From a virus, in the IMG/VR virus record IMGVR_UViG_3300006927_000008, positions 1-55,764 of that record: 55,764 nucleotides of DNA. One strand, given 5' to 3'. Below, one piece after another: positions 1 to 55,764 of the stretch. Below the pieces are notes generated by a model. The model saw only the letters and a list, made by a program, of their open reading frames with translations. It was not told the DNA's origin and ran no database searches. Every line of letters begins with the position of its first letter. The first letter of the stretch is position 1. The translations under genes were made by a program, and so were the position numbers.

Positions 1-121
1 ATTTTAAAAAAGAATTATTTTCTGTCAGGTCATCTATTATATTTTTCTTCTCTATACTGTGAGATACAAAAATCACAGATAGAAGAATAATAACAATGGT
101 TTTTACTGTTTCCTTATTCAT
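1..121 (-). CDS. Small membrane-anchored protein, 3' end outside window
   Basis: The first 40 codons are present and the gene runs off the left edge of the window. The start ATG follows GGAGACTCTTCAA, a good ribosome binding site. Residues 7-20 (TVKTIVIILLSVIFV) form one hydrophobic helix, then a charged segment starts, so this is probably an inner-membrane-anchored small protein. The start overlaps the stop of the upstream ORF as ATGA, which implies translational coupling. Family not recognised. Confidence 0.6.
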   Translation of the reverse strand, partial: MNKETVKTIVIILLSVIFVSHSIEKKNIIDDLTENNSFLK

Positions 122-246
122 TTGAAGAGTCTCCAATCGTGGCCCTTATATAGGGCATCTAGAATATGATCTTTGGTAGGATACTTGTCCCTCACATGTT
201 TATACCAACGATATTCTGGAAAGAGGTACCATGTGAGGGGGTACAT
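118..246 (-). CDS. Small tryptophan/tyrosine-rich soluble ORF
   Basis: A 42-codon ORF beginning MYPLTWYLFPEYRWYKHV, rich in Trp, Tyr, Lys and Asp. It ends in an ATGA overlap with the next gene. Composition is clearly protein-like, but there is no Shine-Dalgarno before the ATG; the frame is open a little further upstream to a TTG. The preceding ORF in another frame encodes a transmembrane helix and overlaps this one. The two may be the halves of one protein joined by a frameshift. Function unknown. Confidence 0.5.
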   Translation of the reverse strand: MYPLTWYLFPEYRWYKHVRDKYPTKDHILDALYKGHDWRLFK

Positions 247-340
247 GTCTAGGGAAGGATGATGAGACAAACAAGCTCATTAGCCAACATATTTTGGCGG
301 TACATGTCAGAATAAATATAATGACTAGAAATGTGATCAT
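200..340 (-). CDS. Small ORF with N-terminal transmembrane helix
   Basis: A 46-codon ORF whose ATG overlaps the stop of the upstream membrane gene (ATGA). It begins MITFLVIIFILTCTAKICW, a typical membrane helix. The C-terminal third (SSSFPRHVPPHMVP) looks less protein-like than the other reading frame over the same DNA. The genuine product may therefore switch frame near position 265 into the Trp/Tyr-rich ORF at 118-246. Confidence 0.4.
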   Translation of the reverse strand: MITFLVIIFILTCTAKICWLMSLFVSSSFPRHVPPHMVPLSRISLV

Positions 341-807
341 GACGCCTTATTCCCTTTAAGAAAGGCAGGAACCATCCATTCCCATCTTGAAGGGGTCCAA
401 TGAGGAGGTCTGCCAGACATCCATATCAAAATGCTTCCATATCCTCCCACGACCAGATAGGCTAGTGTCCATATCCAGTTACCTGCGATAAAACATGCCA
501 AGGCAGCCAGGATTTCCCAAGGATAAGAGGAGAGTCCTGAGAAAAGGGAGCCATGGAAGCCGCCTTTCCTCTTGTTATCTATAGTAATAAAAGACATGAC
601 CAGGATGAATATATTCAGAATTACAGCCGAAGTGACCCATCCAGGGCTCATTTCAAGGAGGTCAGCTGATAATCCGAGCAATCCACCGGTGCCAATAGCG
701 TGGGCTGCCCGGAAGATATGATTCTTCGTATCGGCGTGCCATCCTATCTTTCCTCTATTGAGGAAGAGAGTGAAGGATATGAAGAGTACGAATGATGATA
801 AGTCCAT
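337..807 (-). CDS. Polytopic membrane protein, unknown function
   Basis: A 156-residue protein with four or five hydrophobic segments: about residues 3-18, 36-45, 57-75, 95-112 and 115-130. The basic C-terminus is NKAS. No catalytic motif is visible and I do not recognise the family. It is the first gene behind a phage-type promoter at 845-874 and is coupled by ATGA to the next small membrane ORF. This suggests a small operon of envelope proteins, perhaps for superinfection exclusion or lysis; that role is inference only. Confidence 0.8.
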   Translation of the reverse strand: MDLSSFVLFISFTLFLNRGKIGWHADTKNHIFRAAHAIGTGGLLGLSADLLEMSPGWVTSAVILNIFILVMSFITIDNKRKGGFHGSLFSGLSSYPWEILAALACFIAGNWIWTLAYLVVGGYGSILIWMSGRPPHWTPSRWEWMVPAFLKGNKAS

Positions 808-844
808 GTGAGATAACCTTTGTTTGTGCTGAATCCTTACTATC

Positions 845-874
845 TATATAAGCAAATGATGTGTTGTCGTATAC
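845..874 (-). promoter_or_regulatory. Phage promoter, 18-bp spacer class
   Basis: On the minus strand GTATAC (-35), 18 bp, then TATATA (-10), about 40 bp upstream of the membrane gene at 337-807. It matches the motif seen before a dozen other operons in this window. Confidence 0.7.
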
Positions 875-1300
875 TCCAGCCCCCTACGTGGGGCGGTTTA
901 AACGCAGAAACTCTTGCTTACCTGAATTCGTGCAAATAGCTGCGGGCAGTAATATCAAACAGATATCACATTTGAAGGGGTAATCAGATCAAAGCTAAAT
1001 AGAGCATCCTTCTGAATCGTATAAGAAGTGAGCGGGCAGTAAGAGAACCATTGAAGGGGAACCGAGGATAAGACAGCTTCTCTAATGTGGTGTCACAAGC
1101 GACCCTGGAGCTACCAAGAAGTGAGCAGCATATCGTGCCTCCCTAGCCCTACAGTGATGAGATATATTCGCGAGGATCATATCAGGATGAAGTCTTAGTG
1201 AACAGTTATCCCTATCCCCATATTACCATACCTGATTTCTTTACCTTCCTTACTCTAGTGAGAAAGAAGAAGGTTGTTAATATGAAATCTCCTTCTCTAG
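875..1300. other. About 425 bp without a convincing gene
   Basis: I see no ORF with a credible start on either strand. On the minus strand there is a strong Shine-Dalgarno (AGGGAGG) followed by a six-codon ORF near 1120. A 31-codon ORF overlaps the end of the 33-residue membrane gene near 1215-1307 but has no binding site. The stretch holds two imperfect copies of a direct repeat and a small GCCCC/GGGGC hairpin near 885-900. It may be a leader or a small RNA, but nothing is diagnostic. Confidence 0.4.
923..1059 (-). repeat. Two imperfect direct repeats in intergenic DNA
   Basis: On the minus strand, copy 1 (1014-1059) and copy 2 (923-980) share the ordered blocks CCCCTTCAA..TG, TTACTGCCCGC and ACGA(A)TTC, with spacers of different length. 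A third partial match, GCTCACTTCTT, lies near 1115. This modular conservation suggests a duplicated RNA element or protein-binding site. Confidence 0.4.
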
Positions 1301-1402
1301 TTACCATTCTGTTAGCAATATGGCTAGAGTGAGTAGAATAGTCCATAGGATGAGACCATTCCTATCTCTTTTGAAGTTTTGTTGGTCTGGGGATTCATTC
1401 AT
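1301..1402 (-). CDS. 33-residue single-pass membrane protein
   Basis: The ORF begins MNESPDQQNFKRDRNGLILW and ends in a hydrophobic helix (residues 17-31) with the C-terminus TEW. The binding site AAAGGA overlaps the stop of the previous gene, eight bases before the ATG. A charged N-terminus plus one C-terminal helix is a typical layout for small phage membrane effectors. Function unknown. Confidence 0.65.
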   Translation of the reverse strand: MNESPDQQNFKRDRNGLILWTILLTLAILLTEW

Positions 1403-1414
1403 ATTCTATATCCT

Positions 1415-1633
1415 TTACGAGCTGGGTGGGGGTTTATTAAAGCCAGCTTCATAGTATTGTACAAGAGTGAAAGCTAGAATGATACTTCCCACTCCTGCAA
1501 AAGAACCCAATAGAGTAGAGTCTAACCATCTATATGTGAGTATGCCGAAGCCAGGAGAGAAGGCGGCAAAATATAAGCCTACCCAAAATGCGATGCTCAT
1601 AGCTATGAATAGGAGCAGAAAGAATGTCGCCAT
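1415..1633 (-). CDS. Small two-helix membrane protein
   Basis: A 72-residue protein with hydrophobic segments at about residues 4-24 and 42-60 and a proline-rich tail (NKPPPSS). The start ATG overlaps the stop of the beta-barrel-like gene as TGATG; a TTG one codon upstream is also possible. It sits between an exported protein and a 33-residue membrane protein, so the cluster seems devoted to the cell envelope. Two-helix holin/antiholin-like proteins look like this, but nothing specific shows that role here. Confidence 0.7.
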   Translation of the reverse strand: MATFFLLLFIAMSIAFWVGLYFAAFSPGFGILTYRWLDSTLLGSFAGVGSIILAFTLVQYYEAGFNKPPPSS

Positions 1634-2283
1634 CAATTGCGCTCCGGGACAAGGAACTTGATGCCAAAACGAAACTGCTTCAGCACATTACGATCCATGA
1701 CATCAAAGGTCTCGAGGAAGTTAGGGAATTCATTGCCGAATTCGAAGCCCGTGTCCGGGCCCTCATTGAGGATGGTGGGATAATCACGGAAGTCATATTC
1801 CACGAAGAGCCTGGAATTCTTATCCAAGAATGGTGCGGCAATCTGCACACCAAGCTTGTATGTGATCCCTGCTCGGATCTCGAAGGAGTAATTCCTATTT
1901 ACTGTATCATGGTTGACTCGAATCACGGAGGGCCCGATCTTCGTATAGCCAGTGATGAGCTGTGGCAGAATAGTGAATGTCTTGCCCAGCATGAATTCAC
2001 CACCCCATCCATCGACCCTATTTTCCTCTACCATATAGAAGCCAGAGGCTTCATATGACCAGCCACGCTTTGTATCATGAGTAATATGACCGGAAACCAT
2101 ATTGACAGAGTATGAGTCTGAATGACCGGCCAATGTCTGAGTGAATGGATATGATGTGTATCCAAGACCACCTCCGGTGCGGAAGTGATGATCACCATGA
2201 ATCTGGCCAGCCTGAAGCATAAGAGTCAGAGTGGCCAGCATGATGAGAAAAGCCTTGAATTCGATTGTACGATTACGAAACAT
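1633..2283 (-). CDS. Exported beta-barrel-like outer-membrane protein
   Basis: A 216-residue protein with a clear signal peptide: charged N-terminus (MFRNRTIEFK), hydrophobic core through residue 25, likely cleavage after LQAGQIHG. The mature part has alternating polar/aromatic strands with many Gly, Tyr and Phe (GYTSYPFTQT, SYSVNMVSGHI, RLFVEYDFRDYP, FRFGIKF). It ends in a strand-like FGIKFLVPERN. This resembles bacterial outer-membrane barrels and phage Lom-type surface proteins; the similarity is by texture, not a diagnostic motif. Start is supported by GGAGGTTTCAAATG and a promoter at 2316-2345. It may alter the surface of infected cells, which is an inference. Confidence 0.75.
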   Translation of the reverse strand: MFRNRTIEFKAFLIMLATLTLMLQAGQIHGDHHFRTGGGLGYTSYPFTQTLAGHSDSYSVNMVSGHITHDTKRGWSYEASGFYMVEENRVDGWGGEFMLGKTFTILPQLITGYTKIGPSVIRVNHDTVNRNYSFEIRAGITYKLGVQIAAPFLDKNSRLFVEYDFRDYPTILNEGPDTGFEFGNEFPNFLETFDVMDRNVLKQFRFGIKFLVPERN

Positions 2284-2315
2284 TTGAAACCTCCTGAGAG
2301 TAATTACTTACAATC

Positions 2316-2345
2316 TATATAAGCAATTTCCTGGATAGTATATAC
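2316..2345 (-). promoter_or_regulatory. Phage promoter, 18-bp spacer class
   Basis: GTATAT, 18 bp, TATATA on the minus strand, directly upstream of the exported beta-barrel-like gene. The TTGCT just before the -10 is shared with other copies. Confidence 0.7.
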
Positions 2346-2489
2346 TCATTTGAACAATTCCTTGATATCATTTACAAAAGCGAGACACATACCGGCGATG
2401 AGTAATTTCGTGGATGTATCACTAACAGTTATCTCAGACCAAAGCGCGTCGAAACATTCGATCGCAAACAAACATGCAAAAAACCTCAT
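2346..2489 (-). CDS. 47-residue hydrophobic small protein
   Basis: The ORF begins MRFFACLFAIECFDALW and has a second hydrophobic stretch (KLLIAGMCLAFVN) at residues 28-40. It starts two bases after the stop of the upstream zinc-ribbon gene, with GAGGAATAATT before the ATG. It ends just before the promoter at 2316-2345. Membrane-associated by composition; function unknown. Confidence 0.6.
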   Translation of the reverse strand: MRFFACLFAIECFDALWSEITVSDTSTKLLIAGMCLAFVNDIKELFK

Positions 2490-2491
2490 AA

Positions 2492-2776
2492 TTATTCCTC
2501 ATAATCCTTTTTTGGACAATCGCAGATTGAAATTCCACCGATTGGACGATGGTGATGGACATCGCAAGAATGCCAATGTGGCAAATCTCTGATAGTATTC
2601 AAAGCCCAGGCTAATTCCTCTGTCGTTTTAATTAATGGAGCTGGCCAATGAGAGCCAAATCTAGCAACTACAAGTTTTTCACTGTTTAACACCTGTAAAC
2701 AAGTCTCGCAGAGTGACACTGCACCTAAAGTAGGTCCTCCACATCCCGGACAAGGTGGGTCATAATAAACAGGCAT
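2492..2776 (-). CDS. Zinc-ribbon-like small protein
   Basis: 94 residues beginning MPVYYDPPCPGCGGPT. CPGC (residues 9-12) and CETC (about 23-26) make a four-Cys zinc knuckle, and a Cys/His-rich tail (CDVHHH, CDC) could bind a second metal. The chosen ATG overlaps the upstream stop (TAATG) and follows AAAGGATGG; a longer in-frame start would overlap the neighbour by 27 bases. Function unknown. Confidence 0.65.
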   Translation of the reverse strand: MPVYYDPPCPGCGGPTLGAVSLCETCLQVLNSEKLVVARFGSHWPAPLIKTTEELAWALNTIRDLPHWHSCDVHHHRPIGGISICDCPKKDYEE

Positions 2777-3474
2777 TATCCATCCTTTGTACAATAGGGG
2801 CAATCACCCCACGTCCCACTGGCGTCAAACCAGTATCTGCCATTACCATGACAGTTTTCACAAGTGCGATTAGGATCTTTGATGAGTTCCTGAATCTCGC
2901 GCATCTTATTATGTACAGCCAGATCGCCATCATACGTTAAAGTTCCGTAATGTGTCGGACAGTATCCTTGTCTGGGTCTTTCCTTAACCCAAATGGGCAT
3001 GAGTTTAAGGAGCCATTCAATAGCATCAATCAACTCTTCTTCACGAGCGTTCACTTCATCCGGATCAACGAATGTCATTTCGAGACGATTGCTGCGCTCG
3101 ATCTCTTCTGTGGTCATCGTCGTATTATCCGGCAGAATTTTTACTGGCTCTCCATCAATAGTATATGGAGATGAAACCACAACATTACTCCAATCGAGTG
3201 CAGGTGTCGCAGCGATGACTGTTTCGAGTTGAATATGGCCATCGAGACCATCAGCCGCAGACATAGTGTCTGGGATGCATTCACCATGAACTGCATCATA
3301 CACATTATCTGTAGGTGTAGTACTTATACTGACACTAAGACTCCCCCAGCGATAGCGAATATAAATCATCCTACCATCTTCAACATGACCTTCCCATTGT
3401 GAGGGGCATGCACTGCAAGTTTGTTTTATTGATACAACCTTTAGGCGATCAATCTTTGTAGGGATCGAACTCAT
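2776..3474 (-). CDS. Unknown protein with DnaJ-type zinc finger
   Basis: 232 residues. The C-terminus contains CENCHGNGRYWF...CPYC, the CxxCxGxG/CxxC pattern of a DnaJ zinc-finger half. There is a second Cys pair near the N-terminus (CSACPS). The rest is unrecognised. The preferred ATG lies inside the 3' end of rtcB (26-base overlap) with AGGT upstream. It is coupled to the next zinc-ribbon gene. Confidence 0.7.
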   Translation of the reverse strand: MSSIPTKIDRLKVVSIKQTCSACPSQWEGHVEDGRMIYIRYRWGSLSVSISTTPTDNVYDAVHGECIPDTMSAADGLDGHIQLETVIAATPALDWSNVVVSSPYTIDGEPVKILPDNTTMTTEEIERSNRLEMTFVDPDEVNAREEELIDAIEWLLKLMPIWVKERPRQGYCPTHYGTLTYDGDLAVHNKMREIQELIKDPNRTCENCHGNGRYWFDASGTWGDCPYCTKDG

Positions 3475-4645
3475 TTTTACCTGCCATGGCGACCCCAATT
3501 GGTGTAAGCTCTTCGATGATCTCGATGGAGTCGCCTTGGTGTGCGAGAACATCAGTCAATCTCTTATATGCATAAGGTGATTCATCAACACCAGCACCTC
3601 TAAGCTCGATTCGTACTGGACGATCATCAAGCCAATCGGTTACCATGTCATCTGAAATCTCCTTCTTTGCCTGTGAACGGGACATTACACGGCCAGCTCC
3701 ATGAACAGTGGAGAACATGTTGGCTGCTCCACCTTCTGACTCCTTGCCCTTAATGATAACAGAGTTATCTCCCATGGAACCACCAACGAATCCATGTTGA
3801 CCAGGGAATGCTGGAGTGGCTCCCTTACGAACTACGTAGATCATTTCACCATAATGCTCTTCAAGCCAAGTAAAGTTATGGTGGTTATGAACTTCACCTG
3901 TGATCTTCCCGCCGATGATATCAGTCACTGTATCACATACCCAATCCCTTCCCATATAGGCATACAGACCAGCTAACTCCATTGCCTTCAGATATTCACG
4001 GCCGAGATCTGTGTCCATATCCAGCAATGCTGGCTCAGCGAAGAATCCACCTGATACCTTGGCGGTTCCAAACTGCTCCAAATATGCAAGCTTGATATAT
4101 TCTGTAGCGATCTTGTATCCAAAACCACGAGAGCCAAAATGGACACCAATCCATACGTATCCCTTTTTATCGAAAAAGAGATCGACAAAGTGGTTACCTG
4201 ATCCGATAGTTCCAAGCTGCTGGTGAGCTATGTCACTCAAGCTAGCCACATGTGGAATATCCCATGCTGGATGTTGAGAAACCGCCGCAGTCGAAGTAAA
4301 GTTAGGTGCCTTCTTGTTGGAGTTCTTACGTCCAACACCAAAGTCGATCGAGTTCCAGATCTCATCCATGAAGTCAGAGACATCCTCACGAATATCTTCG
4401 TACTTCACATCGAGCTGAACAGCCTTGTTTCCACATGCGATGTCATATCCAACTCCCGAAGGAGACACCATGTTGCGGTAACCAATGACTCCACCAATTG
4501 GCATTGAATAGCCCAAGTGATGATCAGCCATCAAAGCTCCATGGACTGCATCACCCATATCTGGGTTCATACAGATCTCCATCTGCTTCTCTGCATCCCA
4601 ATCTATAGGATCTCCATGAATAGGCATTCCATTTACAATCAACAT
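3449..4645 (-). CDS. rtcB: RNA-splicing ligase RtcB
   Basis: 398 residues, close to the roughly 400 of bacterial RtcB, which joins RNA 2',3'-cyclic phosphate or 3'-phosphate to 5'-OH ends using GTP and Mn2+. Diagnostic stretches run in order: SPSGVGYDIACGNKA (near 60-75), GSGNHFVDLFFD, VHFGSRGFGYKIA, NHHNFTWLEEHYG, RKGATPAFPGQHGF and STVHGAGRVMSRSQAKK. The last holds the His expected to be guanylylated. The start ATG follows AGGAGACAAAACG. In a phage with a huge tRNA array the obvious role is repair of tRNAs cut by host anticodon nucleases, analogous to T4 Pnkp/Rnl1. The role is inference; the family is secure. Confidence 0.95.
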   Translation of the reverse strand: MLIVNGMPIHGDPIDWDAEKQMEICMNPDMGDAVHGALMADHHLGYSMPIGGVIGYRNMVSPSGVGYDIACGNKAVQLDVKYEDIREDVSDFMDEIWNSIDFGVGRKNSNKKAPNFTSTAAVSQHPAWDIPHVASLSDIAHQQLGTIGSGNHFVDLFFDKKGYVWIGVHFGSRGFGYKIATEYIKLAYLEQFGTAKVSGGFFAEPALLDMDTDLGREYLKAMELAGLYAYMGRDWVCDTVTDIIGGKITGEVHNHHNFTWLEEHYGEMIYVVRKGATPAFPGQHGFVGGSMGDNSVIIKGKESEGGAANMFSTVHGAGRVMSRSQAKKEISDDMVTDWLDDRPVRIELRGAGVDESPYAYKRLTDVLAHQGDSIEIIEELTPIGVAMAGKNEFDPYKD

Positions 4646-4685
4646 CGTTTTGTCTCCTAATAAGACATTTCTGAAGGTGTGTAAA

Positions 4686-5927
4686 CTATCGATCCAACTT
4701 CCACTTCAAGAAGATCGGGAAGCGAAGGGACCATTCACCGTTTTCATTCTCCTTGTCGGTGACGTTCTGAAACTTCACCTCAGCCTTCTGGCCGATATAC
4801 TTATCTTGATTGTTCCAGATCTCTGCCCTCATTTCATCATCGAGGCCGGAGCCTACCTTGGCGAAGACCTTCACACCAGAGACCTCGCCCCACACCTTGA
4901 TCGAGCCAAGAGTGTCGGCGTATTTCCCTGTGCCAGGTTCGAAACCAAGGACAGCGAAGTCTTCTTCCTGGAAGGATTTTACCTTGACCAGATCATGTGT
5001 TCGCTTCCAGGCGTATGAAGTCGTTGGGTGACGGAGCATAGCTCCTTCGTATCCCATGAATTCATATTCCTTCAAAGTATCAGCGATCGCTTCGTGGGTA
5101 TTATCAACCACTGTATAATCGAGTGGGATGACATGAGTCAGTCCCATCTTTGCAATCACCTCGATGGTGGAAACCATATCGGCTGTGCTCATGATTCGAT
5201 CGAGCGAACCAACGGCAAACACGTTGAAGAAGATCTTCTCCTTATCGGCTACGACGACATTCTTGTTCCTGACCACAGCACCTTGAATATCCTGAAAGCC
5301 GATCTCATGAGAGTACAGCTCACCATCGATGAAATCCAGACCGATTCGGTCCAAGGCTCTGGTCAACTCTTCGGTGATGAAATCGAAACCAACGACAGGC
5401 TTACCACTTCGGGTATAGAGACCACCATTGATGAAGATGCACCTGATGCCATCCAGCTTGGGGCTGGCGTACCAATACTCCACACCCTTGTAGTTCCTAT
5501 CGGCTTCGTACTTGTTGGCCAGCTGAATCTCGAACTTCTTGATCAGCTTCGGCCATACTTTATTGCATGTCGAGGCACCACAGCCAATCCTCAAATCGCT
5601 GCGAAGGATACCACCAAAAATCGTGGCAGCTTCTGCTGTGCACGTATTGAAGAATGCGAGGACCAGAGAACGGGCATCGTTGCCGGTTACTTGGCGAGAC
5701 GACAATTGCACATAAATCTTTTCGAATGTCGTAAATCCTGTTGCGAATGTCTTCGTACCTACCGCCATTTGCTTAGGCAACTTGTTAATAAACGACAACG
5801 AGAAGGGATCATAACAGAGACGTAAGGCCTCTTTGATCTGATCGTCGGCTTCGCGAGCCTTCAGAATACCAACCTTCTCTTTGCTTGAATTCGTGGACTG
5901 TAATTCAACCACTAATCTTTCCATCAT
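4686..5927 (-). CDS. lig: ATP-dependent DNA ligase
   Basis: 413 residues. Motif I, SPKLDGIRC, is near residue 155, with the nucleotidylated Lys. Further ligase motifs follow: LYTRSGKPV, FIDGELYS, FFNVFAV, EGAMLRHPTTSY and LVKVKSF. A C-terminal OB-fold-like part contains VGSGLDDEMR and ends in LRFPIFLKWK. A N-terminal helical domain of about 150 residues precedes the catalytic core, as in phage and archaeal ligases. It seals nicks during replication and repair. Two adjacent ATG codons are possible starts, the second better spaced from AGGGGAG. The start region overlaps the stop of a short upstream ORF. Confidence 0.93.
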   Translation of the reverse strand: MMERLVVELQSTNSSKEKVGILKAREADDQIKEALRLCYDPFSLSFINKLPKQMAVGTKTFATGFTTFEKIYVQLSSRQVTGNDARSLVLAFFNTCTAEAATIFGGILRSDLRIGCGASTCNKVWPKLIKKFEIQLANKYEADRNYKGVEYWYASPKLDGIRCIFINGGLYTRSGKPVVGFDFITEELTRALDRIGLDFIDGELYSHEIGFQDIQGAVVRNKNVVVADKEKIFFNVFAVGSLDRIMSTADMVSTIEVIAKMGLTHVIPLDYTVVDNTHEAIADTLKEYEFMGYEGAMLRHPTTSYAWKRTHDLVKVKSFQEEDFAVLGFEPGTGKYADTLGSIKVWGEVSGVKVFAKVGSGLDDEMRAEIWNNQDKYIGQKAEVKFQNVTDKENENGEWSLRFPIFLKWKLDR

Positions 5928-6025
5928 ACTCCCCTAAGTCTGAGATACATAAGAGCAACGATTGGATCGTTGATCAATGCGATTTCGTTTGCGGTGATCC
6001 ATTTTATGGTGTCAGCGGCATCCAA
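5924..6025 (-). CDS. 33-residue ORF coupled to DNA ligase
   Basis: A TTG-started frame with strongly protein-like composition: LDAADTIKWITANEI, then ALINDPIVALMYLRLRGV. Its TGA stop overlaps the two ATG codons of the ligase gene, which looks like translational coupling. No good binding site precedes the TTG. A short ATG ORF (MKNELLWMPLTP) starts just upstream in another frame, so a -1 frameshift could produce the protein instead. Confidence 0.4.
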   Translation of the reverse strand: MDAADTIKWITANEIALINDPIVALMYLRLRGV

Positions 6026-6038
6026 AGGAGTTCATTTT

Positions 6039-6197
6039 TCATTTATATTCTCCCCCAGCCGCGAAGCAAAAAACACCACCTAAAATGGTGAGAAATGCAG
6101 TACCCATAATGGCGCCTGGGTGAGAGAGACTCATTGTTGCTATAGCAAAGACTCCATATAAAAATGTGGTGCCAAGAGTGGCACATAAAATATTCAT
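6039..6197 (-). CDS. 52-residue two-helix membrane protein
   Basis: Hydrophobic segments at about residues 4-22 and 28-47, separated by SLSHPG; the C-terminus is GGEYK. AAGGAG precedes the ATG at good spacing. The start lies 10 bases after the upstream gene ends. Function unknown. Confidence 0.65.
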   Translation of the reverse strand: MNILCATLGTTFLYGVFAIATMSLSHPGAIMGTAFLTILGGVFCFAAGGEYK

Positions 6198-6206
6198 TGT
6201 TTCTCC

Positions 6207-6431
6207 TTAGCCATTGAAAGCTCGAAACCAGGCGTCGTAGTCCCAGCGGTGATACTTGCGCTTGAGTTTCTGATAGGCCTTTTCGTTGATGAGACCTTTT
6301 TCACGAGCTGTGCGCCAAAAGTGTTCACGGCACATACAGAATGTCATCCCAGCAGGAGCTCCCACTGCTGCGCCATAATAAACTCCATGTTCGCGGGCCA
6401 TAACATTCTTCAGAACTTCTTCGTTGACCAT
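6207..6431 (-). CDS. Hypothetical protein, 74 residues
   Basis: The protein contains MAREHGVYYGAAVGAP and MCREHFWRTAREKG and ends YDAWFRAFNG; it is basic and aromatic. The start overlaps the upstream stop as TGATG, so it is translated as part of the 6927-6207 operon. Family not recognised. Confidence 0.6.
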   Translation of the reverse strand: MVNEEVLKNVMAREHGVYYGAAVGAPAGMTFCMCREHFWRTAREKGLINEKAYQKLKRKYHRWDYDAWFRAFNG

Positions 6432-6643
6432 CAGCTGGGATAACCATATCCGAGAAATCCGATAAGAGCGATTTCTGTGGCATATAGATCATCACGAGCA
6501 GTGGCGACGGATGTACCTTCACCAAAAACCAGTGGCTGGCCAGCAAACCACATCTTCACATATGGTCGATCAGCACGTGTATCAATGATGTAATCCACAC
6601 CGAGTGGCGATTTGACGATGTTTACTCCTGGGCGAGATACCAT
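6431..6643 (-). CDS. Hypothetical protein, 70 residues
   Basis: Begins MVSRPGVNIVKSPLGVDY; GGAGG precedes the ATG, which overlaps the upstream stop (TAATG). The alternation of hydrophobic stretches (VDYIIDTRADRPYVKMWF) suggests a small beta-rich domain. Function unknown. Confidence 0.65.
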   Translation of the reverse strand: MVSRPGVNIVKSPLGVDYIIDTRADRPYVKMWFAGQPLVFGEGTSVATARDDLYATEIALIGFLGYGYPS

Positions 6644-6927
6644 TATGCCTCCACTGTGTCGAAAGCGGTGAGGTAGCCATCCAGGGCCACCGTGAAAGGA
6701 CCATCGCGATCCGGACAATGGTCGAGGATCGCGTCGAACATGTCATAGGCACCCCAGAGGAAATCATCAGGTGTCAGTGGCAGAGCGCCGCCGGCGGCGA
6801 TGGTAAGGCCGGATTGAAAACCACCATGCCAGCTCTGGACGAGCTTTTTGGAGGTGGGACAATCGACTGCCTTTGGAGCGGCGGAGAGCATGGCCATGAT
6901 TCGATCTTTCGTGAGTGTTTTAACCAA
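6643..6927 (-). CDS. Hypothetical protein, first gene of operon
   Basis: Up to 94 residues; contains MAMLSAAPKAVDCPTSK and DDFLWGAYDMFDAILDHC. The TTG at 6927 sits directly on AAGGA, which looks like part of the promoter's initially transcribed sequence. The ATG at 6897 may therefore be the true start. No family recognised. Confidence 0.6.
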   Translation of the reverse strand: MVKTLTKDRIMAMLSAAPKAVDCPTSKKLVQSWHGGFQSGLTIAAGGALPLTPDDFLWGAYDMFDAILDHCPDRDGPFTVALDGYLTAFDTVEA

Positions 6928-6941
6928 TTCCTTATACTATA

Positions 6942-6971
6942 AATATAGGCAAATATGGGCTCAACGTAAAC
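6942..6971 (-). promoter_or_regulatory. Phage promoter, 18-bp spacer class
   Basis: GTTTAC, 18 bp, TATATT, followed by TATAGTATAAGG, a downstream extension also seen at 19140. It drives the 6927-6039 gene group. Confidence 0.75.
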
Positions 6972-7039
6972 GCTTTTTCAGGGTATTTTTACCGCTCTAA
7001 GCCGTTGGGAAACAACCACTTGCCATCCCTCTCGACAGC

Positions 7040-7231
7040 TCATTCAATCAATACGCCCCAATCAGTCATCTGCTGGAGCATCCGTTTGAGAGGTTGACCG
7101 AACCACCGCATTGCTCCAGGTGGAGCACGCTTGATATTGTACGGTGGTTCGTCCTCACATTCCACGCCCATGCAGAATCGTTTGTTATTCACCCATACCC
7201 ACACTACTTCAGTACACCAACTTCTCTCCAT
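7040..7231 (-). CDS. Hypothetical protein, 54-63 residues
   Basis: Contains VECEDEPPYNIKRAPP and ends QMTDWGVLIE. An ATG at 7231 overlaps the upstream gene by 28 bases; a GTG at 7204 overlapping the TAG stop is an equally plausible start. Neither has a strong binding site. Function unknown. Confidence 0.5.
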   Translation of the reverse strand: MERSWCTEVVWVWVNNKRFCMGVECEDEPPYNIKRAPPGAMRWFGQPLKRMLQQMTDWGVLIE

Positions 7232-7398
7232 GGGAGAGGCCGGCCGGTAGAATCCCTAACGAGATCACCATCCACTTTGCCGGCCAGGTAGTTTCCATGC
7301 CCAGCTCCTCTGCCGTAGTACTTTACAGGGACTGCGATTTTGTCACCAACGTATCGTCTACGTCCGAAATCCTTATCTCTCTTATTACTCTTGCCCAT
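7204..7398 (-). CDS. Basic hypothetical protein, 64 residues
   Basis: Begins MGKSNKRDKDFGRRRYVG. Its basic N-terminus could bind nucleic acid. AGGAGG sits eight bases before the ATG, inside the 3' end of the cytidylyltransferase gene (14-base overlap). The longer in-frame ORF is unlikely because it would bury the neighbour. Unknown function. Confidence 0.6.
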   Translation of the reverse strand: MGKSNKRDKDFGRRRYVGDKIAVPVKYYGRGAGHGNYLAGKVDGDLVRDSTGRPLPWREVGVLK

Positions 7399-7897
7399 CG
7401 ATGTCCTCCTGTATAGTGAGTACCTTGATTCTCTTACGTGCATCAGTAGCTGACCAAATTCTACCACGGTCATGAAACACAATAGCGATATCGAGTTCTT
7501 CATGAAGCTCTTCACCACCAATGATGTTTTCAAAGTCTGGTAAGTCAACGGGATCTGCAGGACTCAGATTATAATCAGAGCCAAGAATCCTTACCTCTGG
7601 CTGAACCCATCTAAGAATCTGCTCGATCTCTCCATCTCGTTCATATACAATTACATCATCTACATTTTCATTCGCCAGCAACATCATCTGTCTTTCGACT
7701 ATACCAAACGCAGGACCTGATTTCATTGGTCTATCATTTTGGCGGGTGGTTTGTAATCCCGCGATGATAAAATCGCAGTGCGATGCTAGATCATCCAATA
7801 ATGTGATATATCCTGGATGCCATACATCGAACATGCCGAAGACCATCCCTGTACATATATTGTCTTCTCTAATACGTTCCAATGTCTCTGTTAACAT
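7385..7897 (-). CDS. Cytidylyltransferase-like nucleotidyltransferase
   Basis: 170 residues. GMFDVWHPGYITLLDDL near residue 22 matches the GxFDxxHxGH signature of the TagD/RfaE-type nucleotidyltransferases, with Tyr in place of the second His. SATDARKRI near the C-terminus occupies the place of the usual (I/S)STTxIKxRI motif. The family activates small molecules such as glycerol-3-phosphate or sugar phosphates with CTP or ATP. The substrate cannot be told. The stop/start overlap with the upstream gene is TGATG. Confidence 0.8.
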   Translation of the reverse strand: MLTETLERIREDNICTGMVFGMFDVWHPGYITLLDDLASHCDFIIAGLQTTRQNDRPMKSGPAFGIVERQMMLLANENVDDVIVYERDGEIEQILRWVQPEVRILGSDYNLSPADPVDLPDFENIIGGEELHEELDIAIVFHDRGRIWSATDARKRIKVLTIQEDIDGQE

Positions 7898-8184
7898 CAG
7901 ATGACCTTTCCTTCCATAAGTTCAGAGTGGAGTTGGTGTGTTTCAATCACCTCTACCACTTTGGGTGTAAACCTTACCAACTCTACGTCTTGTAAATACG
8001 CCATACTCTTTCGAGCATAATAACCAGTACCATTGTGCGACTCTATAATTTTGCGGTGCATGACGATATGTCTTTCAGCATTGACTTTTTTAGGGTAGAC
8101 CTTGGCATCATCAAAGTCTACCCATTCAGGATTCATACCACAATTCGAAAACTGTTTGGTAGTCCTATTCCTTATCATCCACAT
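7897..8184 (-). CDS. Hypothetical protein, 95 residues
   Basis: Begins MWMIRNRTTKQFSNCGM and contains the stretch WVDFDDAKVYPKKVNAERHI. Short phage proteins with this layout (a row-label-like N-terminus followed by a helix) are common, but I cannot name a family. It is coupled to the phosphoesterase upstream, whose stop overlaps its start. Confidence 0.65.
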   Translation of the reverse strand: MWMIRNRTTKQFSNCGMNPEWVDFDDAKVYPKKVNAERHIVMHRKIIESHNGTGYYARKSMAYLQDVELVRFTPKVVEVIETHQLHSELMEGKVI

Positions 8185-8864
8185 TAATGTATGATGCTCG
8201 TACTTAGTGGAATCTGTTTAATGATCTCATCTCTGATCGTATTTACATCAGCAGTATGATCTGCTATATCGATATGATCCAATTCATCCAAGCATACAAA
8301 CAGAGTATCATCTTTCATGATTGCCTTGGTATTATGGTGATGTCCAAAGATCCAAAGCTTTGGTGGTCTCTGAGCGTACAGCGCCTCAAGAAGCTTACCA
8401 GTTGAAGATGGCAACATCTTCCAATCATTCGCCATAAACATTTGCATAATCGAATGTGGGCAATCATGGCTAATAACCAACTGAGGCATCCTACGAACCC
8501 ATGCCGTATAAGCCTTATTCATTTGCTCAGTATTAAGCTCCTCTTCCCTCCACCAGCTTACTCCCTCTGTTCTATATTTCTTATCTACAGAAAGAGCTCC
8601 TCTAATGAAGAAGAATTCGAAGAGGCCTTTGCTGGGATCACCAAGATGTCTATGACCATAGTTACCCAATGCCTGAGTAGGCAGATGATCGTAATCATCG
8701 TGATTCCCTGGAATGAAAACATGGCTCAAGGGATTTACACTATGAATATGGAAGTACGTGTCCTTGAAACCCATGTCACCAATTTGGATGGAGTAGTCCG
8801 CATCCTTGATTAGCTCTTTGTATTGTCTGTGGTGACCATGAACGTCACCAATGATTCTTAGCAT
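8184..8864 (-). CDS. Calcineurin-like metallophosphoesterase
   Basis: 226 residues with all metal-site motifs in order: GDVHGH (residues 6-11), GDMGF, GNHDDYDH, SHDCPH and GHHHNTKA. Members hydrolyse phosphomonoesters or diesters with two metal ions; substrates range from protein phosphates to nucleotides and RNA ends. It is the first gene behind the promoter at 8897-8926, and GAGAAGACGAA precedes the ATG. A nucleic-acid-repair role beside RtcB and the tRNAs is possible but unproven. Confidence 0.9.
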   Translation of the reverse strand: MLRIIGDVHGHHRQYKELIKDADYSIQIGDMGFKDTYFHIHSVNPLSHVFIPGNHDDYDHLPTQALGNYGHRHLGDPSKGLFEFFFIRGALSVDKKYRTEGVSWWREEELNTEQMNKAYTAWVRRMPQLVISHDCPHSIMQMFMANDWKMLPSSTGKLLEALYAQRPPKLWIFGHHHNTKAIMKDDTLFVCLDELDHIDIADHTADVNTIRDEIIKQIPLSTSIIH

Positions 8865-8882
8865 TTCGTCTTCTCACTATTA

Positions 8883-8926
8883 GAGGGCCTATGATCAATA
8901 TAATCATAAGCCCTCGGGTTGTATAC
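8883..8926 (-). promoter_or_regulatory. Promoter inside a 13-bp inverted repeat
   Basis: GTATAC, 18 bp, TATATT (8897-8926). The spacer and -10 sit in a near-perfect palindrome (8883-8915): GAGGGCTTATGAT, a 7-base centre TATATTG, then ATCATAGGCCCTC. The palindrome could be an operator, or an RNA hairpin terminating the HD gene upstream; it lacks a U tract. Confidence 0.65.
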
Positions 8927-9363
8927 TACTGTACGAATTCTATTGCTTTTATGTATCGCTTTTTCAGGCTTGCTTTGCTTGAGAAGTCTCGCTTTCTGTC
9001 TTGTCTATCCAAATGGTCTTCGATATCTGCATGCTTGACCGCTTTGGCTAGTTTACCATGAGCTGCAGCTCTCTTTACGAAAGCGATGTAGTTTTCACCA
9101 GGCTTCTTTGTAACAGCTACAATAGCACCGATGATATCCTCAGGGAACCCTTCCTCCCTCAACTTCTCCACTGTCATCTCTGTGTCCTCAAGAATGTCAT
9201 GGAGCCAACCCACGATCTTTTCTTTTGGATTCGCCAGCTTCTTAACCACATCAGTAAGGTGGTATCTGAAATAATCATTGCCAACCTTGTCCGTTTGGCC
9301 TCGGTGATATTGCTTAGCTAGATCACGGGCCTTGTTGACAAGATTGGATTCTGTTAAAAGCAT
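8926..9363 (-). CDS. Small HD hydrolase resembling (p)ppGpp hydrolase
   Basis: 145 residues. The HD residues are visible: H of YFRYHLTDV (near 35), GWLHDILEDTEMT (HD and ED, near 53-65) and KHADIEDHLDR (D). LHD.xEDT plus a KxADxxxN-like segment is the pattern of the SpoT/MESH1 alarmone hydrolase branch, here with KHADIEDHLD. MESH1 enzymes are slightly longer. The likely activity is removal of a pyrophosphate from (p)ppGpp or NADPH-like substrates, which would blunt host stringent control. Specificity is inference. GGGAGACGTC precedes the ATG. Confidence 0.75.
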   Translation of the reverse strand: MLLTESNLVNKARDLAKQYHRGQTDKVGNDYFRYHLTDVVKKLANPKEKIVGWLHDILEDTEMTVEKLREEGFPEDIIGAIVAVTKKPGENYIAFVKRAAAHGKLAKAVKHADIEDHLDRQDRKRDFSSKASLKKRYIKAIEFVQ

Positions 9364-9416
9364 GACGTCTCCCTAGTTAGTGTACCAATCGTTTCTGATT
9401 CACCTCGCCGCAGTAA

Positions 9417-9495
9417 TGGTGGGCACAGCAGGACTCGAACCTGCGAATCTCCTCCTTGTAAAAGAGGCTCCATAGCCGCTAGGAATTATGCGCCC
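9417..9495 (-). tRNA. tRNA-Val (TAC)
   Basis: Acceptor GGGCGCA/TGTGCCC, anticodon loop TTTACAA, T arm GCAGG-TTCGAGT-CCTGC, A73 and encoded CCA. Lowest-coordinate tRNA of the array. Confidence 0.88.
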
Positions 9496-9508
9496 GAATT
9501 AAGAATTC

Positions 9509-9703
9509 TCATACTATCGTTGGGAAGGGCATTCCCACCTTTGGACATAGATCATTATATGCTTCATACAATCTATTTAACTCTTCCCTGATCAACATCA
9601 TTTCTGATTCAGTGAGCTGATAACCAAAGGACTTGTTTTTCGATTCATCATATGATCGAAACAATCTCTGTAGCTCTTCCACATTAGTCGATTTGTCTAC
9701 CAT
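9509..9703 (-). CDS. Hypothetical protein, 64 residues, in tRNA array
   Basis: Begins MVDKSTNVEELQRLFRSYDE; helical, acidic and basic residues mixed. AAAGGTTCTCA precedes the ATG, the same leader type used by other genes inside the tRNA array. Function unknown. Confidence 0.65.
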   Translation of the reverse strand: MVDKSTNVEELQRLFRSYDESKNKSFGYQLTESEMMLIREELNRLYEAYNDLCPKVGMPFPTIV

Positions 9704-9719
9704 TGAGAACCTTTCATTA

Positions 9720-9795
9720 TGGTGGCCCTGAAGGGAGTCGAACCCTTACTGAACACGTTTTGAGTGTGCTGCCTCTTCCATTGGGCTACAGGGCC
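9720..9795 (-). tRNA. tRNA-Leu (CAA), short variable loop
   Basis: Acceptor GGCCCTG/CAGGGCC, loop CTCAAAA, T arm AAGGG-TTCGACT-CCCTT, encoded CCA. The variable loop is only five bases, unlike normal bacterial tRNA-Leu. There is an A31-C39 mismatch. Confidence 0.75.
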
Positions 9796-9821
9796 ATGTA
9801 ATAACTATTCTGTTAGTAATA

Positions 9822-9898
9822 TGGTACACGCGATGGGAGTCGAACCCACATTAGCCTGACTGAGAATCAGGGGTCCTAGACCATTAGACGACGCGTGC
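9822..9898 (-). tRNA. tRNA-Glu (CTC)
   Basis: Acceptor GCACGCG/CGCGTGT, anticodon arm CCTGA-TTCTCAG-TCAGG, T arm GTGGG-TTCGACT-CCCAT, encoded CCA. Confidence 0.88.
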
Positions 9899-9904
9899 AT
9901 ATTA

Positions 9905-9981
9905 TGGTGGGCCCTCTGGGACTTGAACCCAGGACCAATCGATTATGAGTCGAACGCTCTAACCAGCTGAGCTAAAGGCCC
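9905..9981 (-). tRNA. tRNA with CAT anticodon (Ile2-like or Met)
   Basis: Acceptor GGGCCTT/AGGGCCC, loop CTCATAA, T arm CTGGG-TTCAAGT-CCCAG, CCA. The anticodon arm and following bases (CGACTCATAATCG, TTGGTC) resemble E. coli tRNA-Ile2, whose C34 becomes lysidine. Elongator Met cannot be excluded, since an Ile(TAT) gene is also present. Confidence 0.85.
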
Positions 9982-10095
9982 AGAATAATGATCGCTCTGA
10001 CCAGGTCGCTCGACGTTCGATATAGGAAGCCCTCCGGCACGTGCAGCCAAGCCTCCTTCAGTTCCCCTATTTGTCGCCCTCATTGCAGAGCAATA

Positions 10096-10172
10096 TGGCG
10101 GCCAATGAGGGATTCGAACCCCCAACCTACGGTTTCGAAGACCGTGGCTCTAGTCCATTGAGCTAATTGGCC
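10096..10172 (-). tRNA. tRNA-Arg (TCG)
   Basis: Acceptor GGCCAAT/ATTGGCC, arm ACGGT-CTTCGAA-ACCGT, T arm GGGGG-TTCGAAT-CCCTC, G73, CCA. The 114 bases between this gene and the CAT tRNA contain AAGGAGG and two short overlapping frames of uncertain status. Confidence 0.9.
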
Positions 10173-10175
10173 AAG

Positions 10176-10253
10176 TGGTGGGGCAGGTGGGATTTGAACC
10201 CACTATCACTCACTTATAAGACGAGCTCCTATACCAGAATTGGAATCTGCCCT
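10176..10253 (-). tRNA. tRNA-Ile (TAT)
   Basis: Acceptor AGGGCAG/CTGCCCC with an A1-C72 mismatch. Arm CTCGT-CTTATAA-GTGAG, T arm GTGGG-TTCAAAT-CCCAC, CCA. It reads the AUA codon. Confidence 0.78.
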
Positions 10254-10263
10254 ACATGTTCTA

Positions 10264-10339
10264 TGGTGGGGATGACGGGAGTCGAACCCGTAACACACAG
10301 ATTTTAAGTCTGCTGCCTCTTCCATTGGGCTACACCCCC
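10264..10339 (-). tRNA. tRNA-Leu (TAA), short variable loop
   Basis: Acceptor GGGGGTG/CATCCCC, arm GCAGA-CTTAAAA-TCTGT, variable loop GTGTT, T arm ACGGG-TTCGACT-CCCGT, CCA. It shares its D arm with the CAA and TAG Leu genes. Confidence 0.82.
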
Positions 10340-10340
10340 A

Positions 10341-10724
10341 TTATACTCGTGTCACCTTCTCTGTCTTATATATAGCACCAATGGTATCGAATTTGACAGA
10401 ACCTTGATATCTAATCAAAACAAGTACGTAATGTGAATCGATGCTGTGCCTTTTGAGCATATCGGCAAGCCACGGAGAAGTTTCAACCACCTTGTATGTC
10501 AAGCGATAATTACTAGACTCAGCCATTATAAATTCTTCACCAGGCTTCATATCCATAGCAGTAAGCGACTCTGGTTCTTGCTGTTCATATGAAAGTTCTG
10601 CTCCACATACGATACAAAAATTGTTTTTGCAGCCTTCGCAATAAGTCCTGCCACAACAAGAAACTTCTCTATACTTTATGGAACTTCCGTGTCTGTGTAA
10701 TGTACCAAGACCTTCATATATCAT
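10341..10724 (-). CDS. Zinc-ribbon protein within tRNA array
   Basis: 127 residues. A Cys cluster (SCCGRTYCEGCKNNFCIVCG, residues 22-41) forms a zinc-binding domain. The rest is a mixed alpha/beta segment ending FDTIGAIYKTEKVTRV. It begins MIYEGLGTLHRHG after AAAGGTTATGTC. Function unknown; a nucleic-acid-binding adaptor is possible. Confidence 0.72.
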   Translation of the reverse strand: MIYEGLGTLHRHGSSIKYREVSCCGRTYCEGCKNNFCIVCGAELSYEQQEPESLTAMDMKPGEEFIMAESSNYRLTYKVVETSPWLADMLKRHSIDSHYVLVLIRYQGSVKFDTIGAIYKTEKVTRV

Positions 10725-10743
10725 GACATAACCTTTTATGAAA

Positions 10744-10820
10744 TGGTAGGGGATGCTGGATTCGAACCAGCGACCACCGGTTTAGAAGACCGGTATTCTA
10801 GTCCACTGAATTAATCCCCC
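10744..10820 (-). tRNA. tRNA-Arg (TCT)
   Basis: Acceptor GGGGGAT/ATCCCCT, arm CCGGT-CTTCTAA-ACCGG, T arm GCTGG-TTCGAAT-CCAGC, encoded CCA. Confidence 0.88.
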
Positions 10821-10861
10821 AATATATTCTTCGTTGTATGCGAGGCTATAATGGACTTCCT

Positions 10862-10984
10862 TTATTTCCCATCCTTATGTATATCTATAATCCACAACGG
10901 TGTAAAAGTATACCAAAACCTGCTTGAGAACCATTGTTTAAGCCGCTTTACAGAGGCTCTAAGAGCATTGAATCTCTGCTCCAC
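10862..10984 (-). CDS. 40-residue basic ORF behind tRNA-Thr
   Basis: GTG-started frame: MEQRFNALRASVKRLKQWF, then SSRFWYTFTPLWIIDIHKDGK. Composition is strongly protein-like, with an amphipathic basic helix and an aromatic C-terminal half. It lies 13 bases after the CCA of the tRNA-Thr gene and has no Shine-Dalgarno, so translation might start near the processed RNA end. Unknown function. Confidence 0.42.
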   Translation of the reverse strand: MEQRFNALRASVKRLKQWFSSRFWYTFTPLWIIDIHKDGK

Positions 10985-10997
10985 ATGAATATATGGA

Positions 10998-11072
10998 TGG
11001 AGCCAGCAGTGGGATTCGAACCCACGATCTCCCGATTACGAAACAGGTGCTTTATCACTAAGCGATGCCGGC
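10998..11072 (-). tRNA. tRNA-Thr (CGT)
   Basis: Acceptor GCCGGCA/TGCTGGC, loop TTCGTAA, T arm GTGGG-TTCGAAT-CCCAC, T73 and CCA. The anticodon stem is weak (T-T and G-T pairs). Confidence 0.75.
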
Positions 11073-11079
11073 ATTAATA

Positions 11080-11172
11080 TGGAGGACCAGAAGGGAATCG
11101 AACCCTCAATGTGTCGTTAACTGTTGCTAGGTTAAAAGCCTAGTGCTGACAACCACTATCAGCGTCTGGTCC
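11080..11172 (-). tRNA. tRNA-Lys (TTT) with long variable arm
   Basis: Acceptor GGACCAG/CTGGTCC, arm CTAGG-CTTTTAA-CCTAG, T arm GAGGG-TTCGATT-CCCTT, T73, CCA. The variable region is 19 bases and the D loop is enlarged, both abnormal for tRNA-Lys. Confidence 0.7.
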
Positions 11173-11291
11173 ACAGTGATAAAGTCGCCAGCGCTGGTGC
11201 TTGTTATCCAGCTTTCGGCTCGGTGACGTCTGCAGTACGTCCAAGCAAGGCAGATCATAGTTCATCCTGAATCTGAAGTCACTGGCTATTA
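11173..11291. other. Gap between tRNAs, status unclear
   Basis: Two overlapping minus-strand frames (starting near 11241 and 11234) look partly coding and both run into the tRNA-Lys gene. The second has AGGA six bases before its ATG. Neither can be chosen with confidence. Confidence 0.25.
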
Positions 11292-11363
11292 TGGTTGCAG
11301 GACTGGGTTTCGATCCCAACGTCTCGGGGTTATGATTCCTGAGTGGTCGCCAGACCTCCTGCA
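11292..11363 (-). tRNA. tRNA-Met-like (CAT), atypical
   Basis: Acceptor TGCAGGA/TCCTGCA, loop ATCATAA, encoded CCA. The D arm is tiny (GGTC-TGG-CGACC), the anticodon stem is poorly paired, and the T loop is ATCGAAA (A54 and A60, as in eukaryotic initiators). Possibly a degenerate initiator. Confidence 0.5.
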
Positions 11364-11369
11364 TCAATT

Positions 11370-11501
11370 TTAGTATACCGAGAGTTCTCTGTTTCCACGT
11401 ACAGGGACCGCGGGTTGCACGTGACACAAGACCATTCCGCTTGCGGGCGGGAGAATGTAAGGGCGGTAATCGCATCTACATAGCTTCGAAACTACGATCA
11501 T
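11370..11501 (-). CDS. 43-residue ORF, low confidence
   Basis: Begins MIVVSKLCRCDYRPYILPP and ends VRGNRELSVY. It has protein-like composition, but only ACCGAG precedes the ATG. It fills the gap between the Met-like tRNA and the UGA-interrupted ORF. Confidence 0.3.
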   Translation of the reverse strand: MIVVSKLCRCDYRPYILPPASGMVLCHVQPAVPVRGNRELSVY

Positions 11502-11515
11502 CTCGGTAACATCAT

Positions 11516-11629
11516 TTACAAAAACAATGAAACAATAGATCCAATACTGAATGCAACTCCAGCACAAAGTGGGAGATATCAAACACCACAGAAATCATAG
11601 AATCTATCATTCAAACTATCTTGTTCCAC
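11516..11629 (-). pseudogene. Small membrane ORF with in-frame UGA
   Basis: A perfect AAGGAGG lies five bases before a GTG. The frame encodes MEQDSLNDRFYDFCGV, a TGA at 11579-11581, then YLPLCAGVAFSIGSIVSLFL and TAA. The second part is a typical membrane helix in the same frame. The gene is either broken, a 16-residue peptide, or read through. The first gene stop upstream (TAA of the 11640 gene) abuts the binding site. Confidence 0.4.
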
Positions 11630-11639
11630 TAGAGCCTCC

Positions 11640-11909
11640 TTACGGTTTAAACTTCTTCACGACTGTTGTCACGACCTCAGCTTCGTCAATGATATGAGGA
11701 TATAGATTTGCTGTATCCACAATGTCAAAAAGCTCAGCCATAATCTTCAAGTTCTCTTCATAAGTCCGTGTGGTCCATTGGTCCATAAACCATTTGATCT
11801 CTGCTTCATCACAACCACTCTGCTTCATAGCATTTCTGGCTGTGGCCATCAATACGAAAGCATTTCCATCAGGACCTGAAAGATCGATGATTAACTGAGG
11901 CTTATTCAT
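11640..11909 (-). CDS. Hypothetical protein, 89 residues
   Basis: Begins MNKPQLIIDLSGPDGNAFVL; a beta-alpha start followed by helices (NAMKQSGCDEAEIKWFMDQW). AAAGGTTACA precedes the ATG. Phage proteins with the SGPDGNAF-type start recur in large phages, but I do not know a function. Confidence 0.72.
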   Translation of the reverse strand: MNKPQLIIDLSGPDGNAFVLMATARNAMKQSGCDEAEIKWFMDQWTTRTYEENLKIMAELFDIVDTANLYPHIIDEAEVVTTVVKKFKP

Positions 11910-11927
11910 TGTAACCTTTCTTTGTTA

Positions 11928-12107
11928 TGGCGCAGTGGGGAGGAATCGAACCTATATCATTTCGCTATTACCTGTCGGCAATCCGCCATCGCAGGGGTCA
12001 TATGTATTTCTCTACTGACGGAAAGTAGATTCACATACGAACTGATATAAAATGATAGCCGACCTTCTCATAGATAATGAGGCGCTCTACCACTAAACTA
12101 CCACCGC
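11928..12107 (-). tRNA. Interrupted tRNA with 105-base insertion
   Basis: 5' half: acceptor GCGGTGG, D arm GTTT..GAGC, anticodon arm CTCA-TTATCTA-TGAG (position 34-36 ATC), variable loop AGGTC, then GG. 3' half: AGG-TTCGATT-CCTCC, acceptor CCACTGC, G73, CCA. Removing the 105 bases between GG and AGG restores a perfect GGAGG/CCTCC T stem. The insertion is closed by an 8-bp helix (TATCATTT/AAATGATA) and contains two more hairpins, CTACT/AGTAG and CCTG/CAGG. Amino-acid identity is uncertain (Asp by anticodon and G73). Confidence 0.6.
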
Positions 12108-12115
12108 ACAAAATA

Positions 12116-12193
12116 TGGTACACGTGAGGGGACTCGAACCCCCATCGACGAGAGTGAAAATCTCGCATCCTAGTCCAATTAGACGACACGTGC
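12116..12193 (-). tRNA. tRNA-Glu (TTC)
   Basis: Acceptor GCACGTG/CACGTGT, arm CGAGA-TTTTCAC-TCTCG, T arm GGGGG-TTCGAGT-CCCCT, CCA. A paralogue of the CTC gene at 9822. Confidence 0.88.
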
Positions 12194-12235
12194 ATATTAA
12201 CTAGCGAGGTTCAAAAGGTATCTCGAGATTTCCTC

Positions 12236-12305
12236 TATTCCCCCTTACCAACGACTTAATCCTTCAGGGATTCGAACCCTATTTTCCCCCTCACGGCAAC
12301 ATCCC
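12236..12305 (-). pseudogene. tRNA 3'-half relic
   Basis: A perfect T arm (TAGGG-TTCGAAT-CCCTG) is followed by AAGGATT with no matching 5' acceptor and no CCA. It looks like the remains of a truncated tRNA gene. Confidence 0.45.
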
Positions 12306-12310
12306 CATTA

Positions 12311-12387
12311 TGGTGGGCGCCAAGGGTAACGATCCCTTTATCTTCCGCGTATCAGACGGAGGCATTTACCATTTATGCTAGACGCCT
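12311..12387 (-). tRNA. tRNA-Ile (GAT)
   Basis: Acceptor AGGCGTC/GGCGCCC with A1-C72 mismatch. D arm GCAT-ATGC, arm TCCGT-CTGATAC-GCGGA, T arm AAGGG-ATCGTTA-CCCTT with a non-standard T loop, CCA. Confidence 0.72.
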
Positions 12388-12445
12388 ACAGTACTTTTTC
12401 TTGCCTTGCCAACCCCAACTCTCTGTCTTAGAACCTTTCATATTA

Positions 12446-12519
12446 TGGCGGAACCGAGGGGCCATGATCCCCCACCTACTCCCGTGACAGGGGAGTGCTC
12501 TACATTAAGCTACGATTCC
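12446..12519 (-). tRNA. tRNA-Asp (GTC)
   Basis: Acceptor GGAATCG/CGGTTCC, arm CTCCC-CTGTCAC-GGGAG, T stem GGGGG/CCCCT with the unusual loop ATCATGG, G73 (an Asp identity base), CCA. Confidence 0.75.
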
Positions 12520-12529
12520 ATTTTCTTTA

Positions 12530-12721
12530 TCAATTTACTGTATCGTCTCTATGTGTCGAGTCGATAGTCAAATCTCTTTTGCAATGTTGGTCATCAGTCT
12601 GCCGAAGAGCTATGGCAGTTCTGCCTCTTTTCAAAGTGTATGGTGTATAGTTACCACCATATTTTGACCAAGTGAATTTGTCTCCTTTATATGGGAGACG
12701 TTTAACTTCTACAGTATCCAT
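12530..12721 (-). CDS. Basic hypothetical protein, 63 residues
   Basis: Begins MDTVEVKRLPYKGDKFTWSK; beta-rich and basic, ending DSTHRDDTVN. AAGGAG precedes this ATG at ideal spacing, so I prefer it to the longer upstream start. The promoter at 12741-12770 is directly upstream. Unknown function. Confidence 0.7.
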   Translation of the reverse strand: MDTVEVKRLPYKGDKFTWSKYGGNYTPYTLKRGRTAIALRQTDDQHCKRDLTIDSTHRDDTVN

Positions 12722-12740
12722 GATTATTCTCCTTACAACT

Positions 12741-12770
12741 AATATAATCAATTTCTGGACAATTGTAAAC
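12741..12770 (-). promoter_or_regulatory. Phage promoter, 18-bp spacer class
   Basis: GTTTAC, 18 bp, TATATT, then TTGTAAGGAG leading into the 12530-12721 gene. It presumably also transcribes the tRNAs downstream. Confidence 0.75.
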
Positions 12771-13201
12771 TACTTTGCATCTTTTGTGCCATAGACGATA
12801 TGACCCATATAGATCTGGATGATGAAGAAGAATCCGGTTACGAACCAGCCGGCAGCGGCCATCAATGTAACAATGCCGATATCATAAGTTATGTCAACCC
12901 AACGTGGAACTGGGCGAGCGCAGGCCATTTTCCGAAACACCTCCAGTATCGCCTCTTTCTTCTTTTTGATATCATCTGTCTCATTAAATCCGGTAGTTTC
13001 TTCTTCTACCAGGTGGGCAATTAACTTCGCAAAACCTATCATACCACCAACGATGATGGATATGAAGATTGTCCACCAAGCATATAGCCAAGCTATATTG
13101 CTAGCCCAACCTATATCATATACTGTCCCTGCGACCATCGAGGCGGCGAATAATGTATTCATAACTACCCACCTGAAAGCTTTACCTTTTTTCTTAGCCA
13201 T
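12770..13201 (-). CDS. Four-helix membrane protein
   Basis: 143 residues. Basic N-terminus MAKKKGKAFRW, then hydrophobic segments at about 12-28, 36-60, 107-118 and 120-135, with a charged loop between helices 2 and 3 (EEETTGFNETDDIKKKKE). AAAGGTTGGA precedes the ATG. Unknown function; membrane localisation is clear. Confidence 0.78.
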   Translation of the reverse strand: MAKKKGKAFRWVVMNTLFAASMVAGTVYDIGWASNIAWLYAWWTIFISIIVGGMIGFAKLIAHLVEEETTGFNETDDIKKKKEAILEVFRKMACARPVPRWVDITYDIGIVTLMAAAGWFVTGFFFIIQIYMGHIVYGTKDAK

Positions 13202-13216
13202 TCCAACCTTTCTGTA

Positions 13217-13305
13217 TGGCGGAGAGCCAGGGAATTGAACCCTGTGTGCCTTTTACAACACGACAGTTTAGCAAACTGCTTAGCAGACCAAATGCAATGC
13301 TCTCC
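13217..13305 (-). tRNA. tRNA-Ser (GCT)
   Basis: Acceptor GGAGAGC/GCTCTCC, arm GCAGT-TTGCTAA-ACTGT, long variable arm typical of Ser, T loop TTCAATT, G73, CCA. Confidence 0.88.
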
Positions 13306-13312
13306 ATTATTA

Positions 13313-13403
13313 TGGCGGAGGCGTAGAGAATCGAACTCTAGACGCAGTGTTTGCTACGCAGCCGGGTTCAAACCGGTGTCCTCGTCCATGCCGGACCACC
13401 TCC
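13313..13403 (-). tRNA. tRNA-Ser (TGA)
   Basis: Acceptor GGAGGTG/CGCCTCC, loop TTTGAAC, long variable arm (TGCGTAGC..GCGT), T arm TAGAG-TTCGATT-CTCTA, G73, CCA. Confidence 0.87.
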
Positions 13404-13422
13404 ATTTACAATCTTTCTTAAA

Positions 13423-13497
13423 TGGCTCCTGCCCAGGGAGTCGAACCCCGAACCGGTCGGTTAACAGCCGACTGCTCTGCCATTGAGCTAGACAGGA
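13423..13497 (-). tRNA. tRNA-Asn (GTT)
   Basis: Acceptor TCCTGTC/GGCAGGA, arm GTCGG-CTGTTAA-CCGAC, T arm CGGGG-TTCGACT-CCCTG, G73, CCA. First of three genes with this anticodon. Confidence 0.9.
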
Positions 13498-13505
13498 TCA
13501 TGTAG

Positions 13506-13582
13506 TGGCTGGCCTCCAAGGATTCGAACCTTGAATCGACGCCTTCAGAGGACGTTGCATTAGCCGGTTATGCTAGAGGCCA
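13506..13582 (-). tRNA. tRNA-Gln (CTG)
   Basis: Acceptor TGGCCTC/GAGGCCA, arm ACGTC-CTCTGAA-GGCGT, T arm CAAGG-TTCGAAT-CCTTG, G73, CCA. Confidence 0.88.
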
Positions 13583-13588
13583 TCATTC

Positions 13589-13966
13589 TTACAGCAGTGG
13601 TAGATCTCCAATCAACTGCTTGATCAAGTCTGAATCACATGGACCAAGTGATACACCAACCAAAGTATCTACGATAATCTTGTTCGAGTCCGATACGTTC
13701 ATCTGAACCGTATCAGTCCACTTATAACGAGGCACCTTACCGTCAGGATCGCGGCTGATGATATCTTCAAGGACCTCTCTGTTCGGCACCTTATGGACGA
13801 AGATGTATGGATCAGTCAGCCACGGCAAAAATTCATGCCATTCTTTTGGGTCCATAATCTGCTGCCTCATACACTCAGCATGGATATGAGCCACTTGTGC
13901 TGCCATCAACCCTGGAGTAAAACCAAGGTCAGTGCGGATCAGGATACTCTGTCGCAGGTTTGCCAT
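13589..13966 (-). CDS. pth2: Peptidyl-tRNA hydrolase, Pth2 family
   Basis: 125 residues, near the 115-120 of the Pth2 core. SILIRTDLGFTPGLMAAQVAHI at the N-terminus matches the family's RTDLxMxxGKxAAQxxHA motif. TLVGVSLGPCDSDLIKQL near the end matches the TVLGIGPAPxxxID segment. Pth2 enzymes release peptides from peptidyl-tRNA that drops off ribosomes and so recycle tRNA. Its position inside the tRNA array fits that job well. Some family residues (the Lys/Gly of the first motif, the T-x-I-P-P region) are altered, so activity is not certain. TAAATG couples it to a small upstream gene. Confidence 0.82.
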   Translation of the reverse strand: MANLRQSILIRTDLGFTPGLMAAQVAHIHAECMRQQIMDPKEWHEFLPWLTDPYIFVHKVPNREVLEDIISRDPDGKVPRYKWTDTVQMNVSDSNKIIVDTLVGVSLGPCDSDLIKQLIGDLPLL

Positions 13967-14131
13967 TTATTCGTCCACCTCCGTGTAACCCTTCTTGTGC
14001 TTCTGCTTTCGAGAATAATGCTGACGATCTCCCTTGGAAGCGTGTGGCTGAGTTGCTCTTCCACCCTGGCCTCTGCGAATCTGTCGTCTGAGTTCCTCGT
14101 AATCGATACCAACTGCGTCCATGGTCTTCAT
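13967..14131 (-). CDS. Basic 54-residue protein upstream of Pth2
   Basis: Begins MKTMDAVGIDYEELRRQIRR, then a Lys/Arg/His-rich tail (SRKQKHKKGYTEVDE). AGGA lies six bases before the ATG and its TAA abuts the Pth2 start (TAAATG), so both are one operon from the promoter at 14162-14191. A tRNA- or ribosome-binding role is conceivable from charge alone. Confidence 0.7.
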   Translation of the reverse strand: MKTMDAVGIDYEELRRQIRRGQGGRATQPHASKGDRQHYSRKQKHKKGYTEVDE

Positions 14132-14161
14132 GGTTTTTCCTGTGTAAAAGTGTGTAGTCTA

Positions 14162-14191
14162 AATATAACCATTTGTACTGCGATTGTAAAG
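14162..14191 (-). promoter_or_regulatory. Phage promoter, 18-bp spacer class
   Basis: CTTTAC, 18 bp, TATATT, in front of the small basic gene and Pth2. Only the first base of the -35 departs from consensus. Confidence 0.68.
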
Positions 14192-14195
14192 GCTT

Positions 14196-14591
14196 TTATA
14201 TATAATCTTCAACCCCTTTTTCATCACCATCATCTTCGAGGCAGTTCCAGGGAGTGGAACCATACCACTGTGGGTGCTCTTTCAGATAATCACCATCCAC
14301 TTCGACAACATCGACCTCGCCTGGGCCCGTGAGCCCGAATTCCTCGTGCAAATATTCATGTCGAGCGAAGTGTTCGGCTTGGGCTGGATTTTCTGCAACC
14401 ACTGCAGCCTTGACGATTGTTGATACCATGAAACACTTCAACGACGGTTCGGCTGGTGTGAGCGCCTCATCTTTGGCTGGAATCGATGCGATCAGCTTAT
14501 CCCTCTCTTCAGGGTCGAGTGACGCGATCCACTCCAATGCAACCTGCTCAAATGCCTTCACGTAATTTGCATCCTCCGTATCAGTAGCCAT
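14196..14591 (-). CDS. Acidic hypothetical protein, 131 residues
   Basis: Begins MATDTEDANYVKAFEQVALE; helical N-terminal half, acidic C-terminus (DDGDEKGVEDYI). The ATG two codons inside the open frame follows AGGATTGAAA and is preferred. No family recognised. Confidence 0.7.
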   Translation of the reverse strand: MATDTEDANYVKAFEQVALEWIASLDPEERDKLIASIPAKDEALTPAEPSLKCFMVSTIVKAAVVAENPAQAEHFARHEYLHEEFGLTGPGEVDVVEVDGDYLKEHPQWYGSTPWNCLEDDGDEKGVEDYI

Positions 14592-14599
14592 TTTCAATC

Positions 14600-14782
14600 C
14601 TATGATTCGGGTCCGAGGAATAATTCATCCCAGCAGGCGTCGGAGCACATCCCCGAAATCCACTGTTCGACATCCATGCTCGTTCCGTAGATCGATGCGA
14701 GCTCATGGGTCTCAAAAGTTGGAACGTATTCACGCCCGCAGTGAGGACACTTAAGAACCGCATTCAATTTCGTTTCAACCAT
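14600..14782 (-). CDS. Zinc-finger protein, 60 residues
   Basis: Begins MVETKLNAVLKCPHCGREYV; CPHC near residue 12 and a second Cys pair (CSDAC) near 47 form a likely zinc site. GGAGGCACA precedes the ATG and the promoter at 14816-14845 is upstream. Unknown function. Confidence 0.68.
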   Translation of the reverse strand: MVETKLNAVLKCPHCGREYVPTFETHELASIYGTSMDVEQWISGMCSDACWDELFLGPES

Positions 14783-14815
14783 TGTGCCTCCATATCCATT
14801 AAACCTTACATACTA

Positions 14816-14845
14816 AATATAGGCAATTTTGAGGGTATCGTAAAC
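14816..14845 (-). promoter_or_regulatory. Phage promoter, 18-bp spacer class
   Basis: GTTTAC, 18 bp, TATATT, with TTGCC directly before the -10. Drives 14782-14196. Confidence 0.75.
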
Positions 14846-14897
14846 GTCTTTTCGGAACTAATTAACCTGTCGTAAATCCAATGTTTATGATGACTTA

Positions 14898-14971
14898 TGG
14901 AAGCCCCCGAGGGATTTGAACCCTCACCCAGCACGTTCAAAGCGTGCCTATGCTACTTACACCAAGGGGCT
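14898..14971 (-). tRNA. tRNA-Gln (TTG)
   Basis: Acceptor AGCCCCT/GGGGGCT, arm GCACG-CTTTGAA-CGTGC, T arm GAGGG-TTCAAAT-CCCTC, T73, CCA. Confidence 0.82.
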
Positions 14972-14974
14972 ATA

Positions 14975-15055
14975 TGGTCGGGTGCTCAGGAATCGAACCT
15001 GGCTAGCGCAAGCGCTGGAGGGTTACAGCCTCCAATGTATCCCAGTACTCACCCG
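14975..15055 (-). tRNA. tRNA-Tyr (GTA)
   Basis: Acceptor CGGGTG/GCACCCG, arm GGAGG-CTGTAAC-CCTCC, long variable arm (AGCGC-TTGC-GCTAG) typical of bacterial Tyr, T loop TTCGATT, A73, CCA. Confidence 0.88.
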
Positions 15056-15058
15056 TTA

Positions 15059-15136
15059 TGGTGCTCGATGTAGGACTCGAACCTACGAAATCACCTGTAT
15101 GTCAAACAGGTCCCTTAGCCACTAGGGTAATCGAGC
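15059..15136 (-). tRNA. tRNA-Val (GAC)
   Basis: Acceptor GCTCGAT/ATCGAGC, arm CCTGT-TTGACAT-ACAGG, T arm GTAGG-TTCGAGT-CCTAC, A73, CCA. Confidence 0.9.
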
Positions 15137-15139
15137 ATA

Positions 15140-15224
15140 TGGTGCTCATGACTGGATTCGAACCAGCGATCCCGAAGGAACAACGCCCTCAACGTTGCGC
15201 GTATACCAGTTTCGCCACATGAGC
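15140..15224 (-). tRNA. tRNA-Leu (GAG), long variable arm
   Basis: Acceptor GCTCATG/CATGAGC, arm CAACG-TTGAGGG-CGTTG, canonical Leu variable arm (TTCCTTCGGGA), T arm GCTGG-TTCGAAT-CCAGT, A73, CCA. The only normal class II Leu tRNA here. Confidence 0.9.
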
Positions 15225-15228
15225 ATAT

Positions 15229-15450
15229 TCATGATATTTCAGGTGTATGCATCTTTTCATCATACGGATATATTTCAAAGAAGTACGAAAATCCTTTGTA
15301 CTCAATTGCATAATCCAATATGGCCTTACATACGACCTTATTATAGAACTCTTCTATAGTCATCGAAGGAGTGAGAGTACCGCCTAACTTTCTGGCGAGA
15401 TCTATCTCATCACGTATCTTCGACTTCCTTGTCATTGAGAGTCTATACAT
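15229..15450 (-). CDS. Hypothetical protein, 73 residues
   Basis: Begins MYRLSMTRKSKIRDEIDLAR; contains TPSMTIEEFYNKVVCKAI and a tail YFFEIYPYDEKMHTPEIS. AAAGGTAATAA precedes the ATG. Unknown function. Confidence 0.68.
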   Translation of the reverse strand: MYRLSMTRKSKIRDEIDLARKLGGTLTPSMTIEEFYNKVVCKAILDYAIEYKGFSYFFEIYPYDEKMHTPEIS

Positions 15451-15472
15451 TTATTACCTTTATTCAAATAAA

Positions 15473-15549
15473 TGGAGCCGTAGGTGGGAATCGAACCCAC
15501 GATCTCTTCCTTACCAAGGAAGCGCCCTCACCTTGAAGACCTCTACGGC
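15473..15549 (-). tRNA. tRNA-Thr (GGT)
   Basis: Acceptor GCCGTAG/CTACGGC, arm CTTCC-TTGGTAA-GGAAG, T arm GTGGG-TTCGATT-CCCAC, T73, CCA. Confidence 0.88.
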
Positions 15550-15665
15550 AATTTGTAGATATCGTTCTGTCGAATATAGTCATAAACACCAGCAGAAAGT
15601 AGATGTCTAATGCTGAGACCTTTTCAATTCTATCTCGTACCTCTGATGAAGAAACCTCCATTATG

Positions 15666-15738
15666 TGGTAGCCCTGGAGGGAGTTGAACCCCCTAGCTCT
15701 GGTTCGTAGCCGAAGCGCCTCAATCCCTAGGCAGGGCT
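15666..15738 (-). tRNA. tRNA-Arg (ACG)
   Basis: Acceptor AGCCCTG/CAGGGCT, loop CTACGAA (A34 probably inosine), T arm AGGGG-GTTCAAC-TCCCTC region, A73, CCA. The D arm is short and the anticodon stem has one mismatch. Confidence 0.72.
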
Positions 15739-15838
15739 ATAGTCAATATCGAACTCAAACAGTTTTTAATGCAATTGGCCTGAAAAATTAATTCAGTTGA
15801 TACTCAGAGCCACGTAGAGGCTTGCATTGTTCTGAGTG

Positions 15839-15914
15839 GTTGACCGACGGGACTCGAACCCGCATACTCTCGATTCACAGTCGAGAACCTTAATTCCTTT
15901 AGGCTACGGTCAAC
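15839..15914 (-). tRNA. tRNA-His (GTG)
   Basis: Acceptor TTGACCG/CGGTCAA with the His-specific extra G-1 paired to C73. Arm CTCGA-CTGTGAA-TCGAG, T arm GCGGG-TTCGAGT-CCCGT. CCA is only partly encoded (C73 then CA). Confidence 0.88.
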
Positions 15915-15916
15915 AC

Positions 15917-15942
15917 GGGTGAGGGAATTGAATCCCTCAATA
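15917..15942 (-). pseudogene. tRNA T-arm fragment
   Basis: GAGGGATTCAATTCCCTC followed by ACCCG, a T arm plus partial acceptor wedged between the Trp and His genes with no 5' half. Confidence 0.35.
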
Positions 15943-16015
15943 TGGCACGGGTAGTAGGTATCGATCCCACTGCGATCGGGTTTGGAATCCAATCCGCTGG
16001 CCACAGCTTACCCGT
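15943..16015 (-). tRNA. tRNA-Trp (CCA)
   Basis: Acceptor ACGGGTA/TACCCGT, loop TTCCAAA, T arm GTGGG-ATCGATA-CCTAC with A54, G73 and encoded CCA. Confidence 0.72.
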
Positions 16016-16021
16016 ATATTT

Positions 16022-16189
16022 CTATTTGATTCTCTGCTCTTTTCTTGGTACCGCTACTTCATCTCTCTTAAAGAAGAAAACATATCCACCGTAAAGTAAG
16101 ACAGCGGCAATACCAAGATACAACATCACATCACTTCCACCGCCACTTACTCCAACCGTTACTCCTTCAGTAACTCCATTCATAACCAT
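16022..16189 (-). CDS. Single-pass membrane protein, 55 residues
   Basis: Begins MVMNGVTEGVTVGVSGGGSD, one transmembrane helix (residues 22-40, VMLYLGIAAVLLYGGYVFFF), then a basic tail KRDEVAVPRKEQRIK. The start follows immediately after the CCA of tRNA-Leu(TAG), without a binding site. Gly/Thr-rich periplasmic-like N-terminus. Unknown function. Confidence 0.6.
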   Translation of the reverse strand: MVMNGVTEGVTVGVSGGGSDVMLYLGIAAVLLYGGYVFFFKRDEVAVPRKEQRIK

Positions 16190-16190
16190 A

Positions 16191-16267
16191 TGGTGCCCAT
16201 GGTAGGATTCGAACCTACAACACACAGCTTCTAAGGCTGCTGTCTCTTCCAATTGGACTACATGGGC
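16191..16267 (-). tRNA. tRNA-Leu (TAG), short variable loop
   Basis: Acceptor GCCCATG/CATGGGC, arm GCAGC-CTTAGAA-GCTGT, variable loop GTGTT, T arm GTAGG-TTCGAAT-CCTAC, A73, CCA. Third Leu gene of the short type. Confidence 0.82.
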
Positions 16268-16269
16268 AT

Positions 16270-16307
16270 ATTAAAGCGGAGCTCTATTCCATTAGGCCAT
16301 CACACCC
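16270..16307 (-). pseudogene. tRNA 5'-half fragment
   Basis: GGGTGTG, AT, then a D arm GGCCTAATGGAATAGAGC with nothing resembling an anticodon or T arm after it. It abuts tRNA-Leu(TAG). Confidence 0.35.
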
Positions 16308-16379
16308 GAAACGGACAGAATTGAAACACTGAAAACGTGATAAGCGAATCAGACGTTCAATTCCCCTCCTATCATTTGA

Positions 16380-16461
16380 AGCATCCGGATGGTGGCCGGA
16401 ATCTCTTGGCGAGCGAAAGTCGCCAAGGCTCTGTCTACCGATATTTGAGCTATGCTTCATA
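16380..16461 (-). ncRNA. tRNA-like RNA with non-canonical T loop
   Basis: Minus strand: 7-bp acceptor GAAGCAT/ATGCTTC, D arm AGCTC..GAGC, a 7-bp stem TTGGCGA/TCGCCAA with loop CTTTCGC, then a T-like hairpin TCCGG-CCACCAT-CCGGA. Four arms form, but the T loop has no TTC and no CCA is encoded. Loop position would give anticodon TTC. It may be a decayed tRNA or a tRNA mimic. Confidence 0.45.
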
Positions 16462-16462
16462 A

Positions 16463-16554
16463 TGGCTGGGGAAGTAGGACTCGAACCTACGTACCGTTTT
16501 CAACCGGTCGACCGCATTAACAGTGCGGGGCATTGCCAACTCTGCCACCTCGGT
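16463..16554 (-). tRNA. Chimeric tRNA, Asn-type anticodon (GTT)
   Basis: The 3' part (T arm GTAGG-TTCGAGT-CCTAC, acceptor strand TTCCCCA, G73, CCA) is identical over 30 bases to the Asn gene at 16701. The 5' part (ACCGAGGTGGCAG, arm CCGCA-CTGTTAA-TGCGG, 21-base variable arm) is of long-variable-arm type, and its acceptor strand does not pair with the 3' strand. It looks like a recombinant of two tRNA genes. Confidence 0.55.
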
Positions 16555-16684
16555 ATATTTCTGTGTCTTCTTCAAGATCAATTTCATGACCACATTTGCA
16601 TCTGAAGTATCTGCCAGTGTCATCAACTCTTCGGTGACGATGGATCCAGTCTTCGTGGAAATTGCAGCCTTGATCTTCTTTCAT
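16517..16684 (-). CDS. 55-residue zinc-finger-like protein ending in a tRNA
   Basis: Begins MKEDQGCNFHEDWIHRHRRV and continues DDTGRYFRCKCGHEIDLEED. Cys/His spacing (C7, H10, C29, C31, H33) suggests a zinc site. AAAGG precedes the ATG. The last 12 codons (RGGRVGNAPHC) are the 5' half of the chimeric tRNA gene, with the TAA in its anticodon loop, so the two genes overlap by 38 bases. Confidence 0.55.
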   Translation of the reverse strand: MKEDQGCNFHEDWIHRHRRVDDTGRYFRCKCGHEIDLEEDTEIYRGGRVGNAPHC

Positions 16685-16700
16685 GATAACCTTTCAATAA

Positions 16701-16778
16701 TGGCTGGGGAAGTAGGACTCGAACCTACCTCATTTCCGGTTAACAGCCGGACGCTATCGCCTGGACAGCTCTTCCCCA
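16701..16778 (-). tRNA. tRNA-Asn (GTT)
   Basis: Acceptor TGGGGAA/TTCCCCA, arm TCCGG-CTGTTAA-CCGGA, T arm GTAGG-TTCGAGT-CCTAC, G73, CCA. Donor-type relative of the chimeric gene at 16463. Confidence 0.85.
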
Positions 16779-16786
16779 ATATATTA

Positions 16787-16863
16787 TGGTCAGGGTGGAA
16801 GGATTCGCACCCTCGGCTTCCTCGCCCCAAACGAGGCACTCTACTGGACTGAGTTACACCCTG
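16787..16863 (-). tRNA. tRNA-Pro (TGG)
   Basis: Acceptor CAGGGTG/CACCCTG, arm CCTCG-TTTGGGG-CGAGG, D arm ACTC..GAGT, T loop TGCGAAT (T55 replaced by G), A73, CCA. Its 5' end overlaps the 3' end of the HNH gene by about 10 bases. Confidence 0.78.
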
Positions 16864-17240
16864 ACGTATTCTTGTATAATACTCTCAACTAGAGAGCGGT
16901 GCTTCGAATGATAGTACTGATGATGGTTTGGACAAATTGGAACCAAATTCTTTGGGTCGTGATTTGTTTTATCGCCATCTGCATGATGAACCTCCACTGC
17001 AAGTTCTTCGCCGCATACTATACATTTCTTTTCATGGTGTGCAAAACATATCTTCCTATAGTTCTGGCCTTTCCAACAGCCATTATTTTCTCCACTACGA
17101 AAATATTTATTGGAACAGGCATAACCACATGTCTGCTTCTCTTTAGGACAACCTTTTTTTGCTTCAAATTCATCCCCACAAACCGGACAATTCTTCTTTA
17201 TCCACGGATACTGTGGGTTCTTCGTATATTGATTGGCCAT
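16854..17240 (-). CDS. HNH endonuclease
   Basis: 128 residues from MANQYTKNPQYPW, preceded by AAAGGGG. Two N-terminal Cys pairs (CPVC, CGYAC) form a zinc module. The HNH core is CIVCGEELAVEVHHADGDKT (catalytic HH), NLVPICPNHHQYYHSK; its CxxC/CxxH metal site is visible. Free-standing HNH genes of this size are typical phage homing endonucleases. Sitting between tRNA genes, it may promote the recombination that scrambled the array. Confidence 0.85.
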   Translation of the reverse strand: MANQYTKNPQYPWIKKNCPVCGDEFEAKKGCPKEKQTCGYACSNKYFRSGENNGCWKGQNYRKICFAHHEKKCIVCGEELAVEVHHADGDKTNHDPKNLVPICPNHHQYYHSKHRSLVESIIQEYVRV

Positions 17241-17310
17241 TGCATTCCCCTTTCGCAATAAATATCATTGCCTAAGGTTTGGAATACATCCAAATCAATA
17301 GCACATATTA

Positions 17311-17385
17311 TGGAGGCCCCGTTGGGAGTCGAACCCAATAGGAAATCGCTTTGCAGGCGACCCGCTTGCCGTTGGCTTCGGAGCC
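17311..17385 (-). tRNA. tRNA-Cys (GCA)
   Basis: Acceptor GGCTCCG/CGGGGCC, arm GTCGC-CTGCAAA-GCGAT, T arm TTGGG-TTCGACT-CCCAA, T73, CCA. D arm is short. Confidence 0.85.
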
Positions 17386-17417
17386 GAATATTTAGGTTAC
17401 TTTATCATCCGTCCTTT

Positions 17418-17480
17418 GGCCACCACAGCCGCAGGGTTGAGAATCAATTTCGCCTGAGGTTGGACGTCATTCACTGGTTA
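17418..17480 (-). other. Structured intergenic segment
   Basis: Minus strand CGTCC ... GGACG closes a roughly 55-base segment with internal GC-rich stems. Not recognisable as a tRNA; no ORF. Confidence 0.2.
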
Positions 17481-17485
17481 GGATC

Positions 17486-17590
17486 CTAACTACTCAGCCT
17501 CAAATCGTGTGGATCAAGGGACTTAAACCCTTGTAGAGGAGATACATCCTCCATTGCATCGTAGCAATTAACTACGGTGGCCGCTATCAT
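17486..17590 (-). CDS. 34-residue ORF downstream of tRNA-Ala
   Basis: Begins MIAATVVNCYDAMEDVSPL and ends DPHDLRLSS. It starts 14 bases after the CCA of tRNA-Ala, without a binding site. The segment AAGGG-TTTAAGT-CCCTT inside it resembles a T arm, so a tRNA relic is an alternative reading. Confidence 0.35.
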   Translation of the reverse strand: MIAATVVNCYDAMEDVSPLQGFKSLDPHDLRLSS

Positions 17591-17603
17591 GGCATCCCAA
17601 TTA

Positions 17604-17676
17604 TGGTGGAGAGTGGGAGAATCGAACTCCCATGGCTTCGGTGCAAGCGAGGCGTGTGACCCATCAGCAACTCCCC
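17604..17676 (-). tRNA. tRNA-Ala (TGC)
   Basis: Acceptor GGGGAGT/ACTCTCC, arm CCTCG-CTTGCAC-CGAAG (one mismatch), T arm TGGGA-GTTCGAT-TCTCCC region, A73, CCA. Confidence 0.72.
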
Positions 17677-17750
17677 AAATTTCGAGAGATAAGATACCGA
17701 AATATCTAATAGGCGTCCCTATGACAAAATTATCTCCCTCGTCCTGTATG

Positions 17751-17840
17751 CTCTCTGTCAGGGTGGCAGGATTCGAACCTGCGTATTCTCGATTCCAGGT
17801 CGAGACGATAGCCGGACTTTCGTTACACCCTGACAGAGAG
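17751..17840 (-). tRNA. tRNA-Pro-like (TGG) with 15-bp extended acceptor
   Basis: Core 17758-17832: acceptor CAGGGTG/CACCCTG, arm CTCGA-CCTGGAA-TCGAG (C33 instead of T33), T arm GCAGG-TTCGAAT-CCTGC. The flanks CTCTCTGT and ACAGAGAG extend the acceptor to 15 perfect pairs, and no CCA is encoded. Confidence 0.6.
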
Positions 17841-17927
17841 CACAACATATCCGTCGTAAAATGGCCAGCAGATAAACATCGAAGAATAGGGTCATGAGCC
17901 CCGAGGGTCTTTCCTCGTCCGCTAGTA

Positions 17928-18003
17928 TGGAGCCGTCTCTCAGATTCGAACTGAGTATCTCTACTTTACAAGAGTAGCGCAAATCCTAATTTGCTTAGAC
18001 GGC
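17928..18003 (-). tRNA. tRNA-Thr (TGT)
   Basis: Acceptor GCCGTCT/AGACGGC, arm CTACT-CTTGTAA-AGTAG, T arm CTCAG-TTCGAAT-CTGAG, T73, CCA. Confidence 0.9.
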
Positions 18004-18076
18004 AAGTTTGCCAGGTGTCCTATACTTAGACGATAGACTGCGAGCTAGGCATTTCTCCTAACATTTCCTGGACCAA

Positions 18077-18151
18077 TGGAAGCGGGCGAGGTTGCTGCCA
18101 CCTCTAGCTACCCGGATTATGAGTCCGGGAGGATCACTGGATCTACCCGCG
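18077..18151 (-). tRNA. tRNA-Met (CAT), initiator-like
   Basis: Acceptor CGCGGGT/GCCCGCT with an unpaired 1-72 position (C-T), the hallmark of bacterial initiators. Arm CCGGA-CTCATAA-TCCGG, T stem GAGGT/ACCTC with the odd loop GGCAGCA, CCA. The three consecutive G-C pairs of true initiators are incomplete. Confidence 0.65.
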
Positions 18152-18182
18152 GATCGTACTGTGACATTACATCCGCCACGTC

Positions 18183-18320
18183 TTAAGTGCCTGAAGATGT
18201 GGAGTCGAACCACTTGCGAACCTGCTCGGCCAGCGTCCTTTGACGGAGCCTCTGAGGAATCGAACCTCTTTCATCCCGTGTCCGCGGAGACATTAGGGAA
18301 ACCACCAACGGCGTCTTCAA
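18183..18320 (-). CDS. 45-residue basic ORF over tRNA relics
   Basis: TTG-started frame MKTPLVVSLMSPRTRDERGS, then IPQRLRQRTLAEQVRKWFDS. Composition is protein-like. The same DNA contains two perfect T-arm hairpins (GAGG-TTCGATT-CCTC and GTGG-TTCGACT-CCAC) without complete tRNA bodies. It is either a small gene or two tRNA relics; both readings are uncertain. Confidence 0.3.
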   Translation of the reverse strand: MKTPLVVSLMSPRTRDERGSIPQRLRQRTLAEQVRKWFDSTSSGT

Positions 18321-18324
18321 AATA

Positions 18325-18400
18325 TGGAGGGGTATACGGGAATCGAACCCGTCTATCTTGGTTGGAAGCCAAGCATCTTATACCGATGGATCAATACCCC
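18325..18400 (-). tRNA. tRNA-Gly (TCC)
   Basis: Acceptor GGGGTAT/ATACCCC, arm CTTGG-CTTCCAA-CCAAG, T arm ACGGG-TTCGATT-CCCGT, T73, CCA. The only Gly gene in the array. Confidence 0.9.
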
Positions 18401-18410
18401 AAAACTATGA

Positions 18411-18470
18411 TGGAGATGGATGGGAATCGAACCCGCGTCTTCCGGTACTCTGCCACTGAGTTACCATCCC
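18411..18470 (-). pseudogene. tRNA lacking the anticodon arm
   Basis: Acceptor GGGATGG/CCATCTC, TA, D arm ACTC..GAGT and T arm GCGGG-TTCGATT-CCC are present. Only ACCGGAAGAC separates the D and T arms, where about 22 bases are expected. A deletion of roughly 12 bases removed the anticodon loop. Confidence 0.6.
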
Positions 18471-18640
18471 ACTTTATGGTGGAGGCCCCGGGAATTGAAC
18501 CCAGTTGTCTGGTACTTCAAGCCAGCGCATTGACCACAATTGCTTGACCTCCAAATCTCTTTTTGATCCTCAAGCCCCACCATCAGATCATCCAGATTCA
18601 GGATTTCTGGTTGCATGGCAACCACATCAGATGCTTGCAC
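18461..18640 (-). CDS. Small ORF reading through tRNA-Phe
   Basis: GTG start with GAGGA six bases upstream; begins MQASDVVAMQPEILNLDDLM and continues VGLEDQKEIW, clearly protein-like. The frame then stays open through the whole tRNA-Phe gene and stops in the anticodon-less tRNA. The authentic protein may once have ended before the tRNA. Unknown function. Confidence 0.45.
   Translation of the reverse strand: MQASDVVAMQPEILNLDDLMVGLEDQKEIWRSSNCGQCAGLKYQTTGFNSRGLHHKVGW
18477..18552 (-). tRNA. tRNA-Phe (GAA)
   Basis: Acceptor GGAGGTC/GGCCTCC, loop TTGAAGT with a C31-A39 mismatch, T arm CTGGG-TTCAATT-CCCGG, A73, CCA. Confidence 0.75.
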
Positions 18641-18710
18641 CCGATGTCCTCAGGTTCTCACGTCTATGCTCGAGGCCCACCCAGTAAGAGGTTGAGCGCC
18701 TCTTTACTTC

Positions 18711-18875
18711 TTAGTCGGAATATAGGACGCTATCGCCCTTCATTTCCTTTCGAACCACTTCAGAGCGGTACTTGTTCACGTCCTGTTTTCCATGTCGTTC
18801 GAACATTCGATGCCAGAACTCCAATTCGGTACTGGACATCTTCCTCACCTGGGACTGCCAGGATTCAACCTTCAT
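18711..18875 (-). CDS. Basic hypothetical protein, 54 residues
   Basis: Begins MKVESWQSQVRKMSSTELEF, contains RMFERHGKQDVNKYRSEVVR and ends SVLYSD. AAAGG lies six bases before the ATG, 15 bases after the end of the upstream gene, so they form one operon. Helical and basic; function unknown. Confidence 0.65.
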   Translation of the reverse strand: MKVESWQSQVRKMSSTELEFWHRMFERHGKQDVNKYRSEVVRKEMKGDSVLYSD

Positions 18876-18889
18876 GTAGAACCTTTCGC

Positions 18890-19096
18890 TTAATAGTTCA
18901 CGTTTCCGATACCGGCCTGGCGGGCGGAATCGAGCTGCTTAATCAGCGAGGACTGCTTACGATTCGAGGAATCCAGCTGGCCCTTAAGAAATTCAACATA
19001 GCGAGCCAATTCCTTTTTCGTGTAGCCATCGAGTTCAACGACACCAGCTTTGCTCATGTCTCTGAACATTTCCTTGTCTTGCTCTACGAGGGTCAT
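18890..19096 (-). CDS. Coiled-coil hypothetical protein, 68 residues
   Basis: Begins MTLVEQDKEMFRDMSKAG; residues 25-60 (KKELARYVEFLKGQLDSSN..) have heptad-like leucines. First gene after the promoter at 19140-19169, with AGAGGAA before the ATG. Unknown function. Confidence 0.68.
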   Translation of the reverse strand: MTLVEQDKEMFRDMSKAGVVELDGYTKKELARYVEFLKGQLDSSNRKQSSLIKQLDSARQAGIGNVNY

Positions 19097-19139
19097 TTCC
19101 TCTATCCTCTGTCAGTGTCTACCAAAACCTTATACTATA

Positions 19140-19169
19140 AATATAGGCAATTTCTGGGATATCCTAAAC
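19140..19169 (-). promoter_or_regulatory. Phage promoter, 18-bp spacer class
   Basis: GTTTAG, 18 bp, TATATT, with the downstream TATAGTATAAGG shared with 6942-6971. Confidence 0.72.
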
Positions 19170-19306
19170 GCTTTTTCGAAACTAATTGAGGACCCTCTCT
19201 AAGTCCAATAAAAGCCCTCTAGAACCCTGCTTTTGAGCGCTCTAGAGCTGATTCTAGAGCTCCGAATCAGGCTCCCCGATGTTTCACCCATGGCTGACAT
19301 CAGGGC

Positions 19307-19341
19307 AATAAAAAAGGGGAGAAACCGTATGGTCTCTCCCC
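19307..19341 (-). terminator. Rho-independent terminator
   Basis: Minus strand: GGGGAGAGACC-ATAC-GGTTTCTCCCC (11-bp stem, 4-base loop) followed by TTTTTTATT. Ends the transcription unit of 19622-19366 ahead of the next promoter. A second weaker stem (CTCTAGA/TCTAGAG then GGGCTTTTATT) lies at about 19205-19250. Confidence 0.85.
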
Positions 19342-19365
19342 GCTTATCTGAAATTCAGAGTGGAG

Positions 19366-19491
19366 CTAAACCATAGTATTCTCGACGATGGCATTCTTAC
19401 TATCATGACATACATAGCCGAGGGCGGGCTGTAAGCGTTCGAGCCACAGTCCGGATTCTATCAGCGTTGATGTAAATTGAATAGTAAGCAT
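19366..19491 (-). CDS. 41-residue ORF before terminator
   Basis: Begins MLTIQFTSTLIESGLWLERL, then QPALGYVCHDSKNAIVENTMV. AAGGA lies eight bases before the ATG and the terminator follows 25 bases after the stop. Unknown function. Confidence 0.55.
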   Translation of the reverse strand: MLTIQFTSTLIESGLWLERLQPALGYVCHDSKNAIVENTMV

Positions 19492-19552
19492 TTCTGAATT
19501 CCTTATAATGGAGCCAGGCCATCCGCGTTAACGAACAACCCGGCATATGTTA

Positions 19553-19622
19553 TGGTGGCGAAGGCTGGTATCGCTCCAGCATCTTGTCCGAAAACCGTTC
19601 TATTATATTAAACTACCTCGCC
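19553..19622 (-). tRNA. Truncated tRNA-like gene (CGG)
   Basis: Acceptor GGCGAGG/CTTCGCC and T arm GCTGG-AGCGATA-CCAGC are sound, and CCA is encoded. Only 16 bases lie between D and T arms, with a weak arm around TTCGGAC and no variable loop. First RNA gene of the array, right behind a promoter. Confidence 0.45.
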
Positions 19623-19632
19623 ATACGAAGTA

Positions 19633-19662
19633 AATATAGGCCAAGAATGGCTATTTGTAAAC
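19633..19662 (-). promoter_or_regulatory. Phage promoter, 18-bp spacer class
   Basis: GTTTAC, 18 bp, TATATT, ten bases before the first tRNA-like gene. Probably the head promoter of the tRNA array. Confidence 0.75.
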
Positions 19663-19680
19663 CACTACGTGAAAAAAGTT

Positions 19681-20277
19681 CTAAATATCTTCCACCAAGG
19701 CTGACCACATGTCTGCAGTATGCAGAGCTCGTGAGAGCGGTGCTGACGCATACATCATATCTCTTGTGCGATTCTCTTCCTTGTATAGACCATCATGACC
19801 AAGAATTGCTAGATACTCATCGTCTGAAAGTTCGATGCCAAACTGGCCTAACAACCTTACACTACGCTGAGCATGAGTGAGGCCATCCTGCAACTTATCG
19901 TTGAAGGTATAAAGCATTCCCTTATTTCTATGCCAGTCAGAAGTCTGAGGTAGATACATAGCCTCTCCTTCTCTAGTTCCGATCTTGCCGATGTCGTGGA
20001 ATAGACCCACAAGGACGAAACTCTCTTCTGGGATATCGATCTCAAAGCATGCTCTCACCTTGAGGACATTCTTTGTTACCTGGAGTGTATGACCAACAAG
20101 GCCGCCGGGATAACATGAGTGATGATCTGTCCTCGAAGCAGCCGGAGCGGTGAAGTATCTATCACCAATCTCTTCTAACATAGCCTTAATCTTCTCTTTG
20201 CGATCACCTTCGAAATGCTTTTCGATCAATCCTTCAACAAACTCTATATACTTCTTAATACGTTCTTCGTCTGTCAT
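19681..20277 (-). CDS. HD-domain hydrolase, YhaM-like
   Basis: 198 residues. The HD signature is SCYPGGLVGHTLQVT (H), GLFHDIGKIG (HD), then further His and Asp residues in THAQRSVRL, LGHDGL and ALHTADMWSAL. The order resembles the HD domain of the 3'-5' exoribonuclease YhaM (PGGLxxHT, HDxGK). Activity could be a nuclease or a nucleotide phosphohydrolase. It shares a TAATG overlap with the upstream gene. Confidence 0.82.
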   Translation of the reverse strand: MTDEERIKKYIEFVEGLIEKHFEGDRKEKIKAMLEEIGDRYFTAPAASRTDHHSCYPGGLVGHTLQVTKNVLKVRACFEIDIPEESFVLVGLFHDIGKIGTREGEAMYLPQTSDWHRNKGMLYTFNDKLQDGLTHAQRSVRLLGQFGIELSDDEYLAILGHDGLYKEENRTRDMMYASAPLSRALHTADMWSALVEDI

Positions 20278-20975
20278 TACTTAGCCTTTGCTTTTTTCTT
20301 CTTACCGTTATCGAACTGCTTACATGATACCAATAGCGAAATGGCTGTTGGCTGCTTGCATCCGAGAACACAACGTTTACATTTATTATCCACCTTACCT
20401 TTGGATTGCCAAAGGAGTAGATCATCTGATACTCTATCCTGTACTGTGAGGATATCCTTATGGTTCAATTCAGGCTTGAATTTCACCCTTTGCTTTGAGC
20501 CAAGGCGAGTCCATATGCCATCCTTGAATTGTGCCACGAATCCACGTGAAATCTTTGAGAGCCCCAAGCTCTTATATAGTGCCAGTGGGATCAAGTAGAA
20601 TCTGTCGTTAAGAGGATCGTACACATATCTCTGCTTAGCATCTCTCGGCTTCCTATGGAAGAAATACCGATGAGGCTTTGCCATGACGAGGATAGTTCCT
20701 TCAGGGAATTGCTCCTCAACAGCCAAAGGAGCCAGCTGCTTCATGGAGTTGACATTCCGTCCATTAGCAACTGCCTCTTGCTTGTATTCGTTCCTGCGTC
20801 TTACGATCTTGAATTTGCCATCAGCCGATACTTCAAAGAATTTCTTATCAGGGATCTTTCCTAAAGCGGCTTTCGGTAGGATTGTAAACCTATCCCATAG
20901 GACGTTAAACGCCATATCTTTCATTGGCTTCTTGCTGTTGTCTACAGGATGAATATTATAGAATGTGTTCAACAA
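20277..20975 (-). CDS. Hypothetical basic protein with Cys cluster
   Basis: About 232 residues starting at one of two TTG codons after AGGAGG. Contains RRRNEYKQEAVANGR in the middle, a Cys motif CKRCVLGCKQP near the C-terminus, and a poly-Lys tail (GKKKKAKAK). The Cys pattern CxxC..C..C suggests zinc or an Fe-S centre. Nucleic-acid binding is plausible; no family recognised. Confidence 0.72.
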   Translation of the reverse strand: MLNTFYNIHPVDNSKKPMKDMAFNVLWDRFTILPKAALGKIPDKKFFEVSADGKFKIVRRRNEYKQEAVANGRNVNSMKQLAPLAVEEQFPEGTILVMAKPHRYFFHRKPRDAKQRYVYDPLNDRFYLIPLALYKSLGLSKISRGFVAQFKDGIWTRLGSKQRVKFKPELNHKDILTVQDRVSDDLLLWQSKGKVDNKCKRCVLGCKQPTAISLLVSCKQFDNGKKKKAKAK

Positions 20976-20996
20976 AACCTCCTCTGTTAGTAGAGG

Positions 20997-21026
20997 TATA
21001 TAAGCAATACTGATACAGCTTTATAC
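20997..21026 (-). promoter_or_regulatory. Phage promoter, 18-bp spacer class
   Basis: GTATAA, 18 bp, TATATA, directly before the 20277-20975 gene. Confidence 0.68.
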
Positions 21027-21484
21027 TACGCCTTGATGTCTAGTAGATCTCCGTATTTCGTGAAAGCTGGAATCTTAGCAAGCTTTGGTGCCAATTGTTC
21101 GACAGCTTTCTTCAAGCCTTTCCAATCATTGGCTTCCTCATACTGATTGCTAGCGATCACCCATACGTCAACCTGCATAGCTGACTGCTTCGTGAAATTG
21201 ATCTGCGTAGGATGGTGGTCATATGCATAGACGACCATATGTAATCTCCAACCTTGAGGGACCAGAGGCTCTACTTGTTTGGCCAGAGACTTGGTGCCAA
21301 AGATCGCGGTCAGCTGTTGATGAAATTCACTTAGGTCACCGTTGAAACTGTCCACGGCTTTAGGAGTTGGCTTCACCTTGAACTTCAACGAAATCATGGG
21401 GGACCATGGCTTCATATCTACATCCCAAGTAGCGCCTATCTTTACGTTACCATACTTCTTATCAGTTGTATTCTTGTAGCCCAT
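21026..21484 (-). CDS. Hypothetical protein, 152 residues
   Basis: Begins MGYKNTTDKKYGNVKIGATW; alternating beta strands (MISLKFKVKPTP, LHMVVYAYDHHP, MQVDVWVIASNQ) and a C-terminal helix pair. ATGGAGGACAACA precedes the start. No motif recognised. Confidence 0.75.
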   Translation of the reverse strand: MGYKNTTDKKYGNVKIGATWDVDMKPWSPMISLKFKVKPTPKAVDSFNGDLSEFHQQLTAIFGTKSLAKQVEPLVPQGWRLHMVVYAYDHHPTQINFTKQSAMQVDVWVIASNQYEEANDWKGLKKAVEQLAPKLAKIPAFTKYGDLLDIKA

Positions 21485-21530
21485 TGTTGTCCTCCATATT
21501 AATGTCGATGTCGTTCCTACTAAATATCAA

Positions 21531-22505
21531 CTAGGAGGTCGATGTGCTAGGTAATTGTTTTGCAAACTCAGACATCCAGGGTTTTATAATACCAGTAGCT
21601 GCACCGGGTACTTGCTTTGCAGTGATGAAATAAAGCGCTATAAGTACATTCATCTGTTTTGGTGTAATGTATTTATTCTTTTCTATGAACGTCCCAATCG
21701 ATCTAATCATTTCGTAGTTACTTTGCTTACCAGTATACCCTGTCATCAAAAAATGAACCATAGCGACAGTCTCTTGAACCTGAGGTGGTGTAAACGATGG
21801 GCGAGGTATTTTGTTTTTGACCTGCCAATCCTGAACACCATTTACGCCAAACTTCATAATATGATCTTTTTGCTTGTCCGACATATGTCTGCCTTGAACA
21901 AAGGCTTGACTATATAGAGACATAACAAAATTGTTATCAAGATCCCATTTCCCATCAGTACAAAGTCTTTTTGCGATCTGTGATTTGTCACCAATCATTT
22001 CACCAAGCTTCTGATATGGAACACCTAAAGTTTTTTCACAGATCTTCGCTGTAACTACTTCCCAGAACTTTGTATAGGCCTTAAGATTCGTATCGACTTT
22101 AACATTCTCAATTATTTGTTTATTGTCTGTTGCTGTCATGGCCAATTCTTGAGCCTTTTTCTTGGCAGCCTCAGCCATTGGACTTAACTTCTTCTTCTTG
22201 TACGTGGTCCTTGACTTGAATACAGATTTTGCAATAGGTTTGCCATATTTGAATTCATGCGAATATGAAATAATGAAGAAAGCACATTCTTGACAAACTG
22301 ATAACTCTGCATCTTCTTCAGACTCGCCAACCGGTACCAAAGTATATTGATCATATACCGGAACATCACCCATGGCCGCAAGACCTTGGCGAGTCTGAAC
22401 AACTTCACAATATTCACACGAAAAAGACACATCATTGATACGAAGTGTCTTCCATACAAATTGCTCAATGTATGAATCTAAAGCTTTCCTGAGTTGCGTA
22501 TCCAT
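21531..22505 (-). CDS. Hypothetical protein with N-terminal zinc site
   Basis: 324 residues. Two Cys pairs, CEYC near 30 and CQEC near 73, make a probable zinc-binding domain. A Lys-rich linker (TTYKKKKLSPM) follows, and then a long helical region with repeated KxxxW/F patterns. AAAGGGAAGAC precedes the ATG and a promoter lies upstream. Unknown function. Confidence 0.75.
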   Translation of the reverse strand: MDTQLRKALDSYIEQFVWKTLRINDVSFSCEYCEVVQTRQGLAAMGDVPVYDQYTLVPVGESEEDAELSVCQECAFFIISYSHEFKYGKPIAKSVFKSRTTYKKKKLSPMAEAAKKKAQELAMTATDNKQIIENVKVDTNLKAYTKFWEVVTAKICEKTLGVPYQKLGEMIGDKSQIAKRLCTDGKWDLDNNFVMSLYSQAFVQGRHMSDKQKDHIMKFGVNGVQDWQVKNKIPRPSFTPPQVQETVAMVHFLMTGYTGKQSNYEMIRSIGTFIEKNKYITPKQMNVLIALYFITAKQVPGAATGIIKPWMSEFAKQLPSTSTS

Positions 22506-22533
22506 GTCTTCCCTTTACTAGAAGTTTACATGC

Positions 22534-22563
22534 TTTATAATAACTTGCCCACATAAAGTAAAT
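22534..22563 (-). promoter_or_regulatory. Phage promoter, 18-bp spacer class
   Basis: ATTTAC, 18 bp, TATAAA, upstream of the 324-residue gene and abutting the hairpin at 22563-22593. Confidence 0.6.
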
Positions 22564-22593
22564 GCCCCTGGACGCATTAGCAATCCAGGGGCA
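22563..22593 (-). terminator. Probable terminator hairpin
   Basis: TGCCCCTGGA / TCCAGGGGCA, a perfect 10-bp stem with an 11-base loop, followed by ATTTACTTTAT. The U run is poor and the -35 of the next promoter begins in it. Ends the 24683-22666 unit. Confidence 0.6.
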
Positions 22594-22665
22594 AATCAAC
22601 GTTTAGAGGTTCAAGCCCTCCATACGTCTAAAGCGAATAACCACGTCAGACCACCTCCTCTCTAT

Positions 22666-23124
22666 TCACGCTGTACTACTTTTGTGCACAGCGGCTAAGA
22701 TCTCATCTTTAACAAGATCGGGTTTTTCGAAAACTTCCTTCTCCCAAAAGCGAAGAAGGACCAAACCATTTCTTCGGGCTATCCAGTTTTTCATCATATC
22801 ATTCTTCTTAGCCTTCAGAATATGATAGCGCTTCTTTGTTGTATCAGCGTCTGGATTGCCATGCCAGAAGTCCCCATCGGTTTCTATAAGGATGGGATAA
22901 TCCTCTAGCTTAAAATCAAATACCTTCCAACCGTCGATAAAGAAAATAGGATGTTCTGATTCAAATTCAATGAACATACCTTTGAGCATCTTCATCATTT
23001 CCAATTCAAGACCAGTACGTTTTCTACCCTTCCTGTTTGGCTTGTTCCTCCAAGCCGATAGGCCCTGTTTCTTCTCCGTTATCCTCTTCTTCTTTTTCGC
23101 ATATAACTTTTCTTTCGAGTCCAT
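22666..23124 (-). CDS. Vsr/DUF559-type endonuclease
   Basis: 152 residues. After a basic N-terminus, FDFKLEDYPILIETDGDFWH followed by GNP carries the Asp and the DFWHGN signature of Vsr-like and DUF559 PD-(D/E)XK nucleases. LLRFWEKEVFEKP near the end matches the conserved RxWExE end of that fold. Such enzymes act as repair or homing endonucleases. The first 34 codons overlap the upstream gene in another frame; the family domain begins near RTGLELEMMKML. A 13-codon ORF after AGGAGG lies just downstream. Confidence 0.82.
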   Translation of the reverse strand: MDSKEKLYAKKKKRITEKKQGLSAWRNKPNRKGRKRTGLELEMMKMLKGMFIEFESEHPIFFIDGWKVFDFKLEDYPILIETDGDFWHGNPDADTTKKRYHILKAKKNDMMKNWIARRNGLVLLRFWEKEVFEKPDLVKDEILAAVHKSSTA

Positions 23125-23311
23125 CTACTTTCTCTTTTAGGAATACGATCTCCTGTTCAAAGTTCGATAGGTGATCTGTAAGTTTTCCGACCCGAGATTC
23201 CAAAAGAACACAACGACGATGAACAGCGACCATGATAGCTATAGGATCAACATCCAGATCCTCCGTACCGAGATTGTATTTATTATCTCCCGCTCCGACC
23301 AAATTTGTCAT
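23024..23311 (-). CDS. Coiled-coil acidic protein, 95 residues
   Basis: Begins MTNLVGAGDNKYNLGTEDL; a leucine-heptad helix (LTDHLSNFEQEIVFLKEKVD) near 45-65 is followed by an acidic tail EKEEEDNGEETG. It overlaps the 5' end of the nuclease gene by 101 bases and the stop of the upstream gene by four. Looks like a structural or adaptor protein; unknown. Confidence 0.65.
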   Translation of the reverse strand: MTNLVGAGDNKYNLGTEDLDVDPIAIMVAVHRRCVLLESRVGKLTDHLSNFEQEIVFLKEKVDGLERKVICEKEEEDNGEETGPIGLEEQAKQEG

Positions 23312-23766
23312 TTCTTAACCTTTTTTCTTTTCTTGAATAGGAATGATAAGTCGAATTCTGAATCCCTTATATTTTCATTCCTATGGAGCATGACAGCCTC
23401 TAATTTGAAGGCTCGTGATTGACCACCAAGATTCTTTGTAGTAGCAAAGCCAAATTCACGATTGATCTCTACTAACCTGAACCATTCTTTCTGGTATGGA
23501 TAATCTGCCACCTCAACCATTCTACCAAGATCGTCTTCAGTGGGTACCAATTCCTCTGGAGGGTCTACATACTTCAAATACTCGATACCATAGAAATTAT
23601 CCAGAGGCGCTGTCTTTACCCGAATCCTTTTTTGCTTCTTCTTCGTGAGGATGTTCTCCACCTTCTTTTTTCTTGATTTTCTTTTTACCTTTGGCTTCTT
23701 TTCCTTTACCATCAGTTTCATCTCTTTCTGCATTGGTGAATTCGTCGGAACAATATTCGATGGCAT
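23308..23766 (-). CDS. Basic hypothetical protein
   Basis: Up to 152 residues. The first 55 are extremely Lys-rich (VKEKKPKVKRKSRKKKVEN) and the remainder is a small globular domain (YGIEYLKYVDPPEELVP, then EVADYPYQKEWFRLVEI). The first 53 codons overlap the upstream gene in another frame. A later start such as the ATG of MVKEKK or a GTG near 23650 is possible. Unknown function. Confidence 0.6.
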   Translation of the reverse strand: MPSNIVPTNSPMQKEMKLMVKEKKPKVKRKSRKKKVENILTKKKQKRIRVKTAPLDNFYGIEYLKYVDPPEELVPTEDDLGRMVEVADYPYQKEWFRLVEINREFGFATTKNLGGQSRAFKLEAVMLHRNENIRDSEFDLSFLFKKRKKVKK

Positions 23767-24325
23767 TTCTTAATTGTGCATTTTCATTCTCACCATCTTC
23801 AGCAGGTGGTACATTGATATGATGCGTGGCATGAAAACTACCATCAGCTTGCTTACCAATCTTGTAATTCTCGGGCATGAGCTCTGTTCCTGTACCTTCT
23901 TCTATTTCATGTCTACCACCCAAAACATTATCAAGGCTTTCCATGATAGCTGACAATGCATCATCTTCACTCATATGCTTACTTCCTATAGGAGTAGAAA
24001 TATGGTCAACAGAATCATCTGCTATATCTGTAATCGTTAGCTGTTCACCTGTTAGCTCTTTATACTGCTCGAGCAAATCCTGGACAATAGCCAAGATTCC
24101 CGCACCGAATGAGGACATATCAGCCACTGAAAGATTGAGATTCTTATCACAACTGAGCACGCGCTCAACATCTACCAGGCCAGAAACCTCTGACACTGTT
24201 GAGAAGCCATTCAGTTCATCATGTAGTCTGATTGTCTGATGCTTGATTGTATTGCAGAAGTTGTAGAACCTTACATAGGTTCTGGCAACTTTTTTTAGAT
24301 TTTCAGGTGTTGTCGTCATCATCAT
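23597..24325 (-). CDS. Hypothetical protein with charged C-terminal tail
   Basis: 242 residues from the triple-ATG start MMMTTTPENLKKVARTYV. A helical N-terminal domain includes a Cys pair (YNFCNTIKH, SCDKNLNL). The C-terminal 45 residues are low-complexity Lys/Glu (GKKKIKKKEGGEHPHEEE). GAAGAG precedes the start, which overlaps the upstream stop region. No family recognised. Confidence 0.68.
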   Translation of the reverse strand: MMMTTTPENLKKVARTYVRFYNFCNTIKHQTIRLHDELNGFSTVSEVSGLVDVERVLSCDKNLNLSVADMSSFGAGILAIVQDLLEQYKELTGEQLTITDIADDSVDHISTPIGSKHMSEDDALSAIMESLDNVLGGRHEIEEGTGTELMPENYKIGKQADGSFHATHHINVPPAEDGENENAQLRNAIEYCSDEFTNAERDETDGKGKEAKGKKKIKKKEGGEHPHEEEAKKDSGKDSASG

Positions 24326-24683
24326 TCTCTTCACCATATTCTACAACTACAAGGTTGAATTTAGGAACAGAGTTTGATAGATCTGATTCTATGTCATATT
24401 GATCTAGTAGTTTTGCCATGTTGCCTTCACACTCTTCATACATATAATACATCATCCTACCAAGTGTGCTTGTTAGGCCTTGTTCTTCTAGATGTTGGAT
24501 AACCAGGTTGGCTACCATCCATCTCCTGAAAGCTTTATTTTGTACCAAGTCCTCATTGGCGAGTAGTGTTGGTACTTCTTTCCGGAGTGCTGCTATTTCG
24601 CTTGTAATTTGTGAAGCGATAGCAATGAGTCTATTTTTGAGTACATCCTCATCAACTTCGAGGAGTGCTGGCACGTCGTCCAT
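24303..24683 (-). CDS. Acidic helical protein, 126 residues
   Basis: Begins MDDVPALLEVDEDVLKNRL; long amphipathic helices, an aromatic/methionine patch (LGRMMYYMYEECEG) and an acidic end (EENDDDDNT). AAGG precedes the ATG. The leader upstream contains a 15-bp hairpin. Unknown function. Confidence 0.7.
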   Translation of the reverse strand: MDDVPALLEVDEDVLKNRLIAIASQITSEIAALRKEVPTLLANEDLVQNKAFRRWMVANLVIQHLEEQGLTSTLGRMMYYMYEECEGNMAKLLDQYDIESDLSNSVPKFNLVVVEYGEENDDDDNT

Positions 24684-24820
24684 TTAACACCTTCCCATTA
24701 ACCATTTCAGTAGTTGAGGCTAACTAATGACACGTTCAAATTCTGCTGGGTGAGCCGGGAGACTGTGACAGCATTGATGTATGCCACTAGTTAGCCTGTA
24801 GTATAAATATCTGATACGTC
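24684..24820 (-). other. 137-base leader with long hairpin
   Basis: Minus strand GGCTAACTAGTGGCA pairs with TGTCATTAGTTAGCC (15 pairs, two G-U) around a 48-base loop that contains a further TGCTG/CAGCA stem. GATATTTATACT just upstream may serve as a -10. It is a candidate regulatory leader of the 24683-22666 unit. Confidence 0.45.
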
Positions 24821-25351
24821 CTAATCTAATACTTCATCTTCATCAACCACGACATATGACTTCGTGTCTGTATTCCATTCGACAGGTGTGAGTTCGTAGT
24901 TATCATGCTCTATTGGATTATAGTCAACGAGCTTCTTGTCTATCATCTCACCTACGTATGAGAGTGGAATTGGTATATAGAAATCGGCGGTATTGGGATT
25001 GAAAATCATGTTACCCATAAAGGCCTTATTCGTAGCATTCATCTGATCATATAAAAACATCAATGTAGTTTCCATCAAGGCAAACTTTTTACCAAAATTC
25101 TTATAGATCACCCTGGATGAGAGCTTCCTATTTGAATAGCCAAGAGCCAAAGCCTTGCTCGTAAAGGCTACAGTAGCGAGTGATTCCTCACTGATGTTGA
25201 CATGGAAGAATACCCCATTCCTAACATTGACGATGACCCATACTTTGTAGTCATTATCAATGATCGAGTTCATAACGATCTGGGCACTAAGTTGGCCCGG
25301 AGTCTTTAAGATCTCTGCTCTATCCTTAGGTGTTTTATTTGACTGTAGCAA
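24821..25351 (-). CDS. Hypothetical protein, 176 residues
   Basis: The TTG at 25351 follows GGAGCAGAAA and is preferred to a longer start inside the neighbour. Contains VWVIVNVRNGVFFHVNISE and KFALMETTLMFLYDQMN; acidic end VVVDEDEVLD. Reads like a phage structural-assembly or replication accessory factor, but no family is recognised. Confidence 0.7.
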   Translation of the reverse strand: MLQSNKTPKDRAEILKTPGQLSAQIVMNSIIDNDYKVWVIVNVRNGVFFHVNISEESLATVAFTSKALALGYSNRKLSSRVIYKNFGKKFALMETTLMFLYDQMNATNKAFMGNMIFNPNTADFYIPIPLSYVGEMIDKKLVDYNPIEHDNYELTPVEWNTDTKSYVVVDEDEVLD

Positions 25352-26024
25352 TTTCTGCTCCGCTACGAGGAATAACAATACCAGTCTGCTCCTCGATCAT
25401 CTCTGGATTGGAGCATGACTCGTTGAATGTTGCGAACTCTGTTCCTGATTCCCATCTACCACACGAGGCAAACAGACAGCCAAACATGTTCGATAGATAG
25501 TCAGCCGAAGAGTAATCGCACTTCTTAATCCTATCACATCCAGGCAATAGACCTTCAGCCTTTTCAAAGCCCATCTTAATTAACTTATCTCTAAGCAACC
25601 AGTGTAAGCCAACGATGAACTCTTCTTCACAGAACTTTAACCTTCTACTCATCTGACCAAAGAGTGATCCCCATGTCTGCTCCACCTCATACGAACAACT
25701 ACGTGACATGAGATTATATGAGTCCTTGTAATGAGCAAGAGAACGTAGGTTCTCTAGATCACGAAGGTTATCAAACACCTTGGTTCTGAACGCAGGGTCG
25801 GCTTCAACCATATCATACACATGAGTGTATAGAACATAGTCACCAAAGTCAGCAACCTTATAATCAGTGAACTTTACTCCAACCCTAGCTCTTGAATGCT
25901 GATCGAATTGGCAGATGGGTGTGTTGAAGACACGATACCTAACCATGTCTTCATCGCAGTTACCCATTAGAACCTCAAGTTCTTCAACACCTTTTCTGAG
26001 CTGCACTGTTCCTTCAACTATCAT
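25335..26024 (-). CDS. Hypothetical protein, 229 residues
   Basis: Cys-rich toward the C-terminus (LLPGCDRIKKCDY, MFGCLFASCGRW), with an internal HxxxR-type core (FDQHSRARVGVKF). It is coupled to thyX by ATGA overlap, with GGAGG before the start. The position suggests nucleotide metabolism and some texture recalls the ThyX fold, but I see no RHRxxS motif. Function not assigned. Confidence 0.68.
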   Translation of the reverse strand: MIVEGTVQLRKGVEELEVLMGNCDEDMVRYRVFNTPICQFDQHSRARVGVKFTDYKVADFGDYVLYTHVYDMVEADPAFRTKVFDNLRDLENLRSLAHYKDSYNLMSRSCSYEVEQTWGSLFGQMSRRLKFCEEEFIVGLHWLLRDKLIKMGFEKAEGLLPGCDRIKKCDYSSADYLSNMFGCLFASCGRWESGTEFATFNESCSNPEMIEEQTGIVIPRSGAEIATVK

Positions 26025-26818
26025 ATGGCCTCCATGAGTTCTTTATCGCTAATATATAATTCGTTGACTCCCCATTCTGCGACAGCCCGCTTTACAATTT
26101 CAGGGTTCGACCAAAAAATCTTACCAGCGTAATAACCGATCAATGGGAACTTACGCTCGATGGCATCCACAATTTTCGTATACAAGAGTCTCATATACTC
26201 ACCTTCTATATCATCGGCAAACTTCATAGCTGAGATCGAAAGGAGGTTCTGCCCGAAGTGATAAGAGTGCTGATAACACTGTGGTAGGAACGCTCTAGCT
26301 GACTGCCACGAGCCAGATCCTTTCTCCAATACGTCTCCGTATAGATCCTTGAGGCCTTCGAGTGCAGTGATATCATGAGGCATCTGATCCGTAGGAAATA
26401 TGTAATCACAATCTATCTTGTTGTTGTCTCTACATCCAATAGACATGAAAGATGTGAACGGAGTATGGGTGTGCCTATCAAAAAGCCATCGCGGCACTCC
26501 TCGTACGCGGAAGACAAATTGTACCATCTCTCGTGCCTGTGGTAGTGTATTGTCGGTGAGAACAGCTTTGATAACTTCAAGCTTACCCTCGAGAGGAGTT
26601 CTACTCCATTTTTCTTCATAGTCGTTATCTCCCCACGTTGCCGTGGAAGTGACGAACATTGTCTTATATGGATTTGCCGAATAGTCCTCTAGCGTAACTT
26701 CAATGTTCTCTGGAGTGAGTGGCAAATACTCCGTGCGTCTTGCTGGTTGCTCCGATGGGAGTGTTCCCGATACAATGCGTATTGCTTCGATTCGTTCATA
26801 TGTCAACTTATCAGACAC
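26021..26818 (-). CDS. thyX: Flavin-dependent thymidylate synthase (ThyX-like)
   Basis: 265 residues. VFRVRGVPRWLFDRHTHTPF precedes the substrate/flavin motif, here RHTHTPFTSFMS, a variant of RHRxxSxNExS. ARAFLPQCYQHSYHFGQNLL matches the ARxxLPxxxYTxxxxxxN segment. ThyX makes dTMP from dUMP with FAD, NADPH and methylene-tetrahydrofolate. The variant motif is unusual, so a related activity (such as hydroxymethylation) is possible. GTG start with AAGGAGG seven bases upstream. Confidence 0.8.
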   Translation of the reverse strand: MSDKLTYERIEAIRIVSGTLPSEQPARRTEYLPLTPENIEVTLEDYSANPYKTMFVTSTATWGDNDYEEKWSRTPLEGKLEVIKAVLTDNTLPQAREMVQFVFRVRGVPRWLFDRHTHTPFTSFMSIGCRDNNKIDCDYIFPTDQMPHDITALEGLKDLYGDVLEKGSGSWQSARAFLPQCYQHSYHFGQNLLSISAMKFADDIEGEYMRLLYTKIVDAIERKFPLIGYYAGKIFWSNPEIVKRAVAEWGVNELYISDKELMEAI

Positions 26819-26969
26819 CTAAAACCTCCTTGCAATAGCGCTCGAATGTTTCTATCATTAATTCCCTTGTTTCATATGGACCATATCTATCACAGCCCGT
26901 TTCATCCCAAAAATACCACCCATCATCGTCTTTATCAAAATTCTGTTCGTCTGGATGTCTCTCTATCAT
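26811..26969 (-). CDS. Acidic 52-residue protein
   Basis: Begins MIERHPDEQNFDKDDDGWYF, continues WDETGCDRYGPYETRELM and ends YCKEVLGV. Such short D/W/Y proteins (DDDGWYFWDETG) are widespread phage ORFans that read like a small beta-hairpin domain. It lies between the polymerase stop (TGACATG) and thyX, whose GTG it overlaps. Confidence 0.68.
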   Translation of the reverse strand: MIERHPDEQNFDKDDDGWYFWDETGCDRYGPYETRELMIETFERYCKEVLGV

Positions 26970-26970
26970 G

Positions 26971-29900
26971 TCACATATCTATCTTCACCACTTTGCCTTT
27001 GCTTTCCTTCGCAAAACCAAAGCTGGATTTATTGGATGGAATAATTACGACGTCACCAATGTTCATCTTGGTTACATCATAAGTATTAAAGAACGTGACG
27101 AAAACGGATTGTTCGTCATCTTCGAGGACCACTTTGTAATACTCTCTACGTGTCTTCTTTGACTTCTTGATTTGGATTTCCGATACCAATCCATACAGCA
27201 TATATGTTCCATCAGCCAAATCGTTTGGTGCTTGCTTAGGACTCATCATATCAGATACCACTGATGGATCAATAGCGTTTACCCTATCCACGAATAACTT
27301 GAATGGATGCTCCGAGATATAGAACTGGAGGAGTTCCTTTTCGGCTGCAAATGATTCGGTCTGAGTTGACACAACCTCACCTTCGAAAGCTTTTGTTGCT
27401 TCAGCCATTCGAGATTTATATGTGTCGCGTTTCCTCATCGATTTGCATTCAAGGATCTGTTCCAATAAAAGCTTATCCTTTTCGGTCACGGCTGAGAAGA
27501 ATCCCAATCTACACAGAGCCTGATAGCTTCGCTTACCAATCTTCTTTTCATGAATCATCTCAACCAATTCAAGTGGCCTTTCGACGTTTAGTTCAACAAC
27601 GTTGTCGATATCATTTGATGAGATACCCTTCACGATATGCAAACCGTAAATGATTCTGTCGTTATCGTAGTCTACTTCAAACCTGTTTGAGACTTCACCC
27701 ATTTTGAATTCACCAAATTCGACACCTTGACTAATTGCCTGTTTGATGAACCAGCTCAAATCCTCGTTGGTTGAATGATTAAGTAGTGCAGCATAGTACT
27801 CCAATGGATAGTGGATCTTCAAATACATCGATACGTAAGCGTTCATAGCGTAAGCTAGTGAATGCGACTTATTGAATGAGTACTCGGAATACTTACCCAT
27901 AATATCCAACAACCAATCGAGATCACTATCTTCAATGCCAGCTTCTTTAGCACCCTTCTTGAATTTAGCCAGCATTTCAAGGAACCTATCATTCTTGTCT
28001 TGATTCCCCTTGTGCAGTAGCTTTAGCGTTTTTCTACCATCGTCAGCTTCGGCAAGACTGAAGCCACCAATCTGCTGCAGGATAAACATGATCTGTTCCT
28101 GAAAGCATGGAACCCCATATGTCTCCTCAAGGATTTCCCATAGCTTAGGATGGATACCAGCCAAGTGTGCCTTGGCCTTATCTACATCAGCCTTGTTACC
28201 CAAATAGTCGTCGATACCACCAGCGTAGATAACAGCTGGTCTGAACAAAGCGTTGATAGCTGCAAGATCATCAATGCTTTTTGGTTGTACCTGTCTGATC
28301 AAGTTGATCATACTGTCCGAACCAAATTGGAAGATATCCCTACAGTTGCCTCTATAGAATTCATCATACACTTGCTCATCATCGAATTCGCCAGTAAGAA
28401 TAGTCATTTCAAGATCCTTGATGCCATGCTTCGCTTCAATGAACTTCAATGCCTCATTGGTAATTGATGAGCAATTCAACCCAAGAATATCTAGTTTACA
28501 GTAACCAAGCTCACCTACTTCACGCTCATCCCCACCTTCCTGAACACCAGTTACCAATTCACCGGCTGAGTGAATCACTGGAATTTCAGCAGTATTGAGA
28601 GTGGTGTTACAGACCAAGATACCCGAAGCGTGTCTACCAACCTGTCTTACCATACCAAGCATTTTGTCACCAAGTTCGACAAGCATCTCTCGGTGCTCAC
28701 TGATGAATTTCATTAGTTTCGCATTATTCTGTTTTTCGGCAACAGTATATGCTCGATCCAATTCATCGGCAATTGGTAGGTCAGATTTCAATGTATCGAA
28801 AAGTCCAGTAAGTTCATTTGACAACTTGAAGTCAAGACTGAATACTCGACACAGATCCTTTACGATTGTTTTCGCTCCAAACTTACCAAAGTTGGCGATG
28901 TGACAGACCTTCTCTAGACCATACCTCTCCTTGAGGTATCCTTCGACACCTTTTTGAGTATCAGAGTCAATGTCCATGTCGATATCCGCCGGATCAATCC
29001 TCGCCGGATTCATGAATCTCTCGAAAATCAAGTTGTGCTTTATTGGATCAATCTTGGTGATGTCCAATACGAATAGAACCAATGACCCACCTGCACTACC
29101 TCTTCCCGCACCAGTGGCTCCTCCTGTAGCGTAAACGTGGCCAGTAAGGATGTCGTCCAAAATGAGGAAATAGTCGACCATGTCTTTTGAGATGATGATC
29201 TCGGCTTCATACTTGATCCGTGCCATATATTCATCGACCTGATCTTCAGGAATAAGACCTTGCTCAAGTTTGAGCTTGAACTTTTCACGTAAGTTCGTAA
29301 GGAAGATGTCCTTGCTTTCCTTGGCACTATCTGTAAACTTCGGGAAGTTGTCCGGATACTTCGGAATTTCGATATCCACCTTATCACGAATTTCGAATGT
29401 GTTATCGATAGCCACGCCAAGAAAGTCTTCATCCATACCATACTTCCTCGCCTGCTCGTAGATATAGTCAATGTCCTTGATGAACAGATCCCTGACCGTA
29501 TAGAACCAATCCTCAGGAGGGTATGATTCTACCGTCTGGCGTTGCTTGATCACATATAATAGATACTGAATGAACCAATCGTCCTTATTCGCGTAATGAT
29601 AGTCAAGAGCGAACACCGGCTTAAGGCCAGTACGCTTCCATAGTCGGTGATAAAATTCGCCGACCTGTGCCTGCATATCCAACTCGTTCAATTGAACTTC
29701 AAGGTAGAAGTTGTCACCAAACTTATCCGCGAACTTCTTGATCAGAGCCTCAGCTCCTGGCTCATCGCCTTGGAGTACCAATTGATTGAATCGCGATTGG
29801 ATACAACCTGTGGTGATGATGTTGTTATCATCCAGCTGTTCCCATATCATCTCGGTCGATACAAGCGGCTTCCTATAGAAATTCTCGAAGCCCATGTTCG

Positions 29901-30294
29901 ACAACCTGATCAAATTCTTGACACCCTCATAGTTTCGACAGTAAGCCAAGAAGTGATTATTGTTTGATTCAGAATCAAACTCATCGCTATCATCACCAGC
30001 CTCCTTGGCTGCACGCTTAGCATCCCTGAGTTCTTTTTTGGCTTCCTTGAATCTATCAACGTCTGCATGAAACAAATCGTTGATATATAATTCACAACCA
30101 AGGATAGGTTTGACTCCTTGCTCCTTACACTCCTTCCAAAACTTTAAGAACGAAGCCATGTTGCCATGCTCAGTAAGAGCTACGGCATCGGCTCCGATCT
30201 CTTTTGTTCGAGCTACGATGTCAGGTATTCTAGTAACCCCATCACCAAAGCTATATGTACTATGGCCATGAAGTGGAATGTATGATTCGCGCAT
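26971..30294 (-). CDS. dnaE: DNA polymerase III alpha subunit (family C)
   Basis: 1107 residues, close to bacterial DnaE. N-terminal PHP domain: YIPLHGHSTYSFGDG, VALTEHGN and LGCELYI. Polymerase palm: GRGSAGGSLVLFVLDIT and the catalytic PADIDMDIDSD near residue 430-440. Downstream are the conserved FQEQIMFILQQIGGF and FNKSHSLAYA segments. The C-terminal part includes a helix-hairpin-helix-like region and an OB-fold-like end. It is the likely replicative polymerase of the phage, coupled by TAATG to the ThyA-like gene. A family C enzyme is unusual beside T4-type UvsX, gp32 and helicase genes, where a family B polymerase is expected. Confidence 0.95.
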   Translation of the reverse strand: MRESYIPLHGHSTYSFGDGVTRIPDIVARTKEIGADAVALTEHGNMASFLKFWKECKEQGVKPILGCELYINDLFHADVDRFKEAKKELRDAKRAAKEAGDDSDEFDSESNNNHFLAYCRNYEGVKNLIRLSNMGFENFYRKPLVSTEMIWEQLDDNNIITTGCIQSRFNQLVLQGDEPGAEALIKKFADKFGDNFYLEVQLNELDMQAQVGEFYHRLWKRTGLKPVFALDYHYANKDDWFIQYLLYVIKQRQTVESYPPEDWFYTVRDLFIKDIDYIYEQARKYGMDEDFLGVAIDNTFEIRDKVDIEIPKYPDNFPKFTDSAKESKDIFLTNLREKFKLKLEQGLIPEDQVDEYMARIKYEAEIIISKDMVDYFLILDDILTGHVYATGGATGAGRGSAGGSLVLFVLDITKIDPIKHNLIFERFMNPARIDPADIDMDIDSDTQKGVEGYLKERYGLEKVCHIANFGKFGAKTIVKDLCRVFSLDFKLSNELTGLFDTLKSDLPIADELDRAYTVAEKQNNAKLMKFISEHREMLVELGDKMLGMVRQVGRHASGILVCNTTLNTAEIPVIHSAGELVTGVQEGGDEREVGELGYCKLDILGLNCSSITNEALKFIEAKHGIKDLEMTILTGEFDDEQVYDEFYRGNCRDIFQFGSDSMINLIRQVQPKSIDDLAAINALFRPAVIYAGGIDDYLGNKADVDKAKAHLAGIHPKLWEILEETYGVPCFQEQIMFILQQIGGFSLAEADDGRKTLKLLHKGNQDKNDRFLEMLAKFKKGAKEAGIEDSDLDWLLDIMGKYSEYSFNKSHSLAYAMNAYVSMYLKIHYPLEYYAALLNHSTNEDLSWFIKQAISQGVEFGEFKMGEVSNRFEVDYDNDRIIYGLHIVKGISSNDIDNVVELNVERPLELVEMIHEKKIGKRSYQALCRLGFFSAVTEKDKLLLEQILECKSMRKRDTYKSRMAEATKAFEGEVVSTQTESFAAEKELLQFYISEHPFKLFVDRVNAIDPSVVSDMMSPKQAPNDLADGTYMLYGLVSEIQIKKSKKTRREYYKVVLEDDEQSVFVTFFNTYDVTKMNIGDVVIIPSNKSSFGFAKESKGKVVKIDM

Positions 30295-30845
30295 TAAATG
30301 TCCTTGTGTAGAGAACCAATGTGAACAGTCACATACCCTTTTCTAGGATCGGCGGTGCGCTGTTCCGGTAGTGTATATAATACATCCGCTGCCCTTGCGT
30401 ATACTCTCAACAAGGTCAAGATATCATATGCAAGGTTGTTAACATGCTGACTTCTGTAATAGGCGTGAACGTAAACCATGTTATGCCTATACATAATCTG
30501 GATTAATGAGATACAAGCTGCCAACTCATCATTCCCTTGATATTTTGGCTGAATGACAAACTGCCTTGTATTCAGATCATCATGAAGTAGACGTATGCCA
30601 TTGTAGGTTACGGCTCTAACAATTTGCTTGCGTTCAATCCAATCACCATCTTCAAGAGGCGGGATATCACTATCCTCGGCTATGATATTAGCAGCTACAT
30701 CAAATTTGATATCGAATGAATAGGTTGCGTTAATGATCTCATTAAATTGCTTATTGGCTATCTCGATTTTTTCACCGTGAAGATCTACCCTACGAGTCAA
30801 CAGTATGACCTCTGTTAACAAACTCTGCTTATCATAGAATCTCAT
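30294..30845 (-). CDS. Thymidylate-synthase-superfamily-like protein
   Basis: 183 residues. YVHAYYRSQHVNNLAYDILTL resembles the (V/M)YxRSxDxxxGxPFN phosphate- and dUMP-binding segment of ThyA-type enzymes, without the downstream catalytic PC motif. It may be a divergent ThyA-fold protein or a binding relative. TAATG overlap with dnaE. Confidence in the family is low; the gene is secure. Confidence 0.6.
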   Translation of the reverse strand: MRFYDKQSLLTEVILLTRRVDLHGEKIEIANKQFNEIINATYSFDIKFDVAANIIAEDSDIPPLEDGDWIERKQIVRAVTYNGIRLLHDDLNTRQFVIQPKYQGNDELAACISLIQIMYRHNMVYVHAYYRSQHVNNLAYDILTLLRVYARAADVLYTLPEQRTADPRKGYVTVHIGSLHKDI

Positions 30846-32005
30846 TGTGATGGCCTCACATCTATAAACGCTCCGCTGACACTCAATCCGGCCAAATCAG
30901 TTGTTGTCATGTTATATGTCCTTGATGCTTCTGCTTCTTTCTGAATGGATACCCAAGTTTTCATAATGCCTATATGATTATCGTAAACATCTTTGCTAGA
31001 AAATGGTGCTGGGCCAAAAACGTTCTCATAACGAACTGGCTTAGGACAGTGATCCCTGAGATAATCAGCATCTTCATCAAGAGTGATATAGTCAAAAGGA
31101 TCTTTACCTGTGACCAGCTTTATGATTTCAAGGTATCTCTGAAACGTTGCAGCTCTACCTCTAGCGAGAATGAAATCCTGCCAATGAAACATAATAACTT
31201 TTGTTGTCGATTTCAATTCCGAGTGCTCAAGAACATCGATCATCTTCATAAACATCTCTGTAAAGTACTCGATTCTGAAATAGTCCTTGTAGCCATTTCT
31301 GTTAAGAGTCACACAATGTGGCTCGTCGGTATGAATGGCAGTCAAGATTTTCCTTATTTGTGATGAATTATCTTGTGGCTCATCACCATATACAAAAACT
31401 GGTTTGATAACCAATAGCTTACCTTTTGGTATCGACTGCTTCACAGCCATTTCGCCTTGATACTTAGTGAGCCCATAGAGTGTTTTAGGATCGATGCGTG
31501 AGTTCTCATGGAAATCACCGGGAGTGATATATGTCATATATTCATTAGGGTCAAATACTGCAGTGGTAGAGAAGTAAATAAAGTAAACATCTCTATTCTT
31601 GTTCCACTGTCTGCGCCATAGATCAATCATATGCTGAGTACCGGTTACATTTACTTTGGTAGCTATGTATGGATCTTCATCACATTTGTCTGTGTTGACA
31701 TATGCGGCTGTATGAATGATAACCAGTGGCCTGTCGAGATCAACATCGTCGAGTCTTTTATCCCAATGATCGATGTTATCAGAACAGCATATATCTACTT
31801 CACGGTTCTTCACTATCCTCATCGGGTTAAAGCGAGATTGGTAAAATTGATTTGTGAAATATTCAGCGTCACCAGTTGTAAGGCGCAAGACAAAACGCTG
31901 TTTCGCCTCCAGTGCTTCAACTATGGCCGAACCTATCATACCACTTTCACCAGTAACCAAGTAAACTGGTAGCTTTGGTTTCTCTTCCTTTTTCCTGCCC
32001 CACAT
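30842..32005 (-). CDS. NAD-dependent epimerase/dehydratase (RmlD/extended SDR)
   Basis: 387 residues. Rossmann motif VTGESGMIGSAIVEAL near 18; IHTAAYVNTDKCDEDP and the tyrosine catalytic motif YGLTKYQGEM (YxxxK). VIKPVFVYGDEP fits the substrate loop. Such enzymes modify nucleotide sugars or dTDP-sugars. Here it follows a dTMP-kinase-like gene and precedes dnaE. The substrate is unknown; sugar nucleotide or glycan modification is the most likely role. Confidence 0.85.
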   Translation of the reverse strand: MWGRKKEEKPKLPVYLVTGESGMIGSAIVEALEAKQRFVLRLTTGDAEYFTNQFYQSRFNPMRIVKNREVDICCSDNIDHWDKRLDDVDLDRPLVIIHTAAYVNTDKCDEDPYIATKVNVTGTQHMIDLWRRQWNKNRDVYFIYFSTTAVFDPNEYMTYITPGDFHENSRIDPKTLYGLTKYQGEMAVKQSIPKGKLLVIKPVFVYGDEPQDNSSQIRKILTAIHTDEPHCVTLNRNGYKDYFRIEYFTEMFMKMIDVLEHSELKSTTKVIMFHWQDFILARGRAATFQRYLEIIKLVTGKDPFDYITLDEDADYLRDHCPKPVRYENVFGPAPFSSKDVYDNHIGIMKTWVSIQKEAEASRTYNMTTTDLAGLSVSGAFIDVRPSQ

Positions 32006-32472
32006 TATATTTGGCTCGCTCTTATTATGGATATAATAGTTTCAGCTGCTTCAAGTGCAGAGTGTTTATCTGAATTGTCGACTATCGGTATATCGAACTC
32101 TTTATGGACTTTCAGTTCGTTTATGATATTTCCAAATATTCTCTGATGTTCTTCTACTTCTTCTGGTAAAATATCGGTTTCATTTGACGACACTATTCTT
32201 TTCTTAAGATCATCCGCTTCAGCAGAGATATATATAAAATGATGTGTCATTCTTAACCAAGCTGGATGCTCTGGAAAAGCAAGGTTGCATAGTTCATTAA
32301 AGAATACTCGCTCATCTATTTTTCTTCCATAAATCCTGGCGTATGCGATCTGTGAAATAAATGATCTCACAACCACTAGAGCTTTGCCACCTGACTTTTC
32401 TACAAGATGTCTCCGTATTGAATCTTTACCAGTTCTATCTACACCCTCGAGATGTATTACGCATTCTTTCAT
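32005..32472 (-). CDS. Deoxynucleoside monophosphate kinase-like P-loop protein
   Basis: 155 residues. Walker A GVDRTGKDSIRRHLVE near residues 10-25 is the thymidylate/deoxynucleoside kinase variant (GxDxTGKD/S). The rest has the expected kinase pattern, including a DLKKRIVSSNETDIL lid-like region. Likely phosphorylates dTMP or another deoxynucleotide, feeding the ThyX/dnaE pathway. Coupled by ATGA overlaps on both sides. Confidence 0.8.
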   Translation of the reverse strand: MKECVIHLEGVDRTGKDSIRRHLVEKSGGKALVVVRSFISQIAYARIYGRKIDERVFFNELCNLAFPEHPAWLRMTHHFIYISAEADDLKKRIVSSNETDILPEEVEEHQRIFGNIINELKVHKEFDIPIVDNSDKHSALEAAETIISIIRASQI

Positions 32473-32846
32473 TTGTTTAACCCCATTACTTCAAGTTCGA
32501 CAAAACTACCAATAGCAACTAACTCCTTTGGAGTGAATGCACCAAACATCAACAACTTATTCCATTCACCTTCTTCTGCTTCATCAAAAATAAAAGATGC
32601 CAAATTAGATGACCCTGATGGAAGTGCTTCATTCCAAAGCTCTGCATCCTTCCTAATACACATCAACGTTTCTTGAGCACTCTCCTCAAGAAGAGGGCCG
32701 TCGGCGGTGGTCTCAACTATATAGATATATCCCCAACCATACCTTTCCTTTTTGATGATCAAATCAAACTTGAGATGCTCCCAAGCTTTAATCTCGTGAA
32801 GTGCAGCTGGGTGTTCATAGAAGCAAAGTGTGAATAACCTTTTCAT
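32469..32846 (-). CDS. Hypothetical protein, 125 residues
   Basis: Begins MKRLFTLCFYEHPAALHEI; contains ESAQETLMCIRKDAELWNEA and AEEGEWNKLLMFGAFTP. Mixed alpha/beta, no motif recognised. ATGA overlap with the dUTPase fusion. Confidence 0.68.
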   Translation of the reverse strand: MKRLFTLCFYEHPAALHEIKAWEHLKFDLIIKKERYGWGYIYIVETTADGPLLEESAQETLMCIRKDAELWNEALPSGSSNLASFIFDEAEEGEWNKLLMFGAFTPKELVAIGSFVELEVMGLNK

Positions 32847-33793
32847 ATAGTAACCTCAACAAAGTTTTTAATTACGTGTACATCTGGCAGAACACCGGAG
32901 ACCTCTTCGCCAGAAGGGTTGAATAGATACGAGCGAATACCATTGTATGCAAATTCATTGGCATTCAAGACCTCATCATCTATAGCAAACTCAACATTGG
33001 CAGAGCCAAGATGTTCCACTGCGTACTGACCTTTGTTCTCATTCCATATAATACAATCGTATGGTATATTATTCTCGGACAGGAATTTAAGTGTGTCAGC
33101 GTAGATTCGATAAATCTTGTCATATGGCCTTGCCGTCAGCAAGACAATTGTATACTCATTACTCTTTAACCAATTCATGAATGTCCGAATACCAGGAACT
33201 ATTGGTACCTGCGACTTCCTGCCTGATAGTCTATATTCTCTCTTCAACTCATGGAATAGAGTTGGGTTGTGTCGCAAAAAATCCGATGGTTGCTTATCAA
33301 TCCATTCTTCATCGCCCACCTGAAGAGCAAAGTAAGTCATAAGAGGTTTAGGGTATTGAGCGATGACACCATCAATATCTATAAGAGCTATAGGATGGGT
33401 AGACTTCTTGAGTTTTTCGATCGTCTGCTGCTGTCTAAACTTAGCATCTACCACAGTACTCTTTTCATCAAACTTACGAATGAAATCCTTTGTATCAAAA
33501 CCATTCAATATAGCTATAGCAATGGTATATTTGACAATATCTACAATGTCTTCAAGAAGGTTATCCTGAATGGTTTGTTGATCTGTCGTAGCATGCATCT
33601 TCCAATCAAAATTATCAAGCAGACCATTAACCTTTCTGGACATAGCAAGGATATATTCCTTATTCCAGTCTAGCTTGTCACCTTCCAAGCCTTTAATGAG
33701 TACATCTAAATCTAGACCTTGAGCTTTGAAGAACTCTTTACCAAAACGTTTCTGTATTCCAAATAACCAATCTATTGGTACATCTTCTATCAT
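32843..33793 (-). CDS. Fusion: dimeric dUTPase-like domain plus HAD phosphatase
   Basis: 316 residues from MIEDVPIDWLFGIQ. N-terminal half: KVNGLLDNFDWKMHATTD, then NLLEDIVDIVKYTIAIAI, the helical EExxE/ExxD metal-binding pattern of the dimeric dUTPase/MazG group. C-terminal half: ALIDIDGVIAQYPKP is the HAD DxDGxxx motif, PIVPGIRTFMNWLK and LLTARPYDKIY provide the next motifs, and FAIDDE supplies the acidic end. So one chain may hydrolyse dUTP and then dephosphorylate a nucleotide, steering flux to dTMP. The longer upstream start would overlap the neighbour by 70 bases. Confidence 0.8.
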   Translation of the reverse strand: MIEDVPIDWLFGIQKRFGKEFFKAQGLDLDVLIKGLEGDKLDWNKEYILAMSRKVNGLLDNFDWKMHATTDQQTIQDNLLEDIVDIVKYTIAIAILNGFDTKDFIRKFDEKSTVVDAKFRQQQTIEKLKKSTHPIALIDIDGVIAQYPKPLMTYFALQVGDEEWIDKQPSDFLRHNPTLFHELKREYRLSGRKSQVPIVPGIRTFMNWLKSNEYTIVLLTARPYDKIYRIYADTLKFLSENNIPYDCIIWNENKGQYAVEHLGSANVEFAIDDEVLNANEFAYNGIRSYLFNPSGEEVSGVLPDVHVIKNFVEVTI

Positions 33794-34737
33794 AACCAAG
33801 CTCTCATTATATCGTGTGCCTCCTTCAGTACGTCGTTGAACTTTACTCCATGCTTCCACTGAGCATAACGCCCAAGGTTCCTTATATGGTTCACTCGCTT
33901 CATGTCAATCGAATTGACGATCTGAATGGGAATGTTCTCAAAACTTTTCAATACCGCACAACCCATAAATGGATCGTCAATCTTATCGAAGGCTACTCTT
34001 CTTTCAAAGACGTTATAGTCATCGAAAAATGACACGCGATCAAATGAGTTACATGTACTATACACATAAGAATATCCGGCCTTGCGCATTTGATCTAGCA
34101 AATAATTTTCACCGCGCTCAGTAACATAAAACGACTTTGGTTCTACTTTCATATCACAACCAAACAAAAGCTCATCAATCATCTGCTGAAAAACTTTGAG
34201 ATTAAGAGTATTCACCAGCTTCCAATAGCTGTACCTCTTCCCATCTTCATCTGTAATTATACGGAGCTGCATATCTACATGACTAACGTTTTTGTCTATG
34301 ATCTGGCCGCGGTCTCTACAGACATTAAGCATTCTTGAGAATAAGCCTAAATAACTATGTTCACCAAGATCATCAAATGTGATATGACCAATTTCCGTTT
34401 CGCCGGCAGACAAAAAGGTGGATTCATACTCCTTTTTACCTCTAGTCTTTAGAGAGTAGTATCGCTTGAATTTTTCATCGGCTGTAGCAGATATATCAAC
34501 ACCATCATAGTAGCCTACCTTAGCCATGCTGATGATCTGTATTGGGAAACCAAGCCCAGCGCCATGCTTCCTAAAAAAGTCTACGGTTTGATCGTCTAAC
34601 GTTATAAGTCTAGGGCCAAGTGAATATTTTGAATTCAACTGGCCCATTGGATTTCTATCGAAGAATTTGAATGTAGGATTAAGATATGCAAATGTAATCC
34701 CAGCTACACCTCCACCCAAAATGTAATTCTTTGTCAT
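33790..34737 (-). CDS. FAD/NAD-binding oxidoreductase-like protein
   Basis: 315 residues beginning MTKNYILGGGVAGITFAYLN, the GxGxxG dinucleotide-binding motif with an acidic partner (FDRNPMG) typical of FAD-dependent enzymes. It lacks an obvious full amine-oxidase signature. The middle contains MKVEPKSFYVTERGENY and the C-terminus NHIRNLGRYAQWKHGVKFND, reminiscent of the mutase/oxidase fold in UDP-galactopyranose mutases. It may belong to the same nucleotide-sugar theme as the SDR gene. Substrate unknown. Confidence 0.72.
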   Translation of the reverse strand: MTKNYILGGGVAGITFAYLNPTFKFFDRNPMGQLNSKYSLGPRLITLDDQTVDFFRKHGAGLGFPIQIISMAKVGYYDGVDISATADEKFKRYYSLKTRGKKEYESTFLSAGETEIGHITFDDLGEHSYLGLFSRMLNVCRDRGQIIDKNVSHVDMQLRIITDEDGKRYSYWKLVNTLNLKVFQQMIDELLFGCDMKVEPKSFYVTERGENYLLDQMRKAGYSYVYSTCNSFDRVSFFDDYNVFERRVAFDKIDDPFMGCAVLKSFENIPIQIVNSIDMKRVNHIRNLGRYAQWKHGVKFNDVLKEAHDIMRAWL

Positions 34738-35139
34738 TTAGTATCCCGAATCTATGCGTTCATGATTTTTCTTATTTTTCGCTCTATATAATTCCATGAG
34801 CTTTACTGGTGTGATGCCTGACAAGATCATTAGCTCCAGCATCAAATGTACCGAGTCAATGATTTCCTCTTCAAACCCTTCTCTATCATAATCATAAACC
34901 TGTGTTTGTCTGTTCGGTCTATTCTTGAGATGCACTACTGTTTCGAATAGCTCTTGTATCACATGAAAGACACATTCCCTATAGACCTTCACATCTTCTT
35001 TTTGAGACAGATCAAGAGGATACTTCGGAAGCATTCCAAGACCTCTGTAACGATCCATAAGTGCATTCTGTCTAAGGAACAATTCATCTAATCTGTCAGC
35101 CCTGACGGCCGAGTTAGATCCGTCTTTCAAATCAACCAT
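34738..35139 (-). CDS. dUTPase/MazG-like helical protein
   Basis: 133 residues. FHVIQELFETVVHL, GFEEEIIDSVHLMLELMILSG and the C-terminal YRAKNKKNHERIDSGY reproduce the ExxE, ExxD and KNxxNxxRxxxGY signature of the dimeric dUTPase family. Presumably hydrolyses dUTP or another dNTP. It is the second such domain in the operon and starts inside the deaminase stop region. Confidence 0.8.
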   Translation of the reverse strand: MVDLKDGSNSAVRADRLDELFLRQNALMDRYRGLGMLPKYPLDLSQKEDVKVYRECVFHVIQELFETVVHLKNRPNRQTQVYDYDREGFEEEIIDSVHLMLELMILSGITPVKLMELYRAKNKKNHERIDSGY

Positions 35140-35788
35140 TATATTTCCTCAGTTTAACGTTCTTGATTTGCATCAACTTCACTGCCATATCATGGTCAGC
35201 CTTAAAGTCTAGTGACCGATAATCCGTTGCATATACAACCTCACTTACTCCAACCTGTACCAAGTGCTTCGCGCAACCAAAGCAAGGCAAGAATGGAACA
35301 TACATCGTGGATCCATCCAGCCTATGTCTCTCGGCAAACAGAAGTGCATTCATATCGGCGTGAATGATGTTATCATACTTCTCAGGTCTAGTAAGAGGAA
35401 ATTCCGTGACCGAAGCACCAGCTGGCAATGAGTTGTAACCTGTACTGACGATACGGTGGTCTTGATCTACAATTATACAACCAACTTTTGTGTCCGGATC
35501 TTCTGACCTCTTCGACACAGCTTCCACTATACCAAAGAAGTACTCATCCCATGATGGTCTATTTGGGTTGTGCTTTTCCATCGCTTCCCTTAACTTACTT
35601 TGTTCTGATGTTGGGAGATGACTATAGGCATGAGTAAATGCCCGAAATGGTCTCGTTCTTGATCTAGCTCTACCACCATCCTCTTCAGGCCAGTGGTTTA
35701 CTTCACTTTCTGTATTATCCAATCTAGCCATTCTAGCTTTGTACCGTTCGTCGGACTCATTGGGATACGGAACACGTTGATCTCTCAT
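35132..35788 (-). CDS. dCMP deaminase-like protein
   Basis: 218 residues with a 70-residue extension before the domain. WDEYFFGIVEAVSKRSEDPD, TKVGCIIVDQ, VSTGYNSLPAGA and the zinc motifs HADMNALLFAERH and PCFGCAKHLV are in the right order for dCMP deaminases (HAE...PCxxC). The catalytic Glu of HAE is Asp here. If active it supplies dUMP for thymidylate synthesis; if not, it may be regulatory. Confidence 0.82.
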   Translation of the reverse strand: MRDQRVPYPNESDERYKARMARLDNTESEVNHWPEEDGGRARSRTRPFRAFTHAYSHLPTSEQSKLREAMEKHNPNRPSWDEYFFGIVEAVSKRSEDPDTKVGCIIVDQDHRIVSTGYNSLPAGASVTEFPLTRPEKYDNIIHADMNALLFAERHRLDGSTMYVPFLPCFGCAKHLVQVGVSEVVYATDYRSLDFKADHDMAVKLMQIKNVKLRKYNG

Positions 35789-36192
35789 TCAAAACATTCC
35801 CCTGTCTCTGCGTTGTATGCCATCTGTCCTGTCTTATGACTCCAGATGTTTCCTTCTACAACGTAGTATTTAGCCAACTGGCCCATCGTCATATATCTCC
35901 AAATTTCGCTAAGCGATGGACCATACTCCTCAATCAACTTTGGTAAAGTACCAGCAAAGTACGTACCAGCTTTGGGTGCAATTCTCTTGGCAGGCTGGAC
36001 TGGAATTTCAACTGCATATGCTGACCGTTTCTGTGCTGCACGAAATCTGTCATGCCGCTTATCTGCCTCAGACTTATTGCGATTGATTTCATACCTATCA
36101 ATCATCTCCTGTGTTACACCTTCAGGAGTAGAAGGCTTTTCCTTTACGGCTCCATCTACAGTATCCAAAACCTGATTTATCCTTGTTGCCAT
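35785..36192 (-). CDS. Hypothetical protein, 135 residues
   Basis: Begins MATRINQVLDTVDGAVKEKP; contains EIWRYMTMGQLAKYYVVEG and NIWSHKTGQMAYNAETG. Some phage proteins of this style accompany deaminases but no function is known. ATGA overlap with the deaminase. Confidence 0.68.
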   Translation of the reverse strand: MATRINQVLDTVDGAVKEKPSTPEGVTQEMIDRYEINRNKSEADKRHDRFRAAQKRSAYAVEIPVQPAKRIAPKAGTYFAGTLPKLIEEYGPSLSEIWRYMTMGQLAKYYVVEGNIWSHKTGQMAYNAETGECFE

Positions 36193-36329
36193 CGAATGAA
36201 TTCCTCCAGTCCGTTATCTAATGATGGTGTGAACAATCTATACAATATAATCAATGGTGCCAGAAACATTATTAGCACCACTACTGCTATCTTCAGTTTT
36301 TTGCTTCTTTTTCTTTTCGTTGAAAACAT
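36177..36329 (-). CDS. 50-residue single-pass membrane protein
   Basis: Basic N-terminus MFSTKRKRSKKLKIA, one hydrophobic helix (residues 13-31, IAVVVLIMFLAPLIILY), acidic/aromatic tail. AAAGGAGACACGAA precedes the ATG, and the last codons overlap the next gene's start. It has the positive-inside layout of a type II anchor. Unknown function. Confidence 0.68.
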   Translation of the reverse strand: MFSTKRKRSKKLKIAVVVLIMFLAPLIILYRLFTPSLDNGLEEFIRWQQG

Positions 36330-36353
36330 TTCGTGTCTCCTTTACCGGCACTA

Positions 36354-36383
36354 TCTTTAAGCCAATACGAGGGTCATTTAATC
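36354..36383 (-). promoter_or_regulatory. Weak match to phage promoter
   Basis: GATTAA, 18 bp, TAAAGA, with TTGGCT before the -10. Two positions off consensus in each hexamer; listed as tentative. Confidence 0.3.
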
Positions 36384-36395
36384 TAAGGCCTGTCT

Positions 36396-38717
36396 TTACC
36401 CTCCACATAATTCATATCCACATCTAGCATTGATGCAATGACCACAGCCATTCTCTAATACATATGACATATCACCGCATTTCGGACACGCCTGAAGGTT
36501 ATCTAATTCTGCAGCGGGAATGGCAGAGTTAGGAACAGAGTCCTCGGGTTGTTGTTCGTCTGTGAATTTCTCCAATGCGATCGCTACCGCTCTTGGTACC
36601 GAATTGATTTGATGTCTTCTGCCAGCATCCTTATCATGCCAGAAAACTACTGTACCGGATGATTCAATTTTTCGTAGATCGTCAATAATAAAATCGACGC
36701 TATCTGCGTTCTTCATAAGAGCGCTAAGAAGAACAGTGATTGTCTGTAGCTCTGGGTTATCCTTACCATAGGATGATATGAATATCTCGAATGGCTTCTT
36801 AGGATCATGAGGGCTTGGGTTGATTGTAATGTATAGCTTTTCATCACCAGAACCAGATGGGATTTTATAGGTCACACCTCTGAGCTCTATTGGGCGTTTT
36901 GGCTTTCCTTTTGGTTTCTCCTCAACAGAAGGGCTATCGTCATTTTTGATCAAAACACCCTCCCTAGACCCGTCTCTATACACGGTTATTGACTTTAAAC
37001 CGCTCTGCCATGCCAACCTATATATTTCACCCACGGTTTCAATTGGAGTGTCTTTAGAGAGATTTATCGTACTAGAGATTGAGTTGTCTACGTACCTTTG
37101 TATAGCTGCCTGTAAACCTATCCTATACTCTGGGTCTATGTCGTGGGCTGTTACTATATAGTCAGGTAGATTTTCATCGTCCATAAATCGTTCACTAATG
37201 ATTCGTGGGTAGGTTTTGTATTCCTTGAATTTTTGACCATCCTGTTCACGGACTCTACGTGTATAGTGAGTTGCAAACAGAGGCTCTATTCCGGATGATA
37301 CCTGAGCTATGATAGACCCTGATCCTACAGGAGCACAGGTAAGCAAGAATGAATTGCGGATACCTGTTTGATGAACCTTATCTGTCAGCTCCTGTCCTTG
37401 TGCATCCATCCACCGTGCTATGAATTCACTCTTCCACCCTTCGACTGTCCACCAAGGGAATGGACCTTTCTCTTCAGCCAATTCGACTGACGCTTCATAG
37501 GCCGCATCCCTATATGTAGACATAATAGACTCGATCATATTGATAGCCTCATCAGAATCATATTTGATTCTCATCTTAATGAAAGCGTCGCCGAGGCCAG
37601 TGATACCCAAACCAATTCGTCTTTCGTTAAGGGCCGTCTCCTCTTGTTGAGGTAAGGCATGTCTACCTTTATTCCAATCGATACAGTTATCAAGAAATCT
37701 AACAGCTACTCTAATATCATCTGCAAAGCGAGCGAAATTAAATATACCTGCAGCATCTTCGGTATCATTAACATATTTAGCCAAATTCATATGGCCCAAT
37801 AAACAATTAGCATAAGGACCAAGAAACTGCTCACCACATGGATTGGTGGTTAGTGCTGGATTGATATAATGAAGAGCGTCGTTCTTCCTATGGTTATCTA
37901 TAAAGAAGATACCAGGCTCTGCGTGTTCGTGTGCATTGGATACAATAGCGTCCCAGATCTTCTTTGCACTCACCTTTTTCTTTACAGTCGGGTTAGGTGA
38001 ATCTACAGGGAAACGCTGTTCGTACTTCTTATCGTTTTCAAGGGCATCGAGAAATTCATCGGTAACATGGACCGAAATATTGGCATGCTCCACCATTTTG
38101 TAAAGATCATTGTAACCATGGTCCTCGCCTTCTACATACTTGATTTGACCTAAGATCTTCTTGATTGTGATGAATTCCAAAATATCCGGATGGTGGATAT
38201 TCATGGTGATCATCAACGCTCCACGTCTTAGCTTCTGATGAACTGTATGAGTTGATCGAGACATGAGATCCATAAAGGAACAAGCACCAGGAGATTCACC
38301 ACCGCTGTTCTTGACCGCAGATCCTCTGGGACGCAAAACGGAGATGTCAGTGCCAACGCCTCCTGTAGCTCTATAGGTGAGTGCTGACTCTTTGAGCCAA
38401 TCATAGATTCCTTCAATCGAATCTTCCTTATGAGGAACTACATAACAGTTTGTACAGCTAACCTTTTCATCCCTACCAAGTGCATACATGATCCTACCAC
38501 CTGGAATGAACTTGAAATCTTGCAGAAGACTATAGAAGTCGCGTGACCAAAGATCGCCGTCCTTTTCTATATTTGCAGCAGCATCAGCCAATCGATGCCA
38601 CATGTCTTCAGGCGAGTTTTCATCATCCAATAGATATTTGTCAGCAAGAACATTTGCAGCTAATTCGTCCCCTCCATACCAGTCGAGTAGTCTTCGAATT
38701 CTATCTTCACTATTCAC
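36396..38717 (-). CDS. nrdJ: Class II (B12-dependent) ribonucleotide reductase
   Basis: 773 residues. Conserved RNR segments: RATGGVGTDISVLRPRGSAV, NPCGEQFLGPYANCLLGHMN (active-site NPCGE), GLGITGLGDA and LTCAPVGSGSIIAQVSSGIE. The C-terminus carries CPKCGDMSYVLENG...CGHC...CGYELCGG, the Cys-rich reducing tail typical of the NrdJ group. No partner radical-generating subunit gene lies nearby, which fits class II enzymes that use adenosylcobalamin. GTG start after AAGGGAGAG. It converts NTPs to dNTPs for phage synthesis. Confidence 0.94.
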   Translation of the reverse strand: MNSEDRIRRLLDWYGGDELAANVLADKYLLDDENSPEDMWHRLADAAANIEKDGDLWSRDFYSLLQDFKFIPGGRIMYALGRDEKVSCTNCYVVPHKEDSIEGIYDWLKESALTYRATGGVGTDISVLRPRGSAVKNSGGESPGACSFMDLMSRSTHTVHQKLRRGALMITMNIHHPDILEFITIKKILGQIKYVEGEDHGYNDLYKMVEHANISVHVTDEFLDALENDKKYEQRFPVDSPNPTVKKKVSAKKIWDAIVSNAHEHAEPGIFFIDNHRKNDALHYINPALTTNPCGEQFLGPYANCLLGHMNLAKYVNDTEDAAGIFNFARFADDIRVAVRFLDNCIDWNKGRHALPQQEETALNERRIGLGITGLGDAFIKMRIKYDSDEAINMIESIMSTYRDAAYEASVELAEEKGPFPWWTVEGWKSEFIARWMDAQGQELTDKVHQTGIRNSFLLTCAPVGSGSIIAQVSSGIEPLFATHYTRRVREQDGQKFKEYKTYPRIISERFMDDENLPDYIVTAHDIDPEYRIGLQAAIQRYVDNSISSTINLSKDTPIETVGEIYRLAWQSGLKSITVYRDGSREGVLIKNDDSPSVEEKPKGKPKRPIELRGVTYKIPSGSGDEKLYITINPSPHDPKKPFEIFISSYGKDNPELQTITVLLSALMKNADSVDFIIDDLRKIESSGTVVFWHDKDAGRRHQINSVPRAVAIALEKFTDEQQPEDSVPNSAIPAAELDNLQACPKCGDMSYVLENGCGHCINARCGYELCGG

Positions 38718-38909
38718 TCAATACTCTCCCTTAGTAGCGAACCATTTTCCTCGCCAATCAAATGTGACTGAGCCAATGTATGCCCGTTTAGCTTCTTTTC
38801 CGCACTTGGGGCAGTTACATGTTCTGCCGTGTTTTTCATACTGTGATATAGACATCGTCTTTTCGAAAGCGTGCTCACAACTCTGGCACTCGAACGGATA
38901 GACATTCAC
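38718..38909 (-). CDS. FmdB-type zinc ribbon protein
   Basis: 63 residues: YPFECQSCEHAFEKTMS followed by CPKCGKEAKRAYIG is the CxxC...CxxCG zinc ribbon of the FmdB family of small regulatory proteins. GTG start overlaps the upstream stop as GTGA. Role in the phage unknown. Confidence 0.8.
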   Translation of the reverse strand: MNVYPFECQSCEHAFEKTMSISQYEKHGRTCNCPKCGKEAKRAYIGSVTFDWRGKWFATKGEY

Positions 38910-39169
38910 TTCTTCCTCGTTACTATATGGATCACATCTCTAGCACCTGTAGCATCATTGAATTTGAGCACTTCGAAATCTACTCTACGATGGCTGCTAT
39001 ACATTTCATGTCGTTCAGCAGCCTTAATGCATTCTTTAATAGCTTCGTCCTGAGTGATCTGACCTTTTTTCTTGTCACTGCCATAAGGGGCAGAGAACAA
39101 CATTTCTACCTGGGTATCACCAGTGAATGTGTTCTCTACCGTTTTCATTAGTGTAAATCGCTCCGCCAT
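38906..39169 (-). CDS. Hypothetical protein, 87 residues
   Basis: Begins MAERFTLMKTVENTFTGDT; beta-strand-rich ending DVIHIVTRKK. Shares a stop/start overlap with the helicase gene. Unknown function. Confidence 0.65.
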   Translation of the reverse strand: MAERFTLMKTVENTFTGDTQVEMLFSAPYGSDKKKGQITQDEAIKECIKAAERHEMYSSHRRVDFEVLKFNDATGARDVIHIVTRKK

Positions 39170-40545
39170 TATGTCTTCTTACCTTTCAGGTTCCGCCAGA
39201 TCTGCTTACCTGCATCAGGGTTATCGGAATCGAACGCACCTTGCAATGCTTCACCGAGTTCCTTTTCAGGTGCATCATTAACCATGATGTATGATTTTGA
39301 AGGATCAATCGTGACCGGCAATGCCATTCCATCATAACCAACTCTGTTCTTGGCAATATAGAGTGTGCCGGTTCCCTTTTCTCTATCAGCCATATTTCTG
39401 GAGAATGTAGCTACAAAGTCAGAGATTTGTGCCTTGCTAATAGCTTCACCCATCTTATCCAGTGTAATGATCTGATCAGAGAAGCCATCTCTATTAGCCT
39501 GAGTAGCAGTCCAAATAGGAAGCTTCAGTTTCATACCCAAAGCTCTCAGATCTTCGTAGATGGCTTCCAACTCAAAACGCTTCTGTTCATACTGCTTCCT
39601 TGATCTCATCAAATCTGCATAGTCAATGATGACCACACCAGGCTTGAAACCCATAGCTCTGAGTCTACCAAGGTGAACTTCGATTGTGTTGGATGACGCT
39701 GTCTTGGTTGGGAACTCCTTAATGACAAGTCTGCCACCATTGAATTCCTTGAGTCTTCCTTCGACCATATTAGCGTTGTCTGGAATATCCTTCATTCCAA
39801 CACCAGTGATTCTGGCATCATATCTATTACCAATATTGATTTCTGATAGCTCGAGTGAATAATGTACTACATCCATAGCAGCTGACATAGCACCATAACC
39901 CACATTCACCAACAGATGACTCTTTCCTATACCAGCAGGAGCCATAAACACACCAAGCTCACCTGCGCCAAGGCCTCCATCCATAACACTGGAGTTATCA
40001 AGGGCTGGCCAGCCGGTTGGAGCACATTTGCGTATTCGCTTTTTGGCTCTGTCTCTAATTGATTCTTCTTGAAAATACTCGTGACCGGTATCTATTTTTG
40101 TCGCGGCCTTGAGTGCATCTTCCATTCTCTTAGGAATGGCATCATGTTTGCCGGCATTCAATAGTTCTACACAGTCTAGAATTGCTGCTTCCATCGATTT
40201 GTTACTACAGAATTCGAAAGCCTTTTCTTTCGCCTGAACGATTTCAGATACGTTAACTTTCTTTGCGATGTCAAACAGAAGTGCAGTGACCTCTGTCTTT
40301 TTTTCGTCTTTAAGGGCCGACAACTCAACCTTAAGCAAGTTGAGAGTCGGTATATCAGAGTGCTTCTGGTATAATGATACAACTGTCTTCCATACGGTTT
40401 CGTGAGGTTCGCTAGGAAAATATTCAGGCTTAAGTATTTCGAAAACGCTTTCGAAAAATTCCTGATCTGTTATAGCGCCTTGCAAAACCCTTGTTTGAAA
40501 CAATTTACCAAAAAAGCCAAAGGACTCCTCAGCTGAATACTGCAT
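39169..40545 (-). CDS. dnaB: Replicative DNA helicase, DnaB/gp41 type
   Basis: 458 residues. A helical N-terminal domain (about residues 1-140) and a RecA-like core. Walker A is APAGIGKSHLLVNVG near residue 205, the Walker B aspartate is in VVIIDYADLM, and TATQANRDGF provides the arginine-finger region. It unwinds duplex DNA at the fork ahead of the DnaE-like polymerase. AAGGAG precedes the ATG. Confidence 0.9.
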   Translation of the reverse strand: MQYSAEESFGFFGKLFQTRVLQGAITDQEFFESVFEILKPEYFPSEPHETVWKTVVSLYQKHSDIPTLNLLKVELSALKDEKKTEVTALLFDIAKKVNVSEIVQAKEKAFEFCSNKSMEAAILDCVELLNAGKHDAIPKRMEDALKAATKIDTGHEYFQEESIRDRAKKRIRKCAPTGWPALDNSSVMDGGLGAGELGVFMAPAGIGKSHLLVNVGYGAMSAAMDVVHYSLELSEINIGNRYDARITGVGMKDIPDNANMVEGRLKEFNGGRLVIKEFPTKTASSNTIEVHLGRLRAMGFKPGVVIIDYADLMRSRKQYEQKRFELEAIYEDLRALGMKLKLPIWTATQANRDGFSDQIITLDKMGEAISKAQISDFVATFSRNMADREKGTGTLYIAKNRVGYDGMALPVTIDPSKSYIMVNDAPEKELGEALQGAFDSDNPDAGKQIWRNLKGKKT

Positions 40546-40555
40546 TAATTTCTCC

Positions 40556-41626
40556 TTAGCCTATTTCAACTTTTTCTGGACGTATTCTTTGGAAGGTCTC
40601 GGTCCACGAATCGATCCTTCGTGGTGAGATGTTCTCCTTGACCAATGTAAGACGGAACTTCATGGGATTAAACCGAGGGACGTAAGTGGTAAGCGAGGCC
40701 TGAATATCATCAACGGACTTGAGGCTAATGTCCGGGTCCAGAAGCTGGACGAGGTCTTGATTCCTAAGCATAAGTGCGGTGTTCTCTTCGATAAGATACT
40801 TCTTATACTTCGTACCACCGGGCTGCTCAGAGCGTTCTTTTGCCACTTCCACAATATCGCTAGTGGAATAAATATGGCCATCGGCTTTGAGAGAATCCAA
40901 GAATGGGAAATCTCTTAGCAAAGTTTTTTCACCGACCCCTTTGATACCTGAAATATTGTCGGAAGCGTCGCCTCCAACAACTTTCGTAAGCATATAATTA
41001 CCCGGATGGCACTTCAGTAGATCCTCCTGTTCACCATTTCCAGCGTGGTATGTACCGATACCAAATTGTCCTGGTTCGTACTCAGTCATACGAATTATCT
41101 CACCTTCCTTGTTCACTTTTTTTCTTATAGGACGGAAGATGGTTGTATGCTCATCGAGTAATTGCCAATAGTCTCGGTCACAAGTAACCATGATTTTCGT
41201 ACAACCGGTGAAGTTCCTCGTAGCTACATAAGCTATTACATCATCAGCTTCCAGGAAGTCGATCGATGATTGGAACACCGGAAGATGCTGCAAAGCGGCT
41301 CTTAATACACTGGCCTGTCTAGAGAAAGCCTCCTTCTCATCCTCCTCGGACTTATCGAAATGGCCTCTATTGAAACCTCTGAATGTCCTCCCAGCCTTAT
41401 ACTCAGGGTTCAACTTCTTTCGCTTCTTGGTTGACCCTTTCCCCTCCCAAGCGCAATAGACTACATCAGGCTTGAATCGTTCACAAACGGAACGTAAGGA
41501 TTGAAGGCTACCAAAGATACCTCCTACGTGTTCACCATTATCATTTGTGAAGTTGAGTGAACTGAAGTTTCTTACGAACATGTTCATTACATCAATGAAC
41601 AGAATAACTGGTTTGTCTTTGCTCAT
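40556..41626 (-). CDS. 5'-3' exonuclease, FEN family
   Basis: 356 residues. ILFIDVMNMFVRN (first catalytic Asp), VYCAWEGKGSTKKRKKLNPE, FLEADDVIAYVAT, VTCDRDYWQLL (DxD) and VVGGDASDNISGIKGVGEKT (DxxDN and helix-hairpin-helix) are all present. It removes RNA primers and flaps during lagging-strand synthesis, like T4 RNase H and T5 D15. ATGA overlap with the upstream gene. Confidence 0.92.
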   Translation of the reverse strand: MSKDKPVILFIDVMNMFVRNFSSLNFTNDNGEHVGGIFGSLQSLRSVCERFKPDVVYCAWEGKGSTKKRKKLNPEYKAGRTFRGFNRGHFDKSEEDEKEAFSRQASVLRAALQHLPVFQSSIDFLEADDVIAYVATRNFTGCTKIMVTCDRDYWQLLDEHTTIFRPIRKKVNKEGEIIRMTEYEPGQFGIGTYHAGNGEQEDLLKCHPGNYMLTKVVGGDASDNISGIKGVGEKTLLRDFPFLDSLKADGHIYSTSDIVEVAKERSEQPGGTKYKKYLIEENTALMLRNQDLVQLLDPDISLKSVDDIQASLTTYVPRFNPMKFRLTLVKENISPRRIDSWTETFQRIRPEKVEIG

Positions 41627-41895
41627 TTGATCCCCTGCATAAAGATATGCCAGACCAATGGTCTGTCTGATTCGTGAATTGTTCCTACGTATATAAGTGG
41701 AGCATCAGGCATTGGATGGCCAGTTCCTATAACAAAGAATTCATAAGGCATCATCAATATCTCATCCGGATCTACAATAGCCCACATATAAGGCACACCA
41801 GATTGCTCAGCCACTGCAATAGGCTGTGCACCAATTGGCAGGTTGAGAGTGAATTCATCGGTGATTGGAAATTGGTACTTGAAGATTTTCTTCAT
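41623..41895 (-). CDS. Conserved phage protein, DUF7352-like
   Basis: 90 residues: KIFKYQFPITDEFTLNLPIG, VPYMWAIVDPDEILM and FFVIGTGHPMP match a conserved short phage protein with the KxYKxxI...P..A and GTGHP features. Role unknown. Coupled between the SLOG and exonuclease genes. Confidence 0.7.
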   Translation of the reverse strand: MKKIFKYQFPITDEFTLNLPIGAQPIAVAEQSGVPYMWAIVDPDEILMMPYEFFVIGTGHPMPDAPLIYVGTIHESDRPLVWHIFMQGIK

Positions 41896-42374
41896 ATCGG
41901 ATGTACCTCAGCTTCCTTACCCTTACTCTTGGCATACTTGATAGTCGCTATCGCTCCGCCACCATCTCTACCAAAGAATGGAAACCCAAGAAGTTTGACG
42001 GAGTGATTGACCATGTATTCATTTCTGTTATGATATGCTCGCCAGCCATTGGATTGTACAATTGGCATACGGAGCTGGATGATCTTGTCTGCGCAACGAA
42101 TCGTAGTATTCCTACATTGAGCATTTGGTGCATGCTCCATAGTGTCTGGATACACCACTACCAATTCAGGAATGACTCGTGAATTTTTATCATCGACTTT
42201 TGCGATGGTCTTCATCGTCCTACAGATTTTGAGAGCTTCTGTATCAACCCCTACAGCTCCACCGAAATAGATCCGATAGTATCCAAGGAAGTTCTGCTCT
42301 AAGACTGAAATAAGGAACTCCTCCCTGTCAGGCGAGAAGTCCCTTGTACCTGTAATTGCTAAATTATATGCCAC
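41892..42374 (-). CDS. SLOG/YspA-like nucleotide-binding protein
   Basis: 160 residues from a GTG preceded by AAAGG. LAITGTRDFSPDREEFLI and YFGGAVGVDTEALKICR are the SLOG-domain (Rossmann-like) pattern GTRxx...GGAxGVDxxA found in YspA and DprA-like proteins that bind nucleotides or nucleic acid ligands. Ligand unknown; such domains are common in phage-encoded sensors. Confidence 0.75.
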   Translation of the reverse strand: MAYNLAITGTRDFSPDREEFLISVLEQNFLGYYRIYFGGAVGVDTEALKICRTMKTIAKVDDKNSRVIPELVVVYPDTMEHAPNAQCRNTTIRCADKIIQLRMPIVQSNGWRAYHNRNEYMVNHSVKLLGFPFFGRDGGGAIATIKYAKSKGKEAEVHPI

Positions 42375-42429
42375 CGGGAAAACCTTTCGTCTGTTGCCGT
42401 AAAGCATCCATAAATTCGTCGGGCGATAA

Positions 42430-42669
42430 CTATGGCTGATTTTCAACCTGATCATTTGATTTGTTTTCAGGAGCAAGCGGCCTGGTTCTCTCTATGCGTA
42501 TCTCTTCTGTATCATAGTCGTACCCAACCATGATCATGTATTCACCATTGGCTGTTTTCCAATATGCGTATTCACCTGCTATTTTATGTGTATATCCTTC
42601 CAGCACTGCTTGCTCCTGAAATTTCTGCCATGCTATCTTTAGTGCTTTTCTCTTTTGTGATTTATTCAT
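42430..42669 (-). CDS. Hypothetical protein, 79 residues
   Basis: Begins MNKSQKRKALKIAWQKFQEQ; basic N-terminus, then a small beta-rich part (EYMIMVGYDYDTEEIRIERT). Unknown function. Confidence 0.65.
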   Translation of the reverse strand: MNKSQKRKALKIAWQKFQEQAVLEGYTHKIAGEYAYWKTANGEYMIMVGYDYDTEEIRIERTRPLAPENKSNDQVENQP

Positions 42670-42709
42670 AGTCCGGCATGGGGAGTTAATTTTCGTGTCT
42701 ACTTATTGA

Positions 42710-42910
42710 TTAGAAGAATGTTCTTGAAAGAACATTGTTGATTTGGTTGAGCTGAGCCCTGTAATATGCGACTCTATCCTTTGCGCTTCGGTCGGTGTCT
42801 CCATACCTTGGCTGTGCGGCACCTCTCATCTTCGATTCGAGGGCATACTTCTCAGCCTGCAATGTGCCGAGCGCTGTTGCTACTTCATTCTTCATCCATG
42901 GTGTTGCCAT
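42710..42910 (-). CDS. Hypothetical helical protein, 66 residues
   Basis: Begins MATPWMKNEVATALGTLQAE; helical, RAAQ-rich middle (KDRVAYYRAQLNQINNVL). CGAGGAG precedes the ATG. A promoter lies just upstream. Unknown function. Confidence 0.68.
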   Translation of the reverse strand: MATPWMKNEVATALGTLQAEKYALESKMRGAAQPRYGDTDRSAKDRVAYYRAQLNQINNVLSRTFF

Positions 42911-42956
42911 ATTCTATACTCCTCGTAAAATGTTAGCAACCCCATGCCGGACTATG

Positions 42957-42986
42957 ATTATAATCAACTACATGACGAAGTTATAC
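42957..42986 (-). promoter_or_regulatory. Phage promoter, 18-bp spacer class
   Basis: GTATAA, 18 bp, TATAAT. The -35 lies in the last codons of the recombinase gene; drives 42910 and downstream genes. Confidence 0.7.
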
Positions 42987-44132
42987 CTCTTCGTCTCCTT
43001 CGAGCTCTTCGACGGTGAAGTCCTCGTTTCGCTTTGAAGGATCTTGCTCTACATACATCTCTTCCTTAAGTCGCTTCTTCAGCCATTCCTTGAGCTTGGG
43101 TTCTTTCTCAAGATACTCAGAAAGCTTCTTCGATCTGAACTCATGTGTTTGCCCCTCAAATTCTATGCTACTCTTGAGGTTGTTCATCTTCTTGGCAATT
43201 TTGAATTCGATCAAGGGCTCCAACCAAGTATCCTCATCTACTACACCCTTATCAAAGTATACGCTGAACTTGCATTCTCTATGTGGAGGACCCATCCTGT
43301 TCTTATTCACCTTCGCTTTGACCACGGCTCCAATAACATCCTTGTCGGCCTTGATCTTACCACCCGAAAGTAAACGTACTCTTACTGATGAGAAGAATGG
43401 TATTGCTTTTCCACCTGGAGTTGTCATAGGGTCACCGAACATAGCTGAACTGCCTATCTTCATTCTCACCTGATTGAGGAATACCATCGCGAACCTTTGT
43501 TTGTTCACGAATCCGATGATCTTCCTTAATCCCTGACCAATAAGTCTGGCCTGAAGGCCTATAGTAGCGTCTCCATAATCCCCTTCGATTTCAGCCTTTG
43601 TTGAAGTGGCTGCTACCGAATCCCATACGACTGTTACCAGTTGCTTCTTGTTATCCTCCCTTACTCTCCTAACCACCGATTCGATTACATCGAATACCTC
43701 TTCCGTGGTTTGTACTGGACAGTAGATCAAATTCTTGCCCATTTTCAAACCAAGCATGTTGAGGAACTTCAGGTTAACAGAGTTTTCTGAATCAATCAGG
43801 ACACAGATGCCACCTTTTTCTTGGCAGTCCTTCATGACCATGTATGCGACAAGTGATTTGCCTGTTGCTTCCTCACCCCAGATCTCTGTGAGTCTACCAA
43901 CAGGAATACCACCAGTTGCATTGGGGTCATTCGCAATGCAAGCATCAAGGAGCGTTGAACCTGTGCTCAACCACTCCGTGACCTCTTGCACTTCGGTATC
44001 ACCTCTACCGAGAATGTAGGCTACGTTCCCTGTAGCCTTTTTCAAGTCATCGACTATAAGATCAAGAGCTAGATCACCTTTGGACTCATCGTCATCAGTG
44101 TAGTCTTCATCGATAACTTTCTTTTTTCCCAT
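42981..44132 (-). CDS. uvsX: UvsX/RecA-family recombinase
   Basis: 383 residues. STGSTLLDACIANDPNATGG leads to Walker A WGEEATGKSLVAYMV near 91. QLVTVVWDSVAATSTKAEIEG is Walker B with the following loop, and MTTPGGKAIPFFSSVRVRLL is the conserved RecA-core end. It catalyses strand exchange in recombination-dependent replication. TAAATG links it to the SSB gene. The acidic end (EELEGDEEV) is typical. Confidence 0.93.
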   Translation of the reverse strand: MGKKKVIDEDYTDDDESKGDLALDLIVDDLKKATGNVAYILGRGDTEVQEVTEWLSTGSTLLDACIANDPNATGGIPVGRLTEIWGEEATGKSLVAYMVMKDCQEKGGICVLIDSENSVNLKFLNMLGLKMGKNLIYCPVQTTEEVFDVIESVVRRVREDNKKQLVTVVWDSVAATSTKAEIEGDYGDATIGLQARLIGQGLRKIIGFVNKQRFAMVFLNQVRMKIGSSAMFGDPMTTPGGKAIPFFSSVRVRLLSGGKIKADKDVIGAVVKAKVNKNRMGPPHRECKFSVYFDKGVVDEDTWLEPLIEFKIAKKMNNLKSSIEFEGQTHEFRSKKLSEYLEKEPKLKEWLKKRLKEEMYVEQDPSKRNEDFTVEELEGDEEV

Positions 44133-44966
44133 TTACTCTTCCTCGTCTTCAGTCTCACTATCTCCAAGTCCGATTTCGGCGAACTGATCATCAACGCTCT
44201 TGGTGTCAGGTGTCTCTTCACTAGTATCAGTGTCGAAAGTCTTTACTGTACCAACGTCGGAATCGTTATTGGTGTCTGACTGTGAATTTGGATTGAGAAA
44301 CTTCTCGAGTGCCGTCTCCATGTCGGAGGTTTTCTTCGGCTTAAAGATCTCGTTGATGTCGGGACATGAATCCACGACCTCATCGATCTTAGCCTTGTCC
44401 TTTACTAGCGGCGAAGGCTTAAGGGCAGTGCTGAGTGACTTGACCATGAAGCGGTTGTTCATACCCTTCCAATTGTCGATCGTAACCTTCAGATCGAGAC
44501 CGGAGTGAGCATCGGTAACATCGACATCTTCCTCTGCTGCAGCTACGATCTGGTTGAGAATATCTTCATAGGTCTTAGGTGCGACACCCCAAAAACGAAT
44601 GCCCTGATCTTCTTCTCCGCGTAGGAGAATAGGAACATAGATTCTCTGCTTAGGCATGAGTGACTTGAAGATTTCCTTGAGGGCGTCATTTTCTTTGTTC
44701 GACTCCTCATAGGCTCTCCACGCTTCACTAGCACCTTCACAGATGGGACAACTGGCGTCATCCATCTTCTTTGGGCACAGAAAGTTCTGACCGCCGATTC
44801 CATAATGGAACCAGAGTTCTCTAAGCGGCATATCTGTATCGTGTTTGTATGGGGTAATACGAACGTTGTGGTTTCCTTTGGGGAGTTTCACGAGCTGTGA
44901 TTGACCTCCACCGCCACCTTGTTCAGCCATATTGTTAAGCGCACTGCGAATCTTACTTAAATCCAT
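44133..44966 (-). CDS. gp32-like ssDNA-binding protein
   Basis: 277 residues. ELWFHYGIGGQNFLCPKKMD followed by DASCPIC supplies the His and Cys zinc ligands of the T4 gp32 core. RIYVPILLRG and FWGVAPKTYEDIL follow. The C-terminus is acidic (DTDTSEETPDTKSVDDQF...DSETEDEEE), as expected for protein recruitment. It coats ssDNA at the fork. The start region is duplicated (see repeat at 44960). Confidence 0.9.
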   Translation of the reverse strand: MDLSKIRSALNNMAEQGGGGGQSQLVKLPKGNHNVRITPYKHDTDMPLRELWFHYGIGGQNFLCPKKMDDASCPICEGASEAWRAYEESNKENDALKEIFKSLMPKQRIYVPILLRGEEDQGIRFWGVAPKTYEDILNQIVAAAEEDVDVTDAHSGLDLKVTIDNWKGMNNRFMVKSLSTALKPSPLVKDKAKIDEVVDSCPDINEIFKPKKTSDMETALEKFLNPNSQSDTNNDSDVGTVKTFDTDTSEETPDTKSVDDQFAEIGLGDSETEDEEE

Positions 44967-44997
44967 TGCGGTTCTCCTTAGTTAATCCATTGCGGTT
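44960..44997 (-). repeat. Direct repeat over the SSB start codon
   Basis: AACCGCAATGGATT occurs twice, 24 bases apart. The downstream copy is the true start (after AAGGAG); the upstream copy gives the two-codon ORF ATG GAT TAA. Possibly part of translational autoregulation, which gp32 of T4 shows by a different leader. Confidence 0.55.
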
Positions 44998-45069
44998 ACT
45001 ACTTCACGTTACTACAATAGCTGATAATACATAGCAGGTCCTACTTATACTTCCGGTACTATATAAATA

Positions 45070-45405
45070 TCATTCAACACCAGGAACCATCTCCCTCTTG
45101 TCATGCCAATAAGTCTTCCGTGGCGTCTCTATAGAGTAAGAGTTTTGATCGAGAACCTCTAATAACCTCTTTGCCAAAATAACAGCTTTTATTAGTACAT
45201 CATATTTATCACATTGATATTTTGGATAGTTAATGAGCTGGATACAAAAACCAGATTCACTCCCTCCAGTATAAATGTAGTACGATTCATATATCCTTAC
45301 ACATAACCCAACTTTATCACAATATGCTCTGCATTCATTGGCTGCCAGGTCGACATCTCCAGCCATATAGATTTTTGCATAGTACGTATTACAAGACCTG
45401 TCCAT
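45070..45405 (-). CDS. Hypothetical protein, 111 residues
   Basis: Begins MDRSCNTYYAKIYMAGDVDL; several Cys (ECRAYCDKVGLC) and a Tyr-rich strand region (RIYESYYIYTGGS). GGAGGTGCATT precedes this ATG, so I reject the seven-codon-longer start. Unknown function. Confidence 0.72.
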   Translation of the reverse strand: MDRSCNTYYAKIYMAGDVDLAANECRAYCDKVGLCVRIYESYYIYTGGSESGFCIQLINYPKYQCDKYDVLIKAVILAKRLLEVLDQNSYSIETPRKTYWHDKREMVPGVE

Positions 45406-45505
45406 AATGCACCTCCATGTTTCCATACAGACTTCAAAGTTCAGAGCGGCTTAACGCTGAGAAACGGGGGTAGAATCCGGGTTCTCGAGCGGGTTTTTGC
45501 ATACT

Positions 45506-45544
45506 AAAAAGGGCCAAGGGGATTAACTCTTTCCCCCTGACCCT
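45506..45544 (-). terminator. Rho-independent terminator
   Basis: AGGGTCAGGGGG / CCCCTTGGCCCT, twelve pairs (three G-U), 11-base loop, then TTTTT. Ends the 46243-45621 transcript. Confidence 0.85.
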
Positions 45545-45620
45545 GGACTGCTTTATGTGTTTAGAGCTACTTCACATTGATAAATGGAATAGCTCCACCT
45601 TCACCGGTCACAGTATTGTT

Positions 45621-45740
45621 TCATCTATACCTACATCTTGCGATTGCCTTCCTTACATGGTTGATGACAACTGTAGTATGCGCTCTTCTCTTTCGACCAT
45701 TAGCTTGTAAACGATAGATATGCTTTTTCTGAATTTTCAA
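45621..45740 (-). CDS. 39-residue highly basic protein
   Basis: TTG start overlapping the upstream stop as TTGA, with AAGGTGG seven bases before. Sequence begins MKIQKKHIYRLQANGRKRRA and ends VRKAIARCRYR, with about 15 Lys/Arg. Coupled directly to the acidic FliM-like gene, so the two products may interact. Otherwise unknown. Confidence 0.65.
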   Translation of the reverse strand: MKIQKKHIYRLQANGRKRRAHTTVVINHVRKAIARCRYR

Positions 45741-46243
45741 TGGAACCACCTTTTCACTCTTCGTGGAAGATCGAAATTGTCAAGATGAGATTGGTCAATA
45801 CCAACCACATTAACAATGAATTCAAGTAGTGCTTTCAATTCCTTTTTCGTTGCATCGCGAGGGATAAGAAGATCACGCTCTTTTCCATCATATAAACTAT
45901 GGTTATGTAGACCGAGACCATGAAGACCGTCTACAGCATCTGCCAAATCATCTTCAGCTTCATCATCGTATTCGTCATCATATTCATCCTCTTCTTCCAT
46001 CATCTGCAACATTCTTTCGGTGAGTTCATCTACTTCTTCATCTTCATAAAGAGCACTGTCATCATCATCATACTCACCGTTCTCTTCGTCGTAGTCGACT
46101 TCTTCATCAACATTTACTGTAGGACGCAATACTCCAGGTGCTACCTCTTCTTCCTCTTCTGGAGGTGAGCAATAGATTTCATCTGATTCGTCTTCATGAG
46201 AGAGTAATGCATCAACTTCTTTTTGTGATAGGATGTCACCCAC
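45737..46243 (-). CDS. Acidic protein with FliM N-terminal CheY-binding motif
   Basis: 168 residues. The first 15, MGDILSQKEVDALLS, reproduce the N-terminus of the flagellar switch protein FliM (and FliN/FliY), whose LSQxEIDALL peptide binds phospho-CheY. The next 90 residues are extremely acidic (DEEVDYDEENGEYDDDD and similar), followed by a short folded C-terminal domain (DATKKELKALLEFIVNVVG, DLPRRVKRWFH). AAGGAG precedes the ATG. None of the FliM middle or C-terminal ring domains is present. A decoy for CheY-P or another FliM partner is the obvious idea; it is inference. Confidence 0.75.
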   Translation of the reverse strand: MGDILSQKEVDALLSHEDESDEIYCSPPEEEEEVAPGVLRPTVNVDEEVDYDEENGEYDDDDSALYEDEEVDELTERMLQMMEEEDEYDDEYDDEAEDDLADAVDGLHGLGLHNHSLYDGKERDLLIPRDATKKELKALLEFIVNVVGIDQSHLDNFDLPRRVKRWFH

Positions 46244-46558
46244 GTTTATTCTCCTTATAGTAATTGTTCCGATAAATAGCCAGTTGTGTAGAGTGATCAG
46301 AGAAAAAGATCAACACAAGTTCTGGATTTTTCCAGTGGATTCTCCACTCAATACTTTAGCCTTGCGCACTTGATACTTGAACCGGCATTATTTATCGACA
46401 TTGCCGTATGTCTTAAACTTGAGCGCTTAAGGCTTGAGACTTTATAGGTTGCCCTAACGGGCTGCATTATATAGTCTATTATATAGAGTTCCATTCTATC
46501 GCTGATGGAGCGCGTTTCCCTATTTCCTCCTGTTTACATCTACGAAACAATCGATATG
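46244..46558 (-). other. 315-bp intergenic region with structured repeats
   Basis: No convincing gene. An AGGAGG near 46525 leads only to a non-standard start. A 48-codon frame starting MELYIIDYIMQPVRATYKVS lies at about 46326-46472 but lacks a binding site. There are two TATAAT boxes and several overlapping CTTAA/CTTGA inverted repeats around 46409-46441 (for example CTTAAGCGCTCAAG). May encode a small RNA or a long leader. Confidence 0.35.
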
Positions 46559-47074
46559 TTAAAACCCGATTACGTCTGTGGTCGCGTTGACCACTTCAAG
46601 AGTTCCATCAATTGACTCGATGCGATCTCTATGAGCAGCCAGATTACGCATCCTATCCTTTTCATCGTAATACCTCACGATCTGAACAGACAGCTCACCA
46701 GGACGGTCCTGGCCTCGAAGGCGATGCTGACCTTCCTTATCATTGAGAGCCATAAGAGACTCGGTCTGCATCTTGCCCAACTTGCGGCGAATAACCAACC
46801 ACTCGCTGACAGTTTTGGTCACACCACCAATTGTTACGATGGTGGCAAGGTTGGTCTTTTCCAACCCAGTCTTAAGATCCAAATACCGATTGAACAAATC
46901 GGTGTTGGCCTGCAGGAGCGAAGTGACCTCAGTCATCTGCTCGCGTTCAGAACCCATGATTGGCTTTTCAATGCTTGTACCAGAAGCCAACCTGGTGATT
47001 TCCACGTTATTGTGGTTCGTCTTCTTTTCGATGATTCGAAGTTCCTTGAGCGCCTGAACAACTTTAAGTGCCAT
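46559..47074 (-). CDS. Hypothetical helical protein, DIP1984-like texture
   Basis: 171 residues beginning MALKVVQALKELRIIEKKTN. The long helices, an EREQMTEVTSLLQANTDLFN segment and the later IVTIGGVTKTVSEWLVIRRK and GKMQTESL segments resemble the DIP1984/septicolysin-like family seen in phages and actinobacteria. The match is by texture. AAGGAGG precedes the ATG and a promoter lies upstream. Function unknown. Confidence 0.65.
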   Translation of the reverse strand: MALKVVQALKELRIIEKKTNHNNVEITRLASGTSIEKPIMGSEREQMTEVTSLLQANTDLFNRYLDLKTGLEKTNLATIVTIGGVTKTVSEWLVIRRKLGKMQTESLMALNDKEGQHRLRGQDRPGELSVQIVRYYDEKDRMRNLAAHRDRIESIDGTLEVVNATTDVIGF

Positions 47075-47084
47075 TGAGCACCTC

Positions 47085-47146
47085 CTTATGTGGGTGTGTT
47101 TTCCTATTGTCTTGCAAATATAAGACGCACACCCAGAAAATTAAAC
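47085..47146 (-). promoter_or_regulatory. Promoter with flanking inverted repeat
   Basis: GTTTAA, 18 bp, TATATT (47117-47146). The arms TGGGTGTG and CACACCCA flank the -10 and transcription start, with a second nested stem GTCTT/AAGAC. An operator or mRNA hairpin is likely. Confidence 0.65.
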
Positions 47147-47150
47147 CACC

Positions 47151-47504
47151 TTAAAAATCGCCTTTGAGAAAAGCCTGAATTGATCCAGGTGCTCTATCGT
47201 CAACATAGAGATTCGCAAAGATCTTAGGACCATTAAGCTGCGTAACGGCCCAACCTATATTTTCATTCACGGCTGATAGAAGTATGCCTGATTTTCTACA
47301 TGCCGCCAAGGCCGGGATGAGTGCATCTGCATGACGGCAAGTCCATAAGATTAGATCTGCTCCGGCCCTTTGAATTTCTATCGCTCTTTCTATGACCGGA
47401 GTTATAGGAGCACCTACAGCTGGAAATGGTTCCGTATCTGAATGCTCGAATAGTGTACCATCGAAATCTAGTGCTATAATGAAGCGGTGCCTGCTACTAC
47501 TCAT
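47151..47504 (-). CDS. HAD-type phosphatase
   Basis: 117 residues from MSSSRHRFIIALDFDGTLFE, with DFDGT motif I at residue 13. LILWTCRHADALIPAL is motif II, and PKIFANLYVDDRAPG gives the acidic motif IV, with the Lys of motif III in NGPK. A small HAD hydrolase of the type often found in phages, probably a nucleotide or sugar phosphatase. Its ATG overlaps the upstream stop. Confidence 0.85.
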   Translation of the reverse strand: MSSSRHRFIIALDFDGTLFEHSDTEPFPAVGAPITPVIERAIEIQRAGADLILWTCRHADALIPALAACRKSGILLSAVNENIGWAVTQLNGPKIFANLYVDDRAPGSIQAFLKGDF

Positions 47505-47694
47505 CGTCGTAATCATCCATCAATTCTTGCAAATCATCTTCAAGTTCTTGCTCAGCGATAGCTTCGGCATCATAATTCCTGAGCTTCATTCTTGTCTTTT
47601 GCCTTTTCACGTGATTCTCTTTCTTAAGGTGCTTCCTTGATCTTTTTGCAGGGTCGATTAAGTTCTGATCTCTCTTACGTCTTGTTCGAGACAT
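47497..47694 (-). CDS. Basic/acidic hypothetical protein, 65 residues
   Basis: From MSRTRRKRDQNLIDPAKRSR to the acidic tail DDLQELMDDYDDE. AAGGAGAGATATC precedes this ATG. Nucleic-acid association is suggested by the basic N-terminus; unknown otherwise. Confidence 0.65.
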   Translation of the reverse strand: MSRTRRKRDQNLIDPAKRSRKHLKKENHVKRQKTRMKLRNYDAEAIAEQELEDDLQELMDDYDDE

Positions 47695-47705
47695 GATATC
47701 TCTCC

Positions 47706-48347
47706 TTACCAAACTTCTTCGTTATTGCCAGGGCCCACCACTTCATCTACGAAACCAAGCTTTACAGCTTCTTTCGCGCCGATGTACCACTCTCTGTCAG
47801 TACGAATCTTTCTTTTGATAGTCGCTTTCTTGACAGTCCCATTAGAGCGAGACGCAAACCAATCGATCAAATCGTTTTCATAGCCATCCAAAAGCTTCAC
47901 ATATGACTTAATCGTCGATATATCCATTTCATCGCCAGCTCCTGCCTTGGCATCATGGAGCATAAATACCGTACTGGGAAAGCAACGTCTTACATGACCA
48001 GCTTCAAACAAAACAAAGGCCGATGAAAAACAATACGCTGTTCCTATGGTGACTACTGGTGTAGGACAGGAGATGATAAAATCGCGGATGAACAACGTCT
48101 CATATAAGTTCCCACCACCGGAATTGATAATAACCGTAATAGGAGTCTCTGCATCAGCAGCCATCATCAGGTTCATTCTCATATAGATATTCTCTATGAT
48201 GTTCTGATTGATGAATCCGTTTACCAAGATTTTTCTATGAAGGAGTGACTCTTCATACACAGACAAGTCCTTAATTCCACTGATATCATCCCCTATTTGA
48301 TCCACACTGCCCTCTTCTATCTCCTGAAACTTAGGTGCGGTTGCCAT
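47706..48347 (-). CDS. clpP: ClpP-like serine protease
   Basis: 213 residues from MATAPKFQEIEEG after AGGAGAATAC. PITVIINSGGGNLYETLFI is the ClpP oxyanion region. The nucleophile serine fits in GTAYCFSSAFVLFEAG (aligned with GxAASMG..AG), and MLHDAKAG carries the catalytic His. Substrate size and partners are unknown; phage ClpP-like proteases often process prohead proteins, but no structural genes are in this window, so a regulatory role is equally possible. Confidence 0.85.
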   Translation of the reverse strand: MATAPKFQEIEEGSVDQIGDDISGIKDLSVYEESLLHRKILVNGFINQNIIENIYMRMNLMMAADAETPITVIINSGGGNLYETLFIRDFIISCPTPVVTIGTAYCFSSAFVLFEAGHVRRCFPSTVFMLHDAKAGAGDEMDISTIKSYVKLLDGYENDLIDWFASRSNGTVKKATIKRKIRTDREWYIGAKEAVKLGFVDEVVGPGNNEEVW

Positions 48348-48355
48348 GTATTCTC

Positions 48356-49588
48356 CTATACAAATTCGTGATGCTGCGTATTGCTTTTTGCTATTTCTGC
48401 AGCTTCGAGTAACTGTGATTCCCATGTGTCTACAGCACCACTGCCATGGACGTTTTCTATCTGTACCAATTCTCTATACTGCTCAAATAACTTCCATACT
48501 GCCTTGTTACTTTCGTGTGGTTTACATAGCTCTGTACAATTGCTGAATTTTTCTACTTCATCAATTTGATCCATCACCTTTCTACGAGCCTTAAGATCAT
48601 TCCATATTTCACTGAATGGCCTATCGTGTAAGGAGCCATACGAATACTCTTTATAGCCTCTATGATTAGGACAGACATAGACATGACCATCTGCTCCTAC
48701 ACAAGGTGATATCTGTGATCCAAGACAACTTTTGTATCTTCTGCCGAATAGCTCAGGGTCGTTCTTAAGGTCAGAGAACTTATATCCAGGGAGCTGGAAT
48801 TTATCGCCAAGGATTTCCTTTGCTTCAGCTACCAATGGTTCGACGTCTTTCTCCCAGAAATCGATCTCCCTTTGGATACCATCTTCTCTTTCCCTATTCA
48901 CGATTTCAGGTTTGTACTGACAGTAATCGACTCCTGTATGTACAAAGCTCTTTGCAAAAGAGACTATACCCTTGTATGTATCCGGAGTAATAACAAATCC
49001 TACTCCTATGGTCATATTGGATTTATGCATATCTCTTATAGCAACCAGATTCTGCAAGCTATACATCATGTGATCCCAGTCCTGACCAGTGGGTGGTTTC
49101 CTTACTCTATTATAGATCAAATAATTGCCAGCATCGACAGAGTATCGTACCCATGTCATATACTTGACTAGAGTTTCATAAGCATCCCTAACTGGAACCA
49201 GAGTACCATTGGTAAACATACCCATCTTGATATCTGTGTTCTTTCCCACCCATTCGATAACCTCGGTAAGATGAGGGTTAACGAATGGTTCACCTCCTCC
49301 GGTCCAGTTGATCGCCCTTACTCCCATATCAGCCATATCCTCAACAGCTGCGAACAACATCTCTCTCGACATTATAGACCGATTGAACGTAGCTGTTCCT
49401 TTGGCTTCTGCTTGATGGATATAATTGCTGATACAGAAAGAACAACCATGGTTGCAAGCATTACTTGGATCGAACTCAACTAACACAGGAGCTGTATTAC
49501 CCGTCTTGAAAAGTTCAATCACTCTATCAGCATTGACAAGAACCTTTTGCTCTGGGTTAAAGATTTTTGATTCGAAGTACTGTGTCAT
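48356..49588 (-). CDS. Radical SAM enzyme with SPASM-like C-terminus
   Basis: 410 residues. The SAM cluster motif is CNHGCSFC (CxxxCxxC), preceded by VLVEFDPSNA and followed by INWTGGGEPFVNPHLTEV, the GGEP SAM-binding motif. A Cys-rich C-terminal part (RYKSCLGSQISPCVGADGHV, CPNHRGYKE, CTELCKPHES) resembles SPASM or twitch auxiliary-cluster domains. Such enzymes perform radical modifications of peptides, nucleosides or sugars. It heads a coupled cassette with the beta-propeller, the glycosyltransferase and the C-N hydrolase, suggesting a modification pathway. Substrate unknown. Confidence 0.9.
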   Translation of the reverse strand: MTQYFESKIFNPEQKVLVNADRVIELFKTGNTAPVLVEFDPSNACNHGCSFCISNYIHQAEAKGTATFNRSIMSREMLFAAVEDMADMGVRAINWTGGGEPFVNPHLTEVIEWVGKNTDIKMGMFTNGTLVPVRDAYETLVKYMTWVRYSVDAGNYLIYNRVRKPPTGQDWDHMMYSLQNLVAIRDMHKSNMTIGVGFVITPDTYKGIVSFAKSFVHTGVDYCQYKPEIVNREREDGIQREIDFWEKDVEPLVAEAKEILGDKFQLPGYKFSDLKNDPELFGRRYKSCLGSQISPCVGADGHVYVCPNHRGYKEYSYGSLHDRPFSEIWNDLKARRKVMDQIDEVEKFSNCTELCKPHESNKAVWKLFEQYRELVQIENVHGSGAVDTWESQLLEAAEIAKSNTQHHEFV

Positions 49589-50440
49589 TCATTCCCTCAT
49601 ATACTTGATTGCGTAGATCTCTGGACCAAAGATGCTATCCTTGATTGAAATGGTTCGGCTTGTTTTTATCGCGCCTGTTTCCAAATCCAAGATAGTGAGC
49701 CGGATGTAATTACCCCTTTCCGATTCACCAACATAAACTTCACCACGTTCATATGATATATCGAGGCCTCTTGTATAAGCCCCCAGTTGTTTTGTCCACT
49801 TTGGAAAGCCAGATCTATTAGATATAACTTCACAACTAGCTGAACTGCAAACAATGTAGCCGCCTGGTACAAACTTGAAACTATGTGGCTGATTCAATCC
49901 TTGAGCCAAATAAACGCGCTGACCAAAACCGCCCTCTGTATATCCAAGTGTGTGGCCCTTATCGGGATATGTACCATGAACGCACATAGACATCATTGGT
50001 GTTTCACCATCTGATCTAGCGAAATCTATATCATTTACATGAAGCTTCTCTGCCATCTCTTTTGAGCCATCATAATCGGGGTGTTCAAAACTAAAGAGAC
50101 TCTTCACACCAGTTTCTAATTCATAGATAATGACCTTAGCCGTAGATGTATCAGCTATGAATACATGATCTGTGTATCCATATTCGCTAGGCTTATACGC
50201 TATACCATGAAGATCCATTCCTAAAGGTTGCGACCGATGAAGTCTATTAAGATCAAAATCAAGAGTATATAGATTTCGTATGTCAACAGCGTATATAGCC
50301 TTTGGTCCAATGTCAACACCTGCAAAACCTGCCTCTGTAACACCTGTAAATCCTTGATCCATATAGTTAAGCTCTTCATCAAAATATCCTAAGCTCACTT
50401 GTGGGGATACGGATCCTACAAATGAAACAAGTAGCTTCAC
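49589..50440 (-). CDS. Beta-propeller protein, DUF4915/TIGR03032-like
   Basis: 283 residues with repeated blade-like segments: MDLHGIAYKPSEYGYTDHVF, LHVNDIDFARSDG, LNQPHSFKFVPGGYIVCSS and YTRGLDISYERGEVYVGESE. The HVNDI and LNQPHS..GG.. features recall DUF4915-type propellers that act beside glycosyltransferases. GTG start overlapping the holin stop (GTGA). Likely a substrate-binding or stabilising partner in the modification cassette. Confidence 0.7.
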   Translation of the reverse strand: MKLLVSFVGSVSPQVSLGYFDEELNYMDQGFTGVTEAGFAGVDIGPKAIYAVDIRNLYTLDFDLNRLHRSQPLGMDLHGIAYKPSEYGYTDHVFIADTSTAKVIIYELETGVKSLFSFEHPDYDGSKEMAEKLHVNDIDFARSDGETPMMSMCVHGTYPDKGHTLGYTEGGFGQRVYLAQGLNQPHSFKFVPGGYIVCSSASCEVISNRSGFPKWTKQLGAYTRGLDISYERGEVYVGESERGNYIRLTILDLETGAIKTSRTISIKDSIFGPEIYAIKYMRE

Positions 50441-50961
50441 TTACCAATTCGATCCAATTGCTCACTCTTCTTTTTCGAGCCAGCAGATGAGCCAAAGAAG
50501 AAACCAATGATGTCCTTCCAAGCTGCCCCAAGGATACCAACCAAAACAAGCATGATATCTCTAGTTGTTCCAGCCTCTGGTCCATAACCAGCTATCAACG
50601 AAGCTATAACACCGAAAAACCCAAGAGTCGTCAACCACGTAAGACCAATCGCATTCCAATCTTGGCCTGCGGCTGTATACATAGCTCTCGCATCCTGCCT
50701 ATCGGCCATTTCCAATTTAGACTGCTCGAGGGCGAGCTCTTCGAACTTTGTCTTTTGATTGACCTCTAGTGCCTTCAGATCATATAGCTTTTCGGGGTTT
50801 TGTTCGAGAATTGCAATGGCCTCATCTTCATCATCTGGATCAGTACCCAGAACTGATGAAACCAATGCTGCTACTGAGCCTCCTGCTGGCCCACCAAGTA
50901 CTGTACCAAGAAGTGGTGCAGCACTCTTAACGATATTGCTTAACCTACTCCAACCTGCCAT
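50437..50961 (-). CDS. Phage holin, 3-TM type
   Basis: 174 residues. The N-terminal AAPLLGTVLGGPAGGSVAAL stretch, a polar helical linker (KLEMADRQDARAMYTAAGQD), and hydrophobic segments near 105-125 and 132-152 follow the layout of the 3TM holin family. AAAGGATAATC precedes the ATG. Holins permeabilise the inner membrane at lysis. No endolysin is obvious within this window. Confidence 0.78.
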   Translation of the reverse strand: MAGWSRLSNIVKSAAPLLGTVLGGPAGGSVAALVSSVLGTDPDDEDEAIAILEQNPEKLYDLKALEVNQKTKFEELALEQSKLEMADRQDARAMYTAAGQDWNAIGLTWLTTLGFFGVIASLIAGYGPEAGTTRDIMLVLVGILGAAWKDIIGFFFGSSAGSKKKSEQLDRIGK

Positions 50962-50963
50962 GA

Positions 50964-51383
50964 TTATCCTTTCTTAATACGTGCTGCAGCGGCCTTTACT
51001 GCTGCAACATGTTCCTTCCTACCCTTTGATGCAAACTCTTCAGGTGTCATCCATTTGGTGGCACCTACTTCATAGTCTGTCCTATTGAATTTCGTATCTT
51101 TATCTATGAGAGCGAGGAAAACATGCAATACTGATTCCTCCTCCACACCTGTGACTTTGATCTTTGGCCCTTTAATCAATTTCTTGATTGACTTGAACCT
51201 AAGACCCAATTCTTCACCAGCTTCTCTTACTCCAGCTGTTGCAGGATTTTCACCGGCATCAATATGGCCCTTGGCTATTTGAAACCTCGGGCCACCATAA
51301 GCCGGATTGCTCGGCTTCATGAATTTCATATAAACCTGACCATCCTCTATAAAGAATGGTATACACCCGGCTTTATTTTTCAT
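50964..51383 (-). CDS. Nudix hydrolase
   Basis: 139 residues with a full Nudix box, GHIDAGENPATAGVREAGEELGL (positions 39-61; G, E, R, E and EE in place). Removes nucleoside diphosphates linked to other groups, for example NADH, ADP-ribose or capped RNA ends. It overlaps the ligase/nucleotidylyltransferase gene by 4 bases (ATGA), which ties it to nucleotide or NAD chemistry there. Confidence 0.93.
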   Translation of the reverse strand: MKNKAGCIPFFIEDGQVYMKFMKPSNPAYGGPRFQIAKGHIDAGENPATAGVREAGEELGLRFKSIKKLIKGPKIKVTGVEEESVLHVFLALIDKDTKFNRTDYEVGATKWMTPEEFASKGRKEHVAAVKAAAARIKKG

Positions 51384-53437
51384 GATTTCTTTCCCTTACC
51401 GATCCTTACCTTTTGGGGCTTAATATACTTCTGCAACAACTTAAACAATTGCTCCTTCTTTCTGTCTGGGATATCACCCGCCATGGCGTTCATGAATCTT
51501 CCCATATCACCAGTACGAAGGAATTCTCTTACCTTGGTTCCTGAGATACCAGAAGTACCTCCGCCTGAAGTCCTCTTTATCTCTTTTACGTTCCAAGCAA
51601 CATGAGGATCATATTCCCAATACTTCTTGAATTGCATTTTGTAGCCAGGAATTCTATCAGAGCCTGCATAGACATTCACAGTCCCTACATCCCTGAGATT
51701 AATATGTTCATCTATCAGAGCTGGAACAAATCCACCATCAGCAGCTATTACATGGATCTTACCTGCCAACTGAATGATCTTCTTCCTTACGGAGAATGGG
51801 AATGGATTCTTGGCGTCGACTCTTCTACCAGCCACAAATACATAGACCTCATCATTTTGCGCAATGGCTTCCCTGAATACTTTGAAGTGGCCTGCTGTAG
51901 GAGGATGGAATCGACCAAGGATGATACCAATCGATTTACCACCAGGCCTTTTCTCCTCACGAAGGAAAAGCTCGAATGGATTATCGATGGTATGCCATTC
52001 ATTCAGCTTTCGCAGATTCCTCTGACCCAAGAATACTCTTAATAGCTGAACTGCTGAACCTTCATTGGTTCTCTCCTTAATACCTCTAACTTCTTTGTCA
52101 TACTTCTCCAGCTCTTCCCCAACAGCGAGGAATGTTTCCCTCGTCTTTCGCACATGAACCGGATCGTATTTGACATCCCTCTTGAACTTACCTCTTTTGA
52201 CCTTAAGTGATCCACCCTGATTCTCTTCAAACTCATCACTCAAAGCAGCCAAAGCCTTAAGGGCTCTTTTAATCGCTACTGAGAATTGCTGTTTCGTTGA
52301 ACTGAAGCTACTGAACTTGTAGTTCTGATCTTTTAGGAATTGAAGGAGCTTCTTATTGGTTGGAACTCCAGGATACTTCTTCTTAATTGAATTCGTAGTA
52401 CCAGGTGTCTTGAGGATCTTAATCTTGAACGCCTTCTCAGCTATATCATTCTTGAATCGTGTCATAACTCCAGGAACAAAGCTACCAGCAGGACCAGTAC
52501 CAGCCATTGAAGCTTCTCTGTAATGCCATAGGAACTTATTGATGACTGGGAATACTGACACCACCTTAGATAAGTCTCCAGTCTGAAGATCCTTAATCAC
52601 AATACCTTCAGGCCATGAGCCACCAACATTATTACCCTTTTCATCAAATTCAGGTTGCGGTGCTATGCTTGAAGATGGTAGTTTTGCTAGCAACTGATCA
52701 ATAAGCTTCTCTTTGATAGTCAGCTGGAATTTCTTGATCCTTGCCTTCAGCTTCTCACGCTCGGCTACGATCTTATTCTTGTTTGGACCAGCTGCCCTCA
52801 TGGATAATACGGCGAAGTTGGTCGAGTCCTTGAATACCTTATTCTTTTGCTCTAAGAACGCTTCTAGCCGGTCTAAATCACCTGCTACAGACACCTTGTA
52901 CCGCTTGGTGTTTACCACTTCCTTACCACCAAAGGAGTATATAACATTCTGCGTTGAGCGAGCTATCTTACCTTTTTTGGCATCATAGAAATACAGATCA
53001 ATCTTCGCTTTGGCATCACCAAGCTTCTTCGCTACATGATTGAAGTTGGCATCATGGATAACGATGAAGTTCTTGCCATACTCTATTGCATTTGGGATTG
53101 ATTCGAATAAGACTTCACAATCTACATAGTCACCAGGGGACAGTAATTTCTCTAGTTCAGCCTTCTTTGAAACCAAGGCTGCCACTGCAGATCTAATTGG
53201 GTTATACATCGCCTTCTTCGGCCAATCGTTGGGTCCACGCTTCTGCTCTGACTGACCCTTGACAGCTCTAGCGAAATAGAGCTTGCCATTTTCATCCAAA
53301 CCAAAGCCAAGGTTTGCTGAACCATCAAATTTGATTGATACTTCGATTGATGCGTCTTGATTGGATAGTCTTCTTATGGTATCAAGAAACCTACCAATTT
53401 CAAGATCATCGATGTGCGAGATACCTTCTGTTAACAC
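51380..53437 (-). CDS. Fusion: polynucleotide ligase-like plus NMNAT-like nucleotidylyltransferase
   Basis: 685 residues, GTG start after GGAGAACATAG. N-terminal part: VSIKFDGSANLGFGLDENG is the KxDG nucleotidyl-transferase motif, VDCEVLFESIPNAIEYG follows, and WPEGIVIKDLQTGDLSKVV supplies the later ligase motifs. A Lys-rich linker of about 250 residues leads to the C-terminal part, IGIILGRFHPPTAGHFKVFR (HPPTxGH), GAGKIH, VYAGSDRIPGY and TSGISGTKVREFL (ISGTxxR), the NadR/NMNAT/pantetheine-type nucleotidylyltransferase pattern. So one chain may adenylate a polynucleotide and also make a dinucleotide such as NAD. The architecture is unusual and I know no named match. Confidence 0.85.
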   Translation of the reverse strand: MLTEGISHIDDLEIGRFLDTIRRLSNQDASIEVSIKFDGSANLGFGLDENGKLYFARAVKGQSEQKRGPNDWPKKAMYNPIRSAVAALVSKKAELEKLLSPGDYVDCEVLFESIPNAIEYGKNFIVIHDANFNHVAKKLGDAKAKIDLYFYDAKKGKIARSTQNVIYSFGGKEVVNTKRYKVSVAGDLDRLEAFLEQKNKVFKDSTNFAVLSMRAAGPNKNKIVAEREKLKARIKKFQLTIKEKLIDQLLAKLPSSSIAPQPEFDEKGNNVGGSWPEGIVIKDLQTGDLSKVVSVFPVINKFLWHYREASMAGTGPAGSFVPGVMTRFKNDIAEKAFKIKILKTPGTTNSIKKKYPGVPTNKKLLQFLKDQNYKFSSFSSTKQQFSVAIKRALKALAALSDEFEENQGGSLKVKRGKFKRDVKYDPVHVRKTRETFLAVGEELEKYDKEVRGIKERTNEGSAVQLLRVFLGQRNLRKLNEWHTIDNPFELFLREEKRPGGKSIGIILGRFHPPTAGHFKVFREAIAQNDEVYVFVAGRRVDAKNPFPFSVRKKIIQLAGKIHVIAADGGFVPALIDEHINLRDVGTVNVYAGSDRIPGYKMQFKKYWEYDPHVAWNVKEIKRTSGGGTSGISGTKVREFLRTGDMGRFMNAMAGDIPDRKKEQLFKLLQKYIKPQKVRIGKGKKS

Positions 53438-53629
53438 CTATGTTCTCCGTTTTGCATATGGAGCCAGCTCTAATATTCTAGTCATGCATTTCATTTCAAC
53501 GCAATACTCTAAACCATGCAAAGAGAAAAAGCAATATTCGCCATCAATGTAATATTGCTCTATCTCTTCAATATGTTTTAAGTATATGTGGCTATACGTA
53601 TGAAAGTCGTATATCTTCGCCACGAACAT
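53438..53629 (-). CDS. Hypothetical protein, 63 residues
   Basis: From MFVAKIYDFHTYSHIYLKHI; aromatic and Tyr-rich, ending APYAKRRT. The ATG follows GATATTTATA and has no binding site; a longer start lies upstream in the neighbour. Its stop abuts the ligase fusion GTG. Unknown function. Confidence 0.5.
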   Translation of the reverse strand: MFVAKIYDFHTYSHIYLKHIEEIEQYYIDGEYCFFSLHGLEYCVEMKCMTRILELAPYAKRRT

Positions 53630-53637
53630 TATAAATA

Positions 53638-54642
53638 TCAGCCCACACTTGTAAATATGTTGGCGCAATCAGGTATGAATTTGTTAGCTTCCCTCAACAT
53701 ATATATGACCCTAGCTGGAGATGAATGATATTGAAGGGCATGGCTATGGGCTGACTTAGCCATATCTGCGGTCTGATCCGGATTATCCAAAGCATATCTT
53801 ACAACAAATTCCAGCTGATCCATATCCTTGAATTCCCAATAGTCCTGTCCTTCAAGAAATGGGTAAGGCATGAAAATCATAACCGGTTGTGTGATAAGCA
53901 GAGATCCCTGACCGATAATTTCCCAAAATCGTGCTGCATTACAACCATGAGCACCATATGCATCGACAGACATCTTTGATTTTGCAAGCATACTGTAATA
54001 TTCGGCATGCTCTCTATTTCCGGTGTCAACTCCTGAAGCATTCTCCCTTTGACCTCCATAGAGCTGACCAACGATTGACTCTGGCAGATCCATAGCCAGA
54101 AGCTTTTGCTCTATCTCGAACCTCCATGGCTTGGTATCATCATGAGGCCCAAACATACACGACAAATTGATACCTCTGAAATCATGAGCCAAAGGATAAC
54201 TCCCCAATGGAGGAACATATCGGTCCTCCATAGCGAACGGACAAGAGATCACGTTTTCTGGATGATCTTCACTAAGAAGCATTTCACGCTTGAAGTAAAT
54301 TGGGTAGTCACCTGGCTTCTCCCTATATGGACTAGTGTCTTCACCATCCAAATAGGCTGTCTTGCTTCTATACTTCTTATCGACGATGTCTGCTCTTACA
54401 TCATTATTCGAAGTAATGAAGATGATAGCTGCCTCTTCACACCATTTCTCATAATCATCAGGCATCACCTGGAAATTCCATTCAGGAGTGACAGCGTAGT
54501 TGCTGGTCTCTACACAACCAAGTTCAATATCTGTCTTGAGGTTGCCCACAACCTCTTTCTGTGTAGCTAACCTTGCAAGACCTTCGATAAGGTTGGCTGA
54601 ATTGAAGTCATAGTGAGGTGTTTGTACTACGAATACCTTCAT
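53638..54642 (-). CDS. CgeB-like glycosyltransferase
   Basis: 334 residues beginning MKVFVVQTPHYDFNSANLIE. The C-terminal half has the GT-B donor-binding signature of CgeB/DUF3880-type enzymes: EYYSMLAKSKMSVDAYGAHG, CNAARFWEIIGQGSLLITQ, FLEGQDYWEFKDMDQLEFVV and ALDNPDQTADMAKSAHSHA. Transfers a sugar to an unknown acceptor, which might be DNA, a peptide or a surface glycan. Coupled to the C-N hydrolase by ATGA. Confidence 0.83.
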   Translation of the reverse strand: MKVFVVQTPHYDFNSANLIEGLARLATQKEVVGNLKTDIELGCVETSNYAVTPEWNFQVMPDDYEKWCEEAAIIFITSNNDVRADIVDKKYRSKTAYLDGEDTSPYREKPGDYPIYFKREMLLSEDHPENVISCPFAMEDRYVPPLGSYPLAHDFRGINLSCMFGPHDDTKPWRFEIEQKLLAMDLPESIVGQLYGGQRENASGVDTGNREHAEYYSMLAKSKMSVDAYGAHGCNAARFWEIIGQGSLLITQPVMIFMPYPFLEGQDYWEFKDMDQLEFVVRYALDNPDQTADMAKSAHSHALQYHSSPARVIYMLREANKFIPDCANIFTSVG

Positions 54643-55367
54643 GATTTTATCACTTCCATTTTTTCGGTGTCTAAAACGAATGACTTGGTTGTAGTTGGGT
54701 ATTCCATGAACAGAGGAAAGCCAGTTCTGTCAACTACGAAATTGTGACTCATCTGCCAAGAGTAAGGAGTCAATACATACTCTGGTCTATCCATAGAACA
54801 GTTAAGTGAAACGATTGGTACATCAAACTTCGCCGCTGCTGTGGATAGTGTATCCAATACACTTCGCCAAGCTGCTGGCTTCCAAGTACCAGGTGGTGAT
54901 CGATGATACTTGCAATGGATGATTAGCTTAGCTCCCTGTGATACCAGATATGCAGCCATACCATCGTCTCGTTCAAGGTCGTAGCATATCCCAATACCTA
55001 TAGGGAATTCATCGATGAATAACATATTCGATGGGTTCATGAATTGCAATCTATCCACCTCGTGTCCAGTGAGGGCTGTCTTCGTAAAGACTCTCGTGTC
55101 CTCATCTTTCTTGAGGAAGAACATTCCGTTGACACCACCTACAAAGGGGATATCAGTAACAGCGCCCACCAAGGCTGGCTTCACTGCCTTCTCTTTTATG
55201 GACTGGAATTTTGGGATGAGGGCAGAGTAAGGTCGAGGATGTGGCCAGCCTGTGGCAGCTCCTTCCGGGAATACATTCAAACCTACATCAGGTCTTATAG
55301 AACTAGCTATTTCTGTGATCGAGAGTTCTGAATCATCTGATCGTGTTGATACAAAGTTGATTAGCAT
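54639..55367 (-). CDS. Carbon-nitrogen hydrolase (nitrilase superfamily)
   Basis: 242 residues with the Glu-Lys-Cys triad: FPEGAATGWP (Glu), FTKTALTGHE (Lys), GIGICYDLERDDG (Cys). Members hydrolyse amides, nitriles or glutamine (supplying ammonia to synthases such as NadE). With an NMNAT-like domain and a Nudix hydrolase next door an NAD-related amidase is conceivable, but a peptide or sugar amide substrate in the modification cassette is equally possible. Confidence 0.9.
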   Translation of the reverse strand: MLINFVSTRSDDSELSITEIASSIRPDVGLNVFPEGAATGWPHPRPYSALIPKFQSIKEKAVKPALVGAVTDIPFVGGVNGMFFLKKDEDTRVFTKTALTGHEVDRLQFMNPSNMLFIDEFPIGIGICYDLERDDGMAAYLVSQGAKLIIHCKYHRSPPGTWKPAAWRSVLDTLSTAAAKFDVPIVSLNCSMDRPEYVLTPYSWQMSHNFVVDRTGFPLFMEYPTTTKSFVLDTEKMEVIKS

Positions 55368-55570
55368 TCTTCATTTCCTAACACTAAGTTCTGCTGAATT
55401 TTGCCCGGGTCAGGCAGGTGACATGTCAATATCCTATTGAACCATGATGATCTTTTCTTACTATTCACAAACACTACTGGCAACTCATCAGAATAGTGAG
55501 ACAACTCTTCCTTGAGTTGCCCCACCGTTACTGTAGCTGGTGTAGAACGTTTATGTATGAATCTCGTCAT
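55361..55570 (-). CDS. Small phage protein with VGQLKEEL motif
   Basis: 69 residues beginning MTRFIHKRSTPATVTVGQLK, then EELSHYSDELPVVFVNSKKR. TVGQLKEELSHYSDELPVVF is the typical conserved small phage domain with a VxxLxxxLxxxxxxxxVx pattern. ATGA overlap upstream. Unknown function. Confidence 0.65.
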   Translation of the reverse strand: MTRFIHKRSTPATVTVGQLKEELSHYSDELPVVFVNSKKRSSWFNRILTCHLPDPGKIQQNLVLGNEEC

Positions 55571-55689
55571 ACACCAACTGCTGCCCTTTCTCTAACCTCA
55601 TCGAAAGTGGATTCGTTCAGAAGATCACCGTTAATGAATACGGTGCGCAAGACGTCATCAGCGCCGAGTACAGAGTCGTCGATGCCCAT
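55571..55689 (-). CDS. 40-residue ORF resembling NAMPT C-terminus
   Basis: MGIDDSVLGADDVLRTVFIN, then GDLLNESTFDEVRERAAVGV. The order LLxTVFxNG...(S/T)FDEIRxxA is the C-terminal pattern of nicotinamide phosphoribosyltransferase (NadV/NAMPT). An in-frame TGA precedes the ATG. The binding site is weak. Could be a stand-alone fragment, the tail of a frameshifted gene reaching beyond the window, or chance. Confidence 0.45.
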
Positions 55690-55757
55690 AATCTTTCACC
55701 ATATGAATCCTCATATAAAATATGAGGTAACCAATATTCTTTGTCAAGGTTTGTCAT
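55620..55757 (-). CDS. Overlapping ORF at right edge
   Basis: Begins MTNLDKEYWLPHILYEDSYG and overlaps the NAMPT-like ORF in a different frame; the first 25 residues look protein-like, the rest does not. A frameshift around 55690 may join the two. Uncertain. Confidence 0.3.
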
Positions 55758-55764
55758 AAAAAAC

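Follow-up and report, generated by a model that had tools for sequence, protein, structure and literature searches.

A phage protein with a FliM/FliY-type peptide at its N-terminus: a candidate mimic of the CheY-P docking site

The stretch of DNA analysed here, hereafter the window (all 55,764 nucleotides of IMG/VR virus record IMGVR_UViG_3300006927_000008), has in its gene content the look of a piece of a large phage genome. It codes for UvsX, a gp32-like SSB, a DNA polymerase, a DnaB-like helicase, a ligase, a ribonucleotide reductase and RtcB. No confident virion structural gene was recognised among the scanned window proteins, the nearest being a ClpP-like protein, possibly a head-maturation protease, and one weak match to a tail-fibre family. 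Thirty-two tRNA genes, covering most amino acids, lie within approximately 9 kb (positions 9417-18552). A cluster at positions 48356-55367 codes for a radical SAM/SPASM protein, a Nudix protein, a protein with a C-terminal cytidylyltransferase-like domain, a glycosyltransferase-like protein and a carbon-nitrogen hydrolase; it is reminiscent of a small gene set for biosynthesis or for the modification of nucleotides.

The minus-strand segment 46190-46243, to which the first-pass annotation had drawn attention, comprises codons 1-18 of an open reading frame coding for an acidic protein whose parts are listed in Table 1; the protein starts with MGDILSQKEVDALLSHEDESDE. Upstream of the gene, positions 46244-46558 form a region of approximately 315 bp without a long open reading frame, in which several short repeats and palindromes are found, and a 2.2-kb stretch scanned around the gene gave no Rfam match. 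A T4-type late promoter, TATAAATA, was considered and discarded, its frequency being the same as in shuffled sequences and no exact copy lying at the peptide gene.

Table 1 Features of the peptide gene in the window, and families with the core motif at the N-terminus (coordinates are those of the window, except for L021, which has its own)
Feature	Position	Strand	Basis or sequence
Gene for 168-aa acidic protein with FliM/FliY-like N-terminal peptide	45737..46243	-	pI 4.05
FliM/FliY 'LSQxEIDALL' (EIDAL) peptide, here ILSQKEVDALL, codons 4-14	46202..46234	-	sequence, PDB match, model, profile
Shine-Dalgarno AAGGAG, 7 nt upstream of GTG start	46251..46256	-	same in both near-identical contigs
Acidic linker, residues 16-125, 44% Asp/Glu, variable GAT (Asp) run	45869..46198	-	composition; low-confidence model
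Basic, predicted helical C-terminal segment, residues 126-168, short	45740..45868	-	pI 9.5 (last 44 residues); helix predicted
N-terminal motif, window family			MGDILSQKEVDALLS
N-terminal motif, L007/L018			MRDILSQDEIDALLNGLG
N-terminal motif, L016			MASILSQSEIDALLDAV
N-terminal motif, L025			MTLSQEEVDALLRGV
N-terminal motif, Campylobacter-phage family			MAxILSQEEIDALL
N-terminal motif, L030			MSDGSLSQDEIDALLAGV
N-terminal motif, L021 large terminase	6492-6520	-	MSSLSQAEIDALLPF

The LSQxEIDALL peptide of FliM and FliY is an established docking site for CheY-P; it stays disordered in the absence of CheY-P and on binding forms a helix that occupies the alpha4-alpha5 groove of CheY (PMC6700473, PMC7595845, PMC9126983). 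The first-pass annotation had described the start of the window protein as nearly the same as this peptide of FliM, and the comparison was borne out, with a conservative replacement of Ile by Val and a likeness well above what chance would give. Specifically, on a profile built from 16 FliM/FliY N-termini (E. coli, Proteus, Pseudomonas, Aeromonas, Bacillus, Acetoanaerobium, Azospirillum, Pontibacillus, Caballeronia, T. maritima and spirochaetes) the window peptide scored 28.7 bits and the top unrelated ORF start 5.8 bits (n = approximately 1,240), figures that serve as a guide only because the background was small and drawn from the same loci. A phmmer search of the PDB, in which the solved FliM sequences include Salmonella FliM and a T. 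maritima FliM peptide (PDB 8umd chain C and 4iga chain B), returned for the first 22 residues a single match, to residues 2-20 of Salmonella FliM, the E value of 0.79 being weak because the query was so short. In the structure model of the protein, residues 7-14 are predicted to form a helix within the part modelled with best confidence (mean pLDDT 71, residues 1-10); the model as a whole (pLDDT 57.5) was too poor for a fold search. The exact form ILSQKEVDALL (K-E-V) was not found in any FliM among approximately 85,000 species genomes, which weighs against the reading of the peptide as a mimic. Host assignment by the same exact string was abandoned, since it gave one chance match in those genomes, at the C-terminus of an unrelated ORF.

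The first-pass annotation had further proposed that the rest of FliM is replaced, which agrees with what was found. The protein had no Pfam match to a FliM or SPOA domain at E values up to 1 and no Pfam or PHROG match of its body to any family, the CheC-type phosphatase domain (FliY/CheC/CheX) included; the acidic tract and the basic C-terminus follow the peptide instead. For the C-terminal segment no relatives were found in Pfam, PHROGs or annotated phages. The window protein has an EIDAL-type peptide at its very N-terminus, followed by a non-flagellar body. Two near-identical IMG/VR contigs (L002 and L003) encode the protein as well, differing from the window gene only by one synonymous base and by the number of GAT codons in the Asp run; a synteny search via UvsX recovered only these two again, and no whole-protein relatives were present in annotated phages. 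Short-peptide tblastn searches were too weak to detect even true matches. The PHROGs collection gave one weak match, to phrog_31201, spanning exactly residues 1-14.

A similar peptide stands at the start of a family of Campylobacter-phage proteins. A tblastn search with the protein of locus L029 returned 44 records, all from Campylobacter phages and nearly all annotated as hypothetical, with members in Fletchervirus NCTC12673 (gp149, AEA86491), Firehammervirus CP220 (CPT_0071) and the 35-kb phage DA10. When the window protein was compared with the proteins of these three phages by BLAST, its body gave no match and alignment was limited to the first 14-15 residues. Conservation among related phages, on which the first-pass annotation had let its proposal depend, is seen in this analogous family: ILSQEEID is invariant in ten aligned open-frame proteins, DA10 included, and the peptide is their best-conserved part, the bodies of the NCTC12673, CP220 and DA10 proteins sharing 31-41% identity. 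The window phage's own relatives are all near-identical. The Campylobacter-phage body of approximately 110 residues is not acidic and was modelled, with moderate confidence (pLDDT 68.5), as three helices, for which a PDB fold search gave no match at E < 0.001. Phage CPt10 has two copies of the gene (L035 and L038), one of them truncated with the peptide intact. At L033, L034, L035, L075 and L076 the gene carries a frameshift or its first ATG has become ATA, the first 14 codons being almost intact; from their sequences these copies could reflect decay or phase variation. The 35-aa phrog_31201 seems to be a truncated form of the Campylobacter-phage peptide gene.

N-terminal targeting peptides are known in phages and are established for the internal proteins of T4. 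It may thus be asked whether the N-terminus serves a structural purpose of the phage, such as packaging or virion targeting, with its likeness to FliM a by-product. In NCTC12673 the neighbours of gp149 are hypothetical genes, and the head-completion gene gp4 is found a few genes away, as such a role might lead one to expect. However, phages that differ in size and type (35-kb DA10, the 130-180-kb Eucampyvirinae and others) share the peptide, its gene has different neighbours in them, and the motif follows the variants of FliM/FliY rather than any known protease site, so that we regard a structural purpose as highly improbable.

In order to see how widely the peptide recurs, the back-translated core LSQxE[IVM]DALL was scanned without anchoring against 2.9 million viral contigs and each match was placed in its ORF. 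The core was present in 18 protein families, grouped by body, and was N-terminal in seven of them (Table 1), against the few per cent to be expected if the motif fell at random along a protein of approximately 200 residues; in the other 11 it lay inside the protein, at the C-terminus or in an ORF of doubtful status. When the scan was anchored to the start of the protein (MxxILSQxE[IVM]DxLL), it gave 11 stretches and added L036 (MADILSQDEIDRLL) and L037 (MADILSQEEIDRLL), whereas the reversed peptide in the same pattern gave none. The enterobacterial spacing MxxxILSQ was absent from the viral contigs. With the first 17 residues removed, the bodies of the window, L007, L016, L025, L030, L036, L037 and Campylobacter proteins showed no significant BLAST similarity to one another outside the Campylobacter family, and L036 and L037 gave a 61-residue alignment only when the peptide was included. 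Because the same peptide is found on mutually unrelated bodies in other phages, it is a reusable element rather than the accident of one protein. In a 236-kb contig (L004, positions 3184-3212, plus strand), a phage ORF ends with SSILSQDEVDALLSGCSINEYED, the core thus lying at the opposite end of the protein.

These scans also bear on whether the resemblance is a coincidence, or a generic helix-capping sequence (S-x-x-E plus hydrophobics) with no relation to the flagellum. The large terminase L021, otherwise ordinary-looking, starts with the motif (MSSLSQAEIDALLPF); this is probably a coincidence, and the motif can therefore arise without a docking function, its presence by itself being no proof. 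The 11 families with the core at other positions, and the lack of flagellar features in the bodies, speak in the same direction. On the other hand, when the Gln position was freed and S/T-x-x-E and the hydrophobics were kept, all matches had SQ except two SK variants, both in Campylobacter-phage genes (L075 and L076) that are frameshifted after approximately 35 codons. Since these were the only extra matches, SQ is specific to the set and is altered in copies whose remaining reading frame is disrupted. Together with the empty reversed-peptide control, the invariance of ILSQEEID in the Campylobacter phages and the form of the peptide in L030, this makes chance or generic capping unlikely in our judgement.

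More specifically, spirochaete FliY starts with MSDGS/ALSQDEIDALLAG and spirochaete FliM with MTEVLSQDEIDQLL or similar. L030 starts with MSDGSLSQDEIDALLAGV and carries MSDGSLSQDEIDALLAG, and therefore matches the spirochaete FliY form and not the spirochaete FliM form. A search of Spirochaetota genomes for a host of L030 returned nothing, a result that by itself is uninformative.

Based on these comparisons, we propose that the window protein is a phage mimic of the FliM/FliY EIDAL docking peptide that seizes CheY-P, a proposal to which its sequence lends about an even chance. The proposal starts from the first 15 residues, a FliM/FliY-type EIDAL peptide at its native N-terminal distance on a body unrelated to FliM, and from the same peptide on mutually unrelated bodies in other phages, among them many of Fletchervirus and Firehammervirus. 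Free and not anchored to the motor, the peptide would adopt its helix within the alpha4-alpha5 groove of CheY-P in the manner of the FliM peptide and compete with FliM/FliY. The body, be it the acidic tail or the helical body of the Campylobacter phages, might keep the decoy soluble or stable, raise its abundance, make it multivalent or tether CheY elsewhere. In an infected cell CheY-P would then no longer drive motor switching, and chemotaxis would be lost, without the motor itself having to stop; the lock on flagellar rotation raised in the first-pass annotation may be one of several outcomes of such a decoy.

CheY-P is the most likely target of a mimic and FlhG (FleN), a MinD-like ATPase, the main rival target, because the N-terminus of FliM contacts FlhG, which in C. 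jejuni controls flagellar number and division placement. In monotrichous bacteria FlhG contacts FliM/FliN via the FliM N-terminus, and in B. subtilis it binds FliY (PMC12826062). In C. jejuni it sets flagellar number and Z-ring placement and is mislocalised in C-ring mutants (PMC6946799). A peptide aimed at FlhG would upset the number of flagella, the expression of flagellar genes or, in Campylobacter, the placement of the division site, and a block of division by a phage would be an ordinary form of take-over. The C. jejuni study, however, detected no stable interaction of FlhG with any C-ring protein (PMC6946799), and the conserved core is the CheY-contacting LSQxEIDALL block; the sequences do not tell the two targets apart. 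We consider FlhG a minor possibility, though the strongest of those set against CheY-P.

A slightly less probable alternative is that the peptide is a docking tag which recruits CheY, or some other receiver domain, to the body for relocalisation, dephosphorylation, degradation or use as a co-factor. All the bodies differ and could have activities of their own, and FliY itself joins an EIDAL-type peptide with a CheY-P phosphatase domain (PMC7595845). Against this, no match to the CheC, CheX, FliY or CheZ families was found in the phage bodies, and inspection of the Campylobacter-phage alignment revealed no invariant ExxN or D..Q pair.

Returning to the decoy, several phage lineages may, about as likely as not, have independently placed the FliM/FliY peptide of their own host, in the form of that host lineage, on unrelated small proteins, giving convergent decoys that would seize CheY-P (or FlhG) and uncouple the motor from chemotaxis in the course of infection. 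The motor is of evident importance to phages that rely on motile hosts. On non-motile C. jejuni mutants NCTC12673 forms plaques poorly or fails to form them, in a study that mentions neither CheY, FliM nor gp149 (PMC8540345), and the EIDAL motif is present in most FliM sequences of a set including Epsilonproteobacteria (PMC6946799). A phage-made EIDAL peptide, if confirmed, would be a direct viral handle on bacterial steering; should the phage proteins bind CheY-P, they would be natural inhibitors of a signalling interface, and a role could be assigned to phrog_8774 and phrog_31201, both of unknown function. With gp149 of NCTC12673 and CPT_0071 of CP220, both from sequenced cultured phages, it is now testable whether infected cells still answer their chemoreceptors.

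Viruses are known to imitate host peptides, the imitation of short linear motifs being known mainly from viruses of eukaryotes. The statement in the first-pass annotation that no phage protein of this design had been described needs qualification: proteins of the same design from Campylobacter phages such as NCTC12673 and CP220 have long been deposited as 'hypothetical protein', while no paper recognising the peptide was found, nor any published phage mimic of FliM or CheY, in the open-access literature searched. The sequences themselves are old deposits; seeing in unrelated phage proteins one shared FliM/FliY docking peptide is new as far as that literature shows.

The window protein resembles FliM in its ten-residue core, which is helix-forming, lies at almost the FliM distance from the start and keeps Q, E, D and the hydrophobics (V for I). 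It differs from FliM in having an acidic tract and a short basic segment in place of the CheC-like middle and SPOA C-terminal domains, and because these are absent it cannot join the C-ring. FliY of Bacillus and Spirochaetota likewise carries the peptide on a body other than that of FliM, and L030 has the spirochaete FliY form; FliY, however, has a CheC-like phosphatase and/or a SPOA domain, which all the phage proteins lack. CheZ, with a CheY-binding C-terminal peptide and a separate helical body, is generally like the phage design, whereas the phage peptide is N-terminal and of FliM type, with no match to the CheZ family. The members of phrog_8774/phrog_31201 (NCTC12673 gp149 and CP220 CPT_0071) are small phage proteins of the same design, starting with MAxILSQEEIDALL, but their body, three-helical in the model, is unrelated to that of the window protein. 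Lastly, phages with CheY-like genes are already known, and the CheY-like proteins of Alteromonas phages A5 and V22 are likewise products of phage genes aimed at the chemotaxis pathway, these being receiver-domain proteins and not FliM peptides (PMC10579305).
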